Source: Candidatus Omnitrophota bacterium
GTDB lineage: Bacteria > Omnitrophota > Gorgyraeia > S143-82
NCBI GenBank assembly: GCA_015494585.1
Contig: WGAY01000046.1
Coordinates: 1-60,325 of the forward strand
Direction: 5' to 3'
Length of the DNA: 60,325 bases
Positions 1 through 60,325 of the stretch are shown piece after piece. How positions within the stretch are numbered: the stretch's first letter is position 1; each line of letters starts with the position of its first letter. The notes below the pieces were generated by a model. That model made no database searches. It was not told the DNA's origin and saw only the letters and a list, made by a program, of their open reading frames with translations. Position numbers and translations under genes: made by a program.

Positions 1-1003
1 GCCTGAGAGAGGGAAAGACATACTTTATCTCCTGTTTTATGGTTTCCACAACCATCTTTACCACCTCATCCATCTCCCCATCGATACTGCAACCGCTGGC
101 CGTGCTATGGCCGCCACCGCCGAACATCTTGGCGATATAGTTTACATCTACCTTGCCCCTAGACCTGAAATTTATGCGCACCTTGCCCTGACCTGCTGGT
201 TTAAATAGGAGAAACACCTCTGCATCCCTGACCTGGCGGGCTATATTCAATACCTCATCGGATATATCGTATTCTGCCCTGCCGTCTTTGACCCCCAGTG
301 GCGAATATATCATCCATATGAGTCTGCCTCTCATAGCAGAGGATATCGTGGCAAGTGTCTCTGCAACGACCTTTATCTGCCTAAAGTTACGGTGTTCATA
401 TATCTTCTGATAAATAGCATAACCGTCTATCCCCGTACTTAGGAGATCCGCGGCCGCCTGGTGGGTGAAGGACTTCGTATTCGGATACCTGAAACAGCCC
501 GTATCGTTCACTATTCCGGAATATATATTAATTGCCTCCTTTTTCTTTATTTCCATATCCGCTATCTTAAATATGCGGTAGACCATCTCAGAGACGGAAG
601 AGGCATCGGGATCGACCCAATTTATCTCTCCAAATAGCGTGTTGCTGACATGGTGGTCTATATTTATGTATACAGGCCGCTTATAGGAATTGTATATCTC
701 CCCCAGTCTATCTTCCCCTGAACAGTCTACGGTAATTACTGCATCATAGTGTATCTGGGGAAGTTGTTCTGGACCCAATATGGACTTACTGCCGGGCAAA
801 AAAGAAAACTCCTTGGGGACCGGATCCTGATTGACCAGAAAGACCTTCTTACCGAGGCGTCTTAAAAAAGAGGCCAGGGCAAGCTGGCTCCCCAGGGCAT
901 CGCATTCAGGATTTATGTGGCATGAGATCAGATAATTATCATATCTATCAAAAAATCCAAGGAGCCTATAGAGCTCTTCTGTAGATATCAATACCTTATT
1001 CAC
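1..1003 (-). CDS. nrnA: DHH/DHHA1 family phosphoesterase, NrnA-like (3' end cut by window edge)
   Basis: Likely a nanoRNase / pAp phosphatase that degrades short oligoribonucleotides to mononucleotides in the cytoplasm. The start is GTG at 1003, overlapping the rbfA stop by 8 nt, and the frame stays open to the window edge (334 codons), close to the usual family length. Visible motifs: motif I near residue 21 reads HINPECD instead of the common HxxPDxD; motif III reads NIDHH with a following VSNT; the C-terminal DHHA1 glycine motif reads GGGGHSTASGC, about 28 residues before the edge. rbfA-nrnA adjacency is common in bacteria and supports the call. The Glu for Asp change in motif I is unusual and could alter metal binding. 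The stop codon is not in the window, so the last few residues are unknown. It could alternatively be a broader DHH-family oligoribonuclease. Confidence 0.85.
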   Translation of the reverse strand, partial: MNKVLISTEELYRLLGFFDRYDNYLISCHINPECDALGSQLALASFLRRLGKKVFLVNQDPVPKEFSFLPGSKSILGPEQLPQIHYDAVITVDCSGEDRLGEIYNSYKRPVYINIDHHVSNTLFGEINWVDPDASSVSEMVYRIFKIADMEIKKKEAINIYSGIVNDTGCFRYPNTKSFTHQAAADLLSTGIDGYAIYQKIYEHRNFRQIKVVAETLATISSAMRGRLIWMIYSPLGVKDGRAEYDISDEVLNIARQVRDAEVFLLFKPAGQGKVRINFRSRGKVDVNYIAKMFGGGGHSTASGCSIDGEMDEVVKMVVETIKQEIKYVFPSLR

Positions 1004-1286
1004 CTACCAACTCCTCCTTGTACAGCGAAAAAGATAGCCGTGGCACCCGCCTCCACTTGAGCCTCCTGGAAAGCAGGTGTCTTATATATCCGCTGGCATT
1101 GTTCAATACCTCAATCGATGCCCCTGCATCCCCAATTACACTTACAAATATGACCGCGCTATGGTAATCAGGGGACAGCCTCACCTTATTCACAGTAACC
1201 CAATCCAGACGGGAATCATTCAATTCAGAGAGGATAACCCCTGAAACCGCCCGCTTGAGCTCTGATTCATACCTGTCTTTTCCCAT
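996..1286 (-). CDS. rbfA: 30S ribosome-binding factor A
   Basis: RbfA binds the 30S subunit and helps late maturation of the 16S rRNA 5' end, important in cold. The protein is 96 aa, slightly short for the family (about 110-130 aa). It shows the typical pattern: an N-terminal helix with basic residues, then the strand segment DWVTVNKVRLSPDYHSAVIF and the helix around NNASGYIRHLLSRRLKWRRVP, ending in LSFSLYKEEL. Start ATG at 1286 is preceded by a GAGG-type ribosome-binding site. It lies directly upstream of the NrnA-like gene (8 nt overlap), so the two are translationally linked. The usual partners nusA-infB are not upstream here; instead the giant protein gene ends 80 nt before it. The call is firm from the KH-like sequence pattern and gene order. 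Confidence 0.88.
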   Translation of the reverse strand: MGKDRYESELKRAVSGVILSELNDSRLDWVTVNKVRLSPDYHSAVIFVSVIGDAGASIEVLNNASGYIRHLLSRRLKWRRVPRLSFSLYKEELVGE

Positions 1287-1365
1287 ATATCAAACCTCTA
1301 AATATAGCATTATATTTTATTTTCTAAAATAAATAAACTCAAAAGAGCGAGCAAAAGGAGAATAT

Positions 1366-4300
1366 CTACAGTGCCTCGATAAATATCCCACCCGCCTCGT
1401 TTAGTGAGGCCTGCATCTTATCTTTTATAACCTTGCCTGCATCAGATAGACCATCCAGAAATCCGGCCATCCGGCTATCAAACCTGGCAAGCTGTATCAA
1501 TTTTCCATAGAACCAATCAAAATCACTGCCCATAGACAACTCTCCCAAGAGGGCATATATTGCCTCATCTCTGCCAATACCCAGGCCATCTGCATCCTGA
1601 AACAGATTCTCCAATATATTGGAACTGTCGGGCAGAGATTGGATATTTAAAAACTCATCCGGCAGAGAGAATGCATCCTTGCCCTCTCGTCCCCTATCCA
1701 CATCACCACCCAGTTCCCTGGCTATCAGAGCAACCTTGCCTGTCTCTGGATCCCTTACAAAGAAGGCCACATCTATTCCCTTACGATAAAGAATTGGAAG
1801 CAAATTGACTGCCTCCTCCATGGAAAACCAGTGTGGTTTGGCCTTTAGCCTGACTTTCTGTTCCAGCGGTGTGTCCTGAACCAATGGTCTGACACCTACA
1901 TCTCCCTTTTCATCTACATAGGCTACCCCTTCAGCCCTCTCTATATACCCTGCCTCCTTCTCAAAACCCAGCCTACGCATATATTTAGAGGTTCTGTCGC
2001 CAAACGGCATAGACAGGTAAAGCCAGCCTGTCTGCCTATCCAACCAAGAAGGAAGGGGCCCCTCCAGTCTGTATGCGCTATCCAATCCGTAGGCAGCGAC
2101 CTTCCATATCTCATCAATAGACTCCTTTATTTGTTTAACCAATCCGTCTACTTGTTCCCTGCTATAACTGTTCAACATCATACTCGCGCCAAAAGAGACT
2201 TGCAAGAGATTGGGGTTAAGTTTAACCATCTTTGGCAAAAGCTGGAAAATATCATTATAGTCCTGCATAGCCTTTAGATATTCCAAGGCCGAATATGTAT
2301 TGGATTCTGCAAGTTCCTTAAGGGCCTGGCTGTGTCCGCCTCCAAACAAAGACAGGATAAGCCCCTGGACTGTTGATCGATTATAGGGATACCTGGCATT
2401 CATAAATAAATTCCCCTCCTCAACAGCCTTTACCATAATCTTCACCAGATTATCAAGGACCGGCGAAACGAACATCTCCCATAGAGAGGCAGCATCCTTA
2501 AGATTGTCATCTCGTAAGAGCCTGTCCAGTTGAGGCAATAGCTTATCGAAAAATTCAGCCTTTGATAGCTTATCTATTATCAAAAGGGATTTCTCCTCGC
2601 CCTCATTTTCCATTGTTTGCCCAGAATCAACGATGCGGGCTATTTCGTCTGCCAGGCCTTTTATCCGGTCTTCGACATCTCCAGAATCCCCTGTAAGTAC
2701 AGAGCTGGCTACAGCCATAGTCGCTGCTGCATCTGTCCATGGTCTCTGCTGCCTTTTTCCCGTCAAAGACACATAACGGGCCCCCAAATTATCCCAGAAA
2801 ACCCTATCCACAGACTCGTATACCGCCACTGCTGCCAGGGCCTGTTTTATCATCTGTCTATGACTCACCCTACCGCGATACTTTTTATCGAGGAGGCTGG
2901 CCTTATTCAATAGCAATCTGCCCTGCCAATTGGTCTGTTTCAACAAAGAAGACATATAGCAAAGTATACGCTCTCTCTGTCTGCTAGGTGAACAATAAGC
3001 AAGATACCCCAATAAGACGCGCGACTTCTCGGGGAGGCTATACCAATCAAGTCCTAGGTGCAGTTTTCTATCCAGGATAGAGATCATACGAAGCATATCG
3101 TCATTATGCAGGGCGCGCAATCCCAGCACAGCCATAAGCGCAACGTATTCACTCCCAAACGGCCCACCATAATCCCTGAATAGACTCTCTTTAAACGCCT
3201 CAACCGCACCTTTGCGTATCCTTTTCGTCTCAATTACATATTCTTCCACATCTTCAGGCAGATATCCCTTCCTATACAGGACAGGCCTCAATCTGGTAAA
3301 ACTGTTTATTCCCATAGGATAGAGAGAAGTCACTTTATACACCTTATCGTGGGCCATAGCATAACCTATAAGGTTATAGCCCTCCTTTATAGCATAGGCG
3401 AAGAACTCAGGCAGGGATATATCGTAATTCCTTTTAGAATGGGTCAGCGTATAATCATAGGCCATAAGTACCGGCATTACCCAAAATGGGTTGGCAAAGT
3501 ACCCATGATATTCCTGCTTATAGCGGCCTATTCCCATCGCATTATAGATATCCCTTACCCTCTGCCAAAAGGCATCCCTGCCATTGTTGTGCGGCGAGGC
3601 ATCTATAAGTGCCTCGGCGGACAGACAGATCTCTCTGCCCAAACTAAGGAGACTCTCTATATCCTCTCGTTCAGGCAAAAGCCGGCTATCTGCACTTTCC
3701 AACATTATGCGAAATAGCTCCATCCCGACCCTTGCATCTTTGCTTGACAGATATGCGGCTAACCTGCGGGCTGTAGAGGCCTTAGTATAAGGTAATATAT
3801 GATTCTGAAAGACACTTACCACATCCTTTCTGAGCAGGGCCATCTCATTTTCATCCTTCCCCTGCCTCCTAAACCGCTCAATAGACCTGGTAAGTGCAAT
3901 GACATAACGCCTTGCGGACCTTGGATCCTGCGCATAGTCATATAGGGACCTGGCATAGGCAACTGGCCGGGAATTAAGCCCGATGCCAACGGCCGAAGAT
4001 AGGAGGGAAAGGCCTATCCCTTTTATAAATGCCCGTCTTGAAAGGCCTTTACCTGGGGAATCAGACCGAGCTGCCTCGGGCGCATATACATCCCTGCTCG
4101 TCAGTAAGGCCTTTAAATAAAATAAAACCGGATCCCTCTTCCCGTAATCGTCAATAGAGAAGCCTAATAGATCTTCATAGAATTTCAAGAATGCATCCGC
4201 ATCACTACCAATTCCTCTAGAAGATAACCACCTATCCATCACCCTGTAAAACAGATGCAGAGACGCATCAAGATCACCTCTTCTCCACAGCCAACGCATC

Positions 4301-7008
4301 CTAGAAAGTATGTAACGGTTAAAATCATAGACAGACGCGTCTTTATAGTACATTAATCTCTTGATTGCATCGATATCAGCATATCCGTCAATAAACTCAT
4401 CGACACCTTCAGGTGCTACTTCGAATAACAACCCCAATCCAGCTATATCTGCCACCAGTTCTGACAGCAAGTTATATCGATTATCCTCTTCCAGTAACGT
4501 TCCGTCTTTATCCCTTTGACTTATGATAAATTTCGAAAGATTATGGCCTAATTCATGTCCTAGAACAAATACCGGCCCGTAGAGAGAGTACAGTTCCCTG
4601 CGCGAGGATTTACTTCTAATTAATTGAGGGAACAGAACCTGATAACCTGCATTGGCAAAATAACCATAATCGAAGATAAAGTGGGACTGCAATAGTTTCA
4701 TAATCCCTTCTATCGTTATAGTATTTAATTCCATAGGCATAAACATAGTAAAGAAGGAAAATAGATATACATCCTTCAATCCTTGTTCATAGATAATGCT
4801 GTTTGAAAATATATGTTCGGAATAATTTTTTATTATGTTCAGGGCGTAATCCCTATTACTCTCGAATAAATCCATTATTTCAAACCAGAGACTGTTGATT
4901 TTATCCCTTCCTGCTCCACGGTTCATTAAAAGATCAATAAGATACACACCTGCCCTGAGACGAATCTCTAGAGGGAAATCGGTCTCTCTGAAAACCATAG
5001 TAAAAAATTCTTCTTTTGAATCTTTATCAAATCCAGAGCCTCTTGCCTCATAGACCAAATCCAGGATCAATGTACCTGGTATACCCTGCATTCTCCTCTT
5101 CATAAGGGAAAAGAGACCGTCTTTGCCGAGTATAGGGATATCTTTCCCCAATTCCCCTTCAAGAGATTCGATTATGAGACCTTCCAGGACCGACTTTTTG
5201 ACAACGTGATTTACATTTTTGACAACGTGCTTTACAATAGAATCATACATCCCAATCGGTTTTGAAATAAAATGGCTATACCATATAGAAAGCAGCCTTA
5301 TATCTAGGTCTATGGAAACCAGGCGATTTGGATTAAAATTCTCCGCATCTGCCATTATCAACAATACAGCGGGATTACTCAGAAGGCGGTTGAGTAGAGC
5401 CGCACGCTTTGATGGCGGGGCCTTTAAAAACATGAAATTTAAGGCCATTCCCATATCCCAAAAATAGAGATCCATATATACCCCTTTTTCCCGGGGTGCA
5501 AAAAATATGCCCTGAAAAGTGGCCTTTTCTTCATCAGGAGGTATCTCCAAATAGGAAATTAATATATCGAGGAGAGATTTGCCATTTATGGTCATATCCT
5601 CAGAGGCCATATAATCCCATAAATCCTCTTCCTTGCCAAAATAATGGGCTCCTAAAAATGCTCCCAGGGTCGTATATCTGGCTGCCTGGTCATCCAACAA
5701 GAGGCGGAACTTAACTCCTGCCCTAGCAGCCGCTACGCCAAGGAAAAAGGCAACTGGCAGACGGAAAAAGCTATCTTCGTATCGATTAAAGACCCTATCA
5801 TCCTTTATCAGACCATAGATAGCCCTTAATTCAGAATCAGTCATCAGGGGAATACCATCAAACAAGATGCCTGATGGGATTCTGCCCATACTACTTGCCA
5901 GGTTTCTCTTAGAGGCCATCCAGGAGACAATAAAAAATCTCGTATACCTAAATCTATTGCCCGGAGCATTGGCCAGAAGGCTTTTGGCCAGATCTATAGC
6001 AAGTTCAGGAGAGACCGAACCAATCGAATCCAAAAGACGCATAATCTCAAGGCCAAATTTTTTATTCTTTTCAAATCTCGATTCCCACGCCTCCAATATC
6101 CCTCTAAACTCATTCTTGTATCTCTCCTTACGTCCAAGCACCTTTCTAATAGCCCCAATAAATACAGGAAGACGCCTTTTTCTATTTCCCCCGATAACTG
6201 CATTCAATTCAATAACCGAAAACTTATCACCTATGTCTTTTAATACCTCTGTTACCCACAGCCCGGATAAATAATCACCCTGGCCCTTCTGGACTTCTAT
6301 TTTCTTGAATATCCTATCTGCCAGCTCGAAGCCGTTTTCTGCCTCAGGAGAGGCAGGTAGAGCCGCACCTAAATCAGGCAGGGATATTCCGCCAGATATA
6401 ATATCAGAGATGTTCCGCATATCTGCATAGGAGGAAAAGATGGCCCTGACATCCCGGTCAAATGCCTTATTCATATTCATGAGAGGCAAATCCTCCACAC
6501 CCATCTGCTTGGCATCTGCCCAACCTTTATAAAAGGAATAGACAAGACTTCGCAAGTCATAGCATTCCGGGGAGAAATTAACCCAGTTTTCCACAAAGGA
6601 GACGGCCTCATCAGGCAGATCTATCCCTTCACAATTCAGTTTAAATCTCACCACCGGATAGATCGACTCAGGGACTATCCAGACCCTAAAGTAGGTTTCC
6701 GTATCTAAATCAGCTCCAATATCCCAAAGCTCTTCGAGCACCGACGATACTAGCACCTTCAATCTTAAGTCCTGAAACAAAAGCTGCCCGGCAAATTCTG
6801 TGTTATATATATTTTTTGAAGTGGCATCTGAGGGAGCAATAAAAGGGGCAAGATTTACCCAAACCGGCGAATGGATAAAATATCCAGCACGATAGGCAGC
6901 AGGCAGGATAACATACTCTTCTCCCTGAACCTCCCCATAATACGGCCACGCCACACCTGAGGTTGCTACCAAAAAGGCAATCAATACGGAAAGTATCTTT
7001 CTAACCAT
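1366..7008 (-). CDS. Giant exported protein with HELGH metallopeptidase motif and internal twin-arginine-like segment
   Basis: I do not recognise a named family. It has 1880 residues. Residues 1 to about 20 form a signal peptide (MVRKILSVLIAFLVATSGVA), so the product is probably exported. A zinc-peptidase motif HELGH sits at residues 818-822, and E850 in SELVAD, 28 residues later, is well placed as the third zinc ligand (gluzincin pattern), so the middle is probably an active metallopeptidase. At residues 990-996 the sequence SRRAFIK is followed by a hydrophobic stretch and an AYA site, exactly like a Tat signal peptide but in the protein interior. The remaining C-terminal 870 residues are mostly helical with no motif I can name. 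Start ATG at 7008 has an AAGGAT ribosome-binding site and overlaps the NUDIX gene's end by 28 nt. The structure suggests a fusion of two exported proteins. Substrate and role are unknown. Confidence 0.6.
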   Translation of the reverse strand: MVRKILSVLIAFLVATSGVAWPYYGEVQGEEYVILPAAYRAGYFIHSPVWVNLAPFIAPSDATSKNIYNTEFAGQLLFQDLRLKVLVSSVLEELWDIGADLDTETYFRVWIVPESIYPVVRFKLNCEGIDLPDEAVSFVENWVNFSPECYDLRSLVYSFYKGWADAKQMGVEDLPLMNMNKAFDRDVRAIFSSYADMRNISDIISGGISLPDLGAALPASPEAENGFELADRIFKKIEVQKGQGDYLSGLWVTEVLKDIGDKFSVIELNAVIGGNRKRRLPVFIGAIRKVLGRKERYKNEFRGILEAWESRFEKNKKFGLEIMRLLDSIGSVSPELAIDLAKSLLANAPGNRFRYTRFFIVSWMASKRNLASSMGRIPSGILFDGIPLMTDSELRAIYGLIKDDRVFNRYEDSFFRLPVAFFLGVAAARAGVKFRLLLDDQAARYTTLGAFLGAHYFGKEEDLWDYMASEDMTINGKSLLDILISYLEIPPDEEKATFQGIFFAPREKGVYMDLYFWDMGMALNFMFLKAPPSKRAALLNRLLSNPAVLLIMADAENFNPNRLVSIDLDIRLLSIWYSHFISKPIGMYDSIVKHVVKNVNHVVKKSVLEGLIIESLEGELGKDIPILGKDGLFSLMKRRMQGIPGTLILDLVYEARGSGFDKDSKEEFFTMVFRETDFPLEIRLRAGVYLIDLLMNRGAGRDKINSLWFEIMDLFESNRDYALNIIKNYSEHIFSNSIIYEQGLKDVYLFSFFTMFMPMELNTITIEGIMKLLQSHFIFDYGYFANAGYQVLFPQLIRSKSSRRELYSLYGPVFVLGHELGHNLSKFIISQRDKDGTLLEEDNRYNLLSELVADIAGLGLLFEVAPEGVDEFIDGYADIDAIKRLMYYKDASVYDFNRYILSRMRWLWRRGDLDASLHLFYRVMDRWLSSRGIGSDADAFLKFYEDLLGFSIDDYGKRDPVLFYLKALLTSRDVYAPEAARSDSPGKGLSRRAFIKGIGLSLLSSAVGIGLNSRPVAYARSLYDYAQDPRSARRYVIALTRSIERFRRQGKDENEMALLRKDVVSVFQNHILPYTKASTARRLAAYLSSKDARVGMELFRIMLESADSRLLPEREDIESLLSLGREICLSAEALIDASPHNNGRDAFWQRVRDIYNAMGIGRYKQEYHGYFANPFWVMPVLMAYDYTLTHSKRNYDISLPEFFAYAIKEGYNLIGYAMAHDKVYKVTSLYPMGINSFTRLRPVLYRKGYLPEDVEEYVIETKRIRKGAVEAFKESLFRDYGGPFGSEYVALMAVLGLRALHNDDMLRMISILDRKLHLGLDWYSLPEKSRVLLGYLAYCSPSRQRERILCYMSSLLKQTNWQGRLLLNKASLLDKKYRGRVSHRQMIKQALAAVAVYESVDRVFWDNLGARYVSLTGKRQQRPWTDAAATMAVASSVLTGDSGDVEDRIKGLADEIARIVDSGQTMENEGEEKSLLIIDKLSKAEFFDKLLPQLDRLLRDDNLKDAASLWEMFVSPVLDNLVKIMVKAVEEGNLFMNARYPYNRSTVQGLILSLFGGGHSQALKELAESNTYSALEYLKAMQDYNDIFQLLPKMVKLNPNLLQVSFGASMMLNSYSREQVDGLVKQIKESIDEIWKVAAYGLDSAYRLEGPLPSWLDRQTGWLYLSMPFGDRTSKYMRRLGFEKEAGYIERAEGVAYVDEKGDVGVRPLVQDTPLEQKVRLKAKPHWFSMEEAVNLLPILYRKGIDVAFFVRDPETGKVALIARELGGDVDRGREGKDAFSLPDEFLNIQSLPDSSNILENLFQDADGLGIGRDEAIYALLGELSMGSDFDWFYGKLIQLARFDSRMAGFLDGLSDAGKVIKDKMQASLNEAGGIFIEAL

Positions 7009-7520
7009 AACTCGAATATCCTTTGGAAACTCTCAAAAGGCATCGCCTCAATATCCATAGGATAAAACCAGGCAGCATCCTCTGCATCGTCGCCTGGACA
7101 GAGCTCATCCGGATCAAGCGACTCAACGGCATATCCTATGACCACGACTGAACCGTAGCGCCTACTCTCTTGATATTCAGCAGATATTATCTCAATCCTT
7201 CCAACAGAATCTATCCCGGCCTCTTCTTTCAGTTCTCGCAGGCAGGCCTCTACAGGCGACTCACCCAGTTCCATAAACCCGCCAGGCAGACACCACGCTC
7301 CTTTTTTTGGCTCAACTCCCCTCTTTATAAGGGCAACCATGCCTTCTGGAGAATAGCATACAGCACAGACTACAGGAGGCGGGTTGAGAAATGCAATCCA
7401 ACCGCACCCAGCACAGGCCATTCTCTCTCTGCCATCCAGGACAACTGGCCTCAGCGGGCCAGCGCACATAGGACAAAACTTAAAATTATTTTCTTTTCCG
7501 CTAAATACCCCCATATACAT
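6981..7520 (-). CDS. NUDIX hydrolase with N-terminal zinc ribbon
   Basis: Predicted to hydrolyse a nucleoside diphosphate linked to another moiety, such as ADP-ribose or NADH. From ATG at 7520 it is about 179 aa. A zinc ribbon comes first (CPMC near residue 14, CAGC about 23 residues later), followed by the NUDIX box, GGFMELGESPVEACLRELKEEAG, which matches GX5EX7REUXEEXGU with all its acidic ligands. A longer frame extends upstream to 7724 but would cross tRNA-Leu on the other strand, so I chose the later start, which has an AAGGG-like site upstream. It ends inside the start of the giant protein gene. The zinc-ribbon plus NUDIX layout resembles NudC-like or ADP-ribose pyrophosphatase proteins, but the exact substrate cannot be read from the sequence. 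Confidence 0.85.
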   Translation of the reverse strand: MYMGVFSGKENNFKFCPMCAGPLRPVVLDGRERMACAGCGWIAFLNPPPVVCAVCYSPEGMVALIKRGVEPKKGAWCLPGGFMELGESPVEACLRELKEEAGIDSVGRIEIISAEYQESRRYGSVVVIGYAVESLDPDELCPGDDAEDAAWFYPMDIEAMPFESFQRIFELWLERYFPY

Positions 7521-7571
7521 AAGTATATATGCCCTTATAGAATATTCCAAGTAAGAGAAGATAAAATTTAT

Positions 7572-7598
7572 TTGATTTAAAACACTATCTGGTATAAT
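7572..7598 (+). promoter_or_regulatory. Promoter of tRNA-Leu
   Basis: A consensus TATAAT at 7593-7598 preceded by TG in extended -10 position (TGGTATAAT), with TTGATT at 7572-7577 as -35. The spacer is short at 15 bp, which the extended -10 could compensate. The tRNA begins 18 nt downstream of the -10. Confidence 0.6.
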
Positions 7599-7615
7599 AA
7601 GAAACCGATAACTAT

Positions 7616-7700
7616 GCCGAAGTGGCGGAACTGGCAGACGCGCATGGTTCAGGACCATGTGCCTCTTCCGGGCGTGTGGGTTCGAATCCCACCTTCGGCA
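7616..7700 (+). tRNA. tRNA-Leu(CAG)
   Basis: Cloverleaf read by eye: acceptor GCCGAAG pairs with CTTCGGC, discriminator A at 7700, anticodon stem ATGG/CCAT-type around loop TTCAGGA giving anticodon CAG, a long class II variable arm, and T arm GTGGGTTCGAATCCCAC. CCA is not encoded. It is one of only two plus-strand genes in the window and lies between the NUDIX gene and the 3' end of the PfkB gene. Confidence 0.95.
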
Positions 7701-7720
7701 GTTAGTTTTTGCCCAAAGAC

Positions 7721-8626
7721 TCACCTGCCAACATAACCACAGGTTATCTTCTTAAGGAACTCCACTCGGCCTCTTATATCCTCAAGGGATACCTTTGCAA
7801 TACCGGCAGGGCCAAAGGACTCTACACAAAAGGAGGCAACCGCAGAGGCATAGAGCATTGCCTCTGGTATGTAGGCCATATCCAGGCCTCTTGAGATAAT
7901 ATATCCCAACAGGGCACCAGCGAAGCTGTCACCTGCCCCTGTGGGATCGAGCGGTTCCTCAAGGGGATAGGCAGGGACAAATGACATATACTCTTTTGAA
8001 AAGAAAATGGCGCCATGCTCGCCTCTCTTTATTATCAGATCTCCCTTCAAAATAGAAAGGATATAATTTGCAGCCTTAACTACATTACTTTTATCAGACA
8101 AAAGCAGGGCCTCGCTGTCGTTTATGATAAGCAAATCCACTTGAGAAAGCCCATCCAACAACAACTGCCTCTCTGAAGCTATCCAGTGGTCCATGGTATC
8201 CAAGACAACATAGCCTGCCTCAACCTGGTCCAAGAGGGTCAGTTGAAGAGAAGGCGATATATTCGCCAGAAAAAGGGCCTTAGGCCTTCTATAGGCATCA
8301 ACAACCACTGGATGAAACTCAGCAAACACGCCAAGGTCCAGTCCAAGGGTACGGCGGTTGTTTATGTCCTGGAAATACTCTCCCTCCCAAAAAAATGTTT
8401 TACCCTTCCTTATCTCTATCCCCCTGGTATCTACGGAATTCTCCTTAAGGAAAGAAATAATCTCATCGCCTCTATCCATACCTACTACACCAACTACACC
8501 CGGATAGATAAACTTTGCCGCCGCTATAGCGGAATACAGGGCCGAACCACCCATTACCTCAGCTACCTCACCTTCTGGGCTGTGTATCCTATCGATTGCA
8601 ATGGAACCGACTATCACCAGGTCCAT
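7721..8626 (-). CDS. PfkB/ribokinase-family carbohydrate kinase
   Basis: A cytoplasmic ATP-dependent kinase of a sugar, nucleoside or related substrate. It is 301 aa. The N-terminal glycine pair GGSALYSAIAAAKF matches PfkB signature 1, and the C-terminal DPTGAGDSFAGALLGY matches signature 2, with the catalytic Asp in GAGDSF. The start ATG at 8626 overlaps the comEC stop in a TGATG arrangement, so translation is coupled. The lid region is short, as in ribokinase-like members. The substrate cannot be decided; adenosine kinase-like or minor sugar kinases are alternatives. Confidence 0.85.
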   Translation of the reverse strand: MDLVIVGSIAIDRIHSPEGEVAEVMGGSALYSAIAAAKFIYPGVVGVVGMDRGDEIISFLKENSVDTRGIEIRKGKTFFWEGEYFQDINNRRTLGLDLGVFAEFHPVVVDAYRRPKALFLANISPSLQLTLLDQVEAGYVVLDTMDHWIASERQLLLDGLSQVDLLIINDSEALLLSDKSNVVKAANYILSILKGDLIIKRGEHGAIFFSKEYMSFVPAYPLEEPLDPTGAGDSFAGALLGYIISRGLDMAYIPEAMLYASAVASFCVESFGPAGIAKVSLEDIRGRVEFLKKITCGYVGR

Positions 8627-9993
8627 CAGAACATCTCTTCCTTTCTATACTCAATAAAGCCCAATACGAATATCAAGAACAGCAACAGAAAATAATATGC
8701 ATAGACCAGATTATCGTTCATCTGGTCATAACATAGGGGAAGTGCCCTGGGAGCCAGCATCTTGGCAGCCTTAACCATAAGAAAGGCCATTAGATTAAGG
8801 CCCTTTGCACCGATAATCCCAAAACTCACAAAATAGACCATCCCGAGGATCAAAATAACCGTAAGCAAAAGGATAAAAAGAGGTGCCACCAGCCAGGATA
8901 CAAGGGGAAAGCAATGGAAGTAATTTATAATCAAAGGGGCGATCCCAAGGCTAACGGCAAGTGAGACAAACCATATATCCAATACTCCTCTTTCCTTCTT
9001 TAAAGAAAATCCAAGCAATATCGACAGTACAGCCGTAAAAGACAATTGAAAGCCTATGCTGAATAACTGCTGAGGAGAGATAAAAAATACCACAAACACC
9101 GTTATCCCTAGTATATCGTATAAAGACCACTTACGCCTGAGAACCACTGATAGCAGATAAATCAAGAACATAACACCTGCCCGCATTAGGGAGGGACTTT
9201 CTGGGACTAGGAGAATGTAGAATAATATAAAGAGGGCAACTATCCCAGATGCCAATGGATAAGGCACAGAAATAACGCGTAGAAAGGCAAATATCAACCC
9301 AGTCAAAATCATCAGATGCAAGCCGCTTATAGCAAGGATATGTCCTGCTCCGACTGCATTAAAGTGTATTCTAAGTTGATAAAAATTAGAATCCCTTATG
9401 CCGAATAACACAGCAGAGACGATGCTACGGGCATCAATGCTGAGATTTCTTGCCAAAACATAGGCCATATGCCTAAATCTGTACAGGAAATAGTACAACC
9501 TGCCAATAAAAACAGGCTTGCTCGATACTGTTGATGGAATAAAAACAAAGGCCTTACCGGTAAAATATACATTCATTCCTATCTCAGACCCAACCACTGC
9601 ATCATTCCAACCAGAGGAACCACGATTTATCACCCAAAAAGAGAAAGGAAATGCAATCCTCTTACCCCCTATCTCGATATACTTTCCATCTACCAGGGCC
9701 TTTTGTCTATTTCCTATATCCAAGGTACGGACTATTCCATGAACCGTAAATACGGTCTTGGGCGGAATAACCTTCTCAGGTGAGGGAATAAGATTATAGG
9801 AGACAAGGGAACCAAACCCGGCCCATATTATGGCTGAAAATATCACTAGACCTGCCTTGGAAAATAGAGATCGCCTTAACAGGAGAAATGACAAAAAGAT
9901 AAAGACAGGGACACCGATTACCAGTACATCAACGCCCCATAATACCGACGACAGAAAAAATAGTGCAGATATCAGCCAGATACCAGGCAACAC
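8626..9993 (-). CDS. comEC: ComEC/Rec2-family competence membrane protein, short form
   Basis: Predicted inner-membrane channel for uptake of single-stranded DNA. It has 455 aa: N-terminal membrane segments (about residues 1-55), a soluble DUF4131-like region (about 75-160), then the Competence domain with the hallmark AGHILAISGLHLMILTGLIF and many further membrane helices to the C-terminus. The C-terminal metallo-beta-lactamase-like domain found in full ComEC (700-800 aa) is absent; the frame stops soon after the last helix. Start is GTG at 9993, with GGAG directly upstream overlapping the end of the ComEA-like gene. The neighbour encodes a small helix-hairpin-helix protein, giving a minimal comEA-comEC pair. 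Short ComEC forms are known, so this need not be a broken gene. Confidence 0.85.
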   Translation of the reverse strand: MLPGIWLISALFFLSSVLWGVDVLVIGVPVFIFLSFLLLRRSLFSKAGLVIFSAIIWAGFGSLVSYNLIPSPEKVIPPKTVFTVHGIVRTLDIGNRQKALVDGKYIEIGGKRIAFPFSFWVINRGSSGWNDAVVGSEIGMNVYFTGKAFVFIPSTVSSKPVFIGRLYYFLYRFRHMAYVLARNLSIDARSIVSAVLFGIRDSNFYQLRIHFNAVGAGHILAISGLHLMILTGLIFAFLRVISVPYPLASGIVALFILFYILLVPESPSLMRAGVMFLIYLLSVVLRRKWSLYDILGITVFVVFFISPQQLFSIGFQLSFTAVLSILLGFSLKKERGVLDIWFVSLAVSLGIAPLIINYFHCFPLVSWLVAPLFILLLTVILILGMVYFVSFGIIGAKGLNLMAFLMVKAAKMLAPRALPLCYDQMNDNLVYAYYFLLLFLIFVLGFIEYRKEEMF

Positions 9994-9999
9994 AACTCC

Positions 10000-10179
10000 T
10001 TACATAGCCAATAATCTTTCAACTGCCCTCTTCTCCCCAATCCCTTTGACCTTTATCAATTCAAAGTAAACCCCGCGCTGCACACATCTCTTAAAGGTCT
10101 TCAACTCCATAAAGGCCGTTAGTCTGACAAATAATAGAGCTATTATAAATATAACAAAAAACCAGTAACGAATAAACAC
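10000..10179 (-). CDS. Small membrane-anchored helix-hairpin-helix protein, ComEA-like
   Basis: A 59-aa protein with one N-terminal membrane segment (FIRYWFFVIFIIALLFVRL) and a C-terminal helix-hairpin-helix core, IKVKGIGEKRAVERLL, matching the DNA-binding HhH pattern of ComEA, the DNA receptor of competence. Start is GTG at 10179 after an AGGGA ribosome-binding site, and a stop lies just upstream in frame, so no longer start exists. The stop at 10000 is seven bases before the comEC GTG, indicating coupled translation. Only the anchor plus a single HhH is present, shorter than usual ComEA proteins (about 90-200 aa). Position next to comEC strongly supports a role in DNA uptake. Confidence 0.7.
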   Translation of the reverse strand: MFIRYWFFVIFIIALLFVRLTAFMELKTFKRCVQRGVYFELIKVKGIGEKRAVERLLAM

Positions 10180-10225
10180 ATTATTCCCTATCGGTGATTA
10201 TTAAACATAAAGAGCCAAGTTATAC

Positions 10226-10393
10226 CTATTTCTTGCTTCTCAATTCCCTCAATATCTCGTCCAGTGTCCTGGCGATGCGCTTCAAAAGCTCATTATTCTC
10301 CTGAAGCATCTTGTCCTGCTTTGCCTGTTGTTTCTTTGCCTCCTGGGCCAGTTTCATCATAGAAGCCATATCCTTGAATTGTCCTAGATTCAT
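10226..10393 (-). CDS. Small coiled-coil protein, function unknown
   Basis: A 55-aa protein not recognised as a known family. The ATG at 10393 has an ideal GGAGGG ribosome-binding site, which is the main reason to accept it. The sequence is almost entirely helical and charged, with heptad-like spacing of Leu and Ile (MLQENNELLKRIARTLDEIL) that predicts a coiled coil and probable oligomerisation. No cysteines, signal or membrane segment. It heads the run leading into the ComEA-like and comEC genes, 46 nt upstream of the former, so it may be co-transcribed with them. Confidence 0.65.
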   Translation of the reverse strand: MNLGQFKDMASMMKLAQEAKKQQAKQDKMLQENNELLKRIARTLDEILRELRSKK

Positions 10394-10418
10394 ATTTCCC
10401 TCCTGTAGTTTAATACTG

Positions 10419-10441
10419 ATTATACATCATTTCAAATTATA
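10419..10441 (-). promoter_or_regulatory. Tandem -10 boxes upstream of the small coiled-coil/com genes
   Basis: Two TATAAT hexamers on the minus strand, at 10419-10424 and 10436-10441, lie 26 and 43 nt upstream of the 55-aa gene's start. No convincing -35 element is visible for either, so the promoter call is weak. Confidence 0.3.
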
Positions 10442-10688
10442 CCTTAGCCTCTTTTCTCTTTATCTCGTTGCTAATGGACCATTCTTCCCTCCTCCATGTC
10501 TCACCTTTCATACTCATTTCATCCTCTCCCGCTAAAACCCAACTATATTCCCATCATTGCCATCTATCTTTATCCCTACCATATATATCGGCTTATTTTG
10601 ATTCTCGTATCTCTTACAATACTTCCTCTCTTTTATCTGCTTTATCGAAGATTCCCGGCTGTCTACCTTTATCCCCAAGAGATAGATT

Positions 10689-10760
10689 ATAACTCAAATC
10701 TCAAATCTAAGACCTCAAAACTACAGCTTAAAACTTTTTATTCTTCCCTTTTATCGTTAA
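10689..10760. repeat. Relic of the dispersed repeat (partial, diverged)
   Basis: A run beginning ATAACTCAAATCTCAAATC and continuing through a CTACAGCTTAAAACTTTTTATT-like segment resembles one inverted arm of the 375-bp repeat found at 49179-49549 and 55456-55833. Only this arm is recognisable; the central block and the other arm are not. The segment is AT-rich, so chance or independent low-complexity origin cannot be excluded by eye. Confidence 0.4.
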
Positions 10761-10809
10761 TAAACTCGCAGCAGTTGTTCAATTATAATAAAATAAATTC
10801 TCTCCTTCC

Positions 10810-10893
10810 TTAAATATTCAACAAATTGATTAGCATAGACACAAGTAAACTCTTTCCAAACCCACGCTGGCTGGGAAGGAAGGCATAGTCTGT
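10810..10893 (-). pseudogene. Short relic of an AAA-ATPase-like protein (P-loop region)
   Basis: On the minus strand, 27 codons between two stops encode a segment including YAFLPSQRGFGKSLLVSML. This resembles the conserved N-terminal P-loop region of AAA-ATPase-like proteins (PF09820), where a phrase like FLxRPRRFGKSLLLSTL is typical. A stop codon sits immediately before the segment and another soon after, and no start with a ribosome-binding site serves it, so it would be a decayed fragment. It lies about 50 bp from the repeat relic. The match is short and made from memory of the family, so the identification is tentative. Confidence 0.35.
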
Positions 10894-10928
10894 TTAGGTA
10901 ATTTCTTTATATTTTGCATAAATCCTAA

Positions 10929-11315
10929 CTAGAGTTCCTTAATATAGGCCTCATAATCGCTTGCATTCATAAGTATAGCTAATTCATCGGGATCAGATAT
11001 CTTTACTTTGAAAAACCATCCCTCATCGTAAGGGCTTGAATTGACTATCTCTGGAGAAGAATCCAATTCAGGATTGATTTCAACAATCTCTCCGCTAACC
11101 GGAGAATACACATCACTTGCGGCCTTAACTGACTCAACTACAGCAACAGACTCGTCTTTAGAGACCTCCCTGCCTATGTCTGGCAACTCTATAAATACGA
11201 TATCGCCCAGAGATTCCTGTGCATAGTCAGTAATTCCAATCGTAGCAATATCTCCGTCAACAAATACCCACTCATGCTCTTTAGAATAAAAAAGGCCATC
11301 ACGAACCTCTGACAT
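10929..11315 (-). CDS. gcvH: Glycine cleavage system H protein
   Basis: GcvH carries the lipoyl arm that shuttles the aminomethyl group between the P, T and L proteins of glycine cleavage. From ATG at 11315 it is 128 aa, the usual size. The lipoylation motif ESVKAASDVYSP contains the modified Lys, and the N-terminal YSKEHEWV and the C-terminal SPYDEGWFFKVKI are standard. A longer frame starts at 11345, but an AGGAGG site sits just upstream of the tandem ATG ATG, so I place the start at the second ATG (the first, at 11318, is possible). It follows gcvT by 22 nt. The P and L protein genes are not in this window. Confidence 0.95.
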   Translation of the reverse strand: MSEVRDGLFYSKEHEWVFVDGDIATIGITDYAQESLGDIVFIELPDIGREVSKDESVAVVESVKAASDVYSPVSGEIVEINPELDSSPEIVNSSPYDEGWFFKVKISDPDELAILMNASDYEAYIKEL

Positions 11316-11337
11316 CATCCCCTCCTGTTTTAAACCA

Positions 11338-12459
11338 TTATTCACCAGTTCCTACTGGAGAAACCTTATCTCTTAATGAACCATTCTTATAGAATGGATA
11401 ATCTGAAACCTGCACCTCAATAGTGCCTCTGCCCTTGACAAGGACATTATCCCCATAATCAATGTCCCTGTCAATATATGCAAGGCCAATTGCCTTTTTT
11501 AGCGACGGTGAAAACGAACCAGATGTCACAATCCCAACTTCTCTGCCGTCCACAGAAAACACTTTATCGTTGTGCCGAAACGGACGTCGGCTATCAGATA
11601 TTATCCCTACAAGCCTGCAATGGGTGCCTTTTGCCGTTACACCAAGCAATGCATCCTTGCCGATAAAATCCTTATCCCAGTAAACAAACCTCTCCATACC
11701 AGCCTCTACTGGATTCCTCGTCTCGTCCATATCCTGCCCATATAAAGGATAGCCCATTTCAAGGCGAAGCGTATCTCTGGCCCCAAGCCCAGCCGGTCTA
11801 ACCAAGGGATGCGCCAATAATCCTTGCCATATCCCAACAGCCATCTCAACAGGAATATATAATTCAAAACCAAGCTCTCCAGTATATCCTGTCCTGCTGA
11901 CGATTATTTTCTTCGCATTATGCCCAAATTCCTTAAACCTGAAATAGCCTATCCCAGATAGATCTCGTTGCAGAAATTCAGATAATACCTCAGCAGACCT
12001 TGGCCCCTGAATGTCTATCTTTGCAATCAAATTAGAGATATCTGAAACCTCAGCGTTAAAATCCCTTGTATGCTCGGCAAACCACTGAAAATCTTTATCT
12101 TTTGTAGCGGCATTTACGACTACCATAAACCTGTCCTTTTCTATTCTGTAAACAATCAGGTCATCCAAAATGCCAGCATTATCGTTCAAAAGAAGCCCAT
12201 ACCTGCACTGGCCAATGTTCAATCCCCTTATCCTACTGGTAATCAGATAATCAAGGAATGCTTCTGCTTCCCTACCTTCCACAATAAACTCACCCATATG
12301 GCATATATCAAATAAAGATGCATTATCCCTTGTCCAGTTGTGCTCAGCTACAATAGATGTATAGGAAACAGGCATAAGCCAACCAGCAAAATCAACCATC
12401 CTTGCTGACAGGTTCAGGTGTTCATTATAAAGTGGTGTTCTAAACAAATTCTGCACCAT
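11338..12459 (-). CDS. gcvT: Glycine cleavage system T protein (aminomethyltransferase)
   Basis: GcvT transfers the methylene group from aminomethyl-lipoyl GcvH to tetrahydrofolate, releasing ammonia. It is 373 aa, full length. Recognisable segments: the N-terminal RTPLYNEHLNLSARMVDFAGW, the MGEF loop, GYTGELGFELYIP in the middle, and GLGARDTLRLEMGYPLYGQD for folate binding. ATG at 12459 has an AAGGAGAG ribosome-binding site. It begins 47 nt after the VIT-family gene and ends 22 nt before gcvH, so it is probably in one transcript with them. I saw no glycine-riboswitch-like leader in front of it; the intergenic space is too short. Confidence 0.96.
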   Translation of the reverse strand: MVQNLFRTPLYNEHLNLSARMVDFAGWLMPVSYTSIVAEHNWTRDNASLFDICHMGEFIVEGREAEAFLDYLITSRIRGLNIGQCRYGLLLNDNAGILDDLIVYRIEKDRFMVVVNAATKDKDFQWFAEHTRDFNAEVSDISNLIAKIDIQGPRSAEVLSEFLQRDLSGIGYFRFKEFGHNAKKIIVSRTGYTGELGFELYIPVEMAVGIWQGLLAHPLVRPAGLGARDTLRLEMGYPLYGQDMDETRNPVEAGMERFVYWDKDFIGKDALLGVTAKGTHCRLVGIISDSRRPFRHNDKVFSVDGREVGIVTSGSFSPSLKKAIGLAYIDRDIDYGDNVLVKGRGTIEVQVSDYPFYKNGSLRDKVSPVGTGE

Positions 12460-12506
12460 AATAGTCTCTCCTTATATAGACTCTTAAAAAGGCAAAACAC
12501 TATATA

Positions 12507-13379
12507 TTAGATATCAACCCCCAAAAAGCGCCTCACTAATAAACCTACTACAAAAGAAATTAATATTACTGAGGAATTAATCGCAAACATTTCAAGGAAA
12601 CTTGTCTTAAAAGATCTATCCTTTACAACGGACACGAAAAATGAGAAGAAAAGGATGGCAAAAATCCCATTTATTATGGACCATAGAAGTGCGTAAAGGT
12701 AGTTGGAAAGCAGTAAATAGGGCGCCACGAGAATAACTACCGTAAAGATATAGGCTATGCCTGTAAAAACTGCGGCAGTTAATGGCTGTCGAGATTCACT
12801 TGATTCGGCACGTTGAGATAAATATTCAGCCGCAGACATGGATAATGCCGCCGCAATTCCTGTAATAATTCCTGCAAGCCCTATCAACTTACTGCTGCGC
12901 AAAGCAAAACTCAACCCCGCCAACGTACCACTCAGCTCAACCAGGGCATCGTTCAATCCCAGAACCATTGAACCTATGTATTCCACCTTCTTCTCTTCAA
13001 TCATAGAGAGCAGTAGATTCTCATGTGATACTTCGTCCCGTAAGACTGTTTCTGCCTCTTGATAACGATGTAACAGAGCGCTATATTTCTTCTCCGCCTT
13101 CATCTCGTTTTTCTCCATCAACTTGGCAGTAAAGGAAAGCCCTAATATTCTGGCTAAGATAGAATAAAGTAAGACCTTAATCCTATTTGGAGGTATATCT
13201 TTGCCAGTATATCGCTTCCAAATGTTGTAGTGAGTTAATTCATCTTGTGAAATTTTTAACAGAACCTGTCTATTCTTGCCTACACTAATCTCTGCCAATT
13301 TTTTGTAAACTACATGCTCGGTTATCTCGCTCTCCTGAAAAGACAATAAGACATTCTTTTCCTGCTCAGATATCTCCAT
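12507..13379 (-). CDS. Ferritin-like/VIT1-CCC1 family membrane protein (MbfA-like)
   Basis: Predicted iron or manganese transporter or exporter. It is 290 aa. Residues 1 to about 130 form a rubrerythrin/ferritin-like helical domain with carboxylate-histidine motifs DELTH and DEVSH plus E-rich first helix, suited to a di-metal site. Residues about 135-290 are a VIT1/CCC1-type membrane domain with roughly five helices and the signature VLGLNDALVELSGTLAGL, followed by SMSAAEYLSQRAE. The same fusion is known as MbfA, an iron exporter in some proteobacteria, and as VIT-family rubrerythrin proteins elsewhere. The start overlaps the ankyrin gene's end by 14 nt, so the two are coupled. Metal specificity cannot be read directly. 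Confidence 0.85.
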   Translation of the reverse strand: MEISEQEKNVLLSFQESEITEHVVYKKLAEISVGKNRQVLLKISQDELTHYNIWKRYTGKDIPPNRIKVLLYSILARILGLSFTAKLMEKNEMKAEKKYSALLHRYQEAETVLRDEVSHENLLLSMIEEKKVEYIGSMVLGLNDALVELSGTLAGLSFALRSSKLIGLAGIITGIAAALSMSAAEYLSQRAESSESRQPLTAAVFTGIAYIFTVVILVAPYLLLSNYLYALLWSIINGIFAILFFSFFVSVVKDRSFKTSFLEMFAINSSVILISFVVGLLVRRFLGVDI

Positions 13380-15096
13380 CTTTCCTTATCTCTCCTATTT
13401 TTATATCAAGTCCATATTTCCTCCATATATCCTTATAGGCATCTAGCCTTTTCATAAGCTCTTGATTCTTTTGCAATAGTTCCGAGAAAGTCATCCCATC
13501 TGGAGTGACATCCTCTACCTTTGCACCCCTCTTTAACAATAGAGTAACAATCTCTGGGTCAGTGCTATAGATAAGACTATACATCAATGGAGAAAATCCC
13601 AACTCGTTGTGAAAGTTAAGCAATGCTCCAGCATCAATAAGAAGCCGCACTATCTCGATAGGGGCCTTTTCCCTTAGAGCCACCATCAATACGCTATCTC
13701 CGAACATCTTTATTCTATCATTCACTGAGAGGTGTTTGCCTATCAAGAACCTCATTACTTCCAGCCGTCTCTTTAGATCTTTATCTGAAGAAAGCAAGAG
13801 AAGGGTCAATAGGTTTGAACTTTCTTTGTCTTCATAATATATACTCGCACCCTTCTCTATCAAATACCTTACTAAACCTGCATTTGACCCAAGGGCTGCA
13901 TACCTAATGGGTCGCTGTGAGTTTGATCCAGCATCAACATAGGCACCATTTTCAACGAGGGCCCTTACCGCAGATTCGTTGCCAATAATACAGGCAATTG
14001 AAAGGATTGGGAGATCCATATCTTTCCACCTAACCTGCATATTAGGTCTAAAGTAGTACTTCTTAACCAATATGCGGATATCATCTTCTACATCCTTATT
14101 CTTGGGATCAAATACAGCCATCCAAAAATCAAGGGATTTCGCCAACTGTCTCCTATTAGATCCATGGACCCGAGACAAAAGCAGGTCCAGAACATCTGCC
14201 CGAGAATAGCTTGCGGCCAATTTAAAATAATGCCACCTATCCCCTTTCTTTGTCAGAGAAGCCCCATAATCTAAAAGTGCTTTTACTCTACACAACTGCC
14301 CATACGCTACCGCATAGTCCAGGGGGCAGACATTAGGACAGTAATTCGGATCCGCTCCACCTTCTAGCAATATCCTCAATTTCTCACAACCGTAACTGAC
14401 ATCCTTTTCACAGGCAAGTATAAGGGTAGTTTGGCCATAGGAGTCAACCGCATTAGGGTCGCTACCAAGCATAAGCATAGCTTTAAGGACCTCAGGGGAA
14501 TTGTAATAGACGGCATACATAATCGGTAAGACCCCTTTTTTATTCCTTATATCCATGGGCACGCCACAAGAAAACAACCTGCGTACCATTTCAGGGGTGC
14601 CTTTCTCCGCCACATAATGAAATAGGGAATTCCCTTCCCCGTCGAGCATTGTATCAGCCAAATCTTTTCGCCCACAAAGTAGACCTATCAACTCCTGGCC
14701 ACACTCGTAACGCTTTAATACAAGGGTGCGAATTATCATATTAGCGAGCTTTTTACCTTTCAAATTCAGACCGGCGTCCACAAATTTCTGAAATAGATCG
14801 CAACGATTAAACTGAAAGGCCGTCTCGAAAACAGGAAAATTCTCATCTCCCTCAATTACTAGCTTGTTGATAAGGTGCATTATCTCCTCATCCGAACTTA
14901 CCTTCCAAAAGTAAGGGCTACGAAGCGCCTTTAAGGCTTTCTCTCTATTATGTTTCTCTACAATAGACTGCAATGTATAAATCGGTTTATACTGCCTACG
15001 TAAGATAAAATCCTGAAATGATTCAGATCTGAAATAGAGGGAAAGCAGAATAAAGATAATAAACAAAAAAAGAAAGGCAAAAAATAATCTCTTCAT
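13366..15096 (-). CDS. Ankyrin-repeat protein with N-terminal membrane anchor
   Basis: A 576-aa protein. The N-terminus (about residues 4-24, LFFAFLFLFIIFILLSLYF) is a hydrophobic anchor or uncleaved signal, so the rest probably faces the periplasm. From about residue 150 to 555 there are repeated ankyrin units with phrases such as GNSLFHYVAEKGTPEMVRRL, YGQTTLILACEKD, LLEGGADPN, ALVENGAYVDAGS, and GFSPLMYSLIYSTDPEIVTL. I count about nine or ten units, some degenerate. Ankyrin repeats bind partner proteins; the partner is unknown. Its gene overlaps the start of the ferritin-like/VIT gene by 14 nt, which suggests the two work together or at least are made together. It follows ilvE by 26 nt. Confidence 0.8.
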   Translation of the reverse strand: MKRLFFAFLFLFIIFILLSLYFRSESFQDFILRRQYKPIYTLQSIVEKHNREKALKALRSPYFWKVSSDEEIMHLINKLVIEGDENFPVFETAFQFNRCDLFQKFVDAGLNLKGKKLANMIIRTLVLKRYECGQELIGLLCGRKDLADTMLDGEGNSLFHYVAEKGTPEMVRRLFSCGVPMDIRNKKGVLPIMYAVYYNSPEVLKAMLMLGSDPNAVDSYGQTTLILACEKDVSYGCEKLRILLEGGADPNYCPNVCPLDYAVAYGQLCRVKALLDYGASLTKKGDRWHYFKLAASYSRADVLDLLLSRVHGSNRRQLAKSLDFWMAVFDPKNKDVEDDIRILVKKYYFRPNMQVRWKDMDLPILSIACIIGNESAVRALVENGAYVDAGSNSQRPIRYAALGSNAGLVRYLIEKGASIYYEDKESSNLLTLLLLSSDKDLKRRLEVMRFLIGKHLSVNDRIKMFGDSVLMVALREKAPIEIVRLLIDAGALLNFHNELGFSPLMYSLIYSTDPEIVTLLLKRGAKVEDVTPDGMTFSELLQKNQELMKRLDAYKDIWRKYGLDIKIGEIRKDGDI

Positions 15097-15122
15097 ATCA
15101 TCTTCATTCTAAAAAGTAATGC

Positions 15123-15992
15123 CTAGATGACCTTCACTCCATCGACAGACGTAATCTTCCGAAATTCTCTTATAATATCCCAGGTAAACTTACCCGGCTT
15201 AGCTTCGCCTATTAGCCTATCATCTATCTTTATCACAGGAATTATCTCGGCAGCAGTACCCGTTAAAAAGACTTCATCTGCAGTATAAAGGTCGTAGCGG
15301 GTAAACCTCTCCTCCTTTACCTCCATACCCAGACGAGCAGCTATCTCCATAACTGTCCGTGCAGTAATGCCCTTTAATACACCTACAGATGTGGGTGGAG
15401 TAATCAAGACACTGGCCTTTATCATAAATATATTATCGCCAGTACACTCAGCCACATATCCTTCGTGGTTGAGCATAAGGGCCTCTTCATACCCACGATG
15501 TACGGCCTCTATCTTGGCCATTATGTTGTTTAGATAATTCAGAGATTTTACCTGGGGGTTGAGAGCCTCGGGTATATTCCTCCTAGTGGGTACAGTAATA
15601 ATAGAAAGCCCTTTAGTATACAATTCCTGGGGATAGAGTTTTATATTATCGGCAATTATAACAACCGATGGCCTTGGACATTTCCTTGGATCAAGGCCAA
15701 GGTCTCCCACTCCTCGACTAACCACAACACGAATATAGCCATCCGAAAGGCCATTTCTCTTTACTGTCTCGACTATGGCCGATATCATCTCATCCTTGGA
15801 CATCGGTATATTAAGCATTATTACCTTTGCCGAATCATAAAGCCTATCTATATGTTCCTTCAACTTAAATATACATCCAGAATACATACGTATTCCTTCA
15901 AAGACCCCATCTCCGTAGAGAAAGCCATGGTCCAGCACAGAGACCTTGGCATCGGATTCAGTTACAAACTCTCCATTAAGATAGATAATCAT
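15123..15992 (-). CDS. ilvE: Branched-chain-amino-acid aminotransferase (class IV PLP enzyme)
   Basis: Catalyses the last step of valine, leucine and isoleucine synthesis, transamination of 2-oxo acids with glutamate. It is 289 aa with the class IV aminotransferase pattern: MIIYLNGEF and [15 protein letters not shown] at the N-terminus, the PLP-lysine region [31 protein letters not shown], and the late [14 protein letters not shown] and [14 protein letters not shown]. This is the shorter form shared by thermophiles and many anaerobes. It overlaps ilvD by 4 nt. D-amino-acid aminotransferase is the alternative from sequence alone, but the ilvD linkage favours IlvE. Confidence 0.9.
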
Positions 15993-17653
15993 ATATTCCT
16001 CCCTAGATAGACCGCTCCCTTAGAGGCCGAAGATACCATCCTAGAATATCTAGCCAGATATCCCTGCTTAATCTTCGGTTCAAGAAGCTTTATTGTCTTC
16101 TTGCGGCGTTCTAATTCATTGTCACCAACATTAAGGGTTATCTTCTTATTAGGGATATCTATCTCTATCTGATCTCCATCTTGTATATAGGCAATAGGAC
16201 CACCCTCAGCGGCTTCAGGAGATATATGACCTATACAGGGGCCACGAGTACCTCCTGAAAATCTGCCGTCAGTGATAAGCGCAACTGACTCACCAAGGCC
16301 CATTCCGATAACCGCAGAGGTCGGCGCCAACATCTCACGCATCCCAGGCCCACCTTTCGGACCTTCATACCTTATCACTATCACTGTGCCCGGCTCTATC
16401 TCTCCACCAAGGATAGCCTGCATAGCATCTTCTTCCCTATCAAAACACCTGGCTTTGCCGGTAAATTTCATCATAGATTCACTAACTGCTGACTGCTTAA
16501 CAACTGCTCCTTCAGGTGCAAGGTTGCCAAACAAAACAGCCAATCCCCCTTCAGGATGATACGCCTTCTCCACTGGCCTAAGGACATCCGAATGAAACAC
16601 CACTGCACGCTCCTGTATCTCACGAACAGTATGTCCACTTACAGTTGGATTGTCTTTTATCATATCGCCTAGGGTCTTAAATACGGCTGGAATGCCCCCT
16701 GACCAATGAAGGTCCTCCATAAAGAATTCCCCACCAGGACGAAGACTGGCTATATGAGGGGTCTGCCTGCTTATCTCATCGAAAACATTCAGAGGTAAAT
16801 CAACCCCCGTTTCATGGGCAATAGCCAAGAGGTGCAATACAGTATTCGTAGAACCACCCAGCGCCATATCAACCCTGATCGCATTTTCAAATGCTGCTCT
16901 AGTCATAATATCCCTTGGACGGATATTCTCCTTTACCAGTTCAACTATCCTCTCTCCGCTATAGGTAGCTATACGCTTCTTTTCGGCGAGCACGGCAGGG
17001 GCAGTAGCGCAACCAGGTAGACTCATACCCATTGCCTCAGTAAGACAGGCCATAGTATTTGCGGTATAGAGCCCCTGACAGGAACCTGCACCAGGACAGG
17101 CACATATCTCTAGATTGTTGAGAGTTGATTCGTCTATCTCGCCCTTTTTGAACCTCGCAAGTGCCTCAAAGGTATCTCGTACCAGAGAAAGACGCTGGCC
17201 AGCAAAATTCCCTGCAACCATAGGGCCAGCAGTCACCACAATCGCAGGGATATTGAGCCTGGCAATCCCCATAAGCATACCTGGCGTAATCTTATCGCAA
17301 TTAGTCAGACAGACGAGCCCATCAAGCTTATGGGCCTGAACGACTGTCTCTATGGCATCTGCTATAAGCTCTCTGGAAGGCAGTGAGTAAAACATACCAC
17401 TATGCCCCATCGCAATACCATCACATATCCCTGGGATCCCAAATATAAAAGGCACACCGCCTCCATAGGCAATTCCCCTTTCAACAAAACGTTCAAGATT
17501 TCGCATTTCAACATGTCCAGGGATAAGGTCAGTGAATGCTGATGCAATGCCAATAAACGGTCTCGAAAAATCCCTTTGATTTACACCCGTAGCATACAAC
17601 AGCGCCCTATGGGGAACACGTTCTAATCCTTTCTTTACTTCATCGCTACGCAT
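15989..17653 (-). CDS. ilvD: Dihydroxy-acid dehydratase
   Basis: Iron-sulfur enzyme that dehydrates 2,3-dihydroxy acids to 2-oxo acids in isoleucine and valine synthesis. From ATG at 17653 it is 554 aa, full length. Cysteine ligands appear in [10 protein letters not shown] and [52 protein letters not shown] and [23 protein letters not shown] are all present. An open frame reaches 17776, but its first 41 codons read across tRNA-Ser; the AGGAGGG site directly before 17653 fixes the real start. It lies 27 nt after tRNA-Ser and overlaps ilvE, so transcription probably starts at the tRNA promoter. Confidence 0.96.
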
Positions 17654-17680
17654 AATATAACCCTCCTGAAATAAAACCAG

Positions 17681-17770
17681 CGGAGAGGCAGGGATTTGAA
17701 CCCTGGGTACCCCTTTTGAGGGTACATGCGATTTCCAGTCGCACCCGTTCGTCCACTCCGGCACCTCTCC
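17681..17770 (-). tRNA. tRNA-Ser(GGA)
   Basis: Minus strand. Acceptor GGAGAGG pairs with CCTCTCC, discriminator G (complement of 17681), anticodon stem TGCGA/TCGCA around CTGGAAA gives anticodon GGA, a long class II variable arm (GTACCCTC...GGGGTAC) and T arm CAGGGTTCAAATCCCTG. CCA is not encoded. It lies 27 nt upstream of the ilvD start in the same orientation. Confidence 0.95.
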
Positions 17771-17793
17771 AAACAACTTCCACTAAATACTGA

Positions 17794-17823
17794 ATTTTAA
17801 CATGCAATTATTTGGCTCTGCAA
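17794..17823 (-). promoter_or_regulatory. Promoter of tRNA-Ser and probably the ilvD operon
   Basis: On the minus strand, TTGCAG (-35, 17818-17823), 18-bp spacer, and TAAAAT (-10, 17794-17799) with an extended -10 TG (TGTTAAAAT). The tRNA begins 24 nt beyond the -10. No other promoter is evident between the tRNA and ilvD, which suggests one transcript. Confidence 0.55.
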
Positions 17824-17874
17824 GCTATATTAATATTAGGGCTCTATCATATTTTACACCTCTCTTCTTCATTC

Positions 17875-17903
17875 TTTACTCCCAACAAAAGGACTGATAT
17901 AAT
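17875..17903 (+). promoter_or_regulatory. Promoter of the TPR gene
   Basis: TTTACT (17875-17880), a 17-bp spacer and consensus TATAAT (17898-17903), on the plus strand, ending 17 nt before the ATG at 17921. The 5' leader would be about 10 nt, just holding the AGGTGG ribosome-binding site. Confidence 0.6.
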
Positions 17904-17920
17904 TTTAAAAAGGTGGCAGA

Positions 17921-18472
17921 ATGGAAACACAAAAGATAATAAACAAAGCCGTTGAGGCAATCAATTCTGGGCATAAAAAGTATGCTGTTTCCCTGCTAAG
18001 ATACATCATAAGAAAAGACCCTGACAATATCTCAGCCAGAAAACTACTCTATACAACCCTTATGAACAACATAGATATCCCAAGGGCAAATAGAATAAAG
18101 GCCTATTTCCGAAAGATAAAAGGAGAACAATTTATAAAAAAGGGACAAATAAAAGTAGGTGTAGAACTTCTTGAGCAGGCATTTGAATTGAATCCAATGA
18201 ATATACATATTCTAATATCTATCGCCGAAATACTGGCCAACAGAAATCCCCAGGCTATAGAATTGCTAGAAAGCGTAGAAATAGACCACATACAAGATCC
18301 CAATATGTTAAAGAAGATAGCAAAAGTGTACCTAAACGCAAAGAATTATCCACTAGCCAAAAAGGCCCTCAAACGAATCTTGATAGTAACACCAAATGAC
18401 CTGGAGACACAAAAAATGCTCAAAAATTTAGAGGCCCTTGGAGTACTCCAAAAAGAGTTCAAAGCATCCTAA
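17921..18472 (+). CDS. Tetratricopeptide-repeat protein
   Basis: A 183-aa protein, the only plus-strand protein gene I accept. ATG at 17921 is preceded by AGGTGG and a clear promoter. It has no signal peptide or membrane segment, so it is probably cytoplasmic. TPR units are visible around residues 5-50 (AVEAINSGHKKYAVSLLRYI then DPDNISARKLLYTTLM), 70-100 (GVELLEQAFELNPMNIHILI) and 125-170 (KKIAKVYLNAKNYPLAKKAL then TPNDLETQKML). TPRs bind other proteins; the partner is unknown. The gene converges on ftsW with a 14-nt overlap of the 3' ends. Confidence 0.8.
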   Translation: METQKIINKAVEAINSGHKKYAVSLLRYIIRKDPDNISARKLLYTTLMNNIDIPRANRIKAYFRKIKGEQFIKKGQIKVGVELLEQAFELNPMNIHILISIAEILANRNPQAIELLESVEIDHIQDPNMLKKIAKVYLNAKNYPLAKKALKRILIVTPNDLETQKMLKNLEALGVLQKEFKAS

Positions 18473-19583
18473 GCAAAACGCCAATAGAGAAGAGATTTAT
18501 CACACAGGAAGTTCCCCCGTAACTAACGAAAGGTAGTGGTAACCCTTTAGGAGGCAATAACCCCACATTAACACCTAGATTTATAATTGTCTCAAGAAAT
18601 AAAAGGCCCATCAAACCTGTAACAAACAATTTTCTGAACAAATCCTTTTGTCTTACCGCTGCTAAAAATCCCTGCACAAAGAAATAAAAAAATACGAATA
18701 CCACAAACAATGTCCCTAATATCCCGAATTCTTCACCAATAACTGCAAAGATAAAGTCTGTATGCGCAGCAGGTAGATAAAATAATTTCTGCAAACCGTG
18801 TCCCAGTCCTCTGCCAAATATACCTCCTGAACCCAAGGCGATTTGGGCCTGGATAATCTGAAAACCTTTATTCAACGGATCTGCCCAGGGATTTAAAAAT
18901 GAAAGTATCCTTGCCCTCCTATAAGAAACCGAAAATATCAGAAACCAGGCCAGCGGGAGAGAAATCAAAAAAAGCGAAAGCAGGTAAGAAAACCGTAGCC
19001 CAGCCACTAACATAATAATACCCAACACCATAGCCGTAACTATAGTAGTACCCATATCTGGCTCAAGGAGAATCAATCCAGCAATCAGTCCAAAGACAAT
19101 AAAGGCTGGTATCATATGAGTAATATCTGATAGCATAGACCTAGTCGCCTCTAGTCTACGTGCAAAGAGGTCAGATACATATATGATTATCGCTAATTGA
19201 GCAAACTCAGAGGGCTGAAAGTGGAAAGCCCCTAGAGCTAACCAGCGCCTCGCACCGCCGATCTGCTGTCCCACTCCAGGGACAAGGACCAGAATTAATC
19301 CAACAATACTCAACAAGAGTATAGGCTTGCTGTTCCTCCTCAACACATCTGGAGGTATTTTATATCCAATAAACATTGCAGCATAGCCTACCAGCAAAAA
19401 CAATGATTGTCTGATCAAGAAATAAAAAGGGCTTCCAAAAGACGCATCAGCATAAGCAAAACTGCTCGAAAACACCATAACCAAACCTAAAAAGGATAGT
19501 AGAAGCACCGTGCCAAAGATGCGTTTTTTCAAGATAGAACTATCTATCCCTGAAAGTGCAAACAAATCCCTCAACAAGTTCAT
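18459..19583 (-). CDS. ftsW: FtsW/RodA/SpoVE-family peptidoglycan glycosyltransferase
   Basis: A polytopic inner-membrane SEDS protein that polymerises lipid II at the division septum. With the start at 19583 it is 374 aa and spans about ten helices. Typical segments are GARRWLALGAFHFQPSEFAQLA, LLEPDMGTTIV, the GSGGIFGRGLGHGLQKLFYLPAAHTDFIFAVIGEE loop and the C-terminal PLPFVSYGGTS. The gene follows murD as in division/cell-wall clusters, which favours FtsW over RodA. Start choice is uncertain: ATG 19583 has GAAAGG upstream and overlaps murD by 44 nt; a TTG at 19532 just after the murD stop gives a more typical N-terminus (KKRIFGTVLLL). An open frame reaches 19685 but runs deep into murD. Confidence 0.9.
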   Translation of the reverse strand: MNLLRDLFALSGIDSSILKKRIFGTVLLLSFLGLVMVFSSSFAYADASFGSPFYFLIRQSLFLLVGYAAMFIGYKIPPDVLRRNSKPILLLSIVGLILVLVPGVGQQIGGARRWLALGAFHFQPSEFAQLAIIIYVSDLFARRLEATRSMLSDITHMIPAFIVFGLIAGLILLEPDMGTTIVTAMVLGIIMLVAGLRFSYLLSLFLISLPLAWFLIFSVSYRRARILSFLNPWADPLNKGFQIIQAQIALGSGGIFGRGLGHGLQKLFYLPAAHTDFIFAVIGEEFGILGTLFVVFVFFYFFVQGFLAAVRQKDLFRKLFVTGLMGLLFLETIINLGVNVGLLPPKGLPLPFVSYGGTSCVINLFSIGVLLRML

Positions 19584-20778
19584 TGAAAACCTTTCCTCTT
19601 TCTTTATAACTGGAAAACTCATCAAAACTAGCACACATAGGGGAAAGCAATACCACATCTCCCTGCTGAGCATTGTCAACGGCAATCGAAAAGGCTTCCC
19701 TCAACCCTGTAGCTATTAATGAAGGAGTCCATGAACCCACCTGCTCGAAGATGCGTTCCCCTTCCTGGCCATAACATATAAGCACCTTGATAATATCTCT
19801 ATATTTCAGCAAACCAGAAAATCTAAGTCCTTTAGAACTCCCCCCCACAAGCAATATAATCGAATAAAATCCCTTTCCCTTTAACAGGTCCAACCCCCAG
19901 AAAGTAGAGGCAGGATTGGTTGCCTTTGAATCGTTTATAAAGATTATTCCATTATGAGAAGCAACGAACTGCATTCTATAATCTAATCCCTTAAATTCTC
20001 TCAGGGCCGCCAGGACATCTTCCTGCTTATACCCTAGATAATCCATTACCTCAACAATGCAGGTTTCATTCTCATTAAGCCCATTGCCCTTGGAAAACCA
20101 TCTCACACACACATCTGGAGCAAATCCCTCCAGAGAACTCAAATATTCATCATCAGAATTTAACAAAACCATCCCCTCATTCATACGGAATAACATGGAA
20201 GTCTTTGCCGCCACATACTCATCCATATCTCTATGCCAATCCAGATGATCTTCTGCCAGATTCAATATCACACCAATATCAGGAGAAAGCTCCCTTGAAG
20301 AAAATAGCTGAAAGGAACTTGCCTCCACGACCGCAATCTCAACGTCATCGTCAATTACAGAAATAAAGGGACGACCTATATTACCACAAGCCACTGCCTT
20401 GATTCCAAAGTAATTTAGAAGAAACTCTAACGCAGATACAGTAGAGCTCTTGCCATTCGTTCCAGTAACAGCAATTATCTTACCATCAAAAAATCTACTG
20501 GCCAGGTCGAGCTCTGAAATCACCCTGTTTCTATCTAGTCCTAAGGCTTCAGGTCGAACAGAAGGGCTTACCACAATCTCATCGGCCCTAGAGATGAAAT
20601 CCAGGGAATTTTTACCCTCCTCAAACTCAATCTCATGAGAAAAAAGCCAATGCCTAAATGCTCCATCCAGGGCATCTTTGGAACTAAGAATAAAGGAAAG
20701 ACCTCGATGCAGAAGAAACTGAGCTACTGCCTTGCCCGTTATCCCACCACCAACAATTGCAAATCTATATCTCTTCAT
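19540..20778 (-). CDS. murD: UDP-N-acetylmuramoylalanine--D-glutamate ligase
   Basis: Cytoplasmic Mur ligase adding D-Glu to UDP-MurNAc-L-Ala. From ATG at 20778 it is about 412 aa. Features: N-terminal Rossmann part AIVGGGITGKAVAQFL, ATP-binding P loop AVTGTNGKSSTVSALEFLL, central LNLAEDHLDWHRDMDEYVAAK, and the C-terminal FINDSKATNPASTFWGL. The open frame extends to 20820 but the family start fits MKRYRFAIVGGG; ATG at 20787 is an alternative. No clear ribosome-binding site precedes either, and a TATAAT lies only a few bases upstream, so translation may be nearly leaderless (weak inference). It lies downstream of the hsp20 terminator and overlaps ftsW. Confidence 0.93.
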   Translation of the reverse strand: MKRYRFAIVGGGITGKAVAQFLLHRGLSFILSSKDALDGAFRHWLFSHEIEFEEGKNSLDFISRADEIVVSPSVRPEALGLDRNRVISELDLASRFFDGKIIAVTGTNGKSSTVSALEFLLNYFGIKAVACGNIGRPFISVIDDDVEIAVVEASSFQLFSSRELSPDIGVILNLAEDHLDWHRDMDEYVAAKTSMLFRMNEGMVLLNSDDEYLSSLEGFAPDVCVRWFSKGNGLNENETCIVEVMDYLGYKQEDVLAALREFKGLDYRMQFVASHNGIIFINDSKATNPASTFWGLDLLKGKGFYSIILLVGGSSKGLRFSGLLKYRDIIKVLICYGQEGERIFEQVGSWTPSLIATGLREAFSIAVDNAQQGDVVLLSPMCASFDEFSSYKERGKVFNELVEGFVCTFRDR

Positions 20779-20830
20779 CGACAACATTATACAACCAAAG
20801 AAGATAATAAAAAATTCCAAAAGATAATAA

Positions 20831-20857
20831 AAAGAGACCGCCGCAGGCGGTCTCTTT
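20831..20857 (-). terminator. Intrinsic terminator of hsp20
   Basis: Perfect 12-bp stem AAAGAGACCGCC / GGCGGTCTCTTT with a 3-nt loop, 29 nt beyond the hsp20 stop, followed on the minus strand by a T-rich run (TTTTTATTAT). It separates hsp20 from murD. Confidence 0.9.
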
Positions 20858-20885
20858 ACCTTTACATCAGCTAGCCGTAACCCAG

Positions 20886-21353
20886 TTACTTTACCTTTAA
20901 TTTGATCTGTTTGGGCTTCGATTCCTCCTTCTTGGGAAGAATAATCTCCAGGACCCCATCCTTATAGGAGGCCTCTGCCTTATTTGCATCGACTTCAGCA
21001 GGTAAGGCCACAGACCTCTCAAAACTTCCATAGAAGCACTCTTTCCTATAGAAGTTCTTATCCTTCTCTTCCTTTTCTTCCTTTCTCTCCCCTTTTATAG
21101 AGAGGACTCCATCCTCAATCCTTATATCTACATCATCCTTATTTACACCTGGTAGGTCAGCCTTTAGCCTGACCCTGTCCTTTTCATCTACAATATCGAC
21201 AGCTGGAAGCCATTCTGCTACACCCCCTACGTCCTCCCTTGGGAGCCTTGCCAGAGATAAATCGAAAAGACGATTCATATCCTCCTGTAAATCAGCAAGA
21301 TACTTGAAGGGATCCCAGACATCTCTTCTGCTACGCCACCTTATCAGTGCCAT
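20886..21353 (-). CDS. Small heat-shock protein (Hsp20/alpha-crystallin family)
   Basis: ATP-independent chaperone that holds unfolding proteins. It is 155 aa. The N-terminus has WDPFKYLADLQEDMNRLFD; the alpha-crystallin domain runs from about residue 45 to the end and includes DIVDEKDRVRLKADLPGVNKDDVDI, the GVLSIKGERKEE strand, and the signature ASYKDGVLEIILPKKEE. ATG at 21353 has an AAGGAGGTG site. The gene is alone between its own promoter (21445-21474) and a strong terminator, so it is monocistronic. Two CIRCE-like inverted repeats upstream suggest repression by HrcA. Confidence 0.95.
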   Translation of the reverse strand: MALIRWRSRRDVWDPFKYLADLQEDMNRLFDLSLARLPREDVGGVAEWLPAVDIVDEKDRVRLKADLPGVNKDDVDIRIEDGVLSIKGERKEEKEEKDKNFYRKECFYGSFERSVALPAEVDANKAEASYKDGVLEIILPKKEESKPKQIKLKVK

Positions 21354-21379
21354 AATCCCACCTCCTTTTTATTTTGTTA

Positions 21380-21406
21380 TTAGCAATCTATGCATTTAAC
21401 TGCTAA
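21380..21406. promoter_or_regulatory. CIRCE-like inverted repeat, downstream copy
   Basis: TTAGCA and TGCTAA half-sites are spaced to make a 27-nt element with a 9-nt centre, the exact geometry of CIRCE (TTAGCACTC-N9-GAGTGCTAA), but the inner CTC/GAG triplets are replaced by ATC/AAC. It lies between the hsp20 promoter and start codon. Confidence 0.45.
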
Positions 21407-21444
21407 CAATTGTTCAAAAAATTTTTGCCTTTCCAGGCAGTTTT

Positions 21445-21474
21445 ATTTTAGCACTCTACTGCATAAATTGTCAA
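21445..21474 (-). promoter_or_regulatory. Promoter of hsp20
   Basis: Consensus TTGACA (21469-21474), 18-bp spacer, TAAAAT (21445-21450) with extended -10 TG (TGCTAAAAT). The leader to the ATG is about 85 nt and includes a small stem (TGCCT/AGGCA) followed by A and T runs. Confidence 0.75.
21448..21474. promoter_or_regulatory. CIRCE-like operator overlapping the hsp20 promoter
   Basis: One half-site is a perfect CIRCE half, TTAGCACTC (21448-21456); after a 9-nt centre the other half reads AATTGTCAA, matching GAGTGCTAA at 5 of 9 positions. The perfect half covers the -10 and the imperfect half is the -35 hexamer, so bound HrcA would block RNA polymerase. The asymmetry may reflect selection to keep a consensus TTGACA. 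Confidence 0.55.
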
Positions 21475-21507
21475 GTATTTTTATAAAAACCTTTCTTATA
21501 TTCCTAA

Positions 21508-22227
21508 CTATAATTTAGAATTGTCAGGATTCTCTACAGTATCTTTTAGCTGCTTTATCTGGCCCATTATCTCATCAGAGATACGCTGAGCAAGTTCCTT
21601 ATCCATCTTATCAGACGGACTTATATTTAATCTAGTAACAAAATCAATAGGCCTGCCAATACGGACACTAATACGTGAAGGGAAAAGTCGCGCAGAGCCA
21701 ATAGGTAAGGCTTCAAAGGTACCGTCAATATAGACCGGCACTACTGGAAGTCTAGTCTGCTGGACAATGAAACCTATACCTGGTCTGCCGGGTTGTAACT
21801 CCCCATCCTTGGTACGCCGTCCTTCTGGAAAGATAACAAATGGCTGATTTGTATTAGCAAAATATTTTGTCCATCGAAATAGGCGTTTCAAATCCCGTGG
21901 ATTTGGGCTGATAGGCACAGCACCCATTGACCTAATCAACATAGAAAATATCGGGTTCTTGAAAAGCTCGATTTTGGCAAAATAACGTAAGGGACGAATA
22001 AAAACAACACCTATCAGAGGTGGATCAAGGTGACTCTCATGATTAGGTGCAACAATAAAACAGCCTTTTCTGGGGATATGCTCACGTCCATCTATTTTTA
22101 ATCTATATTTTATACGATAGAATAGATAGAATATAAACCAAGCTAGGTAGTGGTAGATAATCCTTATAGGCAAAAGAATCCTGTTCCAAAACCAATCAAT
22201 GGATGTATCAGATGTTGATTTCCTCAT
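21508..22227 (-). CDS. plsC: 1-acyl-sn-glycerol-3-phosphate acyltransferase (PlsC family)
   Basis: Membrane-associated acyltransferase that makes phosphatidic acid from lysophosphatidic acid. About 239 aa from ATG at 22227 (a GTG at 22233 is also possible). Membrane-associated N-terminal segment (residues about 15-40), then the catalytic NHESHLDPP (HX4D), the GAVPI block and the substrate-binding FPEGRRTKDG, and VPVYIDGTF. It overlaps the end of the tyrA-cmk gene by about 20 nt. cmk-plsC adjacency is common in bacteria and supports the call. Substrate specificity within the family is inferred. Confidence 0.9.
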   Translation of the reverse strand: MRKSTSDTSIDWFWNRILLPIRIIYHYLAWFIFYLFYRIKYRLKIDGREHIPRKGCFIVAPNHESHLDPPLIGVVFIRPLRYFAKIELFKNPIFSMLIRSMGAVPISPNPRDLKRLFRWTKYFANTNQPFVIFPEGRRTKDGELQPGRPGIGFIVQQTRLPVVPVYIDGTFEALPIGSARLFPSRISVRIGRPIDFVTRLNISPSDKMDKELAQRISDEIMGQIKQLKDTVENPDNSKL

Positions 22228-23713
22228 TTGCACATCTTCGCTTTATCTCATAGAATATCACATTTAAGGCCTGTTCAACTGATAGGTTGGTACTATCTAC
22301 ATAAAAGGCATCAGGGGCCTTTCTCAATGGTCCAACATTTCGCTTCAAATCATTTGCATCCCTCTGGATCATATCCTGACGCAGTTCTTGCTCGTCCACC
22401 TCAAGTCCTTTATCTCTAAGCTCCTTAAACCTGCGCAAAAAACGTGCCTCAAATGATGCGTCGAGATAAAACTTAAATCTGGCCTCTGGCAAGACAACGG
22501 TAGTAACATCCCTGCCTTCTATTACCGCCCTGCCTGATAAGGCCATATCCCTCTGTAACTCGACCAAGTGTTCCCTTATTTTAGGCTCTCTGGCCAGATA
22601 GAAGACATTATTCGTAACCTCAGGAAGGCGTATCTCTTCACTCACATCCTCTCCATTCAATACAGCGCGTGGAGGCACCTGTTCCGTCAGCTCTATCGAA
22701 GAAGACCTAACACAGTCTATCACAGCATCTACATTATCAAGGGCTATCCCCTTACGCATACAGGCAAGTGTAGCCGCCCTGTACATAGCACCGGTATCGA
22801 TGAGTCTAAAATTTAGTCTCATCGCAAGCAACTTTGCTATTGTAGATTTACCCGCTCCAGCTGGTCCATCTATGGCAACGCTGTAGACACCGTCTAATTC
22901 CTGCTGAGGTAGGTAAGATATCCCTATCGCTTTTCCCTCCTCAATAGTCATCAATTTTTCCTGAAAACTTTTTAAGAATACCCTACCAGAAGCGGTCAAC
23001 ATATCCTTATTATGCCTGAATATTCCATTCCAAAGCCTGATATCGGCATTCGATATCCTAGATATATCTCTAAAGGCCCCACCTGAGACCTTGAGGTAAT
23101 CCTCAGAGACTACATCTCTAAAGGCAAAAGAGATAATGTGAGGCAGGTGTGAGGTATAGGCCAGAATTTTGTCATGTTCGTCCGCAGACATAAAAATTAC
23201 ATCCATCCCTAAGAAATTATACATCAGCTTAACCTGCGAAATTATATCCTCAGGATTATCTATCGGACAAACTACCGCAATCCTGCCTAAAAACATATCT
23301 TTTCTGGAGTTTTCAAACCCGGAAAGATGAGAACCAGCCACTGGATGGGAAGGGACAAAGAATCTATCTGGATATTTCAATCTTATTTGCTCATATCTGT
23401 CCACTACAGGCCGTTTTACACTGCCAACATCCAAGACAATCGCACCGGGCCTTACCGACTCAAGTACAACAGGTAGGTTGGCAATGATATGATCCAGAGG
23501 AGTGGCCAATACCACTATATCCAGCTCATCTAACGAATCATAATCTAGAGAATAGGTATCGATGATTCCTTTATCCCGAGCGGCCTTTAACCTCTCCTCA
23601 TTACGGCCAACACCTAACACATAAGAGGCAAATCCAGAGAATCTAAGCCGCCTAGCTATAGAACCTCCTATCACTCCTACACCTACTATACCAATCCTCC
23701 AGCCTAGAGCCAT
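22208..23713 (-). CDS. Fused prephenate dehydrogenase (TyrA) and cytidylate kinase (Cmk)
   Basis: A single 501-aa frame holds two enzymes. Residues 1 to about 275 are TyrA: NAD-binding GIVGVGVIGGSIARRL, VVLATPLDHI, DVGSVKRPVV, PSHPVAGSHLSGFENS and the later AYTSHLPHIISFAF, so it would oxidatively decarboxylate prephenate or arogenate for tyrosine synthesis. From about residue 277 a complete Cmk follows: P loop VAIDGPAGAGKSTIAKLLA, DTGAMYRAATL, VIEGRDVTTVVLPEA and the RDANDLKR motif, phosphorylating CMP and dCMP. In many genomes tyrA, aroA and cmk are consecutive genes; here aroA is missing and the outer two are joined. There is no internal stop or frame break. ATG at 23713 has a GGAGG site. 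I infer a natural fusion. Confidence 0.93.
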   Translation of the reverse strand: MALGWRIGIVGVGVIGGSIARRLRFSGFASYVLGVGRNEERLKAARDKGIIDTYSLDYDSLDELDIVVLATPLDHIIANLPVVLESVRPGAIVLDVGSVKRPVVDRYEQIRLKYPDRFFVPSHPVAGSHLSGFENSRKDMFLGRIAVVCPIDNPEDIISQVKLMYNFLGMDVIFMSADEHDKILAYTSHLPHIISFAFRDVVSEDYLKVSGGAFRDISRISNADIRLWNGIFRHNKDMLTASGRVFLKSFQEKLMTIEEGKAIGISYLPQQELDGVYSVAIDGPAGAGKSTIAKLLAMRLNFRLIDTGAMYRAATLACMRKGIALDNVDAVIDCVRSSSIELTEQVPPRAVLNGEDVSEEIRLPEVTNNVFYLAREPKIREHLVELQRDMALSGRAVIEGRDVTTVVLPEARFKFYLDASFEARFLRRFKELRDKGLEVDEQELRQDMIQRDANDLKRNVGPLRKAPDAFYVDSTNLSVEQALNVIFYEIKRRCANEEINI

Positions 23714-23799
23714 TGTACGGCAGCCTCCTATATCCTTTAAACCTACCTGGATTATTTGTCGATTCTCCTTGCCTCTGATTGATAAACAATCTTTACGTT

Positions 23800-23828
23800 A
23801 AAAAATGAAGCCATGGCCTTCATTTTTT
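23800..23828 (-). terminator. Terminator after the zinc-ribbon gene (possibly bidirectional)
   Basis: Stem AAAAAATGAAG / CTTCATTTTTT with a 7-nt loop, flanked by A and T runs on both sides. It lies 22 nt beyond the stop of the 47-aa gene on the minus strand and separates the lepB group from tyrA-cmk. Confidence 0.8.
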
Positions 23829-23849
23829 GAATTCTTACTTCATACGGCC

Positions 23850-23993
23850 TTATTTCTTCCCCATTATCCTGAACATAGATGTTCCACAATCTGGACACTT
23901 CCCCTTCATAGCCTTACGGCCATTTTTCATCTCAACTTCCTTTGCCTCCGCCATCTCCTTTTTTGCCTTGCACTTTACGCAATAAGCCTCCAT
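23850..23993 (-). CDS. Small zinc-ribbon protein (DUF5679-like)
   Basis: A 47-aa basic protein with two CxxC pairs: YCVKCKAKKEM at the N-terminus and GKCPDCGTSMFRIMGKK at the C-terminus, forming one small zinc ribbon. The pattern matches the family annotated as DUF5679, of unknown function, possibly nucleic-acid binding. ATG at 23993 has an ideal AAGGAGG site. It follows lepB by 14 nt and is closed by a strong terminator, so it is the last gene of the leuB-lepB run. Confidence 0.8.
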   Translation of the reverse strand: MEAYCVKCKAKKEMAEAKEVEMKNGRKAMKGKCPDCGTSMFRIMGKK

Positions 23994-24007
23994 GGACAAC
24001 CTCCTTG

Positions 24008-24589
24008 TTAATGAACTCGGCCAAATCTGCTAAGTGGCCATATTCGTAATACTACCTTACCTACAAGATTCTTCTCTGGCACAAATCCCCAGAACCTGCT
24101 ATCGCGAGAAGATGCACTATTATCTCCAAGGACATAATAGTAGCCTTCGGGTACCTTTATTTTCTGATTTTCTCCGCCAAATGGACCGGCATTATAGTAG
24201 GTGCGATTTCTAAAAGGACCATCTAGTAAGGGGACATCATTGACAAATACCGTACCATTGGAAATCTCTACCACATCCCCACCTTTAGCGATCAATCGCT
24301 TCACAAAATGAAGCTTCGGATTCTCCGGATATAAGAACACTATTATATCTCCGACCTGGGGTTCCTTTAGTCTAGGTAGGTGTACATTTGTAAAAGGTAG
24401 CTTCGGGCCATAGGGATATTTTATGGCAATAACCCTATCCCCTATCTTCAACGTCGGTATCATGGAACCCGATGGGATCTTATATACCTGGAAGATAAAA
24501 GAACGGATAATTATTGCCAGGATAAGGGCAATGACAAAGGCCTCTGCCCACTCCTTTATCTCCTTTATAATCCATTGTTTGGTAATCAT
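24008..24589 (-). CDS. lepB: Signal peptidase I
   Basis: Inner-membrane serine peptidase that removes signal peptides from exported proteins. It is 193 aa with one N-terminal membrane segment (about residues 15-36, AEAFVIALILAIIIRSFIF). The catalytic Ser is in KIPSGSMIPTL, the catalytic Lys in FVKRLIAKGGD, and GYYYVLGDNSASSRDSRFWG is the conserved box with substrate-pocket residues. Gram-positive-like short form, without the second N-terminal helix. It lies 12 nt after leuB and 14 nt before the zinc-ribbon gene. Confidence 0.95.
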   Translation of the reverse strand: MITKQWIIKEIKEWAEAFVIALILAIIIRSFIFQVYKIPSGSMIPTLKIGDRVIAIKYPYGPKLPFTNVHLPRLKEPQVGDIIVFLYPENPKLHFVKRLIAKGGDVVEISNGTVFVNDVPLLDGPFRNRTYYNAGPFGGENQKIKVPEGYYYVLGDNSASSRDSRFWGFVPEKNLVGKVVLRIWPLSRFGRVH

Positions 24590-24601
24590 AAAATCAAAGG
24601 C

Positions 24602-25669
24602 CTATTCAAGGAATTTGACTACCAGGTCACCTACTTCTGTGGTCGAATACCCCATTTTTCCAGCAGAGAGACTTTTCAACTTCTCCGCAGTTACCCTCAT
24701 GACCGACCGTTCAAGTGACTCAGCGGCCTCTTTTTCTCCAAGATATTCCAACATCATCCCAGCAGCACATATAGCAGCCAGAGGATTTATCACATTCTTA
24801 CCTGTATATTTAGGGGCCGATCCACCAATCGGCTCGAACATAGAAACACCACCCTCATCTGGATTGATATTTCCACCTGCCGCTATACCCATACCCCCCT
24901 GGATAATGGCCCCTAGATCTGTGATTATGTCTCCGAACATATTATCTGTAACGATCACATCAAACCACTCTGGATTTTTGACCATCCACATGCAGGTTGC
25001 ATCCACATGGGCATATTCCCTCTTAATCTCAGGATATTCTTCTCCAACTTCATGGAATGTCCTCTCCCAGAGATCAAATGCATAGGTCAGGACATTGGTC
25101 TTGCCACACAGAGTAAGTGTATTTTTCTTATTCCTCTTCCTAGTAAATTCAAAGGCATAACGGATACAGCGCTCAACTCCCTTTCGCGTATTGATGCTCT
25201 CCTGGACCGCGACCTCATCCCTTGTCCCCTTCTTGAGGAAGCCCCCCGAACCGCAGTAAAGCCCTTCTGTATTTTCCCTCACCACCACAAAATCAATATC
25301 ATCAGGCCCTTTGTCCTTAAGCGGCGTCCAGACCCCTGGGTAGAGTTTCACTGGTCGTAAATTTATATACTGATCAAGGGAAAATCTTAATTTGAGAAGG
25401 ATACCCTGCTCCAATATACCGGGCTTTACATCTGGATGGCCGATTGCTCCCAGATATATTGCATCCACTGTCTTCAATTCCTCTAACACACTATCTGGCA
25501 AGGTTTCCCCTGTCTTAAGATAGCGTTCCCCTCCCAAATCATATTCTATAAAATCTACCTTAAACTCATACTTCTCAGCCAGGGCAGATAATACCTTCCT
25601 GCCCTCTCGGATGACCTCAGGTCCAGTCCCGTCACCGGGTATTACGGCTATCTTATATGTCTTGGCCAT
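24602..25669 (-). CDS. leuB: 3-isopropylmalate dehydrogenase-type enzyme
   Basis: Isocitrate/isopropylmalate dehydrogenase family; expected to oxidise and decarboxylate 3-isopropylmalate in leucine synthesis. It is 355 aa. The motifs IPGDGTGPEV, LLKLRFSLDQYINLRPVKLYPG, VVRENTEGLYCGSGG and the C-terminal NPLAAICAAGMMLEYLG match LeuB, as does DNMFGDIITDLGA for metal binding. Start ATG at 25669 has a GGGAGGG site and its own strong promoter. Tartrate or homoisocitrate dehydrogenase are alternatives within the family. leuA, leuC and leuD are not in the window. Confidence 0.85.
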   Translation of the reverse strand: MAKTYKIAVIPGDGTGPEVIREGRKVLSALAEKYEFKVDFIEYDLGGERYLKTGETLPDSVLEELKTVDAIYLGAIGHPDVKPGILEQGILLKLRFSLDQYINLRPVKLYPGVWTPLKDKGPDDIDFVVVRENTEGLYCGSGGFLKKGTRDEVAVQESINTRKGVERCIRYAFEFTRKRNKKNTLTLCGKTNVLTYAFDLWERTFHEVGEEYPEIKREYAHVDATCMWMVKNPEWFDVIVTDNMFGDIITDLGAIIQGGMGIAAGGNINPDEGGVSMFEPIGGSAPKYTGKNVINPLAAICAAGMMLEYLGEKEAAESLERSVMRVTAEKLKSLSAGKMGYSTTEVGDLVVKFLE

Positions 25670-25705
25670 AAATCCCTCCCTTGGATTTGAAAATACACAA
25701 TGGAT

Positions 25706-25734
25706 ATAGTACTACGCATAAATGCTCTTGTCAA
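25706..25734 (-). promoter_or_regulatory. Promoter of leuB-lepB-zinc ribbon
   Basis: Consensus TTGACA (25729-25734), 17-bp spacer and TACTAT (25706-25711) on the minus strand, giving a leader of about 30 nt before the leuB ATG. Confidence 0.7.
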
Positions 25735-25768
25735 ACAGGCATCTTGGTCAGCACTACCCAACTAGGGC

Positions 25769-27766
25769 TTATTCCTTATAAGCAAGATCCGCACACCTCT
25801 TTGCCTTCAAAAGTAGCGGAAAATCTGTCAAGGGGTTACCTATATTGAATTCTGTTGGGCCATGCTGTCTTTCCCCAAGAAATTGGCCTGGGCCACGCAA
25901 GACCAGGTCTGCCTCAGATAATCTGAACCCATCTTTATACTTCATAAACACACCCAGGCGCTTGCGTGTGTCTTCATTATCCGTATCAGAGACTACTATA
26001 CAATAAGAACGATGTCTGCCACGACCTATCCTGCCCCGTAACTGATGTAGTTGACTCAAGCCAAACCTCTCTGCATGTTCTATCACCATAACCGTAGCAT
26101 TAGGCACATCAATTCCTACTTCAATAACAACCGTAGCCACCAGAATCTGTATCTTGCCATTATAGAATAAATCCATAATCCGTTTCTTCTCCCTATCTCC
26201 CATCTTTCCGTGGACCATACCGACATTTACATCAGGAAAGACATCTTTACGCAAGACCTCATACATCTGTTCAGCAGCGAGAAGATTTACCTCATCACTT
26301 TCGCTTACTAATGGATATACTATGTAGGCCTGACGCCCCTGTTCTATCTGTTCCCTCAAAAACTTGTACAATCTGTGGCGCTTGTCAGAGGTAATCCACA
26401 AGGTTTCAATCTCTTGTCTGCCAGGAGGAAGCTCATCTATAATCGTTATGTCTAGATCTCCATAGAGGGTCATGGCAAGGGACCTCGGAATAGGAGTTGC
26501 AGTCATAACCAATGTATCTACATCAGGGGCCTTTTCTGCCAAAGCCATCCTTTGTTTGACCCCAAACCTATGCTGCTCATCGATTATTACCAGTCCTAGC
26601 CTGTTAATCAATACATCTGGTTGTATAAGGGCATGGGTGCCTATCACCATACAAGGTTCATCAGAGGTAAGTTTGCCTAACAACTCCCTTCGTCTCTTTC
26701 CCTTCAAACTCGAAGACAACAAATAAACAGGAACAGAGGGAAACCAGTCAAGGGCCTTTCTATAATGCTGGTTTGCTAAGACTTCTGTAGGAACCATAAG
26801 GGCACACTTATACCCTGAGCCTAGGACAATAGCCGCCAGATAAAATGCTACCGCTGTCTTACCCGAACCAACATCTCCTTGCAGTAACCTTCGCATAGGC
26901 ATCCTCGACAACAAATCCCTGCTCATCTCAGATATTGCCCTCTTTTGGGCCTCGGTAAACTCAAATGGAAGGACAGAAAGATAGGAGATAACAACGGAAT
27001 TTTCCCCTTTATAGGTCCTTTCTTTAGGGCGAATCGATGTCTGTTTTTTTCTATTTATAAACATAGAAAACAAGAAAAACTCCTCAAAAATAAACCTTTC
27101 TCTAGCCTTCTTTATAGCCTCTTGTGATGAGGGAAAATGTATCTCCCACAATGCCTCCCTAATCGGAAACAACCGTTTGGCCTCCTTGCAGTGCAGGCTT
27201 CCTAAAATATCTGGGACCTGATCCACATAGGCATTCAAGGCGTTGTACATTATCTTTCGCATCCTGGATTGAGATAATTTTCTCTGTGCACCCAAGGAAT
27301 AAACAGGCACTATCCTTCCAGAAGATAACAGATTTTCATCTGTTAATACCTGAACCTCTGGAGAAACCAGCTGTCGCCCAAATCTTCTATCTAGATTGGC
27401 TTTGCCATAGAAAATAAATTCATCCCCTAGAGATAGCAACTTCACTAAATAAGATTGGTTAAACCAGACCGCCATAATAGAACCTGTATCATCGGATAGC
27501 AGGGCTTGAATCAAGGCAGGCCTACCTCGCCAAGCCTTTTTTTCCCTTAAAGAGAGCACCCTGGCCTTGAATTGATAGTAGTTATTGTCGGCCTTTATGT
27601 CCCTTATCTTCGAAAATACCCTTCTATCCTCATACTTATAAGGGAAATAATAGAATAGGTCCTTAACTGAAACTATACCCAATTTGGCTAGATCTTTTGA
27701 AAGCGAGGGCCCAACCCCCTTGACGAATTGAACTTCTATGTCTTCGACAGGCCTTGATCCCTTCAC
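25769..27766 (-). CDS. recG: ATP-dependent DNA helicase RecG
   Basis: Helicase that remodels stalled forks and Holliday junctions. About 665 aa, full length. The N-terminal wedge and OB fold contain GVGPSLSKDLAKLGI and VKDLFYYFPYKYEDR. Helicase motifs: QGDVGSGKTAVA (I), IDEQHRFGVKQR (II, DEQH), TATPIPRSLAMTLYGDLD (III), VGIDVPNATVMVIEHAERFGLSQLHQLRGRIGRG (V/VI). The frame opens at a GTG at 27784; a second GTG at 27766 has GGAG five bases upstream and is a better start. It follows mnmE by about 34 nt and ends a long run of co-directional genes. Confidence 0.95.
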   Translation of the reverse strand: MKGSRPVEDIEVQFVKGVGPSLSKDLAKLGIVSVKDLFYYFPYKYEDRRVFSKIRDIKADNNYYQFKARVLSLREKKAWRGRPALIQALLSDDTGSIMAVWFNQSYLVKLLSLGDEFIFYGKANLDRRFGRQLVSPEVQVLTDENLLSSGRIVPVYSLGAQRKLSQSRMRKIMYNALNAYVDQVPDILGSLHCKEAKRLFPIREALWEIHFPSSQEAIKKARERFIFEEFFLFSMFINRKKQTSIRPKERTYKGENSVVISYLSVLPFEFTEAQKRAISEMSRDLLSRMPMRRLLQGDVGSGKTAVAFYLAAIVLGSGYKCALMVPTEVLANQHYRKALDWFPSVPVYLLSSSLKGKRRRELLGKLTSDEPCMVIGTHALIQPDVLINRLGLVIIDEQHRFGVKQRMALAEKAPDVDTLVMTATPIPRSLAMTLYGDLDITIIDELPPGRQEIETLWITSDKRHRLYKFLREQIEQGRQAYIVYPLVSESDEVNLLAAEQMYEVLRKDVFPDVNVGMVHGKMGDREKKRIMDLFYNGKIQILVATVVIEVGIDVPNATVMVIEHAERFGLSQLHQLRGRIGRGRHRSYCIVVSDTDNEDTRKRLGVFMKYKDGFRLSEADLVLRGPGQFLGERQHGPTEFNIGNPLTDFPLLLKAKRCADLAYKE

Positions 27767-27799
27767 GGATACTCCATAAAACACTTATCCTGGATTAAA

Positions 27800-29179
27800 C
27801 TATTTACCTATACAAAACTCGCTAAACACCATATCTAATAGATCCTGGTCCATATCTCGTCCCAATAACTTATCTATCTTTGAGATAGCCTCCCTTATCT
27901 CCTCAGCAATCATCTCTGCGGGCCCATTCTGAAGAAGCAGTTCCTTTGCCGAAATAAGCAACAACTTCAGATCGTTTAATAGAAAAATCTGAGATTTTCT
28001 CAATATAAACAGGTCATCCACAGTACCCACAAAGCGGTTAACATAAGAAGCTATAAGTTCTAATAAGTCCTCTACTCCCTTGCCTTCCAAGGCAGATCCA
28101 ATAATCCAATTCCAACCCCTGGATTTCACAGGCATAGGAATGTCCACCTGGCCACACAAATCAGACTTGTTCAAAAAGACAATCACATCTTTATCGCTTA
28201 ATTCGGAGAGTAGATCCAGTTCAACATCGTTTAGTTTTCGACAGGCTTCCAAGACCAAAATTACTATCTGGGCCAAACTAAGGGCTTCCTTTGTCTTCTT
28301 TATCGCAATAGCATCCACTTCCTCCACATCCTTCAGTATTCCTGCTGTATCCCAAAGAACGACATCCATCCCTTTCAATCTAAGCCTTTCACTTATCAAA
28401 TCGCGCGTCGTAGCCTCTCTATCATAGACTATAGACCTATCCCTCCCCAACAACCTATTAAACAACATAGACTTCCCAACATTAGAATATCCCAAAATCA
28501 TGCAATTAATCCCCTCCTCTATTAGGGCATATGTCCTGGCTCCAGAGATCATCCTCTCTATAGAATCAATAAGCTTATCCAAGTCGCCAGCCAACCTACT
28601 TTTCAAAACATCCACCTCCAGGGCCACATCTTCTGGAAAGTTTATATCCGCCTCAATGTAGGCCAGCACGTGCATCAACTCCTCTCTAATAGCCTCAACT
28701 TGACGAGAAAGTTCACCTTGAAGTTGTTTCATCCCTACTCGCAAGCCAATCTCCGAAGTGGCATTGATGATACTCATCACGGCCTGGGCCTGGGGCAGAT
28801 CTATCCGCCCATTTAAAAGGGCGCGCATCGTAAACTCTCCTGGTTCAGCAAGCCTGGCACCTGCCTTGATAAGGCAATTTATAATCTTCTCTACAATAAT
28901 CCAATTACCATGGCAGAATATTTCAACCATATCCTCACGCGTATAACTCTTAGGAGCGCGATAGTAAACCAAAATCACCTCATCGATGATCTCGCCGTTG
29001 TCTACTATCCTTCCCAGAATGGGTCTGAAAGGTGGAATGTCCTGGCACTGCCTACCCGAAGCTACTGGAGAAAACAGCCTGCCAACAATGGCCAGTCCCT
29101 GGGGACCACTTACCCGTATTCCCGCAATAGCAGACCTGCCCTTAGGAGTTGCTGGGGCTACTATTGTCTCCAGTTCCAT
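27800..29179 (-). CDS. mnmE: tRNA uridine-5-carboxymethylaminomethyl modification GTPase
   Basis: MnmE with MnmG modifies the wobble uridine of several tRNAs. It is 459 aa, full length. N-terminal folate-binding domain begins with DTIVAPATPKG-like ETIVAPATPKGRSAIAGIRVSG; the G domain has GYSNVGKSMLFNRLLG (G1), WDTAGI (G3) and LNKSDL (G4); the C-terminus ends in the diagnostic FCIGK with the essential Cys. It overlaps the end of the BatD-like gene by 38 nt and precedes recG by about 34 nt. The partner mnmG is not in the window. Confidence 0.97.
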   Translation of the reverse strand: MELETIVAPATPKGRSAIAGIRVSGPQGLAIVGRLFSPVASGRQCQDIPPFRPILGRIVDNGEIIDEVILVYYRAPKSYTREDMVEIFCHGNWIIVEKIINCLIKAGARLAEPGEFTMRALLNGRIDLPQAQAVMSIINATSEIGLRVGMKQLQGELSRQVEAIREELMHVLAYIEADINFPEDVALEVDVLKSRLAGDLDKLIDSIERMISGARTYALIEEGINCMILGYSNVGKSMLFNRLLGRDRSIVYDREATTRDLISERLRLKGMDVVLWDTAGILKDVEEVDAIAIKKTKEALSLAQIVILVLEACRKLNDVELDLLSELSDKDVIVFLNKSDLCGQVDIPMPVKSRGWNWIIGSALEGKGVEDLLELIASYVNRFVGTVDDLFILRKSQIFLLNDLKLLLISAKELLLQNGPAEMIAEEIREAISKIDKLLGRDMDQDLLDMVFSEFCIGK

Positions 29180-30044
29180 CTGTCTCTGGCCTCACCAGAA
29201 TAGACCTGACCAACTCCAGATCAGAACGGGCCTGACTCTCACTATCCAGGCCAAATCCTGCATACTTAATAGGCCCTGAACGTTCAACTAACTCCCTAAG
29301 GGCAGACCTGATACTATCCTCTAGCTCAAGCTGCCTCAAGGCATCCAAGAATTCTGTATTCGTCATCTCAAGGGCAGGAATACCATAACGATTCTGGATA
29401 TAGTAGCGTAGTATTTCCGTCAATTCATAGTAAAACTGTTTATAGTGGCCTAGTTCTATCAGGGCAGACCTGGACAATTTTGATATACGCTCCTGCGCCA
29501 CCTCCCAATAAGGTCTCACCGGAGAAGATAGCTCTTCTTTATCCTTCTTTTTCAAGAAAATACCTACGCCCAGAAATAGAAAGATTGCTACCAGTAAAAA
29601 AATACCCAAATAACCCCAAGGGAAAGGGACCACTATCATATCCTTTATCCCGCGCATTCTAACCTTGGTAACGTCATTAGGCAAAAGCCCTTTTACATAT
29701 ACCGAGACTGCCGGCACCGGATATTCCTTCCCCTTATAGATAAGCTTTAGTCCCCCCAGTTCTTGTTTCCCCAAAGCAAATACCGTCACTACATATCTCT
29801 TCTCTATTCCCTTCTCGGTCTTTTGACAGGGCATTTCCTGCTTGATCACAAACGGGTAAAACTCATCGTGTGAGGGGAAGACTACATCTAGACAATCCAT
29901 ATCCCCGGAAATATCAATCGCCAAACCAAGATCCTGACCAAGGAGTATTTTATCTTTATCAAAATGGGCGCTAACCTCCAACCCATAGACTAAACCTGTA
30001 GCCACCAATAAAAAAATACCTAATAAGACACACACCCTCTTCAT
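29142..30044 (-). CDS. Exported, membrane-anchored BatD/DUF4381-like protein
   Basis: A 300-aa protein. It has a signal peptide (residues 1-22, VCVLLGIFLLVATGLVYG), a periplasmic beta-rich region (about 25-140) typical of BatD, one membrane helix at about residues 150-170 (WGYLGIFLLVAIFLFLGVGIF) and a cytoplasmic helical tail with ALIELGHYKQFYYELTEILRYYIQNRYGIPALEMT, as in DUF4381/BatD-type tails. It overlaps the upstream DUF58 gene by 4 nt. DUF58 and BatD-like proteins usually occur in a moxR-containing operon linked to stress tolerance or chaperone-like functions; moxR is not present here. The specific role is unknown. Confidence 0.65.
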   Translation of the reverse strand: MKRVCVLLGIFLLVATGLVYGLEVSAHFDKDKILLGQDLGLAIDISGDMDCLDVVFPSHDEFYPFVIKQEMPCQKTEKGIEKRYVVTVFALGKQELGGLKLIYKGKEYPVPAVSVYVKGLLPNDVTKVRMRGIKDMIVVPFPWGYLGIFLLVAIFLFLGVGIFLKKKDKEELSSPVRPYWEVAQERISKLSRSALIELGHYKQFYYELTEILRYYIQNRYGIPALEMTNTEFLDALRQLELEDSIRSALRELVERSGPIKYAGFGLDSESQARSDLELVRSILVRPETDGTGDNSSPSNS

Positions 30045-30925
30045 CTACGGCTTTTCCCCCTGTTCTTGAAAAATGAAATCATAGGCACCAACCATCCACT
30101 AGAAGGAGAGACAATAATATAATCTACACCGTACCGTTTAAAACCAGAGAAAAGACGGTCCCTATCTTCCTTAAGGCGGTAATTGACATCGTCAACGAAT
30201 TCCTTCCTATGCGTATTAATCATAAGGGAATTACCGGTCTCCGGATCTTCCAGAAAAAGCCTGCCGACATTATATGGGATAGAGATCTCAAAGTCATCCC
30301 TAATCATCACCGCAATTACATCGTGTCGCCGGCTAAGTATGGCCAGCTCTCTCCAAAAGTCATCCTCACAAAAAAAATCAGAGATAAGGAAGACTATCGC
30401 TCGCTTCTTAAGCACATCAAGAAGATAAGTCAATACCTCTTTCAAATAGGTCCTTTGTGTATTAGCCTGCGCCGTCAGGACTTCCCTTAATATCCTAAGG
30501 ATATGCTGTCTACCACGTCGGGAATGCAATGCTGTATAGACCTTGTCTGCAAATGTAAACAGTGATATTCTGTCATTATTCCTGAGAGAAGAAAACCCCA
30601 GCGCCCCACACACCTCAGCACACAATTCCCTTTTGGTAGGCGTAGAAAGGGAAAAATCCATAGAAGATGAGATGTCCACGGCCAAGGCAATGTTTAACTG
30701 CCTCTCTTCCACAAATTTTTTAGTAAAGGGATGCCCTTGTCTAGCCGTAACGTTCCAGTCGATAAATCTGACATCATCCCCAGGCATATACTCTCGTACC
30801 TCAGCGAATTCAATTCCCCTGCCCTTAAAAACAGAGGTATAGGCCCCGGAAAGGGCCTCATCTACCTTACGCTTGGTCACCACCTCTATATACCTTATTC
30901 GTCTAGTCAATTCCTTAATTTCCAT
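30041..30925 (-). CDS. DUF58 / von Willebrand factor A-like domain protein
   Basis: A 294-aa cytoplasmic protein. N-terminal segment KRKVDEALSGAYTSVFKGRGIEFAEVREYMPGDDVRFIDWNVTAR is the DUF58 signature, followed by a vWA-like domain with the MIDAS motif DISSSMDFS and later Thr and Asp positions. ATG at 30925 has an AGGTGG site; the frame opens earlier at GTG 30943. DUF58 proteins pair with MoxR ATPases, but here the upstream gene is rarA (another AAA protein) and the downstream gene is BatD-like. Role unknown beyond likely protein assembly or metal-dependent adhesion function. Confidence 0.85.
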   Translation of the reverse strand: MEIKELTRRIRYIEVVTKRKVDEALSGAYTSVFKGRGIEFAEVREYMPGDDVRFIDWNVTARQGHPFTKKFVEERQLNIALAVDISSSMDFSLSTPTKRELCAEVCGALGFSSLRNNDRISLFTFADKVYTALHSRRGRQHILRILREVLTAQANTQRTYLKEVLTYLLDVLKKRAIVFLISDFFCEDDFWRELAILSRRHDVIAVMIRDDFEISIPYNVGRLFLEDPETGNSLMINTHRKEFVDDVNYRLKEDRDRLFSGFKRYGVDYIIVSPSSGWLVPMISFFKNRGKSRR

Positions 30926-30939
30926 AATCTCATCCCACC

Positions 30940-32043
30940 TCACAACCCTCTTTCAGGGATATCTAGGAATTTTTTTGGTGTACGAGTAATCTCGTTCTTT
31001 ATTTTATCATAATTTCTATCCATAATTTCTTTTACTTCCCTGCTCTTTGGGGCACGACATAGATACAGACAGGCATGGGTTAAATTAAATTCCGCCTCAG
31101 GCATACCAATTACATTGATGGCATAGAAACAGTCCACAGCCACCCGCAGGGCATTAGAATCGGCAAGACCTATATCCTCTGAGGCAAAGATAACCATCCT
31201 TCTGGCAATAAAGCGTGGATCCTCCCCAGAATAAAGCATCTTGGAAAGCCAATACAGGGCCGCATCCTCATCAGATGCGCGCATGGCCTTTATAAAAGAA
31301 GAAATCGTGTCATAGTGTTGATTAGACTTTCTATCATAGTAAACGGTCTTCCTCTGGAGTACCGCACTTACATCTTTAAGTCCTACCTTCTCCACCCCAG
31401 AGACAGCCAATTCGAGAATAGCATAAGCCTTCCGCATATCACCATCTGATGCCTTTGCTATTGCTAGAAGGGCATCATCCTCCACATAGACCTTTCCTCC
31501 AAGGCCTCTGTCATCCACTATTGCCTTCCTTAACCCAGCCAACACATCATCAAGGGAGAGACGTTTGAGTTCTATCAATATACAACGAGAATTTATCGCT
31601 GGCACCAAGGCAAATAAGGGATTCTCTATGCTTGCACCGACGAAAACCACTGCACCATTCTCTATAAACGGCAGCATAACCTCCTGTTGATTCGAACTGA
31701 ACCGGTGTATCTCATCTACAAACAACATCGTCCGCCTGCCTGCCTCAAAGCGGTTTTTAGCTGATATCAGTATCTGACGAAGCTCCTTTACATTGGACAT
31801 CACTGCATTGATATAGATAAACTTCATCTTCAGGTGCCGTGCCAGGATAAGGGCAAAGGTAGTCTTACCCGTACCAGGAGGTCCGTAGATCACCATTGAA
31901 GGTGGAGTATCAAGCCGAATAAGCTTATCTAGGAAACCAGTGTCAAATAGATGTCGTTGTCCAATAAATTCATCAAACGATTTAGGCCGCATTCTAACAG
32001 CCAAAGGAAACTTCTTAGGCCTGTTTGTCTCGAATAACTCCAT
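30940..32043 (-). CDS. rarA: Replication-associated recombination protein RarA, C-terminally short
   Basis: AAA+ ATPase of the clamp-loader type acting at stalled forks. About 367 aa from ATG at 32043. Present: N-terminal RPKSFDEFIGQRHLF, Walker A YGPPGTGKTTFA, Walker B LFVDEIHRFSSNQQ, sensor VGASIENPLFALVPAINSRC, then the MgsA C-terminal domain with AMRASDEDAALYWLSKMLYSGEDPRFIARRM and AVDCFYAINVIGMPEAEFNL. After RAPKS the usual last 60-70 residues, including the YKYPHDFPGG segment, are missing; instead the chain ends in a short charged tail. The gene overlaps pyrD and precedes the DUF58 gene. The frame opens at a GTG at 32052. Confidence 0.9.
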   Translation of the reverse strand: MELFETNRPKKFPLAVRMRPKSFDEFIGQRHLFDTGFLDKLIRLDTPPSMVIYGPPGTGKTTFALILARHLKMKFIYINAVMSNVKELRQILISAKNRFEAGRRTMLFVDEIHRFSSNQQEVMLPFIENGAVVFVGASIENPLFALVPAINSRCILIELKRLSLDDVLAGLRKAIVDDRGLGGKVYVEDDALLAIAKASDGDMRKAYAILELAVSGVEKVGLKDVSAVLQRKTVYYDRKSNQHYDTISSFIKAMRASDEDAALYWLSKMLYSGEDPRFIARRMVIFASEDIGLADSNALRVAVDCFYAINVIGMPEAEFNLTHACLYLCRAPKSREVKEIMDRNYDKIKNEITRTPKKFLDIPERGL

Positions 32044-32929
32044 GCGCAACACCGACTAATTCATCCCAGGAAAGGCCGTTATCCTCTAGGTATTTCACCA
32101 CCTCAGCCAAGATCGCCCTGGCCCCATCTCGCCTGTGGTATAGGAACGAGCCTATCCCAACCACCCTCGCCCCTGCCATTGCCATAGCAAGGGCCGCATC
32201 AGCGCAGTAGACTCCTCCTATCCCCAATATCGGTAAAGAGACCGTCCTATAGACATCCCATACCCGCTTAAGTGCCAGGTGGAATATGGCAGGGCCACTT
32301 ACCCCCGCTACCACCCTATCGAATACAGGCCTCCTGGATTTGACATCTATAGCTACTCCCTGAAACGTATTTGCTACCGCCACTCCATCCGCACCAGCCG
32401 ATGCCACTAGTTTAGCATATTCATCAATAAATGCCACATCAGGAGAGAGTTTGGCCACAATATGACAATTAAAAAGGCGCCTGGCCGCCTTTATAATCTT
32501 AAAGATCAGATCTCCATCCTGGGCCACCAATCCACGGGAATTATGTCTGACATTGGGACAGGATAGATTAAGCTCAATCGCCCATAAATCTAGCCCAGCA
32601 AGCCGATTAAAACCCTGCAACTCATCTACAGAATGTACGCTGATGCTTACCATATATGGTATTGGCAAGCCCTCTAATCTGGGTAATGTCTCTTTCATAA
32701 ATACGTCCATCCCTTCATTCGCTAGACCAATAGAATTCATCATCCCGCAAGGGATATCATAGACACGCACACCCTGGTTTCCAGTACGCGGTTTTAGAGT
32801 TATCGTCTTCAACACCACAAAACCAAAGTCCTCTAGCCCTAACTGGCCTGCCAACAATTCATCTACACCGACTATTCCCGAGGGGATAAACAATGGCGAG
32901 CTAAGTCTGCGACCAAACAACTCTAACAT
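32015..32929 (-). CDS. pyrD: Dihydroorotate dehydrogenase, catalytic subunit (class 1B)
   Basis: Oxidises dihydroorotate to orotate in pyrimidine synthesis, passing electrons to the PyrK subunit. From ATG at 32929 (GGAGG site) it is 304 aa. Motifs: SPLFIPSGIVG, LKTITLKPRTGN, IELNLSCPNVRHN with the Cys and Asn of the active site, IVAKLSPD, AVANTFQG and GIGGVYCADAALAMAMAGA at the FMN phosphate site. The gene overlaps pyrK by 7 nt, the standard 1B arrangement. The frame opens to 32959 but the family start and the ribosome-binding site fix 32929. Confidence 0.95.
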   Translation of the reverse strand: MLELFGRRLSSPLFIPSGIVGVDELLAGQLGLEDFGFVVLKTITLKPRTGNQGVRVYDIPCGMMNSIGLANEGMDVFMKETLPRLEGLPIPYMVSISVHSVDELQGFNRLAGLDLWAIELNLSCPNVRHNSRGLVAQDGDLIFKIIKAARRLFNCHIVAKLSPDVAFIDEYAKLVASAGADGVAVANTFQGVAIDVKSRRPVFDRVVAGVSGPAIFHLALKRVWDVYRTVSLPILGIGGVYCADAALAMAMAGARVVGIGSFLYHRRDGARAILAEVVKYLEDNGLSWDELVGVAHGVIRDKQA

Positions 32930-33648
32930 AATACCTCCACTACTGGCCCCTCCCTGCATACATAGATCCCCCTACCATCGAACTCCACATAACAGCCCTT
33001 ACACCCCCCCCAACCACATCCCATATTTGCCTCCAAGGAAAACTGTGCAATCACCCCTGAACCCTTCTTCTCCTTCAGCCTTCCAAGCACTGTCTCCATC
33101 ATAGGAATCGGCCCACAGACATAACATATATCAAAATCATATTCATCTATGAAATCACTTACTATCCCCGCCTCTCCTGTAGATCCATCTTCACTGACTA
33201 TCCGCGCCTCAATCACAAGTCCAAGCCTTTTAATGGCATCAACATAAGTTCCGTCCCTTACTCCCCAGATGAAATCGAAATCAATAGTAGTTTTCTTTAG
33301 TTGATCGGCCAGAAAATATAGCGGGGCCAGGCCCATACCACCAGCCACCAATAATGCCTTTCTAGAAGGATACAGTTTAAAACCGTTGCCAAATGGACCA
33401 TCTAAAAAGAGGCAATCCGCAGTGGATATGGCATAAGTCCCCCTTCCCTTCAACCTTATAAGAAAAGATAGCTTGCGGCCATTGTAAGAAAACACACTTA
33501 TAGGACGCGCCAGGAATATATCCATCCTGTCAACAGGACGCAACTGAAAAAACTGACCTGGCAATATAGTTGTTGCATCGTATTCAACCGAAAGCAGAAT
33601 GAGGCCCTCCGCTATTTGCCTCTCACTGACCTTCAATCCAAGTCCCAT
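32923..33648 (-). CDS. pyrK: Dihydroorotate dehydrogenase electron transfer subunit
   Basis: FAD and [2Fe-2S] subunit that lets PyrD use NAD+. It is 241 aa. N-terminal FAD-binding domain with PGQFFQLRP and the RPISVF-like motif; NAD-binding GGMGLAPLYFLADQL; the C-terminal cluster CGWGGCKGCYVEFDGRGIYVC provides four Cys ligands. Starts directly after ispG (stop and start nearly abut) and overlaps pyrD by 7 nt. Confidence 0.93.
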   Translation of the reverse strand: MGLGLKVSERQIAEGLILLSVEYDATTILPGQFFQLRPVDRMDIFLARPISVFSYNGRKLSFLIRLKGRGTYAISTADCLFLDGPFGNGFKLYPSRKALLVAGGMGLAPLYFLADQLKKTTIDFDFIWGVRDGTYVDAIKRLGLVIEARIVSEDGSTGEAGIVSDFIDEYDFDICYVCGPIPMMETVLGRLKEKKGSGVIAQFSLEANMGCGWGGCKGCYVEFDGRGIYVCREGPVVEVLC

Positions 33649-34713
33649 CTAATCCTTGACCTCCTTCAGGGCGTCAACCTCCTCGAGTAAGGCCTGCATA
33701 ATATCTGATTCCTTCACACGTCTCAAGGCCCGTCCGTTTCTGAATATTATCGCATATCCTTTGGCGCAGGCAACACCGATATCCGCATCCATTGCCTCCC
33801 CAGGGCCATTGACTTCACAGCCCATCACCGCAATCCTAGAAATGTGACTGAACCTATCCGGAAATTCCTCAACCAACCCTTTTAGCTCTTGTACCAGAGG
33901 CTTTGCGTCTACATAGGCCCTGCCACAGGTGGGACAAGCAATTATATCGACGCCCTGTCCCATACCCAAAAACCTCAAGATACTCCGTCCCAGCTTAACC
34001 TCCTCCATAGGCGGTCCAGAAAGGGAAACCCTCAGGGTATCGCCTATCCCCCTCGAAAGAAGGGCACCTATACCAATACTCGACTTCACAATTCCTGATT
34101 CCATATCACCAGTAGCAGTTACCCCAATATGCAGAGGATAATCACTCACATTGCGAAACATCTCATTGGCCCGTATAGTAGTCATCACATCCGATGACTT
34201 AAGGGAGACCTTTATATTGAAAAATCCCCTGTCCTCGAGTAACGAAATATAACGCTGAGCCGCCTTAACCATTGCATCTGCAGCAGGCATATCGGCTAGG
34301 CCTTCGGGAAGAGAACCCGAGTTTATGCCCACCCTTATCACCAAAGAAGGGTTAAAATCCTCCACCGCCTTAAGTATCTCCTTTATCCTGCGCCCATCTG
34401 AGATATTGCCAGGGTTGAGACGAATACCAGCACAACCCGCCTTAATTGCCTCTATAGCAAGCCTGTAGTTAAAGTGTATATCCGCCACTATAGGGACATC
34501 GAATTCCTTTACCACCCTGGCAAGGCTAGGTACATCCTCATTAAATTTTACAGACACCCTGATCACATCAGCACCAGCTACTATAAGCTGTCTTATCTGC
34601 ATAGCCAGCGCAGGATAATCACGGGTCGGTAATTTGGTCATGGTCTGCACACTGATTGCAGAACCACCCCCTATAGGCAGATTCTTAAGGTATATTTTCC
34701 TCGACAGCATCAT
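33649..34713 (-). CDS. ispG: (E)-4-hydroxy-3-methylbut-2-enyl-diphosphate synthase
   Basis: The penultimate enzyme of the MEP isoprenoid pathway. It is about 354 aa, the short bacterial form. Motifs: SVQTMTKLPTRD, VPIVADIHFNYRLA, IRLNPGNISDG, and the [4Fe-4S] ligands in CPTCGRAYVD and VMGCEVNGPGEA. It overlaps the end of rseP by 29 nt, so the two are coupled; ATG at 34713 or 34710 could start it, with no strong ribosome-binding site. rseP is a common neighbour of ispG in bacteria. Confidence 0.95.
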   Translation of the reverse strand: MMLSRKIYLKNLPIGGGSAISVQTMTKLPTRDYPALAMQIRQLIVAGADVIRVSVKFNEDVPSLARVVKEFDVPIVADIHFNYRLAIEAIKAGCAGIRLNPGNISDGRRIKEILKAVEDFNPSLVIRVGINSGSLPEGLADMPAADAMVKAAQRYISLLEDRGFFNIKVSLKSSDVMTTIRANEMFRNVSDYPLHIGVTATGDMESGIVKSSIGIGALLSRGIGDTLRVSLSGPPMEEVKLGRSILRFLGMGQGVDIIACPTCGRAYVDAKPLVQELKGLVEEFPDRFSHISRIAVMGCEVNGPGEAMDADIGVACAKGYAIIFRNGRALRRVKESDIMQALLEEVDALKEVKD

Positions 34714-35854
34714 TGAGAGACAAATCGTTTATAGAGTTAATAGTATTTATACCATTTATAAGACTACCTGCACCAAAGTTGTGATGTCTTAGCTTGCGGA
34801 TATCGTTGTAAAAGACAAAGGCCATTAAGATAATCAAGAGACTAAGGCCTGCCTTTGACAAGTAATCATAAAATCTATCCGGTACAGGCCTGCCTAATAT
34901 GGCCTCAATAGCAAAGAAGAGCAGGTGGCCACCATCGAGCACAGGTATAGGTAGAAGGTTAAAGACAGCCAGGCTTATACTCAATGTCGCCAGCACCATC
35001 AATAGGACATTTATCCCTAAGGTCCTGGCCTTGGAAGTAACCTCATATATCCCTATAGGACCTGCCACAGCCTCTCTTATCTGCTTATTACCAGTTACCA
35101 ATAGATAAATGGACTCCAGCACCATCCCCGTCGTTTGACGTACACGCATAAAGGCCTTTTCAGCCGCCCCCAAAAATGAAAATCGAACCGTCTCATAGGC
35201 CGACATATCCGGCATAACCCCAATTAGTCCCACCTTCTCCTTTTGTCCAAAGACATTCCTAACCTCTCTCTCCTGAGGAATCAGCCGTATAGTAATCTCC
35301 TTATCATTCCTCAAAACAAGGAGAGAGACCTGCCTACCAGCCCTACCTCTAATATAATCCGAAAGCTCATCCCATAGGTCTATCTTATGCCCGTCAATGG
35401 ACAGTATCCTATCACCAGGCATAACCCCGGCCTTTTGAGCACTTGAACCATCCAATACCTTCCCTATAATCGGCAACAATTCGGGTGCACCAGAAAGATA
35501 CACCCAGAACAACAAGAGAAAACCAGTGAGGTAATTCACAAGGGGACCAGCAGAGACAACTACCGCCCTCTGCCACAGGGGCTTGGAAACAAACTCCCCT
35601 GGTAGGCCCTTGCTTTCAGCGTAGCTTTCTCCTTCCATCTCAACAAAGCCACCTAAAGGGATAGCAGATACAACATATTCAGTACCCTTTTTATCCGTCC
35701 CAAGTCCAAATATTACCCTTCCAAAACCAATAGAGAACCGCTTCACCTTAACCCCAAAGAGTCGGGCAAAGAAAAAATGCCCCAGCTCATGGACCAGGAT
35801 TAAGACCCCCAAAGAAATCAAAAACACAACTAGATTTAAAACAGTAGTCAACAC
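34685..35854 (-). CDS. rseP: Membrane zinc metalloprotease RseP (site-2 protease family)
   Basis: Intramembrane protease that cleaves anti-sigma factors and leftover signal peptides. It is 389 aa with four membrane helices. Zinc site: VHELGHFFFARLFG near residue 22 and the LPIPVLDGGHLLFFAIEAI motif near residue 305. A single PDZ domain (GVMPGDRILSIDGHKIDLWDEL) lies around residues 140-200. The C-terminal tail after the last helix is unusually long and low in complexity (repeated NGINT/NSIND). Start GTG at 35854 has AAAGG upstream. An extended -10 motif lies about 115 nt upstream (35967-35975). First gene of the rseP-ispG-pyrKD run. Confidence 0.93.
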   Translation of the reverse strand: MLTTVLNLVVFLISLGVLILVHELGHFFFARLFGVKVKRFSIGFGRVIFGLGTDKKGTEYVVSAIPLGGFVEMEGESYAESKGLPGEFVSKPLWQRAVVVSAGPLVNYLTGFLLLFWVYLSGAPELLPIIGKVLDGSSAQKAGVMPGDRILSIDGHKIDLWDELSDYIRGRAGRQVSLLVLRNDKEITIRLIPQEREVRNVFGQKEKVGLIGVMPDMSAYETVRFSFLGAAEKAFMRVRQTTGMVLESIYLLVTGNKQIREAVAGPIGIYEVTSKARTLGINVLLMVLATLSISLAVFNLLPIPVLDGGHLLFFAIEAILGRPVPDRFYDYLSKAGLSLLIILMAFVFYNDIRKLRHHNFGAGSLINGINTINSINDLSLNDAVEENIP

Positions 35855-35966
35855 ATCAAACCTTTCTATGCTAGATTGTAAATCAACCCTTCCTTCTCAA
35901 ATATAAAGACAAACCTATCATACAATGTGCTGCTATAAATATACTATAATAATTCAAATCTATTGC

Positions 35967-35975
35967 ATTATATCA
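35967..35975 (-). promoter_or_regulatory. Possible extended -10 promoter before rseP
   Basis: TGATATAAT on the minus strand (TATAAT at 35967-35972 with TG spaced by one base). No good -35 is visible at 17 nt upstream. A second TATAAT-like word lies a little further upstream. It could drive rseP-ispG-pyrKD. Confidence 0.35.
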
Positions 35976-36008
35976 CAAAATAAGCTCTATATTATACACT
36001 CAAGGTTA

Positions 36009-36083
36009 TGGTGCCCCTGGCAGGACTCGAACCTGCGCTCCAGGCTCCGGAGGCCTGTGCTCTATCCCCTGAGCTACAGGGGC
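36009..36083 (-). tRNA. tRNA-Arg(CCG)
   Basis: Minus strand. Acceptor GCCCCTG pairs with CAGGGGC, discriminator A, encoded CCA at 36011-36009, anticodon stem CAGGC/GCCTG around CTCCGGA giving anticodon CCG, T arm GCAGGTTCGAGTCCTGC. It is the only tRNA here with an encoded CCA. Its 5' end overlaps the rdgB stop by 10 nt, same strand. Confidence 0.95.
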
Positions 36084-36688
36084 AAGAAATTTAAAGATAT
36101 AAGATAATCCTTAATCACCCGTCTTGCCTTCCTCAATGCCCTTCTTCTGTGACTTATTTTATCCTTTTCTCTACTTGAAAGCTGGGCAAAGGTCTTATCA
36201 TAACCGTAAGGCACAAATACAGGATCATAACCAAATCCATTTTTGCCCTTTGGCCTGAAGGCAATTTTTCCCCTGACCTGGCCGCTAACCAGGCCTATAA
36301 GACCATTCCTATCGGCCAGAGCTATATAACATACAAACCTGGCCCTTCTGTCTGGTTTATCCACCAACAAGTCCAGCAGTTTCCTATTATTGTCTTCATC
36401 GCTCTTGTGCTCCCCTGCGAACCTCGCAGAGTAGACTCCTGGCTTGCCGCCCAAGCTAAATACCTCAAGGCCTGAATCATCGGCCAGACAGAGAAGGCCT
36501 GTCTTCGCTGCAACCACCACGGCCTTCTTGACCGCATTACCCTGAAATGTATCGGTATCCTCCTCTATCTCGGGGATGGATTGGTCCACATCATCAAGGC
36601 TGCAAACTTCTAGGCCCAAAGCCTCACCTAATATCCGAGATATCTCTTCTACCTTTTTACCATTCCTTGAAGCTATCACCAATTTCAT
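36074..36688 (-). CDS. rdgB: XTP/dITP diphosphatase (HAM1/RdgB family)
   Basis: House-cleaning NTPase that removes ITP and XTP from the nucleotide pool. It is 204 aa. Start MKLVIASRNGKKVEEI; the metal and nucleotide motifs TDTFQGNAVKKA, LADDSGLEVFSLGGKPGVYSARFAG and GFGYDPVFVPYGYDKTFAQLSSREKDKISHR are all conserved. The final three codons and the TAG stop lie inside the 5' end of tRNA-Arg on the same strand, so the tRNA would be excised from the mRNA or processed from a separate transcript. It follows rsmE by 25 nt. Confidence 0.95.
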   Translation of the reverse strand: MKLVIASRNGKKVEEISRILGEALGLEVCSLDDVDQSIPEIEEDTDTFQGNAVKKAVVVAAKTGLLCLADDSGLEVFSLGGKPGVYSARFAGEHKSDEDNNRKLLDLLVDKPDRRARFVCYIALADRNGLIGLVSGQVRGKIAFRPKGKNGFGYDPVFVPYGYDKTFAQLSSREKDKISHRRRALRKARRVIKDYLISLNFLPL

Positions 36689-36713
36689 AACCTAGTTCTC
36701 TTCTTTCCGTATA

Positions 36714-37478
36714 TCAATCCAGCCTCTCTACCTTACAGGACACAAAATAGGAACTTATTGCCGCAGAAAAGGCAGAGGCCGTCTCGACCCTGAGGATGAA
36801 ATCCCCCAGACTAATCGGCTCTGCACCCCTTGCCAGGGCATAATCCAGCTCGGCCTCAGAAAAATCCCCTTCAGGCCCTATCATAATAACAATATATTCA
36901 AATTCTGACAAATCTTTATTGTGAAGGGCGTCAAAGAGGTGAGGGGCCCTGGCTCGCGCACCAAGGTTAGGAAGGAGTAACAAGGTCTTCTCCTTCTGGC
37001 TAAATACATCAACCACATCCGAAAACAGGGTAACCTTCCCTATTTCCGGCAAGAACAGATTCTCGCATTGTTTGCATACCTCTATAGCCTTCCTCTGCCA
37101 GCGCCCTTTGGACTGCCCGACCTCCAACCTGGCGACGGTCCGATCACAAAGCATAGGCAGGAGCAAATCTATGCCAAACTCGGCCGAGGACTCTACCACC
37201 CTATCAAATCTATTAGCCCCTATCAGAGAACAGGCTATAACAAACTTTGGACCAGACCGTTCTGCCCTAAATATATCCGTTACCTCAAGGGTCGCCCTAT
37301 CTTTCTCAATCTCATTTAATCTGCACAAATACTGCCAGCCCCTGCCATTAAGCACTCCGACCATTTCTCCTGGACTGACTCGCCTGACATAGAGATGATG
37401 CAATTCAGCTTCATCGGTTATCTCTATCTTATTCCCTCTGGATAGGCCTTCAAGCGAGCTAACGAATAGGCGTACCAT
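36714..37478 (-). CDS. rsmE: 16S rRNA (uracil-1498-N3)-methyltransferase
   Basis: SPOUT-family methyltransferase that modifies U1498 of 16S rRNA. It is 254 aa. N-terminal PUA-like part HHLYVRRVSPGEMVGVLNGRG; the knotted SAM-binding C-terminus has IGPEGDFSEAELDYALARGA and the final ISLGDFILRVETASAFSAAI. Start ATG at 37478 has a GGAAGAG-type site and overlaps birA by 20 nt. Confidence 0.92.
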   Translation of the reverse strand: MVRLFVSSLEGLSRGNKIEITDEAELHHLYVRRVSPGEMVGVLNGRGWQYLCRLNEIEKDRATLEVTDIFRAERSGPKFVIACSLIGANRFDRVVESSAEFGIDLLLPMLCDRTVARLEVGQSKGRWQRKAIEVCKQCENLFLPEIGKVTLFSDVVDVFSQKEKTLLLLPNLGARARAPHLFDALHNKDLSEFEYIVIMIGPEGDFSEAELDYALARGAEPISLGDFILRVETASAFSAAISSYFVSCKVERLD

Positions 37479-38163
37479 CTATCTCTTCCACCTCCAGGTA
37501 ATTAAAGTCCCCTATATCGCTCTTGATCCTACCCGTCTCAAGGACTTCTATGACCTTCAATTCCCTGACTTCATCTCCTATTCTACACCTCCAATGCCCT
37601 GGCACCCCCCACAACCTCTTGCGGTACATAGAAAATACCTCCAAAAATCCCCTAGCCAGGGTCCTATCAATCCAGTCTAATAACAAAAAAAACCCTTCAT
37701 AGGTATTGCTCAGCATATCTGTCAAATCCCCTATTCTGATCGCTGACCTCTCCAGAGATGATAGATCATTAAATAAATTTAGACCAATCCCACACGCATA
37801 TATTCCAGGCTGAATAGACTCTATCAGAATTCCACCCAATTTGGCTCCAGCATAAAATATATCATTAGGCCACTTTATTTGTGCATCTATCTCTATCTCT
37901 TTGAGAAAATCTATAATAGCAACCGCCAGATAGAAACCTATCTGGTGTGCCATCTCTTCTTTCCAATCAATAAGAAAAGAGAGGTATATACCACCCTCCT
38001 TAGAGTCCCAGCTCCGGGAAAATCTCCCCCTGCCTGCATCTTGTCGGCGGGCCACACACACATCGCCACTAGATAGCCACCCATTCAAAAAGGCTTCTTT
38101 TATCCAATCCTGCGTAGAGACAAGCCTATCAAAATAATATAGTCTATTTCCTACCCTTGGCAT
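37459..38163 (-). CDS. birA: Biotin--protein ligase without the repressor HTH domain
   Basis: Attaches biotin to carboxyl carrier proteins via biotinyl-AMP. It is 234 aa, the class I form without an N-terminal HTH. Ligase motifs: STQDWIKEAF, the adenylation loop ARRQDAGRGRFSRSWDSKEGGIYLSF and the KWPNDIFYAGAKLGGILIE block with the catalytic Lys. A short SH3-like C-terminal domain follows. It overlaps proS by 20 nt and rsmE by 20 nt, indicating translational coupling. Lacking the HTH it cannot act as a biotin repressor. Confidence 0.93.
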   Translation of the reverse strand: MPRVGNRLYYFDRLVSTQDWIKEAFLNGWLSSGDVCVARRQDAGRGRFSRSWDSKEGGIYLSFLIDWKEEMAHQIGFYLAVAIIDFLKEIEIDAQIKWPNDIFYAGAKLGGILIESIQPGIYACGIGLNLFNDLSSLERSAIRIGDLTDMLSNTYEGFFLLLDWIDRTLARGFLEVFSMYRKRLWGVPGHWRCRIGDEVRELKVIEVLETGRIKSDIGDFNYLEVEEIDGTPIR

Positions 38164-39403
38164 AATCTGCCAACACCTGCGACAGATCCATATCCTTTAA
38201 GTCAATCACCCGAATCTCTCCTGAAGCCCTGCTCTTTATCTCGACCTTATTGTCAGTTGCCTTCTTTCCAACAATAATCTGAATCGGTATCCCTATAAGG
38301 TCAGCGTCATTAAACTTTACTCCGGCCCTCAGGTCCCTATCGTCCCACAAAACAGAAACACCCTCCTGCCCAAGCTGTTCGTATATCTGACTTGAGACCT
38401 CCATCATCGCAGCATCCGAAGGATTCAGGGTAACCAGAAGCACATCAAATGGGGAGATCTCCTCTGGCCAGATAATACCTTTCTCGTCGTTGTGCTGCTC
38501 TATAATCGCAGATATAAGCCTGCTAACACCTATCCCGTAACAGCCCATAATAACGGGCTTGCTCTTCCCATCCCTATCCAGGAAGTAGAGATTCATTGAT
38601 TCACTGTACTTAGTTCCCAGTTTAAATATGTGTCCTACCTCTATTGCCGGCAATATCTCCACTTCCCCTGCCCCGCAAGAAATACAGGACTGAGCCGTCT
38701 CCTCCCCACCAAACCTTGCCCCGCATTTTTTACAGATAATCAATTTATCCTCCCCACAGGGCGCCGGCACCAGAAATTCAGCCGACTCACTGCCCCCCAT
38801 AACACCTGTATCTGCCTGTATAGCCGCAAAATCAAGCCCCATTCGTGAGAATATACGATTATAGGCATCAAACATAGCCGAATAAGACCTATCCAATCCC
38901 TCCTCGTCAACATCAAAGCTGTAGGCATCCTTCATAATGAATTCACAACAACGGATCAGACCAAACCTGGGCCTCAGTTCATCCCTAAACTTTGTTTGTA
39001 TCTGATAGAGAATAACCGGCAGATCCCTGTAAGAACGTATATCCTGCCTTGCCAGAAAGGTTATCACCTCTTCATGAGTAGGGCCAAGCGCTAGTCGTCT
39101 GCCCTTTCTATCCTCAAACCGTATCATAACATCGCCAATGACCTCATCTCGTCCCGACTCCTGCCACAATTCCACCGGCTGGATGGCCGAAAGCAAGACC
39201 TCCTGCCCACCGGCTGCATCCATCTCCTCACGAATAATCGATTCTATCCTTCTCAATACTCTCAACCCCATAGGCATATACAGATAAACGCCGGCTATCA
39301 GCATCCTGACCAGGCCTGCCCTCAACATCAGCTTATGACTGGTTATTTGTGCATCCTGGGGTGCTTCTTTAAGTGTGGGCAAGTGATAGGAAGACCACCT
39401 CAT
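38144..39403 (-). CDS. proS: Prolyl-tRNA synthetase, short form without INS editing domain
   Basis: Class II synthetase charging tRNA-Pro. It is 419 aa, far shorter than the common 560-580 aa bacterial type. Motif 2 ([30 protein letters not shown]), [11 protein letters not shown] and motif 3 ([15 protein letters not shown]), and the anticodon-binding C-terminal domain, are intact. The long INS domain that deacylates Ala-tRNA-Pro is absent; between residues 215 and 245 there is instead a compact segment with two CxxC pairs (C224/C227, C240/C243), which looks like a small zinc ribbon. It overlaps nrdR by 4 nt and birA by 20 nt. Editing in trans by another protein (YbaK/ProX-type) would be needed if mischarging matters. 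Confidence 0.93.
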
Positions 39404-39882
39404 TTTCCTCCTCCCTTTTTTGCCTTGGCCTGAGTGCTTATAAGTTGCTCAAGTTCTTTCATAAATTCCCTGACATCCTTAAACTGTCTGTAGACAGAGG
39501 CAAACCTGACATATGCAACATCATCCAGCCTCGACAATCCATCCATCACCTTCTCCCCTATTGCCTCTGCCTGTATCTCAGTATCATAACCAGCACGGAT
39601 GTCCTTCTCAATAGAATCTACCAGTTTTTCTATCTGTTCTATAGATACAGGCCTTTTCTCACAGGCCTTTATTATTCCATTCAGTATCTTGTTCCTGTCA
39701 AATATCTCCCTGCGGCCATCGCGTTTTACCACGAATAAAGGAACATCCTCTATATGTTCATAAGTAGTAAACCGCTTGCCGCATCCCATACACTCCCTGC
39801 GCCTGCGAATGACTGCGCCGTCTTCTGATTCCCTTGAATCAACTACTTTATCCGTCTTATGCCCGCAAAAAGGACATCTCAT
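39400..39882 (-). CDS. nrdR: Transcriptional repressor NrdR
   Basis: Zinc ribbon-ATP-cone repressor of ribonucleotide reductase genes. From ATG at 39882 it is 160 aa (frame opens two codons earlier). Zinc ribbon: [22 protein letters not shown] and [16 protein letters not shown]-cone: [30 protein letters not shown]. The C-terminal tail has basic residues. It overlaps the proS start by 4 nt and follows argS by 37 nt. No ribonucleotide reductase gene is in the window. Confidence 0.95.
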
Positions 39883-39918
39883 AAACAAATCCTCCGTATA
39901 AAAATAACAATGTAAGGA

Positions 39919-41571
39919 CTACATCCGTTCAGGTGCCGAGATACCAAGTAGATCCAGCCCTTTTTTGAGGACGATCCTTGAGACCTCAACTATTCCCAGA
40001 CGAAAGGCTGTCTTAAGTTCGTCTTCGGATATAACCCGACAGCGCTCATAAAATCTATGGAAAGCAGCAGCAAATGTGCGCAGGTACTCATTCAACGGGT
40101 AAGGGTCCAGGTCGAATAGACAGGCCTCGATTACTGACTGGAACCTCAGGGAAAGCGAAATAAGTTGCCTTTCTTCTGCCTCTATCTCTCCATCCCAAAA
40201 TCCCTTCTCAAATAAATCAATAGACATTCCCTCTGGGGAAGTTCCTGACATCTCCATAATCCTACAGGCCCGTGCATAGGCGTACTGGACATAGTAGACA
40301 GGGTTCTCAGGGGCCTGTTTTTTGGCTAGGTCTATATCAAAATCCAGATGGCTGCTCGTACGACGCATCAATAGGAAGAATCTCGCTGCGTCAACACCGA
40401 CCTCATCCATAAGCTCATCTATAGTAATGTATTCTCCCTGTCTTGTAGACATCGCCAGAGGTCGACCATTTTTATATAGTGTCACCAGCTGGACAATAAT
40501 GACATCAAAAAGGTCTGGATTAAATCCAAGGGCATCTATTGCCGCCTTGACCCGTGCAATATAGCCGTGATGGTCTGGTCCCCACATATCGATAATCCAG
40601 TTGTATCCCCTCTCAAACTTGTTTCGATGATAGGCAATATCGGCTGTAAAATAGGTGTTAGATCCATCACTTTTTATCACCACTCTATCCTTATCATCGC
40701 CAAAACGCGTAGAGGCAAACCATACCGCACCGTCTTTCTCGTATAGAAAGCCCCTGTCTCTGAGTATATCCAGGGCCTCCTTGACCTCGCCCTCCTTCTC
40801 CATTGCCTCCTGAGAAAACCAATTATCAAAGCTAACCCCAAACCTGTAGAGCTCATCTTTTATTATTCCAAGTATCTCACCTACTGCAAATCTCGAGAAC
40901 TCCTCTATAGGGGCATCATCTATCGATTCTATCTTTTCCCTACACACAGAAAGAAACCTAGCCGCTAATTCCTTTAAATACGCCCCTTTATAGCCACCCT
41001 CAGGTATCAAACAGCTCCTCCCCAAGGTCTCCAGACAACGCTCTTTCAGTGAACGACCCAGTAAATCTATCTGAACCCCTACATTATTGAGATAATACTC
41101 CGTATCGACCTTATGTCCAGCATACCTCATTATCCTCACTAGGGCATCGCCAACCGCTGCCTGACGGGCATGAGCAATAGAAAGCGGACCAGTAGGATTT
41201 GCGCTAACATACTCAAATAAGACCCTGCGTCCCTCTTCGACAAAACCCTTTACAGGCAGCTCTCCAGATGAAATTATAGACTTCATAAAATCGACAATTG
41301 CCTTCTTTGAGAAGAATATATTGATAAACCCAGGTCCTGCTACCTCTGCCTTCTCAAGGAGTTGACCTGCTTCAGATGCTAACAATGCCTCGACTATCTC
41401 AGCGGCAATATCCCGCGCAGGGCGCTGAATTTCTTTGGAAAGCTGCATTGCGATCGGCGTATAAAAATCCCCATATGAAATATCCTTTGTCGGGAACAAT
41501 AATATGTTGACAGGTTTGCTAAATTTATCAGTTACAATCTTTTTAAGTGCCTTTTCTATAAGTGTTTTCAT
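39919..41571 (-). CDS. argS: Arginyl-tRNA synthetase
   Basis: Class I synthetase charging tRNA-Arg. It is 550 aa, full length. N-terminal additional domain; HIGH-type motif NPTGPLSIAHARQAAVGDAL; the KMSK-equivalent PLAMSTRQGEYITIDEL; the C-terminal anticodon domain ends in DLLGISAPERM, with the family-typical RM end. ATG at 41571 has a GTAGGA-like site. It leads the argS-nrdR-proS-birA-rsmE-rdgB-tRNA-Arg group, and the last item is a tRNA-Arg. Confidence 0.96.
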   Translation of the reverse strand: MKTLIEKALKKIVTDKFSKPVNILLFPTKDISYGDFYTPIAMQLSKEIQRPARDIAAEIVEALLASEAGQLLEKAEVAGPGFINIFFSKKAIVDFMKSIISSGELPVKGFVEEGRRVLFEYVSANPTGPLSIAHARQAAVGDALVRIMRYAGHKVDTEYYLNNVGVQIDLLGRSLKERCLETLGRSCLIPEGGYKGAYLKELAARFLSVCREKIESIDDAPIEEFSRFAVGEILGIIKDELYRFGVSFDNWFSQEAMEKEGEVKEALDILRDRGFLYEKDGAVWFASTRFGDDKDRVVIKSDGSNTYFTADIAYHRNKFERGYNWIIDMWGPDHHGYIARVKAAIDALGFNPDLFDVIIVQLVTLYKNGRPLAMSTRQGEYITIDELMDEVGVDAARFFLLMRRTSSHLDFDIDLAKKQAPENPVYYVQYAYARACRIMEMSGTSPEGMSIDLFEKGFWDGEIEAEERQLISLSLRFQSVIEACLFDLDPYPLNEYLRTFAAAFHRFYERCRVISEDELKTAFRLGIVEVSRIVLKKGLDLLGISAPERM

Positions 41572-41642
41572 ATCCTACTCCGGCAATAATTAAAATTATA
41601 TATACCAAATCAAATATCGGATCATACAAACCAATGGAAATT

Positions 41643-41671
41643 ATTTCACTATACCCCAAATTCTTTGTCAA
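41643..41671 (-). promoter_or_regulatory. Promoter of the argS operon
   Basis: On the minus strand, consensus TTGACA (41666-41671), 17-bp spacer, TGAAAT (41643-41648, four of six). The leader to argS is about 65 nt. A TATAAT word at 41595-41600 closer to the start has no good -35. Confidence 0.5.
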
Positions 41672-41699
41672 GGTAAATATCTATTGGACAATTGCACAT

Positions 41700-43508
41700 C
41701 TATTCAACCGTCACTGACTTCGCAAGGTTTCTCGGCTGGTCGACATCGCATCCCCTTGCAACAGCAACGTAATAAGCAAACAACTGTAACGGTATTATAT
41801 TCAGAATAGGAGAAAAGACTTCATTAATCTTTGGCAAGTAGATTACCTCCTTAAACTCCTGCCCTATATGAGAGTTTCCAGAAGTTGCCAAGATTATTAT
41901 CTTTCCCTTGCGTGCCTTTATCTCCTCTATATTCGAGTACATCTTTTCGTATACAAACGAATCTGTTGCTATACAGACTACCGCACGATATTCGTCTATA
42001 AGTGCAATTGGGCCATGCTTCATCTCACCTGCAGGATAACCTTCGGCAGGTATATAAGAGATCTCCTTCAATTTAAGGGCCCCTTCCAAGGCAGTGGGAT
42101 AATCCAGGTTCCTTCCAAGATAGAGGAATGAACCAAAGTGATGGTGATGATGGGCCAGACGCTGCAACTCATTTTTCTGCTCAATAACCTGATTCACAGC
42201 CGAATAAATATCAGACATATCGGCAATATAGCTATCTATACCTTTCCCTCTCTTCTGGGCAAGGAAAAAGGCAAGCAAATACATTATCACAAGCTGTGCA
42301 GTATAGGCCTTAGTAGAGGCAACACTTATCTCTATCCCGGCGTGGGTGAGTATCACTGCATCTGCCGCACGAGTAAGAGAAGAACCCACCACATTACAAA
42401 CCGCAAGTACCTTTACTCCTTCTTTTCTAAATTTCTCCACAGCGGCAAGGGTATCGGCCGTCTCACCAGACTGGCTTATCGCAATGCAAAGGGCCTCATC
42501 CTCTACGACGATATCCCTATACCTCCACTCACTTGCCACATCCACCTCAACCGGGATTCCCGCAAAGCGCTCTATCACATACTTCCCAACCAGACCAGCA
42601 TGATAGGCCGTCCCACAACCAACAATGTATATCTTCTTCAAACCCGACACATCCATATGAGACAACTCAGGAAAGACCACATCACTGCCCCTTATATGGA
42701 GTTTGTACAGCTTATTTATCACACCAGGCTGCTCGTGTATTTCTTTCAACATAAAGTGGGGATGGCCGCACCTCTGTGCCTGGGATATATCCCAATCAAT
42801 CTCACTGATCTCAACAGCTTTCTCTCGAGAACCATTCTCTATACGAATAGAAGGCGCAACTCCACTAACATCTACAACATCCCCGTCGTCAAGGTAGACG
42901 ACCTTCTTAGTAAACATCAATATAGGAGTAATATCGCTGGCAAATATAACCTTATCATCGGCAATACCCATTACTAGAGGCGAACCCTTTCGAGCCGCAA
43001 CTATACGATTATTTTCATCTTTAGTTACCACTGCCAAGGCATATGCTCCTTCCAGAACCTTTACTGTTTCCTTTAACGCCTTGTATATATCGCCTTTATA
43101 GTTTTCCTCCAATAGGTGGGCAATGACCTCTGTGTCTGTCTCTGATACAAATTTGTGGCCTCTATCGATAAGCCCTTGCTTTAATTCCAGATAATTTTCT
43201 ATTATACCGTTGTGTACTACGGCAATGCTGTTGCTGCAATCCGTATGGGGATGGGAATTCCTATCACTCGGCTCACCATGAGTTGCCCATCTGGTATGGC
43301 CTATCCCGACCATAGCGGAAAGGTCCCTGCGGCCCACCAGCCTCTGCAGCCCCTTTATCTTACCTTTCTTCTTAAATAAAACTAGTTTATCATCCTTTAG
43401 CACACAGATGCCCGCTGAATCATAGCCCCTGTATTCCAACAGACTCAATCCATCGATGAGTTCCTTTGCCTTATCTCCAGTTCCTAGTATGCCAACTATT
43501 CCGCACAT
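41700..43508 (-). CDS. glmS: Glutamine--fructose-6-phosphate aminotransferase
   Basis: First step of hexosamine synthesis: fructose-6-P plus glutamine to glucosamine-6-P. It is 602 aa. N-terminal amidotransferase with Cys after the start Met (MCGIVGILG), GHTRWATHGEPSDRNSHPH, and two SIS isomerase domains (VGCGTAYHAGL, ISQSGETADTLAA, ASTKAYTAQL), ending in QPRNLAKSVTVE. The start overlaps the end of the GH94-like gene by 13 nt. No glmS ribozyme is evident: the upstream region is coding. Confidence 0.97.
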   Translation of the reverse strand: MCGIVGILGTGDKAKELIDGLSLLEYRGYDSAGICVLKDDKLVLFKKKGKIKGLQRLVGRRDLSAMVGIGHTRWATHGEPSDRNSHPHTDCSNSIAVVHNGIIENYLELKQGLIDRGHKFVSETDTEVIAHLLEENYKGDIYKALKETVKVLEGAYALAVVTKDENNRIVAARKGSPLVMGIADDKVIFASDITPILMFTKKVVYLDDGDVVDVSGVAPSIRIENGSREKAVEISEIDWDISQAQRCGHPHFMLKEIHEQPGVINKLYKLHIRGSDVVFPELSHMDVSGLKKIYIVGCGTAYHAGLVGKYVIERFAGIPVEVDVASEWRYRDIVVEDEALCIAISQSGETADTLAAVEKFRKEGVKVLAVCNVVGSSLTRAADAVILTHAGIEISVASTKAYTAQLVIMYLLAFFLAQKRGKGIDSYIADMSDIYSAVNQVIEQKNELQRLAHHHHHFGSFLYLGRNLDYPTALEGALKLKEISYIPAEGYPAGEMKHGPIALIDEYRAVVCIATDSFVYEKMYSNIEEIKARKGKIIILATSGNSHIGQEFKEVIYLPKINEVFSPILNIIPLQLFAYYVAVARGCDVDQPRNLAKSVTVE

Positions 43509-46135
43509 TCAAGTACTACCTCTACAGTTACACGCTTCCTACCTTTTACCATAGTCTCAAATTCCCTACGTCTTATAACCAGCCTGTCAGAACCGCCGGG
43601 TATTCTATTGCTCCCGATCTTTACATAACTTATAACGTACTGACCCCAGTCAAGGCCGTCTTTATTTTTTATCCTTATGCGTGTCTTTTTGCCAAGCAAA
43701 AGACAATCGATCTCAATGGTATCCCCATTATGAAAGAATTCCCTGCTTAATCTGGGTTCAAAGACGATATCTCCCAAATCCGAGGCTACCCCCAATACAT
43801 ACCTGTATATTGTTAGGATATACCAACTGGCCGAGCCAGTAAGATAGGAATACATACCCCGTCCCTCATTATTATAATACTCAGAGAGGCAGGGAAAACT
43901 ACGCGACTTCTCAAAGTCCATAGCCAGCTTATACAGGCTCAGAAGGGCCTTTTCGGCCTCTTTAACCAACCCCTGTCTAAACAAGGCATTGGCATACATC
44001 ACCACCATATGCGAAAATATCGCTCCATTCTCCTTCTCTCCAAAGGCAAAGGCAAAGGCCCTACCCAGTTCAGGATAGATATCCCCAAAATCCGTATTAA
44101 GTCTATAGCCCTTTACCTCTTTGTCGAATAAAAATTTATCAACGGATAAAGATATCTCTTTTGCCAGGGCCTTATCTGCTGTCCCTTTCATCAGTGCAAA
44201 GACCTGACCCGTCAGAGTTGCCCTGACTAGACCATCGTTTACCCCGCAAACCCTGCGCCCGAGATTATCGTAATAACCATTAAATAAACGATGTCCTTCT
44301 ATCTCTATCAGTTCCTTTTTCAACAGATGCTTGCGCATATCCTGTGCCTTTTTCCGCAAGATATCCGCCAATTGCCTCGTATCAACACTCATCTGTTCAC
44401 CAGATACACCCCTTGACTGCACTGCCTCAAAGTAACTACTTAATAGCCTACGCTTCTCAGACACAGAAGAAGGCAGTTCCAAAAGATATGCCATCTCTCG
44501 CAACAAGGCCACCTCTCTGACCTCATCTGATATACGCTCCAGCAACTCGGCTATCTCAAGGAGATTTCCGGCATAAAAGTGGGTAAAGGCAACACTCTCA
44601 CCCCTCTCCCTTGCCATATCCAGACCATCGTTCCAATCGGCATCCTCGAGCAGGATATTGCCATTATCGCCCACATTAAAGACCTGGACCAGATGTTGGA
44701 GAAGGATGTGCTCAAGTATAGTCCCCTTATAAACCTCATTATTAGCCGTCTTAAATACAGTCTCACCGTTCCAATTATAATCATACCTGCGAGCGCGAAA
44801 TATCTGAGCATCTCGAAAATACGTAGCCCTCTCAAAAAGAATCCGCCAGTCCCCTGTTTGATCGATATAAAGCCTTGTGGTCTCCCATGGCCATACTCCA
44901 TGGTCCATCCATACTCGGGTTATTTTATTTCTATCAGCTATGAACTCTCCCTTTCCTTTACCTATAATCGTTGCGTTGGATCCATCTATCCTGACGCCAT
45001 TGAAATTATTCAATATATCCTGGCGAGCCTCTTCGGGATTACGTAAGAGAAGGCCTAATAAATCCTGCCACAGATCACGCCATCCTCGTCCCCCTCGACC
45101 ATAGTCGAAATCAGGGAGAAAAGAACAACCATATATCTTCCTTAAATATGGCTGGATGCCCACCCATACAAGCCAGTTAGAGAAATCAGAATCTGGAAAA
45201 CGGAACCTCAACGTATTGATATAATCTATCCAGATCCTCTTGCTCCGTCTTAAGGCTGCCTCAGGCTTCATCCGTCTAATAAAACGAGAAAACCCCTCCT
45301 CTTCTCCATCCTTCCCAATAAACAAGGCTACTGCAAACTCAACAACATCGCCCTTTTTGAGGGTTACCTCTGGCAATACCAGCCCTGCAACGACCTCTTT
45401 CCCCTGTACATTGCTGTTATTGGCCTTGGCACTCAACAAACCAACTGGATTGAGCATATCCCCACTACCCACGACATCATCATAGCTGGCAAACACCTCC
45501 TTAAGTCGTCTATCAGCGAATGCACAATAAACAACATCATTTATCCTGTGGCCCCTTTCATCAAAGGACATCGTAGGTCTAACAACTAGTCCATTCGAAA
45601 AAAGCCTCACTCTATTTAATAACGAGGTTACGTGCCTATGGTCCCTTATATTATCGGCTGACCTGGCATAGACAGGAGCAACAAAAATAGGATTAAACCC
45701 TAGAGATTTGCGAGCAAGGCTTTTCATCTTTACCCAAAAGATCTGGGCACTTATCCTATAATCGACAAAAGAAGTAACGCTGCCCGTCAGCCCAAGCTCA
45801 ACACTATCAAAGAACACCGTAAACCATCCTACACCTGCTTCAACTCGCAATTTTACAGGCCAGAGATGATTCAGATGGGTAGAAGACTTGCCCACAACAG
45901 AATAAAGTCCCTTGGGAAACCTCAACCAGATATTAACCGAGGTCTTATCGTTGGTAAGATTTATACGAGAGACAGGCGGAAGAAAAAAATGTTCCTGATC
46001 AATCTTTAGATCGCCGTCCAAGAACGGGGTTATACTCGCCATTAACTCCTGATTGCAGAGGGGGAAATATGCATCCCTGACCAGCGGCTCCTCTGCAACA
46101 AACGAACCGTAAGGATCGATAAACCTGCAGTCCAT
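43496..46135 (-). CDS. GH94-family (cellobiose-phosphorylase-like) glycoside phosphorylase
   Basis: An 879-aa protein. The N-terminal third is a beta-sandwich with FFLPPVSRINL; the central alpha-barrel holds GRGGRGWRDLWQDLLGLLLRNPE, WPWETTRLYIDQTGDWRIL and the catalytic-Asp block LEDADWNDGLDMA; the C-terminal region has GRGMYSYLTGSASWYILTIYRYVLGV and a final beta-sandwich (TIEIDCLLLGKKT). This is the GH94 pattern of enzymes that phosphorolyse cellobiose, cellodextrin, chitobiose or cyclic beta-glucan. The substrate cannot be decided; the location between rplY and glmS makes an N-acetylglucosamine-containing substrate attractive, but this is inference. ATG at 46135 has AGGAGA upstream. Confidence 0.85.
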   Translation of the reverse strand: MDCRFIDPYGSFVAEEPLVRDAYFPLCNQELMASITPFLDGDLKIDQEHFFLPPVSRINLTNDKTSVNIWLRFPKGLYSVVGKSSTHLNHLWPVKLRVEAGVGWFTVFFDSVELGLTGSVTSFVDYRISAQIFWVKMKSLARKSLGFNPIFVAPVYARSADNIRDHRHVTSLLNRVRLFSNGLVVRPTMSFDERGHRINDVVYCAFADRRLKEVFASYDDVVGSGDMLNPVGLLSAKANNSNVQGKEVVAGLVLPEVTLKKGDVVEFAVALFIGKDGEEEGFSRFIRRMKPEAALRRSKRIWIDYINTLRFRFPDSDFSNWLVWVGIQPYLRKIYGCSFLPDFDYGRGGRGWRDLWQDLLGLLLRNPEEARQDILNNFNGVRIDGSNATIIGKGKGEFIADRNKITRVWMDHGVWPWETTRLYIDQTGDWRILFERATYFRDAQIFRARRYDYNWNGETVFKTANNEVYKGTILEHILLQHLVQVFNVGDNGNILLEDADWNDGLDMARERGESVAFTHFYAGNLLEIAELLERISDEVREVALLREMAYLLELPSSVSEKRRLLSSYFEAVQSRGVSGEQMSVDTRQLADILRKKAQDMRKHLLKKELIEIEGHRLFNGYYDNLGRRVCGVNDGLVRATLTGQVFALMKGTADKALAKEISLSVDKFLFDKEVKGYRLNTDFGDIYPELGRAFAFAFGEKENGAIFSHMVVMYANALFRQGLVKEAEKALLSLYKLAMDFEKSRSFPCLSEYYNNEGRGMYSYLTGSASWYILTIYRYVLGVASDLGDIVFEPRLSREFFHNGDTIEIDCLLLGKKTRIRIKNKDGLDWGQYVISYVKIGSNRIPGGSDRLVIRRREFETMVKGRKRVTVEVVLECAE

Positions 46136-46182
46136 ACAAATACCTATCTCCTATGTACATTTTATTTTTATCTTATACGGAT

Positions 46183-46839
46183 TTATTCAGATTCCTTCTT
46201 CACACCCTTCTCTATAACCTCTGGTTCCTGAGATTCGGCTTGTTCAGCAGATTCCCCTTCTGCTTGACCACCTCCTGCATATTCGACCAAAAATACAGCA
46301 GTATCGCCTGCCTCTAATATCCGTACCCCCTCTGGCGGTTTTATATCTGAGACATGGACAGAATCCCCTATATCAAGGCCAGAGACATCAACGACTATTG
46401 CATCCGGGATATTAGTAGGCAGACATTCTATATCTATCTCCCAAACCATATGCTCGAGAACCCCGCCCTTCTTCACACCAACCGGCTCACCCTTTGCCTT
46501 CACTGGCACCCTGACATGCACGGCCTCGGTCATAGAAATCTGATGGAAATCCACATGGTTTATCCTATCCATAACCGGATCATGAGATATCTCCTGAATA
46601 ATTACCGTATAGTCTTTATTACCATCTTCGGACTCTATTGTCATATCGATTATCGTATTCTCCCAATGGTGATGATGGAGAAACTTTACGAATTCAGGAT
46701 AAGGAAACATCACAGGAACAGCACCCTCTATATCCTTTCCATAAACTACCCCAGGGATAAAGCCCTCCTCTCTCAATTTATTTAAATACCCCTTTGTCTT
46801 TATAGGTCTTTGTTTTACACTCATCTTAACTCTATCCAT
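46183..46839 (-). CDS. rplY: 50S ribosomal protein bL25, long (CTC) form
   Basis: Binds 5S rRNA; the long form carries an extra C-terminal domain (general stress protein CTC). It is 218 aa. N-terminal L25 core: KTKGYLNKLREEGFIPGVVYG and EISHDPVMDRINHVDFHQI; the C-terminal beta domain follows, with GGVLEHMVWEIDIECLPTNIPDAIVVDVSGLDIGDSVHV, and an acidic tail rich in Glu. ATG at 46839 has a GGAGG site. The glmU-prs-rplY order is a common bacterial arrangement. Confidence 0.95.
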   Translation of the reverse strand: MDRVKMSVKQRPIKTKGYLNKLREEGFIPGVVYGKDIEGAVPVMFPYPEFVKFLHHHHWENTIIDMTIESEDGNKDYTVIIQEISHDPVMDRINHVDFHQISMTEAVHVRVPVKAKGEPVGVKKGGVLEHMVWEIDIECLPTNIPDAIVVDVSGLDIGDSVHVSDIKPPEGVRILEAGDTAVFLVEYAGGGQAEGESAEQAESQEPEVIEKGVKKESE

Positions 46840-46851
46840 TACTATACCTCC

Positions 46852-47790
46852 TTATCTAGCTACTTGATCAAATAGACAACTAATAGAAACCTCCCAGTGA
46901 ATACGCTTTATCGCCTCAGCAAATAGAGGAGCAACCGATATTACCTCTATTTTATCTTCAGGAGCATGGGGAATACTATCGCTTATAAACAGTCGCTTGA
47001 TTTCAGAGTTTGCCAATTTCTTCACAGCATCGCCTGCCAGTACACCATGGGTTATCATCGCATAAATGTCCTTTGCTCCGGCCTTCTTCAGTGCAGCCGC
47101 TGCCTCTATCAAAGATCCCCCAGTGGCGATTATGTCATCTATTATCACAAGATTTCTCCCCTTAACCTCACCCAATATATTCATTGCCTCGGCCTTATCC
47201 GCATCCACCCGCCGTTTATCCACAATCGCAAGCCCTGCACCCATCTTCTTGGCATAGGCCCTTGCCATCTTTATACCACCGACATCCGGCGAAACGATCG
47301 TCAAGTCAGGGATATTCATCTCCTTTAAAAAGCTTATAAACACATTTATTGCGTAAAGATTGTCCACTGGAATATCAAAAAATCCCTGTATCTGGCCGGC
47401 ATGCAAATCCATAGTCAGAACCCTATCCGCACCAGCGACCGTCAACAGATTGGCAACCAATTTGGCAGTAATCGGGACGCGCGGCTGGTCTTTGCGGTCC
47501 TGCCTTGCATACCCGTAATAGGGCATTACCGCTGTTATTCGCTTGGCCGATGCCCTCTTCAAGGCATCTATCATTATAAGTAACTCCATAAGGTTATCAT
47601 TGGTAGGCGGACAGGTGGGCTGTATCACAAAGACATCCTTACCCCTGACGTTTTCATTTATCTTTACCCTTACCTCTCCATCGCTAAATCTGGTAACCAA
47701 AGCATCACCTAGAGGAATACCAAGGTGATTACAGATATCCTCTGCTAGTCGTTTATGGGCATTTCCCGCAAAAACAGACAGCTTATCCAT
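46852..47790 (-). CDS. prs: Ribose-phosphate pyrophosphokinase
   Basis: Makes PRPP from ribose 5-phosphate and ATP for nucleotide, histidine and tryptophan synthesis. It is 312 aa. Motifs: FSDGEVRVKINENVRGKDVFVIQP, YYGYARQDRKDQPR (flexible loop), TMDLHAGQIQGFF, and the PRPP-binding VIIDDIIATGGSLIEAA. Start ATG follows the glmU stop directly (TAGATG) with AGGAG just before it inside glmU. Confidence 0.97.
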   Translation of the reverse strand: MDKLSVFAGNAHKRLAEDICNHLGIPLGDALVTRFSDGEVRVKINENVRGKDVFVIQPTCPPTNDNLMELLIMIDALKRASAKRITAVMPYYGYARQDRKDQPRVPITAKLVANLLTVAGADRVLTMDLHAGQIQGFFDIPVDNLYAINVFISFLKEMNIPDLTIVSPDVGGIKMARAYAKKMGAGLAIVDKRRVDADKAEAMNILGEVKGRNLVIIDDIIATGGSLIEAAAALKKAGAKDIYAMITHGVLAGDAVKKLANSEIKRLFISDSIPHAPEDKIEVISVAPLFAEAIKRIHWEVSISCLFDQVAR

Positions 47791-49059
47791 CTACCTACTC
47801 CTATTTTTAGAGAGACTCCTGGCCGGAACACCTACGACAACATCACCGTTAGCGACATCGTGATGCCTCGTAACCACTGCCCCAGCACCGACCACGGCCC
47901 GATCTCCAACCTTTACTGGCGCAACGAGAATAGCCCCGCTGCCAATAAACGAATGCCTTCCAATCTTCGTCTTATGCTTTTGCCTTCCGTCATAGTTCGC
48001 CGTAATCGTTCCGGCACCTATATTTGTTTCATCTCCAACCGACGTATCTCCCAGATAAGTAAGATGTTTTACATATACACTATTTTTCAAATTAGACCTG
48101 TTTATCTCTACGAAATTCCCAACAATGGAATTGTCACCTATCTGTGTGCCACTCCTCAAATGGGCAAAGGGGCCTATCTGACAACCCTTGCCAATTCTAA
48201 CATCTTTTCTAATCACCGTAAACGGCATAATCTCAGTATCCCTGCCAATTCTGACACCCTCCTCTATCCAGACGGTCTCAGGCATATGGACTGTAACTCC
48301 GGAATCCATATGCGACTCTATAATGCGCATACGAGCAATCTCCTCTGCCAGGGCCAGGTCCTGACGCGAATTTATCCCCAGGGCCTCATCTTCATCTGCC
48401 CAGACCACCGAAAGGCCCATCTGACGATCGTAAAGATAAGAGACAATGTCCGTAAGATAGTACTCGCCTTGTCGATTGTCCTTTCTCAACCCAGCTAAGG
48501 CCTTTTTTAACTTTTCTCTAAACACACAATAGGCACCTGTGTTTATAAACGGTATATCTTGGCCCTGCATATCACTATATTCAACCACCTTCTCGGCCAA
48601 ACCATCCTTATCTACCCACAATCTACCATACGAACCAGGATCTTCAGCAAACGCTCCGAGAATAGCCCCGGTCTTATTCTTGTCCGCAGAAGATATCAAG
48701 GCCTTTATACTCTCTCTCAAGATAAGTGGCATATCCCCGCACAAAACAAGGGTCAAATCTGCCTTTAAGGCCTTCATCGCCGCCTTGACTGCCCCACCCG
48801 TACCATTTAAGACTCGCTGGTGGACAAACTCTGCCTCATATCCATTATATACAACTGCCCTGCGCACCTTATCAGCACCATAGCCAAGGACAATAACAAC
48901 CCTATCCACCAGACCATCTATCGCATCCAGTACCCAGAACAGGGCAGGTTTACCCAGGACAGGATGCAGGACCTTGGGCAGATCAGACTTAATACGCTTA
49001 CCCTTGCCTGCGGCCAGAATCACCGCATCTACAGATGTCTTCTTTCGCCTTTTCCCCAT
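47791..49059 (-). CDS. glmU: Bifunctional UDP-GlcNAc pyrophosphorylase / glucosamine-1-P acetyltransferase
   Basis: Makes UDP-GlcNAc, the precursor of peptidoglycan and lipopolysaccharide. It is 422 aa. N-terminal uridylyltransferase: DAVILAAGKGKRIKSDLPKVLHPVLGK and VLCGDMPLI. The left-handed beta-helix acetyltransferase domain covers about residues 250-415, with DTEIMPFTVIRKDVRIGKGCQIGPF, VGNFVEINRSNLKNSVYVKHLTYLGD and ANYDGRQKHKT. Somewhat shorter than the 455-aa norm. Its own promoter lies at 49120-49147; GlmS, the first enzyme of the pathway, is encoded at the other end of the same group. Confidence 0.95.
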   Translation of the reverse strand: MGKRRKKTSVDAVILAAGKGKRIKSDLPKVLHPVLGKPALFWVLDAIDGLVDRVVIVLGYGADKVRRAVVYNGYEAEFVHQRVLNGTGGAVKAAMKALKADLTLVLCGDMPLILRESIKALISSADKNKTGAILGAFAEDPGSYGRLWVDKDGLAEKVVEYSDMQGQDIPFINTGAYCVFREKLKKALAGLRKDNRQGEYYLTDIVSYLYDRQMGLSVVWADEDEALGINSRQDLALAEEIARMRIIESHMDSGVTVHMPETVWIEEGVRIGRDTEIMPFTVIRKDVRIGKGCQIGPFAHLRSGTQIGDNSIVGNFVEINRSNLKNSVYVKHLTYLGDTSVGDETNIGAGTITANYDGRQKHKTKIGRHSFIGSGAILVAPVKVGDRAVVGAGAVVTRHHDVANGDVVVGVPARSLSKNRSR

Positions 49060-49119
49060 AATTTTAAAATCAATTGCCTACCCACAAACCTACAACAGAC
49101 TGTGGCAAATAAGTTTGCA

Positions 49120-49147
49120 ATTATACTACAAAAATCACGGCTATCAA
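49120..49147 (-). promoter_or_regulatory. Promoter of glmU-prs-rplY and probably the GH94-glmS pair
   Basis: TTGATA (49142-49147), 16-bp spacer and consensus TATAAT (49120-49125) on the minus strand, leaving a leader of about 60 nt before the glmU ATG. The dispersed repeat begins 32 bp further upstream. Confidence 0.65.
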
Positions 49148-49178
49148 ATCAAATAATTAACGATATATCTTTATCCCG

Positions 49179-49549
49179 GATTATGCATTAGAATTCTTTA
49201 CCTTCCAGCGATTGTTAATCAAACATCTCTTTCCTCATCCAAAAATAACTCAAAGCTAAAATCTCAAAGGTCAAATCCACAGCTTAACACCTTAAATCTT
49301 TTTATTCTATCCTTTATTTCTCTTCTCTTCATCGTCAGCTGAGCTGCCAATTCTTGCACTCCGATTTTGCCTCCCTTAACTCCGCTTTCTCTATATCCCA
49401 TGTTAAAAATAGTTTTGAGCTTTAAGTTGTGGTTTTTAGTTTTAACTTTTGAGTTTTTAGTTTAACCACATGGTGAATTCTTATTTTTAGCTTTTCCTAT
49501 TGTCCCACAACGAGTTCCATTATATTGCAAATTCCTAATTTGGGTTAAT
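49179..49549. repeat. Dispersed repeat, copy A (about 371 bp)
   Basis: Near-identical to 55456-55833. It begins with GATTATGCATTA and ends with TTTGGGTTAA. Internally there is a conserved central block (CGTCAGCTGAGCTGCC and onward to CTCCGATTTTGCC) flanked by two imperfect inverted arms, at about 49246-49300 and 49406-49466 (AACTCAAAGCTAAAATCTC against GAGTTTTTAGTTT-type). On the minus strand, 49264-49401 is a 45-codon frame starting ATG and encoding IGVQELAAQL then KRREIKDRIKRFK, resembling a winged-helix-type segment but without ribosome-binding site. No transposase. It lies between murF and glmU. It fits a foldback or MITE-like non-autonomous element. Confidence 0.8.
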
Positions 49550-49552
49550 TTA

Positions 49553-50734
49553 TTAGATAGAACAAAACACATCTATAAGCCCCTTAAAATCCATAGCATT
49601 AGATGCCTTAAAAAATAAATAATGCCTATCCCTTAAAAATTCTAGTATCTCCTCCTCTTTCCTATGCCAATTCTCCAGTAATAGGCCGTCCACAGACTCA
49701 TATTTGGCCGCATCAACCATATGCCTGCCGACAAATACAAAACCTGCCTTTGGGAATAAATATCTGGCGTAAGCAACCACATCCCTATGATAGGAAGCAA
49801 CCCCTTCTCCCAGCTCCAGCATATCTCCCAGGACAATCCCAATATCAGAGGAATAGCTACCATAAAGATTGGAAAACATAGACAGAGAGGCCTTCATCGA
49901 GCCTGGATTTGCATTGTAGGCGTCATCTATTATAACCCTATCTCCCAGCCTTATCGTCTCAAATCGCCTCTTGGGAAAGGAAAATGACTCCCAATCTACA
50001 GCAGAAAAATCCAAGGAAAGATAGGAAAAGAGCGCCTTCAGCATCCCAAACATATCCCTAAGGTGCTCTGCATCATAGGGAAACCCATAAGGAACCGCTG
50101 CCTGCGCAGTGAAGGATATCTTCGGCCTTGAGGCCTCTTTGAACGACCAGAAGAACCTTATCGGCGCGTAACAGACATCCGCATATTTCGCTATAGCAAA
50201 CTTCTCCCTTACCAGGCCATCCATATCCTTCAAGCCCTCAAGGTGTGACGGATATAAACTGGTAATAAAAGCAATGGAAGGCCTTGCTATGTCAGCCAAA
50301 TAGCCAATATCACCTGGCCTATTCGTGCCGAGCTCAAGGATCCAGAAATCCGCTGAAAGGTTCGCTGAAAGGACAGAAAGGGGCAGACCTATCGCATTGT
50401 TAAAGTTTCCCCTGGAGACACCTGCCTCCTTTCCAACTGCAGACAATGCAAAGGAAAGCATAGCCTTAAATGTAGTCTTACCCGCACTGCCAGTAATACC
50501 GATTACCCTGCCTTTGAACTCGGCCCTCTTCTTACTGGCCTCCTGCCCCAGAAAGGCAATCGTATCCTCAACAACGACAATCCTATCATCCCTTTTCCCC
50601 TCATAAGAGCGCGGAACCACGCACATAAGCGCGCCCCTCTTCAGGGCATCCTGGACAAAGTTTACCCCTCCCCTTATTGCTACAAAGGTATCTCCTGGTT
50701 CTATCTGGCGAGAGTCTATCTTGATGGAGCCCAT
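49553..50734 (-). CDS. murF: UDP-N-acetylmuramoyl-tripeptide--D-alanyl-D-alanine ligase, N-terminally short
   Basis: Cytoplasmic Mur ligase adding D-Ala-D-Ala to the stem peptide. It is 393 aa. It begins directly at the family block IDSRQIEPGDTFVAIRGG, so roughly 20 N-terminal residues present in most MurF are absent. Central ATP site: VIGITGSAGKTTFKAMLSFAL, with FNNAIGLPLSVL, ELGTNRPGDIGYLADIARP and the later IDDAYNANPGSMKASLSMF. The start ATG at 50734 follows GAGGA and overlaps murE by 19 nt. The stop is next to the repeat copy A. Confidence 0.92.
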   Translation of the reverse strand: MGSIKIDSRQIEPGDTFVAIRGGVNFVQDALKRGALMCVVPRSYEGKRDDRIVVVEDTIAFLGQEASKKRAEFKGRVIGITGSAGKTTFKAMLSFALSAVGKEAGVSRGNFNNAIGLPLSVLSANLSADFWILELGTNRPGDIGYLADIARPSIAFITSLYPSHLEGLKDMDGLVREKFAIAKYADVCYAPIRFFWSFKEASRPKISFTAQAAVPYGFPYDAEHLRDMFGMLKALFSYLSLDFSAVDWESFSFPKRRFETIRLGDRVIIDDAYNANPGSMKASLSMFSNLYGSYSSDIGIVLGDMLELGEGVASYHRDVVAYARYLFPKAGFVFVGRHMVDAAKYESVDGLLLENWHRKEEEILEFLRDRHYLFFKASNAMDFKGLIDVFCSI

Positions 50735-52149
50735 TCCTCAACTACCCTTTTATCAGAAAAATATATCTTCTCACTGCCGATTATCTGATAGTCCTCGTGT
50801 CCCTTACCTGCAATCACAACCACATCTCCTTCACCCGCCATATCAAGTGCGCTGTATATAGCCCTGTGTCTATCTACCTCTATAACATAGTTGGCCCTCT
50901 CAGAGAAACCAGCTATAATATCGTCTATAATTCTCTCTGGATCTTCCGTCCTGGGATTGTCGCTGGTAACCACGGCAAAGTCAGAAAACATCTCCACTGC
51001 CTCTGCCATAAGCGACCGCTTTGCCCGGTCCCTATCCCCACCTGCCCCAAACACGCATATAATTTTTCTAAACACACCCATCATCCGCAAGGAACCAAGA
51101 AGGTGTTTAAGCCCATCAGGGGTATGTGCATAATCTATCACCACTGTCCTGCCATCCACCTTCAGCACCTCCATCCTGCCAGGTACCCCTGGAAAAGAGG
51201 ACATAAATCCCGCCAGCCTATCTATATCATAGCCAAGCGATGCAACCGACAAGACTGCCTGAACCGCGTTATAGATATTGTGTATCCCTAACATAGGCAG
51301 AAAACACTGATGCCTTTTCTTGTCAAATGAAAAGGCAAAGTTTACCCCATCTTCTCGAAACTCAATATCCGAAACAACACATTCTCCGCCTTCTCCCACA
51401 CCTATGCAATGCACTCTTCGCCTTAGCTGAGCATATAAACTGCGACCATACTCATCATCTACATTTATTATAGCGGCTCCTTCATCCTTTAAATGGGAGA
51501 CAAACAATAATCTCTTTGCCGAGAAATAATCATCCATATCCGCGTGATAATCCAGATGGTCCTGAGAAAGGTTCGTAAATACCGCCCTGTCGAACATAAA
51601 ATCGCCCAGACGCCCTTGGGAAAGTGCATGAGAAGAGACCTCCATCACCAGATGTCTTATCCCCTGCCTCTGTCCTTCTCTTAATAATATAAGAAAATCT
51701 TCAATACCAGGGGTAGTAGTACCAGAGGAGACCTTCCTGCCACCAATGCGGTAATTTATTGTACCTGCTATAATAGAATCAATCCCTAGTCTGGAAAGCA
51801 AAAACTCTATCATATAAGAAACCGTTGTTTTACCATTCGTTCCGGTTATCCCTATAGAGACAAAAGAATCCAGATCCAAGCCATAAAACGAGGAGAACAG
51901 CTCCCAGAACAGGGCCTTGGTATCCTTGACCCGGAACACAGCCACTCCTTCGACGGCACTGGAAAAGCCAAAGCCTTCCTCCACTACTAGGGCCCTTGCC
52001 CCTGCCCTAACAGCATCTTGGATAAAACTATGACCGTCTAAAGAGAACCCTTTTATGGCGACAAAACAATATCCATATCTGATGCGCCTGGAGTCAGAAG
52101 TAACACCTGAGATCCCAAGATCGAGTATATCCTTGATAACAGCATTCAT
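50716..52149 (-). CDS. murE: UDP-MurNAc-L-Ala-D-Glu:meso-diaminopimelate ligase
   Basis: Adds the third stem residue. It is 477 aa. N-terminal TSDSRRIRYGYCFVAIKGFSLDGHSFIQDAV; ATP loop GITGTNGKTTVSYMIEFLL; GTTTPG, YHADMDDYFSAKRLLF, DYAHTPDGLKHLL, and the specificity motif TSDNPRTEDPERII. DNPR indicates meso-diaminopimelate, not lysine, so the wall is probably of A1-gamma type. It overlaps murF and follows rlmD by 37 nt. Confidence 0.95.
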   Translation of the reverse strand: MNAVIKDILDLGISGVTSDSRRIRYGYCFVAIKGFSLDGHSFIQDAVRAGARALVVEEGFGFSSAVEGVAVFRVKDTKALFWELFSSFYGLDLDSFVSIGITGTNGKTTVSYMIEFLLSRLGIDSIIAGTINYRIGGRKVSSGTTTPGIEDFLILLREGQRQGIRHLVMEVSSHALSQGRLGDFMFDRAVFTNLSQDHLDYHADMDDYFSAKRLLFVSHLKDEGAAIINVDDEYGRSLYAQLRRRVHCIGVGEGGECVVSDIEFREDGVNFAFSFDKKRHQCFLPMLGIHNIYNAVQAVLSVASLGYDIDRLAGFMSSFPGVPGRMEVLKVDGRTVVIDYAHTPDGLKHLLGSLRMMGVFRKIICVFGAGGDRDRAKRSLMAEAVEMFSDFAVVTSDNPRTEDPERIIDDIIAGFSERANYVIEVDRHRAIYSALDMAGEGDVVVIAGKGHEDYQIIGSEKIYFSDKRVVEEWAPSR

Positions 52150-52186
52150 AAGCTCTTATCTCTTCAAAAATAGGACATCAAAGGCG

Positions 52187-53449
52187 CTATCGCCTCTTCC
52201 GCCTCCTCATAACCGTCATTGTCTCAATATGGCCAGTATTCGGGAAAAAGTCGAGGAAGTATACCTTCTCTATTTTATAAACCTCCTTTAATTCCAGCAA
52301 ATCTCTCCTTAACGTCATTGGGTCACAGGAGACATAAAACAGATTCCTTATCTTCCCATTCTTGCGCAAAAATTCCCTGACTGATCTGGAGAGCCCCTTT
52401 CTCGGAGGATCTACTATCACAGTATCTATTCTAGCGCGCATACGCCTGTCCTCAAAGATCTCCCAGGCAACCGAACCAGCAGAACCCAGCTTAAAAGAGA
52501 AATTGCCAAAGGTATTATATTCACTATTCACATCCAACGCCTTCTTGCAGATAGGGGCCTGCTCAACTCCGTAGACCCATCGAACCATATCAGACAGCGA
52601 CAGGCCCAACAAGCCCACTCCGCAGAATAAATCCAGTACAACCCTTGCATCAATCCGCATAGTCTCCTGCCTCAACAAGGACACAAGCCTTTCTGCCATC
52701 TCAGTATTTACCTGGAAAAAACCATCTCCATAGTAGCGGAAACGCCTGCCCGAAACCTCTTCCTCCAGCCAATCCCTCCCAACAAGCGGACGAACTGAAA
52801 GCCCTTTAATCCGCACCACACCCGCAAACCCAAGATCAGAAAATACGCTGACATCATCGCCGGACAATTCTCCATCACCTTTTACATATAGAATAAGCAA
52901 TACCTCACCATTCCTATTTACCCGAAACCCAATCCTTTCCAAGCTCATAGGCCCTTTCTCTTGCATCCGTCTTCTAACCAAGGCAAATTTTTCATTTATC
53001 TCCTTCCTGAGCAGTGCGCAGGACTCTACGTCAACAGTATTCCCCAATGCATCCCTATACCCAAATCTATTTTCATCCCAATCAATGTGAAAGACCGCCT
53101 TGTTGCGATAGTGAAAGATGGTGTTGGCTGGTTCAGAGAATATCTTCTGAGAATAAATACCCTTCAAGATTCCCGCAAGCTGGCGCAACTTCAATCTCAC
53201 CTGATAGGGATAATCGATCACCTGATAACCCGAACAAATGCGATAATGCAAGCACCTAGGATTAGTCCTATGGGAAGAAGGCCGAATTACGCGCAATAAT
53301 CTGGCCTCATCATAACTCTTGTGACGATGTATAAGCTCTGCCTCTATCAGCTCTCCATCTATCCCTTCGTCTACAAATACGGCTTTGCCTGAATCATCCT
53401 TGCAGAGGGCCTTACCCGGATATACAACATCCTTTACTATTAATTCCAT
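52187..53449 (-). CDS. rlmD: 23S rRNA (uracil-5-)-methyltransferase, RlmD/RumA-like
   Basis: TrmA-family SAM-dependent methyltransferase. It is 420 aa. N-terminal TRAM-like domain (VVYPGKALCKDDSGKAVFVDEG), the usual Fe-S region PRCLHYRICSGYQVIDYPYQ, SAM motif LDLFCGVGLLGLSL, IVDPPRKGLS and the catalytic-Cys YVSCDPMTLRRDL. In RlmD the Fe-S ligands are C-x5-C-x2-C and a later Cys; here the third ligand is Tyr75, so the cluster may be missing or altered. It lies between obg and murE. The exact target base (U1939, U747 or tRNA U54) is uncertain. Confidence 0.85.
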   Translation of the reverse strand: MELIVKDVVYPGKALCKDDSGKAVFVDEGIDGELIEAELIHRHKSYDEARLLRVIRPSSHRTNPRCLHYRICSGYQVIDYPYQVRLKLRQLAGILKGIYSQKIFSEPANTIFHYRNKAVFHIDWDENRFGYRDALGNTVDVESCALLRKEINEKFALVRRRMQEKGPMSLERIGFRVNRNGEVLLILYVKGDGELSGDDVSVFSDLGFAGVVRIKGLSVRPLVGRDWLEEEVSGRRFRYYGDGFFQVNTEMAERLVSLLRQETMRIDARVVLDLFCGVGLLGLSLSDMVRWVYGVEQAPICKKALDVNSEYNTFGNFSFKLGSAGSVAWEIFEDRRMRARIDTVIVDPPRKGLSRSVREFLRKNGKIRNLFYVSCDPMTLRRDLLELKEVYKIEKVYFLDFFPNTGHIETMTVMRRRKRR

Positions 53450-53464
53450 AACAAACCTTTGCTC

Positions 53465-54424
53465 TTACTCTTCCAACCTATTCCTTATCTCATCAATCAG
53501 TTTATCAATGCCCTCCCCAGTCCTGGCTGAGATTAAGACAGGGCGTTGATTGGTGCGGGCAATAAATTCATCGACAATACTATAATCCTCCAGCAGATCT
53601 ATTTTATTGAGGACCACAATCTGGGACTTCTCAAGAATAGAAGGATTGTATCTCCTCATCTCCTCTAGCAGTATAACATAGGCATCCCAGGCAGCTATCT
53701 CAGTCATCGGAGAGGCATCTATCAGATACACGAGTATTCTGGCCCTCTCTATGTGCCGCAGAAACTTATCTCCTAATCCCTTACCTTTATGTGCCCCCTC
53801 TATTATCCCCGGCATATCCGCAATTACCACATCCAAGTCTGCAAGCATCCCCAATACTGGATTTTTGGTAGTAAATGGATAGGCCCCAACAACCGAACCC
53901 GCACCAGTAAGGGCATTAAGCAGCGTAGACTTACCAGAGCTGGGCAGGCCAACTATACCAACATCTGCCAAGACCTTCAGTTCCAGATTAAGCTGGCGTT
54001 CCTGACCCTCACCAGGAGGCACAACAGAGTGATCCCTGGTATAGGCACTGCCAATCCCTCCTTTACCGCCACGGGCCACAACCACCTTCATCCCAGGGCT
54101 AGAAAGGTCCTTTAAGAGTTTGCCCGTAAGTGCATCCCTTACAAGAGTACCAACAGGGACGCGAATAATTAGATCCTCTGCATTCGCCCCATGCCTTTTA
54201 TTACTGCTTCCATGCTTTCCGTTATCTGCCTTAAAATGCTGTCTGAAGTGCAAGTGTCTGAGGGTATTTATAGAGGGATCGGCCTGAATAACAACATCCC
54301 CGCCCTTTCCACCGCATCCCCCATCAAAGCGGGGATAACGCATGTATTTATTCTTATACTTGCTGGGGCAGCCCCTGCCGCCATCGCCAGCCTTTACCCA
54401 TATTCGTACTTGGTCTATTGCCAT
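53465..54424 (-). CDS. obg: GTPase Obg/CgtA
   Basis: Essential GTPase of 50S assembly and stringent signalling. It is 319 aa. N-terminal glycine-rich OBG fold with GDGGRGCPSKYKNK and FDGGCGGKGGDVV; G domain with GLPSSGKSTLLNALTGAG, AYPFTTKNP, DMPGII and LNKIDL; the C-terminal OCT domain is absent, so the protein ends just after the SARTGEGIDKL motif. The start ATG overlaps the rpmA stop (TGATG). Part of the standard rplU-rpmA-obg block. Confidence 0.96.
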   Translation of the reverse strand: MAIDQVRIWVKAGDGGRGCPSKYKNKYMRYPRFDGGCGGKGGDVVIQADPSINTLRHLHFRQHFKADNGKHGSSNKRHGANAEDLIIRVPVGTLVRDALTGKLLKDLSSPGMKVVVARGGKGGIGSAYTRDHSVVPPGEGQERQLNLELKVLADVGIVGLPSSGKSTLLNALTGAGSVVGAYPFTTKNPVLGMLADLDVVIADMPGIIEGAHKGKGLGDKFLRHIERARILVYLIDASPMTEIAAWDAYVILLEEMRRYNPSILEKSQIVVLNKIDLLEDYSIVDEFIARTNQRPVLISARTGEGIDKLIDEIRNRLEE

Positions 54425-54669
54425 CAGGCAAGAGGCTCAACGGCTACAAGGCCAGGCTTTGGGAAAGAGACAACCCCATCTATCAGGGCAAAGAGGGTAT
54501 AATCCCCTCCCATACCTACATTCCTGCCGGGCTTAAACTTCGTTCCCCTCTGTCGGACTATTATCGTACCAGCCTTCACATACTGGCCACCGAATCTTTT
54601 TACTCCAAGAAATTTTGCCCTGGAATCGCGGCCATTTTTGGTACTACCCATTCCTTTCTTATGAGCCAT
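54424..54669 (-). CDS. rpmA: 50S ribosomal protein bL27
   Basis: Located at the peptidyl-transferase centre of the 50S subunit. It is 81 aa: [28 protein letters not shown], then [32 protein letters not shown]. The N-terminus is mature (no long extension cleaved as in Firmicutes). The gap upstream to rplU is 137 nt and contains a long imperfect inverted repeat. Confidence 0.97.
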
Positions 54670-54710
54670 AACTCACACCCCTTTCACCTTTATTTTTATT
54701 AAGAACGAAG

Positions 54711-54785
54711 AAGAAAGCATGGAGAATGAAGGGATTATTTTTCATAAAATATCTTAAGCTTCCCTCCTCATCCTTCATGCTTTTT
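54711..54785. repeat. Imperfect inverted repeat between rplU and rpmA
   Basis: AAAGCATGGAGAATGAAGGGA (54714-54734, as two adjoining halves) pairs with the reverse complement of TCCCTCCTCATCCTTCATGC at 54761-54785, with a spacer of 26 nt. It is inside the rplU-rpmA interval. On the minus strand it would form a large hairpin in the transcript, a possible mRNA-processing or differential-expression site. It is not recognised as a known element. Confidence 0.5.
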
Positions 54786-54806
54786 AACACTTTTTATTGC
54801 ACAACT

Positions 54807-55118
54807 TCATTTAGAAATCTTATTTATCTTCACTCTAGAAAGCCTCTGTCTGTGCCCATTTTTTACACGATATTTATGCCTTCGCCTGTATTTAAATACG
54901 ATTACCTTCTTACCTTTTCTCTGTTCCTCCAGAGTCGCCTTTACTTCCATCCCTTCTATATAAGGGCTACCTACATGTATCTTCTGTCCATCTGAATACA
55001 GCAACACCTTATCAAAGATAACAAGGGAACCCTCTTCCCCATCTATTTTCTCCACATCCAGCACACTGCCTTCCTCTACCTTATATTGCTTTCCACCCCA
55101 TTCCACAACCGCATACAT
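54807..55118 (-). CDS. rplU: 50S ribosomal protein bL21
   Basis: Component of the 50S subunit binding 23S rRNA. It is 103 aa: MYAVVEWGGKQYKVEEGSVL, then VGSPYIEGMEVKATL, FKYRRRHKYRVKNGHRQRLSRVKINKI. ATG at 55118 is preceded by AAGGAGG. A small hairpin and a strong promoter lie upstream. First gene of the rplU-rpmA-obg-rlmD-murE-murF group. Confidence 0.97.
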   Translation of the reverse strand: MYAVVEWGGKQYKVEEGSVLDVEKIDGEEGSLVIFDKVLLYSDGQKIHVGSPYIEGMEVKATLEEQRKGKKVIVFKYRRRHKYRVKNGHRQRLSRVKINKISK

Positions 55119-55135
55119 AATAAAACCTCCTTAAA

Positions 55136-55162
55136 TATCCATTTATATATAGAGCATGGATA
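55136..55162 (-). other. Small hairpin just upstream of the rplU ribosome-binding site
   Basis: TATCCAT pairs with ATGGATA across a 13-nt loop; in the mRNA it ends about 3 nt before the AAGGAGG of rplU. It could modulate L21 translation. This is weak, from pairing alone, with an AT-rich stem. Confidence 0.4.
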
Positions 55163-55230
55163 ATAAAAATCTCTTCCTACCTTATCCTCAATTTTTAAAA
55201 CCTTCTCTTAATCTTAAACTTAATTTTAGA

Positions 55231-55259
55231 ATTGTAAACAATTCCTAGAGAATCGTCAA
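55231..55259 (-). promoter_or_regulatory. Promoter of rplU-rpmA-obg operon
   Basis: TTGACG (55254-55259), 17-bp spacer and TACAAT (55231-55236) on the minus strand, between tRNA-Arg(TCT) and rplU. The leader before rplU is about 105 nt. Confidence 0.7.
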
Positions 55260-55276
55260 GGACTAAATTAATAATA

Positions 55277-55350
55277 CGTCCCCGGAGGGATTCGAACCCC
55301 CGACACGCGGCTTAGAAGGCCGCTGCTCTATCCTACTGAGCTACGGGGAC
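55277..55350 (-). tRNA. tRNA-Arg(TCT)
   Basis: Minus strand. Acceptor GTCCCCG pairs with CGGGGAC, discriminator G, anticodon stem GCGGC/GCCGC around CTTCTAA giving anticodon TCT, T arm CGGGGGTTCGAATCCCTCC. CCA is not encoded. It lies 10 nt after tRNA-Pro, same strand, so the pair is probably one transcript. Confidence 0.95.
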
Positions 55351-55360
55351 ATAATCAAAA

Positions 55361-55436
55361 TCGGGGAGGTGGGATTCGAACCCACGACCCCCTGCTCCCA
55401 AAGCAGGTACTCTAAACCAAACTGAGCCACTCCCCG
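55361..55436 (-). tRNA. tRNA-Pro(TGG)
   Basis: Minus strand. Acceptor CGGGGAG pairs with CTCCCCG (C at position 1, as usual for bacterial tRNA-Pro), discriminator A, anticodon stem CCTGC/GCAGG around TTTGGGA giving anticodon TGG, T arm GTGGGTTCGAATCCCAC. CCA is not encoded. It is the 5' member of the tRNA-Pro/tRNA-Arg pair; repeat copy B starts 20 bp upstream. Confidence 0.95.
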
Positions 55437-55455
55437 ATAAACAGAAATAAACCCA

Positions 55456-55833
55456 GATTATGCATTATTATGCATGAGAATTCTTTATCTTCCATCGCCC
55501 TGTTAATCAAACCTCTCTTTCCTAATCCAAATATAACTCAAATCTAAAATCTCAAAAGTCAAATCCACAGCTTAAAACCTTAAATCTCTTTATTTTATCC
55601 TTTCTTTTCTCTTCATCGTCAGCTGAGCTGCCAATTCTTGCACTCCGATTTTGCCTTCCTTAACTCCGCTTTTTCTGTATCCCATGTTAAAAATAGTTTT
55701 GAGCTTTAAGTTGTGGTTTTTAGTTTTGACTTTTGAGTTTTTAGTTTAACCGCATGGTGAATTCTTATTTTTAGCTTTTCCTATTGTCCTACATCATCAT
55801 ATTTTAATTCCCTATTGTACAATTTGGGTTAAA
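55456..55833. repeat. Dispersed repeat, copy B (about 378 bp)
   Basis: Highly similar to copy A over its whole length, especially from the central CGTCAGCTGAGCTGCC block to TTTTTAGCTTTTCCTATTGTCC. Copy B has a duplicated ATGCATTATT-type unit at its low-coordinate end. Inverted arms lie at about 55534-55590 and 55691-55748. The mini frame at 55590-55685 (minus strand) is 31 codons, cut short relative to copy A's 45 by small indels. It sits between tRNA-Pro and the pilX-like gene. The conserved sequence versus flanking divergence suggests recent spread or gene conversion. Confidence 0.8.
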
Positions 55834-55903
55834 TAATTACACCAAGCCTATAAAGGGTAACAAAGACTTACATCTGTTGTCAATAACCTTTTTTACTCAT
55901 ACC

Positions 55904-58900
55904 CTAATAAGGGTGCTTATTATACATCGTCGGATCCTTCTCCACAAAATAGGCAGAGAGACCAACGTAAGACAGGTCTCCAGGTGGAAGTCCATTAGAA
56001 TAATCGTGTGCCGCATAGGTCAGAGGGGGGTTGGCATTAATAGAACCACTAAATACAGTCTTATTATAATCATATGACCATCTGTTCCAGTCTCTATACT
56101 GTTTCGAAACAACATGGGGGAACATCCCTTCTATGCGCACAGAGGCAGGATTGCTATATTCATCATCTCCTCCAAACCATGACCAGTTCTCTATATATCT
56201 TATTGTATCCCCCCTATATTCCCCACTAACAATAGCGGCATTAATTACGACTTGACGATTATCTGCATCATCTTTAACCGCCACCATTGCAGGGACTAAT
56301 CCATAATCGGTCTGCCATTCATATTCATCAGGCTCTATCTTTCCATCCCCATCTAAATCCACTGGAACCTTCGTTGCAGTCAAAGGATTTCGAGAAACTT
56401 TAAAATAATAGTTTATCTTGGACTCAAGGTCCTCTACTCTCTCCTTTGAAGGATCGAATTGTTTATCCAGATAGTTTTCAAGTAAACCTTCATCGGGGGC
56501 GCCGTATTTTCTGTCCCGTTCACTTATCTTTGCAGTATAGAATTCCTTTACCGCATCTCTAATGGCCTCCAGTTTCTTGTTATACAATTCTTCTGAATCC
56601 TTATTCGGATCAGGCCAATAACTGGTATTCCTGGGAAGACCCAACTTGGACTTCACATAATCACTCAGATATCTATTCCAACCTCTATAGGGCTTAACTG
56701 GTTCGCCATAGGCAGGCACATATTCTGGGGCCTTAAAGTCCTTTGAAAGGACATATACATCACCATCGGTTACTATTGCTACTGGCTCGTATTGCTGTTC
56801 TTCCTCTCCATATTGATAGTTCAGGTCTCCCTGAATCATCACAGACTGAGGAGTTGCAATAGTAAGCCCTCCTTCTCGTGGAATCTCCTCCCCATTTACG
56901 ATTCGTACGGCTGTATCGTACCAATTATCTTCACCCGGTGGCTTTACGTCTATCCATATCACACCATTTATAGCATCATCTATATTGGGTATATCGTTTT
57001 TAAGTTCCTCTAGGTCGATCGTATATGCCGTAACTCTCCTTTCTCCATTTGTTGCATTTCCAGTGATAAAATTATCCTTGCTCAACCAGTCAGGCAGCTC
57101 GTTCATATTCCTACTATCCTTGTCATAGACCATATGGCCTCTAATATATATGCGAAAATGCTGTCTTCTATCATCACCCCTTTCATAGCCAACCCATATA
57201 CCATCTTCTTTTGCCTGATATGGAAGAGTTGTTCTCAATTCCACTGGCTCAAGAGTAACAGCACCCGTGCTGCCCTCTTTTATCACACCTGTTAGATCAA
57301 CAATACCATTTCTACCATGTTCAAAATCTATATCATCCGGTGTATATTTCCCTTCAATCCAATCCTTAAACCTCTGGGCATGTGGACCAAAGCCAGTATT
57401 TAAGGCATTAAACCCATCATATTCAGGGTATCCAAATTCCGGAAATTCTGCATCTCCTCTATAATAACCATTCTCAATATAATTCCTGAGTTTTTCGGGG
57501 ATATCACTATAATGTCTCTTCCTAAACATACTTGCCCAGAGCTTCTGTTCTTTCGCCACATTATACGTTACTTCATGCGGAATGTAGTCCACTATCACCT
57601 TCTTCTTCAAACCAGGATCGTATTCATATACAGGCTCATTATATATAACATATTTGGTGCTCTCATCCACTGGTATTGTCGCGGTCTTGATGTTGCCAGT
57701 TTCGTCTATATACTTCATCGTAATTGTATCATCTGTGGTCTGCTTTCCATCAAAGACCTCAGCTACTTCAGCATTCGCTGGATTAGAAGTAAATTCCCAT
57801 ACAATATTTCCCTGTTTATCTATCTTTACAGAACCATCCTCATTTCTAGCCTTTCTAAACAGGCGCACATATCTAACTGGCTTCTCTCCTTCTCCTGCCC
57901 CAACTTCATCGTGATCTTTATCTTTATATATATCAAACTTGTAATTTATCGGATCACTTTTGCTACTCCCAAAGATCAACACTGGTGTCCTGACAGTTAC
58001 AGAACTATTACCGCCTAAGTCCAATTTATCGCCCATCACACTTTGGTCAAAGTGGAAATCAGCATATCCCCAGGCACGCTTTGCTCCCCTACCAATAAGG
58101 GATGAAGGCCACCACCTTTGCCATCTATCTGTCCCATTTCCAGGCCTCAAAGAACTTTCACCAGAAACATGACTGTAATAATATCCTCCAGAACGATACC
58201 CTCTATAAAATTCATCGTTTATCATAGGGAAATAGCCAAGGCCATCCAACTGAGCGTCGTTTTTAGATAAACCATTTGCCTGGGCATTGTAGAGCCAGTA
58301 ATCCCCCTCATAAGGTGGATACTTATTATCAGTTACCACGTATATTCTACCTGCTGAATTTGTACTTAACATTGGGACATTAACAAAACGTGTATGACCC
58401 GCAAATCTTATATCTCCATTCACATATATACTACCTATTCCTTTACCATCAAAGGTAATATTCCCAAAAGTATGTCCTCTATTATAAAAATGGAAAAATT
58501 CAAGCAAACTGCCATAGACCATACTGGCCCTGACAACCCTTACAATTCCATTAACCTGAGCCAGAGAAACAGCCCAGATAGTATCATTCTCATCTTTATA
58601 CACACGCACCCTGACCCTATCATCACCTAATGGAAGATAATCTCCATTTTCATCTATCATGGCCCCCTTTATCTTGGGGTTGTGCGGTCCGGGCAAACGC
58701 ACCAAAGACTCACCATCCACCCCAATCTCATGCGTAAACCAATCTGACCCCTGTTCTCTCATCTCTGCATAGGCCAGTGCAAGACCTTCCTCAGCCAGGT
58801 ACAGCGCATCTTCAGCAGATTCTACAGTATCCGTAAACTTCTTCTGGGATATATTCATCTGAAACAACAAAGCACCTGCAAAGACTGCCACAACAAGGAG

Positions 58901-58954
58901 TATTAGCGCAAAAGGTATCAGCATCATTCCTCTTCTATTATGAAATACCTTCAC
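55904..58954 (-). CDS. Large PilX-like minor pilin / type IV pilus-associated protein with EF-hand
   Basis: A 1016-aa protein. The N-terminus (RRGMMLIPFALILLVVAVFAGALLF) is a pilin-type leader and helix, with Pro in place of the Glu at position +5, as is typical of PilX/GspK-like minor pilins. The remaining chain is a large, mostly beta, exported domain with many Tyr, Trp and Gly. At residues 866-877 there is a canonical EF-hand/dockerin-type calcium loop (DLDGDGKIEPDE) that could regulate tip function. The gene ends the run of three prepilin genes (PilV-, PilW-, PilX-like) that set up the type IV pilus tip. The stop at 55904 is about 70 bp beyond repeat copy B. Size is several times larger than normal PilX (about 200 aa). 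Confidence 0.75.
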   Translation of the reverse strand: MKVFHNRRGMMLIPFALILLVVAVFAGALLFQMNISQKKFTDTVESAEDALYLAEEGLALAYAEMREQGSDWFTHEIGVDGESLVRLPGPHNPKIKGAMIDENGDYLPLGDDRVRVRVYKDENDTIWAVSLAQVNGIVRVVRASMVYGSLLEFFHFYNRGHTFGNITFDGKGIGSIYVNGDIRFAGHTRFVNVPMLSTNSAGRIYVVTDNKYPPYEGDYWLYNAQANGLSKNDAQLDGLGYFPMINDEFYRGYRSGGYYYSHVSGESSLRPGNGTDRWQRWWPSSLIGRGAKRAWGYADFHFDQSVMGDKLDLGGNSSVTVRTPVLIFGSSKSDPINYKFDIYKDKDHDEVGAGEGEKPVRYVRLFRKARNEDGSVKIDKQGNIVWEFTSNPANAEVAEVFDGKQTTDDTITMKYIDETGNIKTATIPVDESTKYVIYNEPVYEYDPGLKKKVIVDYIPHEVTYNVAKEQKLWASMFRKRHYSDIPEKLRNYIENGYYRGDAEFPEFGYPEYDGFNALNTGFGPHAQRFKDWIEGKYTPDDIDFEHGRNGIVDLTGVIKEGSTGAVTLEPVELRTTLPYQAKEDGIWVGYERGDDRRQHFRIYIRGHMVYDKDSRNMNELPDWLSKDNFITGNATNGERRVTAYTIDLEELKNDIPNIDDAINGVIWIDVKPPGEDNWYDTAVRIVNGEEIPREGGLTIATPQSVMIQGDLNYQYGEEEQQYEPVAIVTDGDVYVLSKDFKAPEYVPAYGEPVKPYRGWNRYLSDYVKSKLGLPRNTSYWPDPNKDSEELYNKKLEAIRDAVKEFYTAKISERDRKYGAPDEGLLENYLDKQFDPSKERVEDLESKINYYFKVSRNPLTATKVPVDLDGDGKIEPDEYEWQTDYGLVPAMVAVKDDADNRQVVINAAIVSGEYRGDTIRYIENWSWFGGDDEYSNPASVRIEGMFPHVVSKQYRDWNRWSYDYNKTVFSGSINANPPLTYAAHDYSNGLPPGDLSYVGLSAYFVEKDPTMYNKHPY

Positions 58955-58976
58955 AATACACCTCCCAGATTTAACC

Positions 58977-59588
58977 TCAAGGGCCCCTTAGCTTCACCTG
59001 AAACACCTTCTTAAAATCTACATTATTCGAACCAATCTCAAAGTGTATCACCCGTGGCAAATAATCTTTCTCATATTTACCAGTCGTATCCAGCCCTTTG
59101 ACTAGAAAAGTGGCATCATGTACTAATATCTCTTTAACCAATAAAGCACTTTTAGCCGGCTCTCCACTCCATATCTCACGTACCAGATCGCTATTGCCAT
59201 CGAGCCTTATCCGTATCCATCTACCCACTACATTACCATCCCCCCAATAACTGGTACCATCTTCAACAGAGGCAATCTGTCCAGTCAATGGATCAGGGGT
59301 TAATAGCTGATATTGAATCTCCGTATCTCCACTTATCTCAAGTGGGTGATAAATGGTATTCAAAGGATCCTTCTTAGAAGTCCTAACCATATCAAAATAT
59401 ACCTTATCCGCCGCCTGTTCCACCTCATGTAAAACCATCATCTCCTCAGTGAGAGAATTCATAGTATGGCTAAAGAAGTAGATCATCCCAACTATACTAC
59501 CTGAAATAATCACCGCAATCGTAGTCGATAACAAAAGCTCAATCAGCGTAAGCCCTTTTCTCTTTTTCAGTTTAAAAACATGTTCCAT
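58977..59588 (-). CDS. PilW-like minor prepilin
   Basis: A 203-aa protein with a class III prepilin leader: KKRKG, cleavage before Leu, and LTLIELLLSTTIAVIISGSIVGMIYFF (Glu at +5 present). After processing by PilD it would join the type IV pilus tip with PilV and PilX. The ectodomain is beta-rich with conserved Gly and Tyr. The gene lies 22 nt upstream of the pilX-like gene and 11 nt after the pilV-like gene, so all three are co-transcribed. Confidence 0.85.
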   Translation of the reverse strand: MEHVFKLKKRKGLTLIELLLSTTIAVIISGSIVGMIYFFSHTMNSLTEEMMVLHEVEQAADKVYFDMVRTSKKDPLNTIYHPLEISGDTEIQYQLLTPDPLTGQIASVEDGTSYWGDGNVVGRWIRIRLDGNSDLVREIWSGEPAKSALLVKEILVHDATFLVKGLDTTGKYEKDYLPRVIHFEIGSNNVDFKKVFQVKLRGP

Positions 59589-59599
59589 AATCCATCCTC

Positions 59600-60325
59600 T
59601 TAAAGCACGGGCGCCAGTACCGTCTCTATCTCAACTGGAGCCTTCAGGATCCTATTCCAGCCATTATAACCATACCAATCCTCCAGCCAGTATTCCCAGA
59701 CCTTACCTCTATTTGAGCTTATCCTCCTCTCACTCCAATCCAATTGACCATTGAAATTCGTATCCCCACCGTAGATGATGTCTCCATCCCTCCAGTAAAC
59801 AATCACCTTAACTATAATCGCCCAATCCCTCTCAGCACCGCTAGTCATTTTTATCTTTCGCATATATACCCGCACCCAACCCTCTTCAAGGCCCATTGGA
59901 TCGAAATATTCCTTCTTATAAGGATCAATATCATTACACAACCTATCCACGCTATTACTAGTCTGTCCTCTCTTTGCTTCAATGATTGCATTCTCCCCTT
60001 TCAGTGGATTGCCTGCTGCATCATAGCCCTTAAATCGATAAGCATATCCATCAAAATAACCATTATTCATACACAACCACAATATATGGTGAAACTGCAT
60101 CCGTCTTAAGCCCTCTATCTCCTGGACCGCTATCTGCCAGGCCCTCTCCCTCTGATTGATATAGCGGGTAAGCCTTTGACTACTGATATACAGCTGAAAA
60201 CTACTGGCAATCGCCACCGCCAAGAGGGCCATACCTATCATTACCTCAATAAGAGAAAAACCGCATTTACCGAACTGAGAGGTCAGCTTTTTATATTCAA
60301 CAAACTTGCAAATACACATATACAC
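59600..60325 (-). CDS. PilV-like minor prepilin (5' end at the window edge)
   Basis: The frame is open through the last base of the window (241 codons), so the true start may be further upstream; ATG at 60319 is possible. A prepilin leader reads FGKCG, cleavage before Phe, and FSLIEVMIGMALLAVAIASSFQLY, with Glu at +5, typical of PilV/GspI. The ectodomain has few recognisable motifs. It precedes the PilW- and PilX-like genes. Tip minor pilins prime pilus assembly and often affect DNA uptake and adhesion, and this genome also has com-type genes. Confidence 0.8.
   Translation of the reverse strand: MYMCICKFVEYKKLTSQFGKCGFSLIEVMIGMALLAVAIASSFQLYISSQRLTRYINQRERAWQIAVQEIEGLRRMQFHHILWLCMNNGYFDGYAYRFKGYDAAGNPLKGENAIIEAKRGQTSNSVDRLCNDIDPYKKEYFDPMGLEEGWVRVYMRKIKMTSGAERDWAIIVKVIVYWRDGDIIYGGDTNFNGQLDWSERRISSNRGKVWEYWLEDWYGYNGWNRILKAPVEIETVLAPVL

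Follow-up and report, generated by a model that had tools for sequence, protein, structure and literature searches.

REP sequences span a few tens of bp, are tied to a REP-associated tyrosine transposase (RAYT) and lack target duplications of the kind described below. The repeat family reported here, of which two copies lie in a 60,325-nucleotide stretch of an Omnitrophota genome (the window), resembles REP and REPIN sequences in being intergenic, palindromic and present in many copies, but its elements are 200–450 bp long, with IS1380-type ends and 5-bp duplications, so that the REP-type label proposed as one option in an earlier note on this DNA has to be dropped. ERIC and Correia (NEMIS) elements are also intergenic and MITE-like, with promoter-like ends in Correia and an orientation-dependent effect on mRNA stability in ERIC (PMC2229807); their ends and sizes are different, and any effect of the present family on RNA would be conjectural. 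BOX elements of Streptococcus pneumoniae (PMC3049150) share with it a modular composite structure, variable length, IS-like ends and an intergenic location; the two have no sequence relation, and BOX varies in the number of boxB modules, whereas here unrelated cores are swapped. MITEPye1 of Paracoccus yeei, a MITE with IS1182-type ends related to a resident IS (PMC11578231), is likewise short, non-autonomous, mostly intergenic and foldable, with terminal inverted repeats (TIRs) and target duplications, but it belongs with another IS family, and the present family has a far higher copy number, interchangeable cores and a strong orientation bias. Finally, IS of the IS1380 family (IS1247, ISEcp1 and relatives; NF033539/PF13701) include two elements from the same class, L082 and L083, with nearly identical ends, and a 5-bp duplication is common to both sides, as known for IS1247, an IS1380 element captured in the laboratory (PMC3281130). 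The present elements differ from these IS in having no transposase gene, in their length (81–460 bp vs. ~1.4 kb) and in having no autonomous partner in their own genome.

Overall, it is highly probable that both sequences in the window are members of a MITE family whose ends are of IS1380 type and whose mobility is supplied in trans by a transposase of that type. The kind is already known and the family itself appears to be new: within the literature covered, which is partial, neither IS1380-type MITEs nor any MITEs in Omnitrophota are reported.

Two copies in the window

The two copies are 88% identical over ~370 bp (BLAST, E 2e-136). Their features are given below, with boundaries taken as CCC...GGG and the strand of a copy defined by the direction of its TATAAT-bearing end.

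49175–49544 (370 bp), minus strand: MITE copy 1, core type T1, boundaries CCCGGATT...AATTTGGG
49170–49174, unstranded: left flank of copy 1, TTTAT, a decayed target-site duplication matching TTAAT at 4 of 5 positions
49175–49193, plus strand: left TIR of copy 1, CCCGGATTATGCATTAGAA, zero mismatches to the family pattern
49244–49301, unstranded: left inner arm of copy 1, 7-bp-type units (AACTCAAAGCTAAAATCTCAAAGGTCAAATCCACAGC...)
49302–49405, unstranded: variable core of copy 1, type T1, with a minus-strand frame (MGYRESGVKGGKIGVQELAAQLTMKRR...) lost in other copies
49410–49466, unstranded: right inner arm of copy 1 (AGTTTTGAGCTTTAAGTTGTGGTTTTTAGTTTTAACTTTTGAGTTTTTAGTTTAACC)
49519–49524, minus strand: TATAAT box of copy 1, promoter-like, in the right end
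49526–49544, minus strand: right TIR of copy 1, 4 mismatches, with an internal deletion of ~7 bp (CCTAATTTGGG for CCTATTGCATAATTTGGG)
49545–49549, unstranded: right flank of copy 1, TTAAT, a decayed target-site duplication
55452–55828 (377 bp), minus strand: MITE copy 2, core type T1, orientation as copy 1
55447–55451, unstranded: left flank of copy 2, ATAAA, a decayed target-site duplication matching TTAAA at 4 of 5 positions
55452–55470, plus strand: left TIR of copy 2, with a 7-bp local duplication (ATTATGCATTATTATGCATGAG)
55810–55828, minus strand: right TIR of copy 2, CCCAAATTGTACAATAGGG
55829–55833, unstranded: right flank of copy 2, TTAAA, a decayed target-site duplication

The earlier note had described two similar copies 6 kb apart at 49179–49549 and 55456–55833, boundaries that need shifting by a few bases, each placed beyond the 3' end of one gene and before the next. 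This placement is borne out: copy 1 is bordered by the 3' end (49553) of a murF-like gene and the 5' start (49059) of a glmU-like gene, both on the minus strand and thus co-directional with the copy; for copy 2, whose neighbours are again all minus-strand genes, the borders are a 1016-aa ORF (3' end 55904) on one side and a pair of tRNA genes plus an rplU-like gene on the other (the names murF-like, glmU-like and rplU-like are a reading of the translations). No transposase is present in or adjoining either copy, again as the earlier note had it. In the sister species G003, contigs stop within glmU and murF at the site of copy 1; at the site of copy 2, element ends stand at both borders, and the tRNA genes are absent from the contigs compared. 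In the surrounding part of the window (43496–60325), every well-supported gene is on the minus strand, with a coding-sequence strand skew of G 28.5% and C 16.2%.

Copy number, target duplications and empty sites

Two copies lying 6 kb apart in one orientation might be expected from a segmental duplication confined to this genome stretch, the outcome that the earlier note had tied to a lack of further copies. However, BLAST yielded 49 matches in the host genome itself (G000; 1.53 Mb, 80 contigs, 94% complete), grouped into ~40 loci (including remnants) on >20 contigs with different flanks. Together with the 5-bp duplications and empty sites described below, these genome-wide copies rule out a segmental duplication, which retains a negligible probability. 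The end pattern WWCCCRRATTATGCAWTAGRA occurs 67 times in this genome at ≤3 mismatches vs. once for a reversed control pattern. At ≤2 mismatches, the other species of the genus contain 173 (G003), 1 (G002) and 0 (G001) ends. Among named genomes a 26-base end pattern was found only in Candidatus Omnitrophota M10_metabat2_scaf2bin.014 (JALVWL01), and the exact pattern was absent from viral contigs. The family makes it possible to trace how a repeat has spread within an uncultured phylum: two sister species hold many copies, and two others no more than one detectable end each. The elements are 81–460 bp long and contain 67% A+T vs. 55% in the coding sequence of the window. Contigs of G003 frequently break at MITE copies, and many short contigs end inside a copy, so the family may partly account for the fragmentation of these MAGs.

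Both ends of the element carry 19-bp terminal inverted repeats, CCCRRATTATGCAWTAGRA (the family end sequence can also be written CCCGGATTATGCATTAG). Perfect 5-bp flanking duplications were observed for 20 of 60 end-bounded copies from G000 and G003 combined vs. 4.7 expected, with a maximum of 12 in 2000 re-pairing shuffles, and for the same 60 copies no comparable signal was obtained at 3, 4, 7, 8 or 9 bp. The duplicated targets are AT-rich (typically ATAAA, ATTAT, ATTAA, TTTAT or TTCAT); most copies, both window copies among them, have imperfect duplications. Two G003 copies have exact empty sites in G000, overlapping by precisely 5 bp, and one of these sites falls within the window:

7561–7565, unstranded: empty site (ATAAA); at L164:1483 of G003, a 282-bp family copy stands between two ATAAA

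The flanks of this site are 88.6% and 91.2% identical between the species; the window reads uninterrupted as ...GAAGATAAA followed by ATTTATT..., whereas with the element in place the sequence runs GAAGATAAA, element, ATAAATTCT. The second site is filled at L154:1114 of G003 and empty in G000 near 2115–2119 of L126. Four sites are occupied in both species with differing contents, and at a further site the G003 counterpart is likewise filled. Empty sites and sites filled in both species therefore show that some insertions predate the species split and others postdate it. The family may still be active at present. The differences in content at common sites suggest internal deletion, conversion or re-insertion at the same place. 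At one common site an 81-bp element in G000 (L136, 7155–7235) is matched by a 306-bp element in G003 (L170, 1697–2002).

These elements are thus short and multicopy, with terminal inverted repeats, a fixed 5-bp duplication, two precise empty sites and no transposase gene of their own, are A+T-rich relative to the host and have ends in common with autonomous elements in other families of the class (see below), which bears out the non-autonomous, MITE-like nature that the earlier note had proposed from the two copies.

Ends matching IS1380-type elements

A class-wide search for the family ends identified a contig (C41 of G022) that starts with AACCCGGATTTTGCAATAGAA; a PF13701 gene follows 32 bases further along. 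This locus (L082) is a complete IS, with perfect 19-bp repeats, AACCCGGATTTTGCAATAG, spaced 1.4 kb from each other. Its 436-aa transposase is assigned to the IS1380 family (NF033539, E 1.4e-78). A second IS1380 element (L083, in G216), with ends CCCGGATTTTGCATTAGG and a 459-aa transposase, is flanked by a 6-bp, not a 5-bp, duplication. Both hosts belong to other families of the same class. Over the first 17 positions, the family ends (CCCGGATTATGCATTAGAA) differ from those of L083 (CCCGGATTTTGCATTAGGA) and L082 (CCCGGATTTTGCAATAGAA) by one or two bases; one end position is T in the related IS and A in the MITE family (GGATTTTGCA vs. GGATTATGCA). Other genomes of the class contain elements of 112–243 bp with the same ends and unrelated interiors, about half of them with perfect 5-bp duplications. 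A separate family of 189–243 bp in G023 (L045, L051, L065, L069) has IS1380-type ends and nested inverted repeats, several of its members being located at contig ends.

A PF13701 search of the two carrier genomes (G000 and G003, both incomplete MAGs) revealed no IS1380 transposase gene, and the end list of G000 contains no inverted end pair 1–2 kb apart; on these grounds an autonomous copy was rejected for both genomes by PF13701 and, for G000, also by end spacing. We therefore infer in trans action by an IS that was lost, is unassembled or was passing. Since the matching ends and the 5-bp duplication are accompanied by no cognate transposase in the same genome, the family is classed as a MITE with IS1380-type ends rather than as an IS1380 element. 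The proposed course of events is that an IS1380-family transposase, supplied by an IS not found in the element's own genome, would recognise the 19-bp ends and move the element, duplicating 5 bp of AT-rich target, mostly in intergenic gaps. The family is modular: inside the shared ends, a pair of imperfect inverted arms made up of 7-bp-type units surrounds exchangeable cores of at least four kinds.

Interior, orientation and related foldbacks

Along the minus strand of the window, an element consists of right end, right arm, core, left arm and left end. The right end carries TGNTATAAT in 26 of 57 copies and TATAAT in 37 of 57. The arms consist of units of the 7-bp type, based on CCACAAC/GTTGTGG; some copies (81 and 162 bp) have IS1380-type ends with almost no arms. 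At least four kinds of core are found interchangeably inside the shared ends:

T1: GTCAGCTGAGC, in both window copies
T2: GTCGGCCAAGC
T3: AATAATCTGCGC
T4: a heptamer foldback of GGAGAAT/GGAGCAT units, dominant in G003 (21 copies)

The long imperfect inverted arms noticed at first reading are real (25 nt with 76% complementarity in copy 1, 23 nt with 91% in copy 2), and they do fold in silico. The large transcript hairpin suggested from them fared less well, as pairing an arm with its own partner gives no better complementarity than pairing it with swapped arms from other copies (24.8 vs. 25.3). The fold check gave a similarly divided answer: for 16 full copies compared with shuffles, the mean z was -4.0 on the reference strand and a weak -1.5 on the gene-sense strand, with -2.0 and +0.5 for copy 1 alone. 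A functional hairpin kept by pairing was therefore rejected, there being no co-variation of the arms. A small protein encoded in the core was rejected as well: the 45-aa frame seen in copy 1 is interrupted in most other copies, no frame is conserved across copies, and there is no NCBIfam match, the only Pfam match being an AsnC-type HTH at E 0.016, below the cut-off. Uncorrelated arms and the lost T1 frame thus leave a conserved hairpin RNA or peptide unsupported. A known RNA family was likewise rejected, as two tRNAs alone reach the Rfam gathering score in 48900–56200.

The copies are strongly co-directional with their neighbouring genes. Gene calls on both sides are available for 50 copies. 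Tandem genes flank 43 of them, and 40 of these follow the gene direction (TATAAT end upstream) vs. 3 opposed; with common sites counted once, the ratio is 37:2 (two-sided binomial p ~3e-9), and in the subset with perfect duplications it is 13:1. The gene calls are longest ORFs, a choice that would weaken such a skew and not produce it. This orientation speaks for the view that the element is a selected cis-acting RNA or regulatory element, in which a hairpin or promoter-like end acts on the downstream genes by processing, stabilising or transcribing them, so that copies are retained and oriented. The TATAAT box, which 37 of 57 copies have in their right end, the better-than-shuffled folding of the reference strand and the orientation-dependent effect of ERIC on mRNA stability (PMC2229807) speak for it too. 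However, the bias is just as strong without the box (16:0 vs. 24:3 with TATAAT), which means that the -10 box is not its cause and eliminates a promoter as its source. The lack of arm co-variation within copies and of any Rfam match, the mere 4–5 sites filled in both species (with differing contents), the two recent insertions with intact empty sites and the fact that two of the genus's four species do without the family further reduce this explanation to an improbable one.

Under the favoured reading of a MITE mobilised in trans, the orientation bias calls for an origin of its own. An asymmetric target was rejected, since the duplicated 5-mers, as read off the duplications, are found in either orientation with respect to the element. 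RNA from the disfavoured orientation would contain more C than G (21% vs. 12%) and have the stronger predicted fold, and a rho gene is present, which together make selection against polar, possibly Rho-terminating insertions plausible. We accordingly prefer, as a plausible cause, the loss of insertions making pyrimidine-rich, strongly folding and possibly Rho-terminated RNA. Removal of wrong-way copies predicts a depletion of tandem contexts, and it is a count against it that these are not depleted: 43 of 50 insertions (86%) vs. 119 of 136 gene pairs (87%; 82% for gaps ≥20 bp). An orientation preference at insertion stands on a par with later loss and is equally open as a cause. That the bias reflects insertion coupled to the direction of transcription or replication, and not later wrong-way loss, seems to us rather unlikely; replication direction is not separable from gene direction in this dataset. 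Were such coupling true, the heptamer foldbacks here and around PF05635 genes (see below) would point to a phylum-wide system settling co-directionally inside operons. Either way, the skew would show the strength of an operon-polarity filter on insertions, or else oriented transposition.

Foldbacks of similar build are also found in related genomes, which raises the alternative that the heptamer foldback itself (arms plus core) is the true mobile unit and the IS1380-type ends a later frame. Similar foldbacks indeed stand alone in G004, G036, G033 and G009 and flank PF05635 ORFs, but in this genus the duplication and both empty sites lie exactly at the IS1380-type ends, the 81- and 162-bp copies keep these ends while nearly lacking arms, and neither G000 nor G003 contains a PF05635 gene, which together make this alternative very unlikely. 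A tie of the T1 core to PF05635 had no support in profile comparison.

PF05635 ORFs (23S rRNA intervening-sequence/four-helix bundle) number 5–7 per genome in G036, G033, G009 and G023 (L206–L229; e.g., L216 at 1440–1900, L226, L227 and L218) and are mostly flanked by inverted arms of 7–8-bp units with copy-specific sequence (AAAACTC, AATAACC, CAAATCC, CAAAAATC, AGTAGGGG and others). Within a copy, such arms match each other (mean score 20.0 vs. 10.4 when re-paired, maximum 14.3 in 5000 re-pairings), and at 19 of 23 ORFs both neighbouring genes run in the ORF direction. A PF05635 ORF with its heptamer arms looks like an undescribed intergenic foldback element. G004 has many heptamer foldbacks and no PF05635 gene. 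Foldbacks of this type without an ORF occupy intergenic gaps in G004, G036, G033 and G009 (L032, L033, L035, L036, L039 and L040, near 1500), and they often begin at or beside the upstream stop codon.
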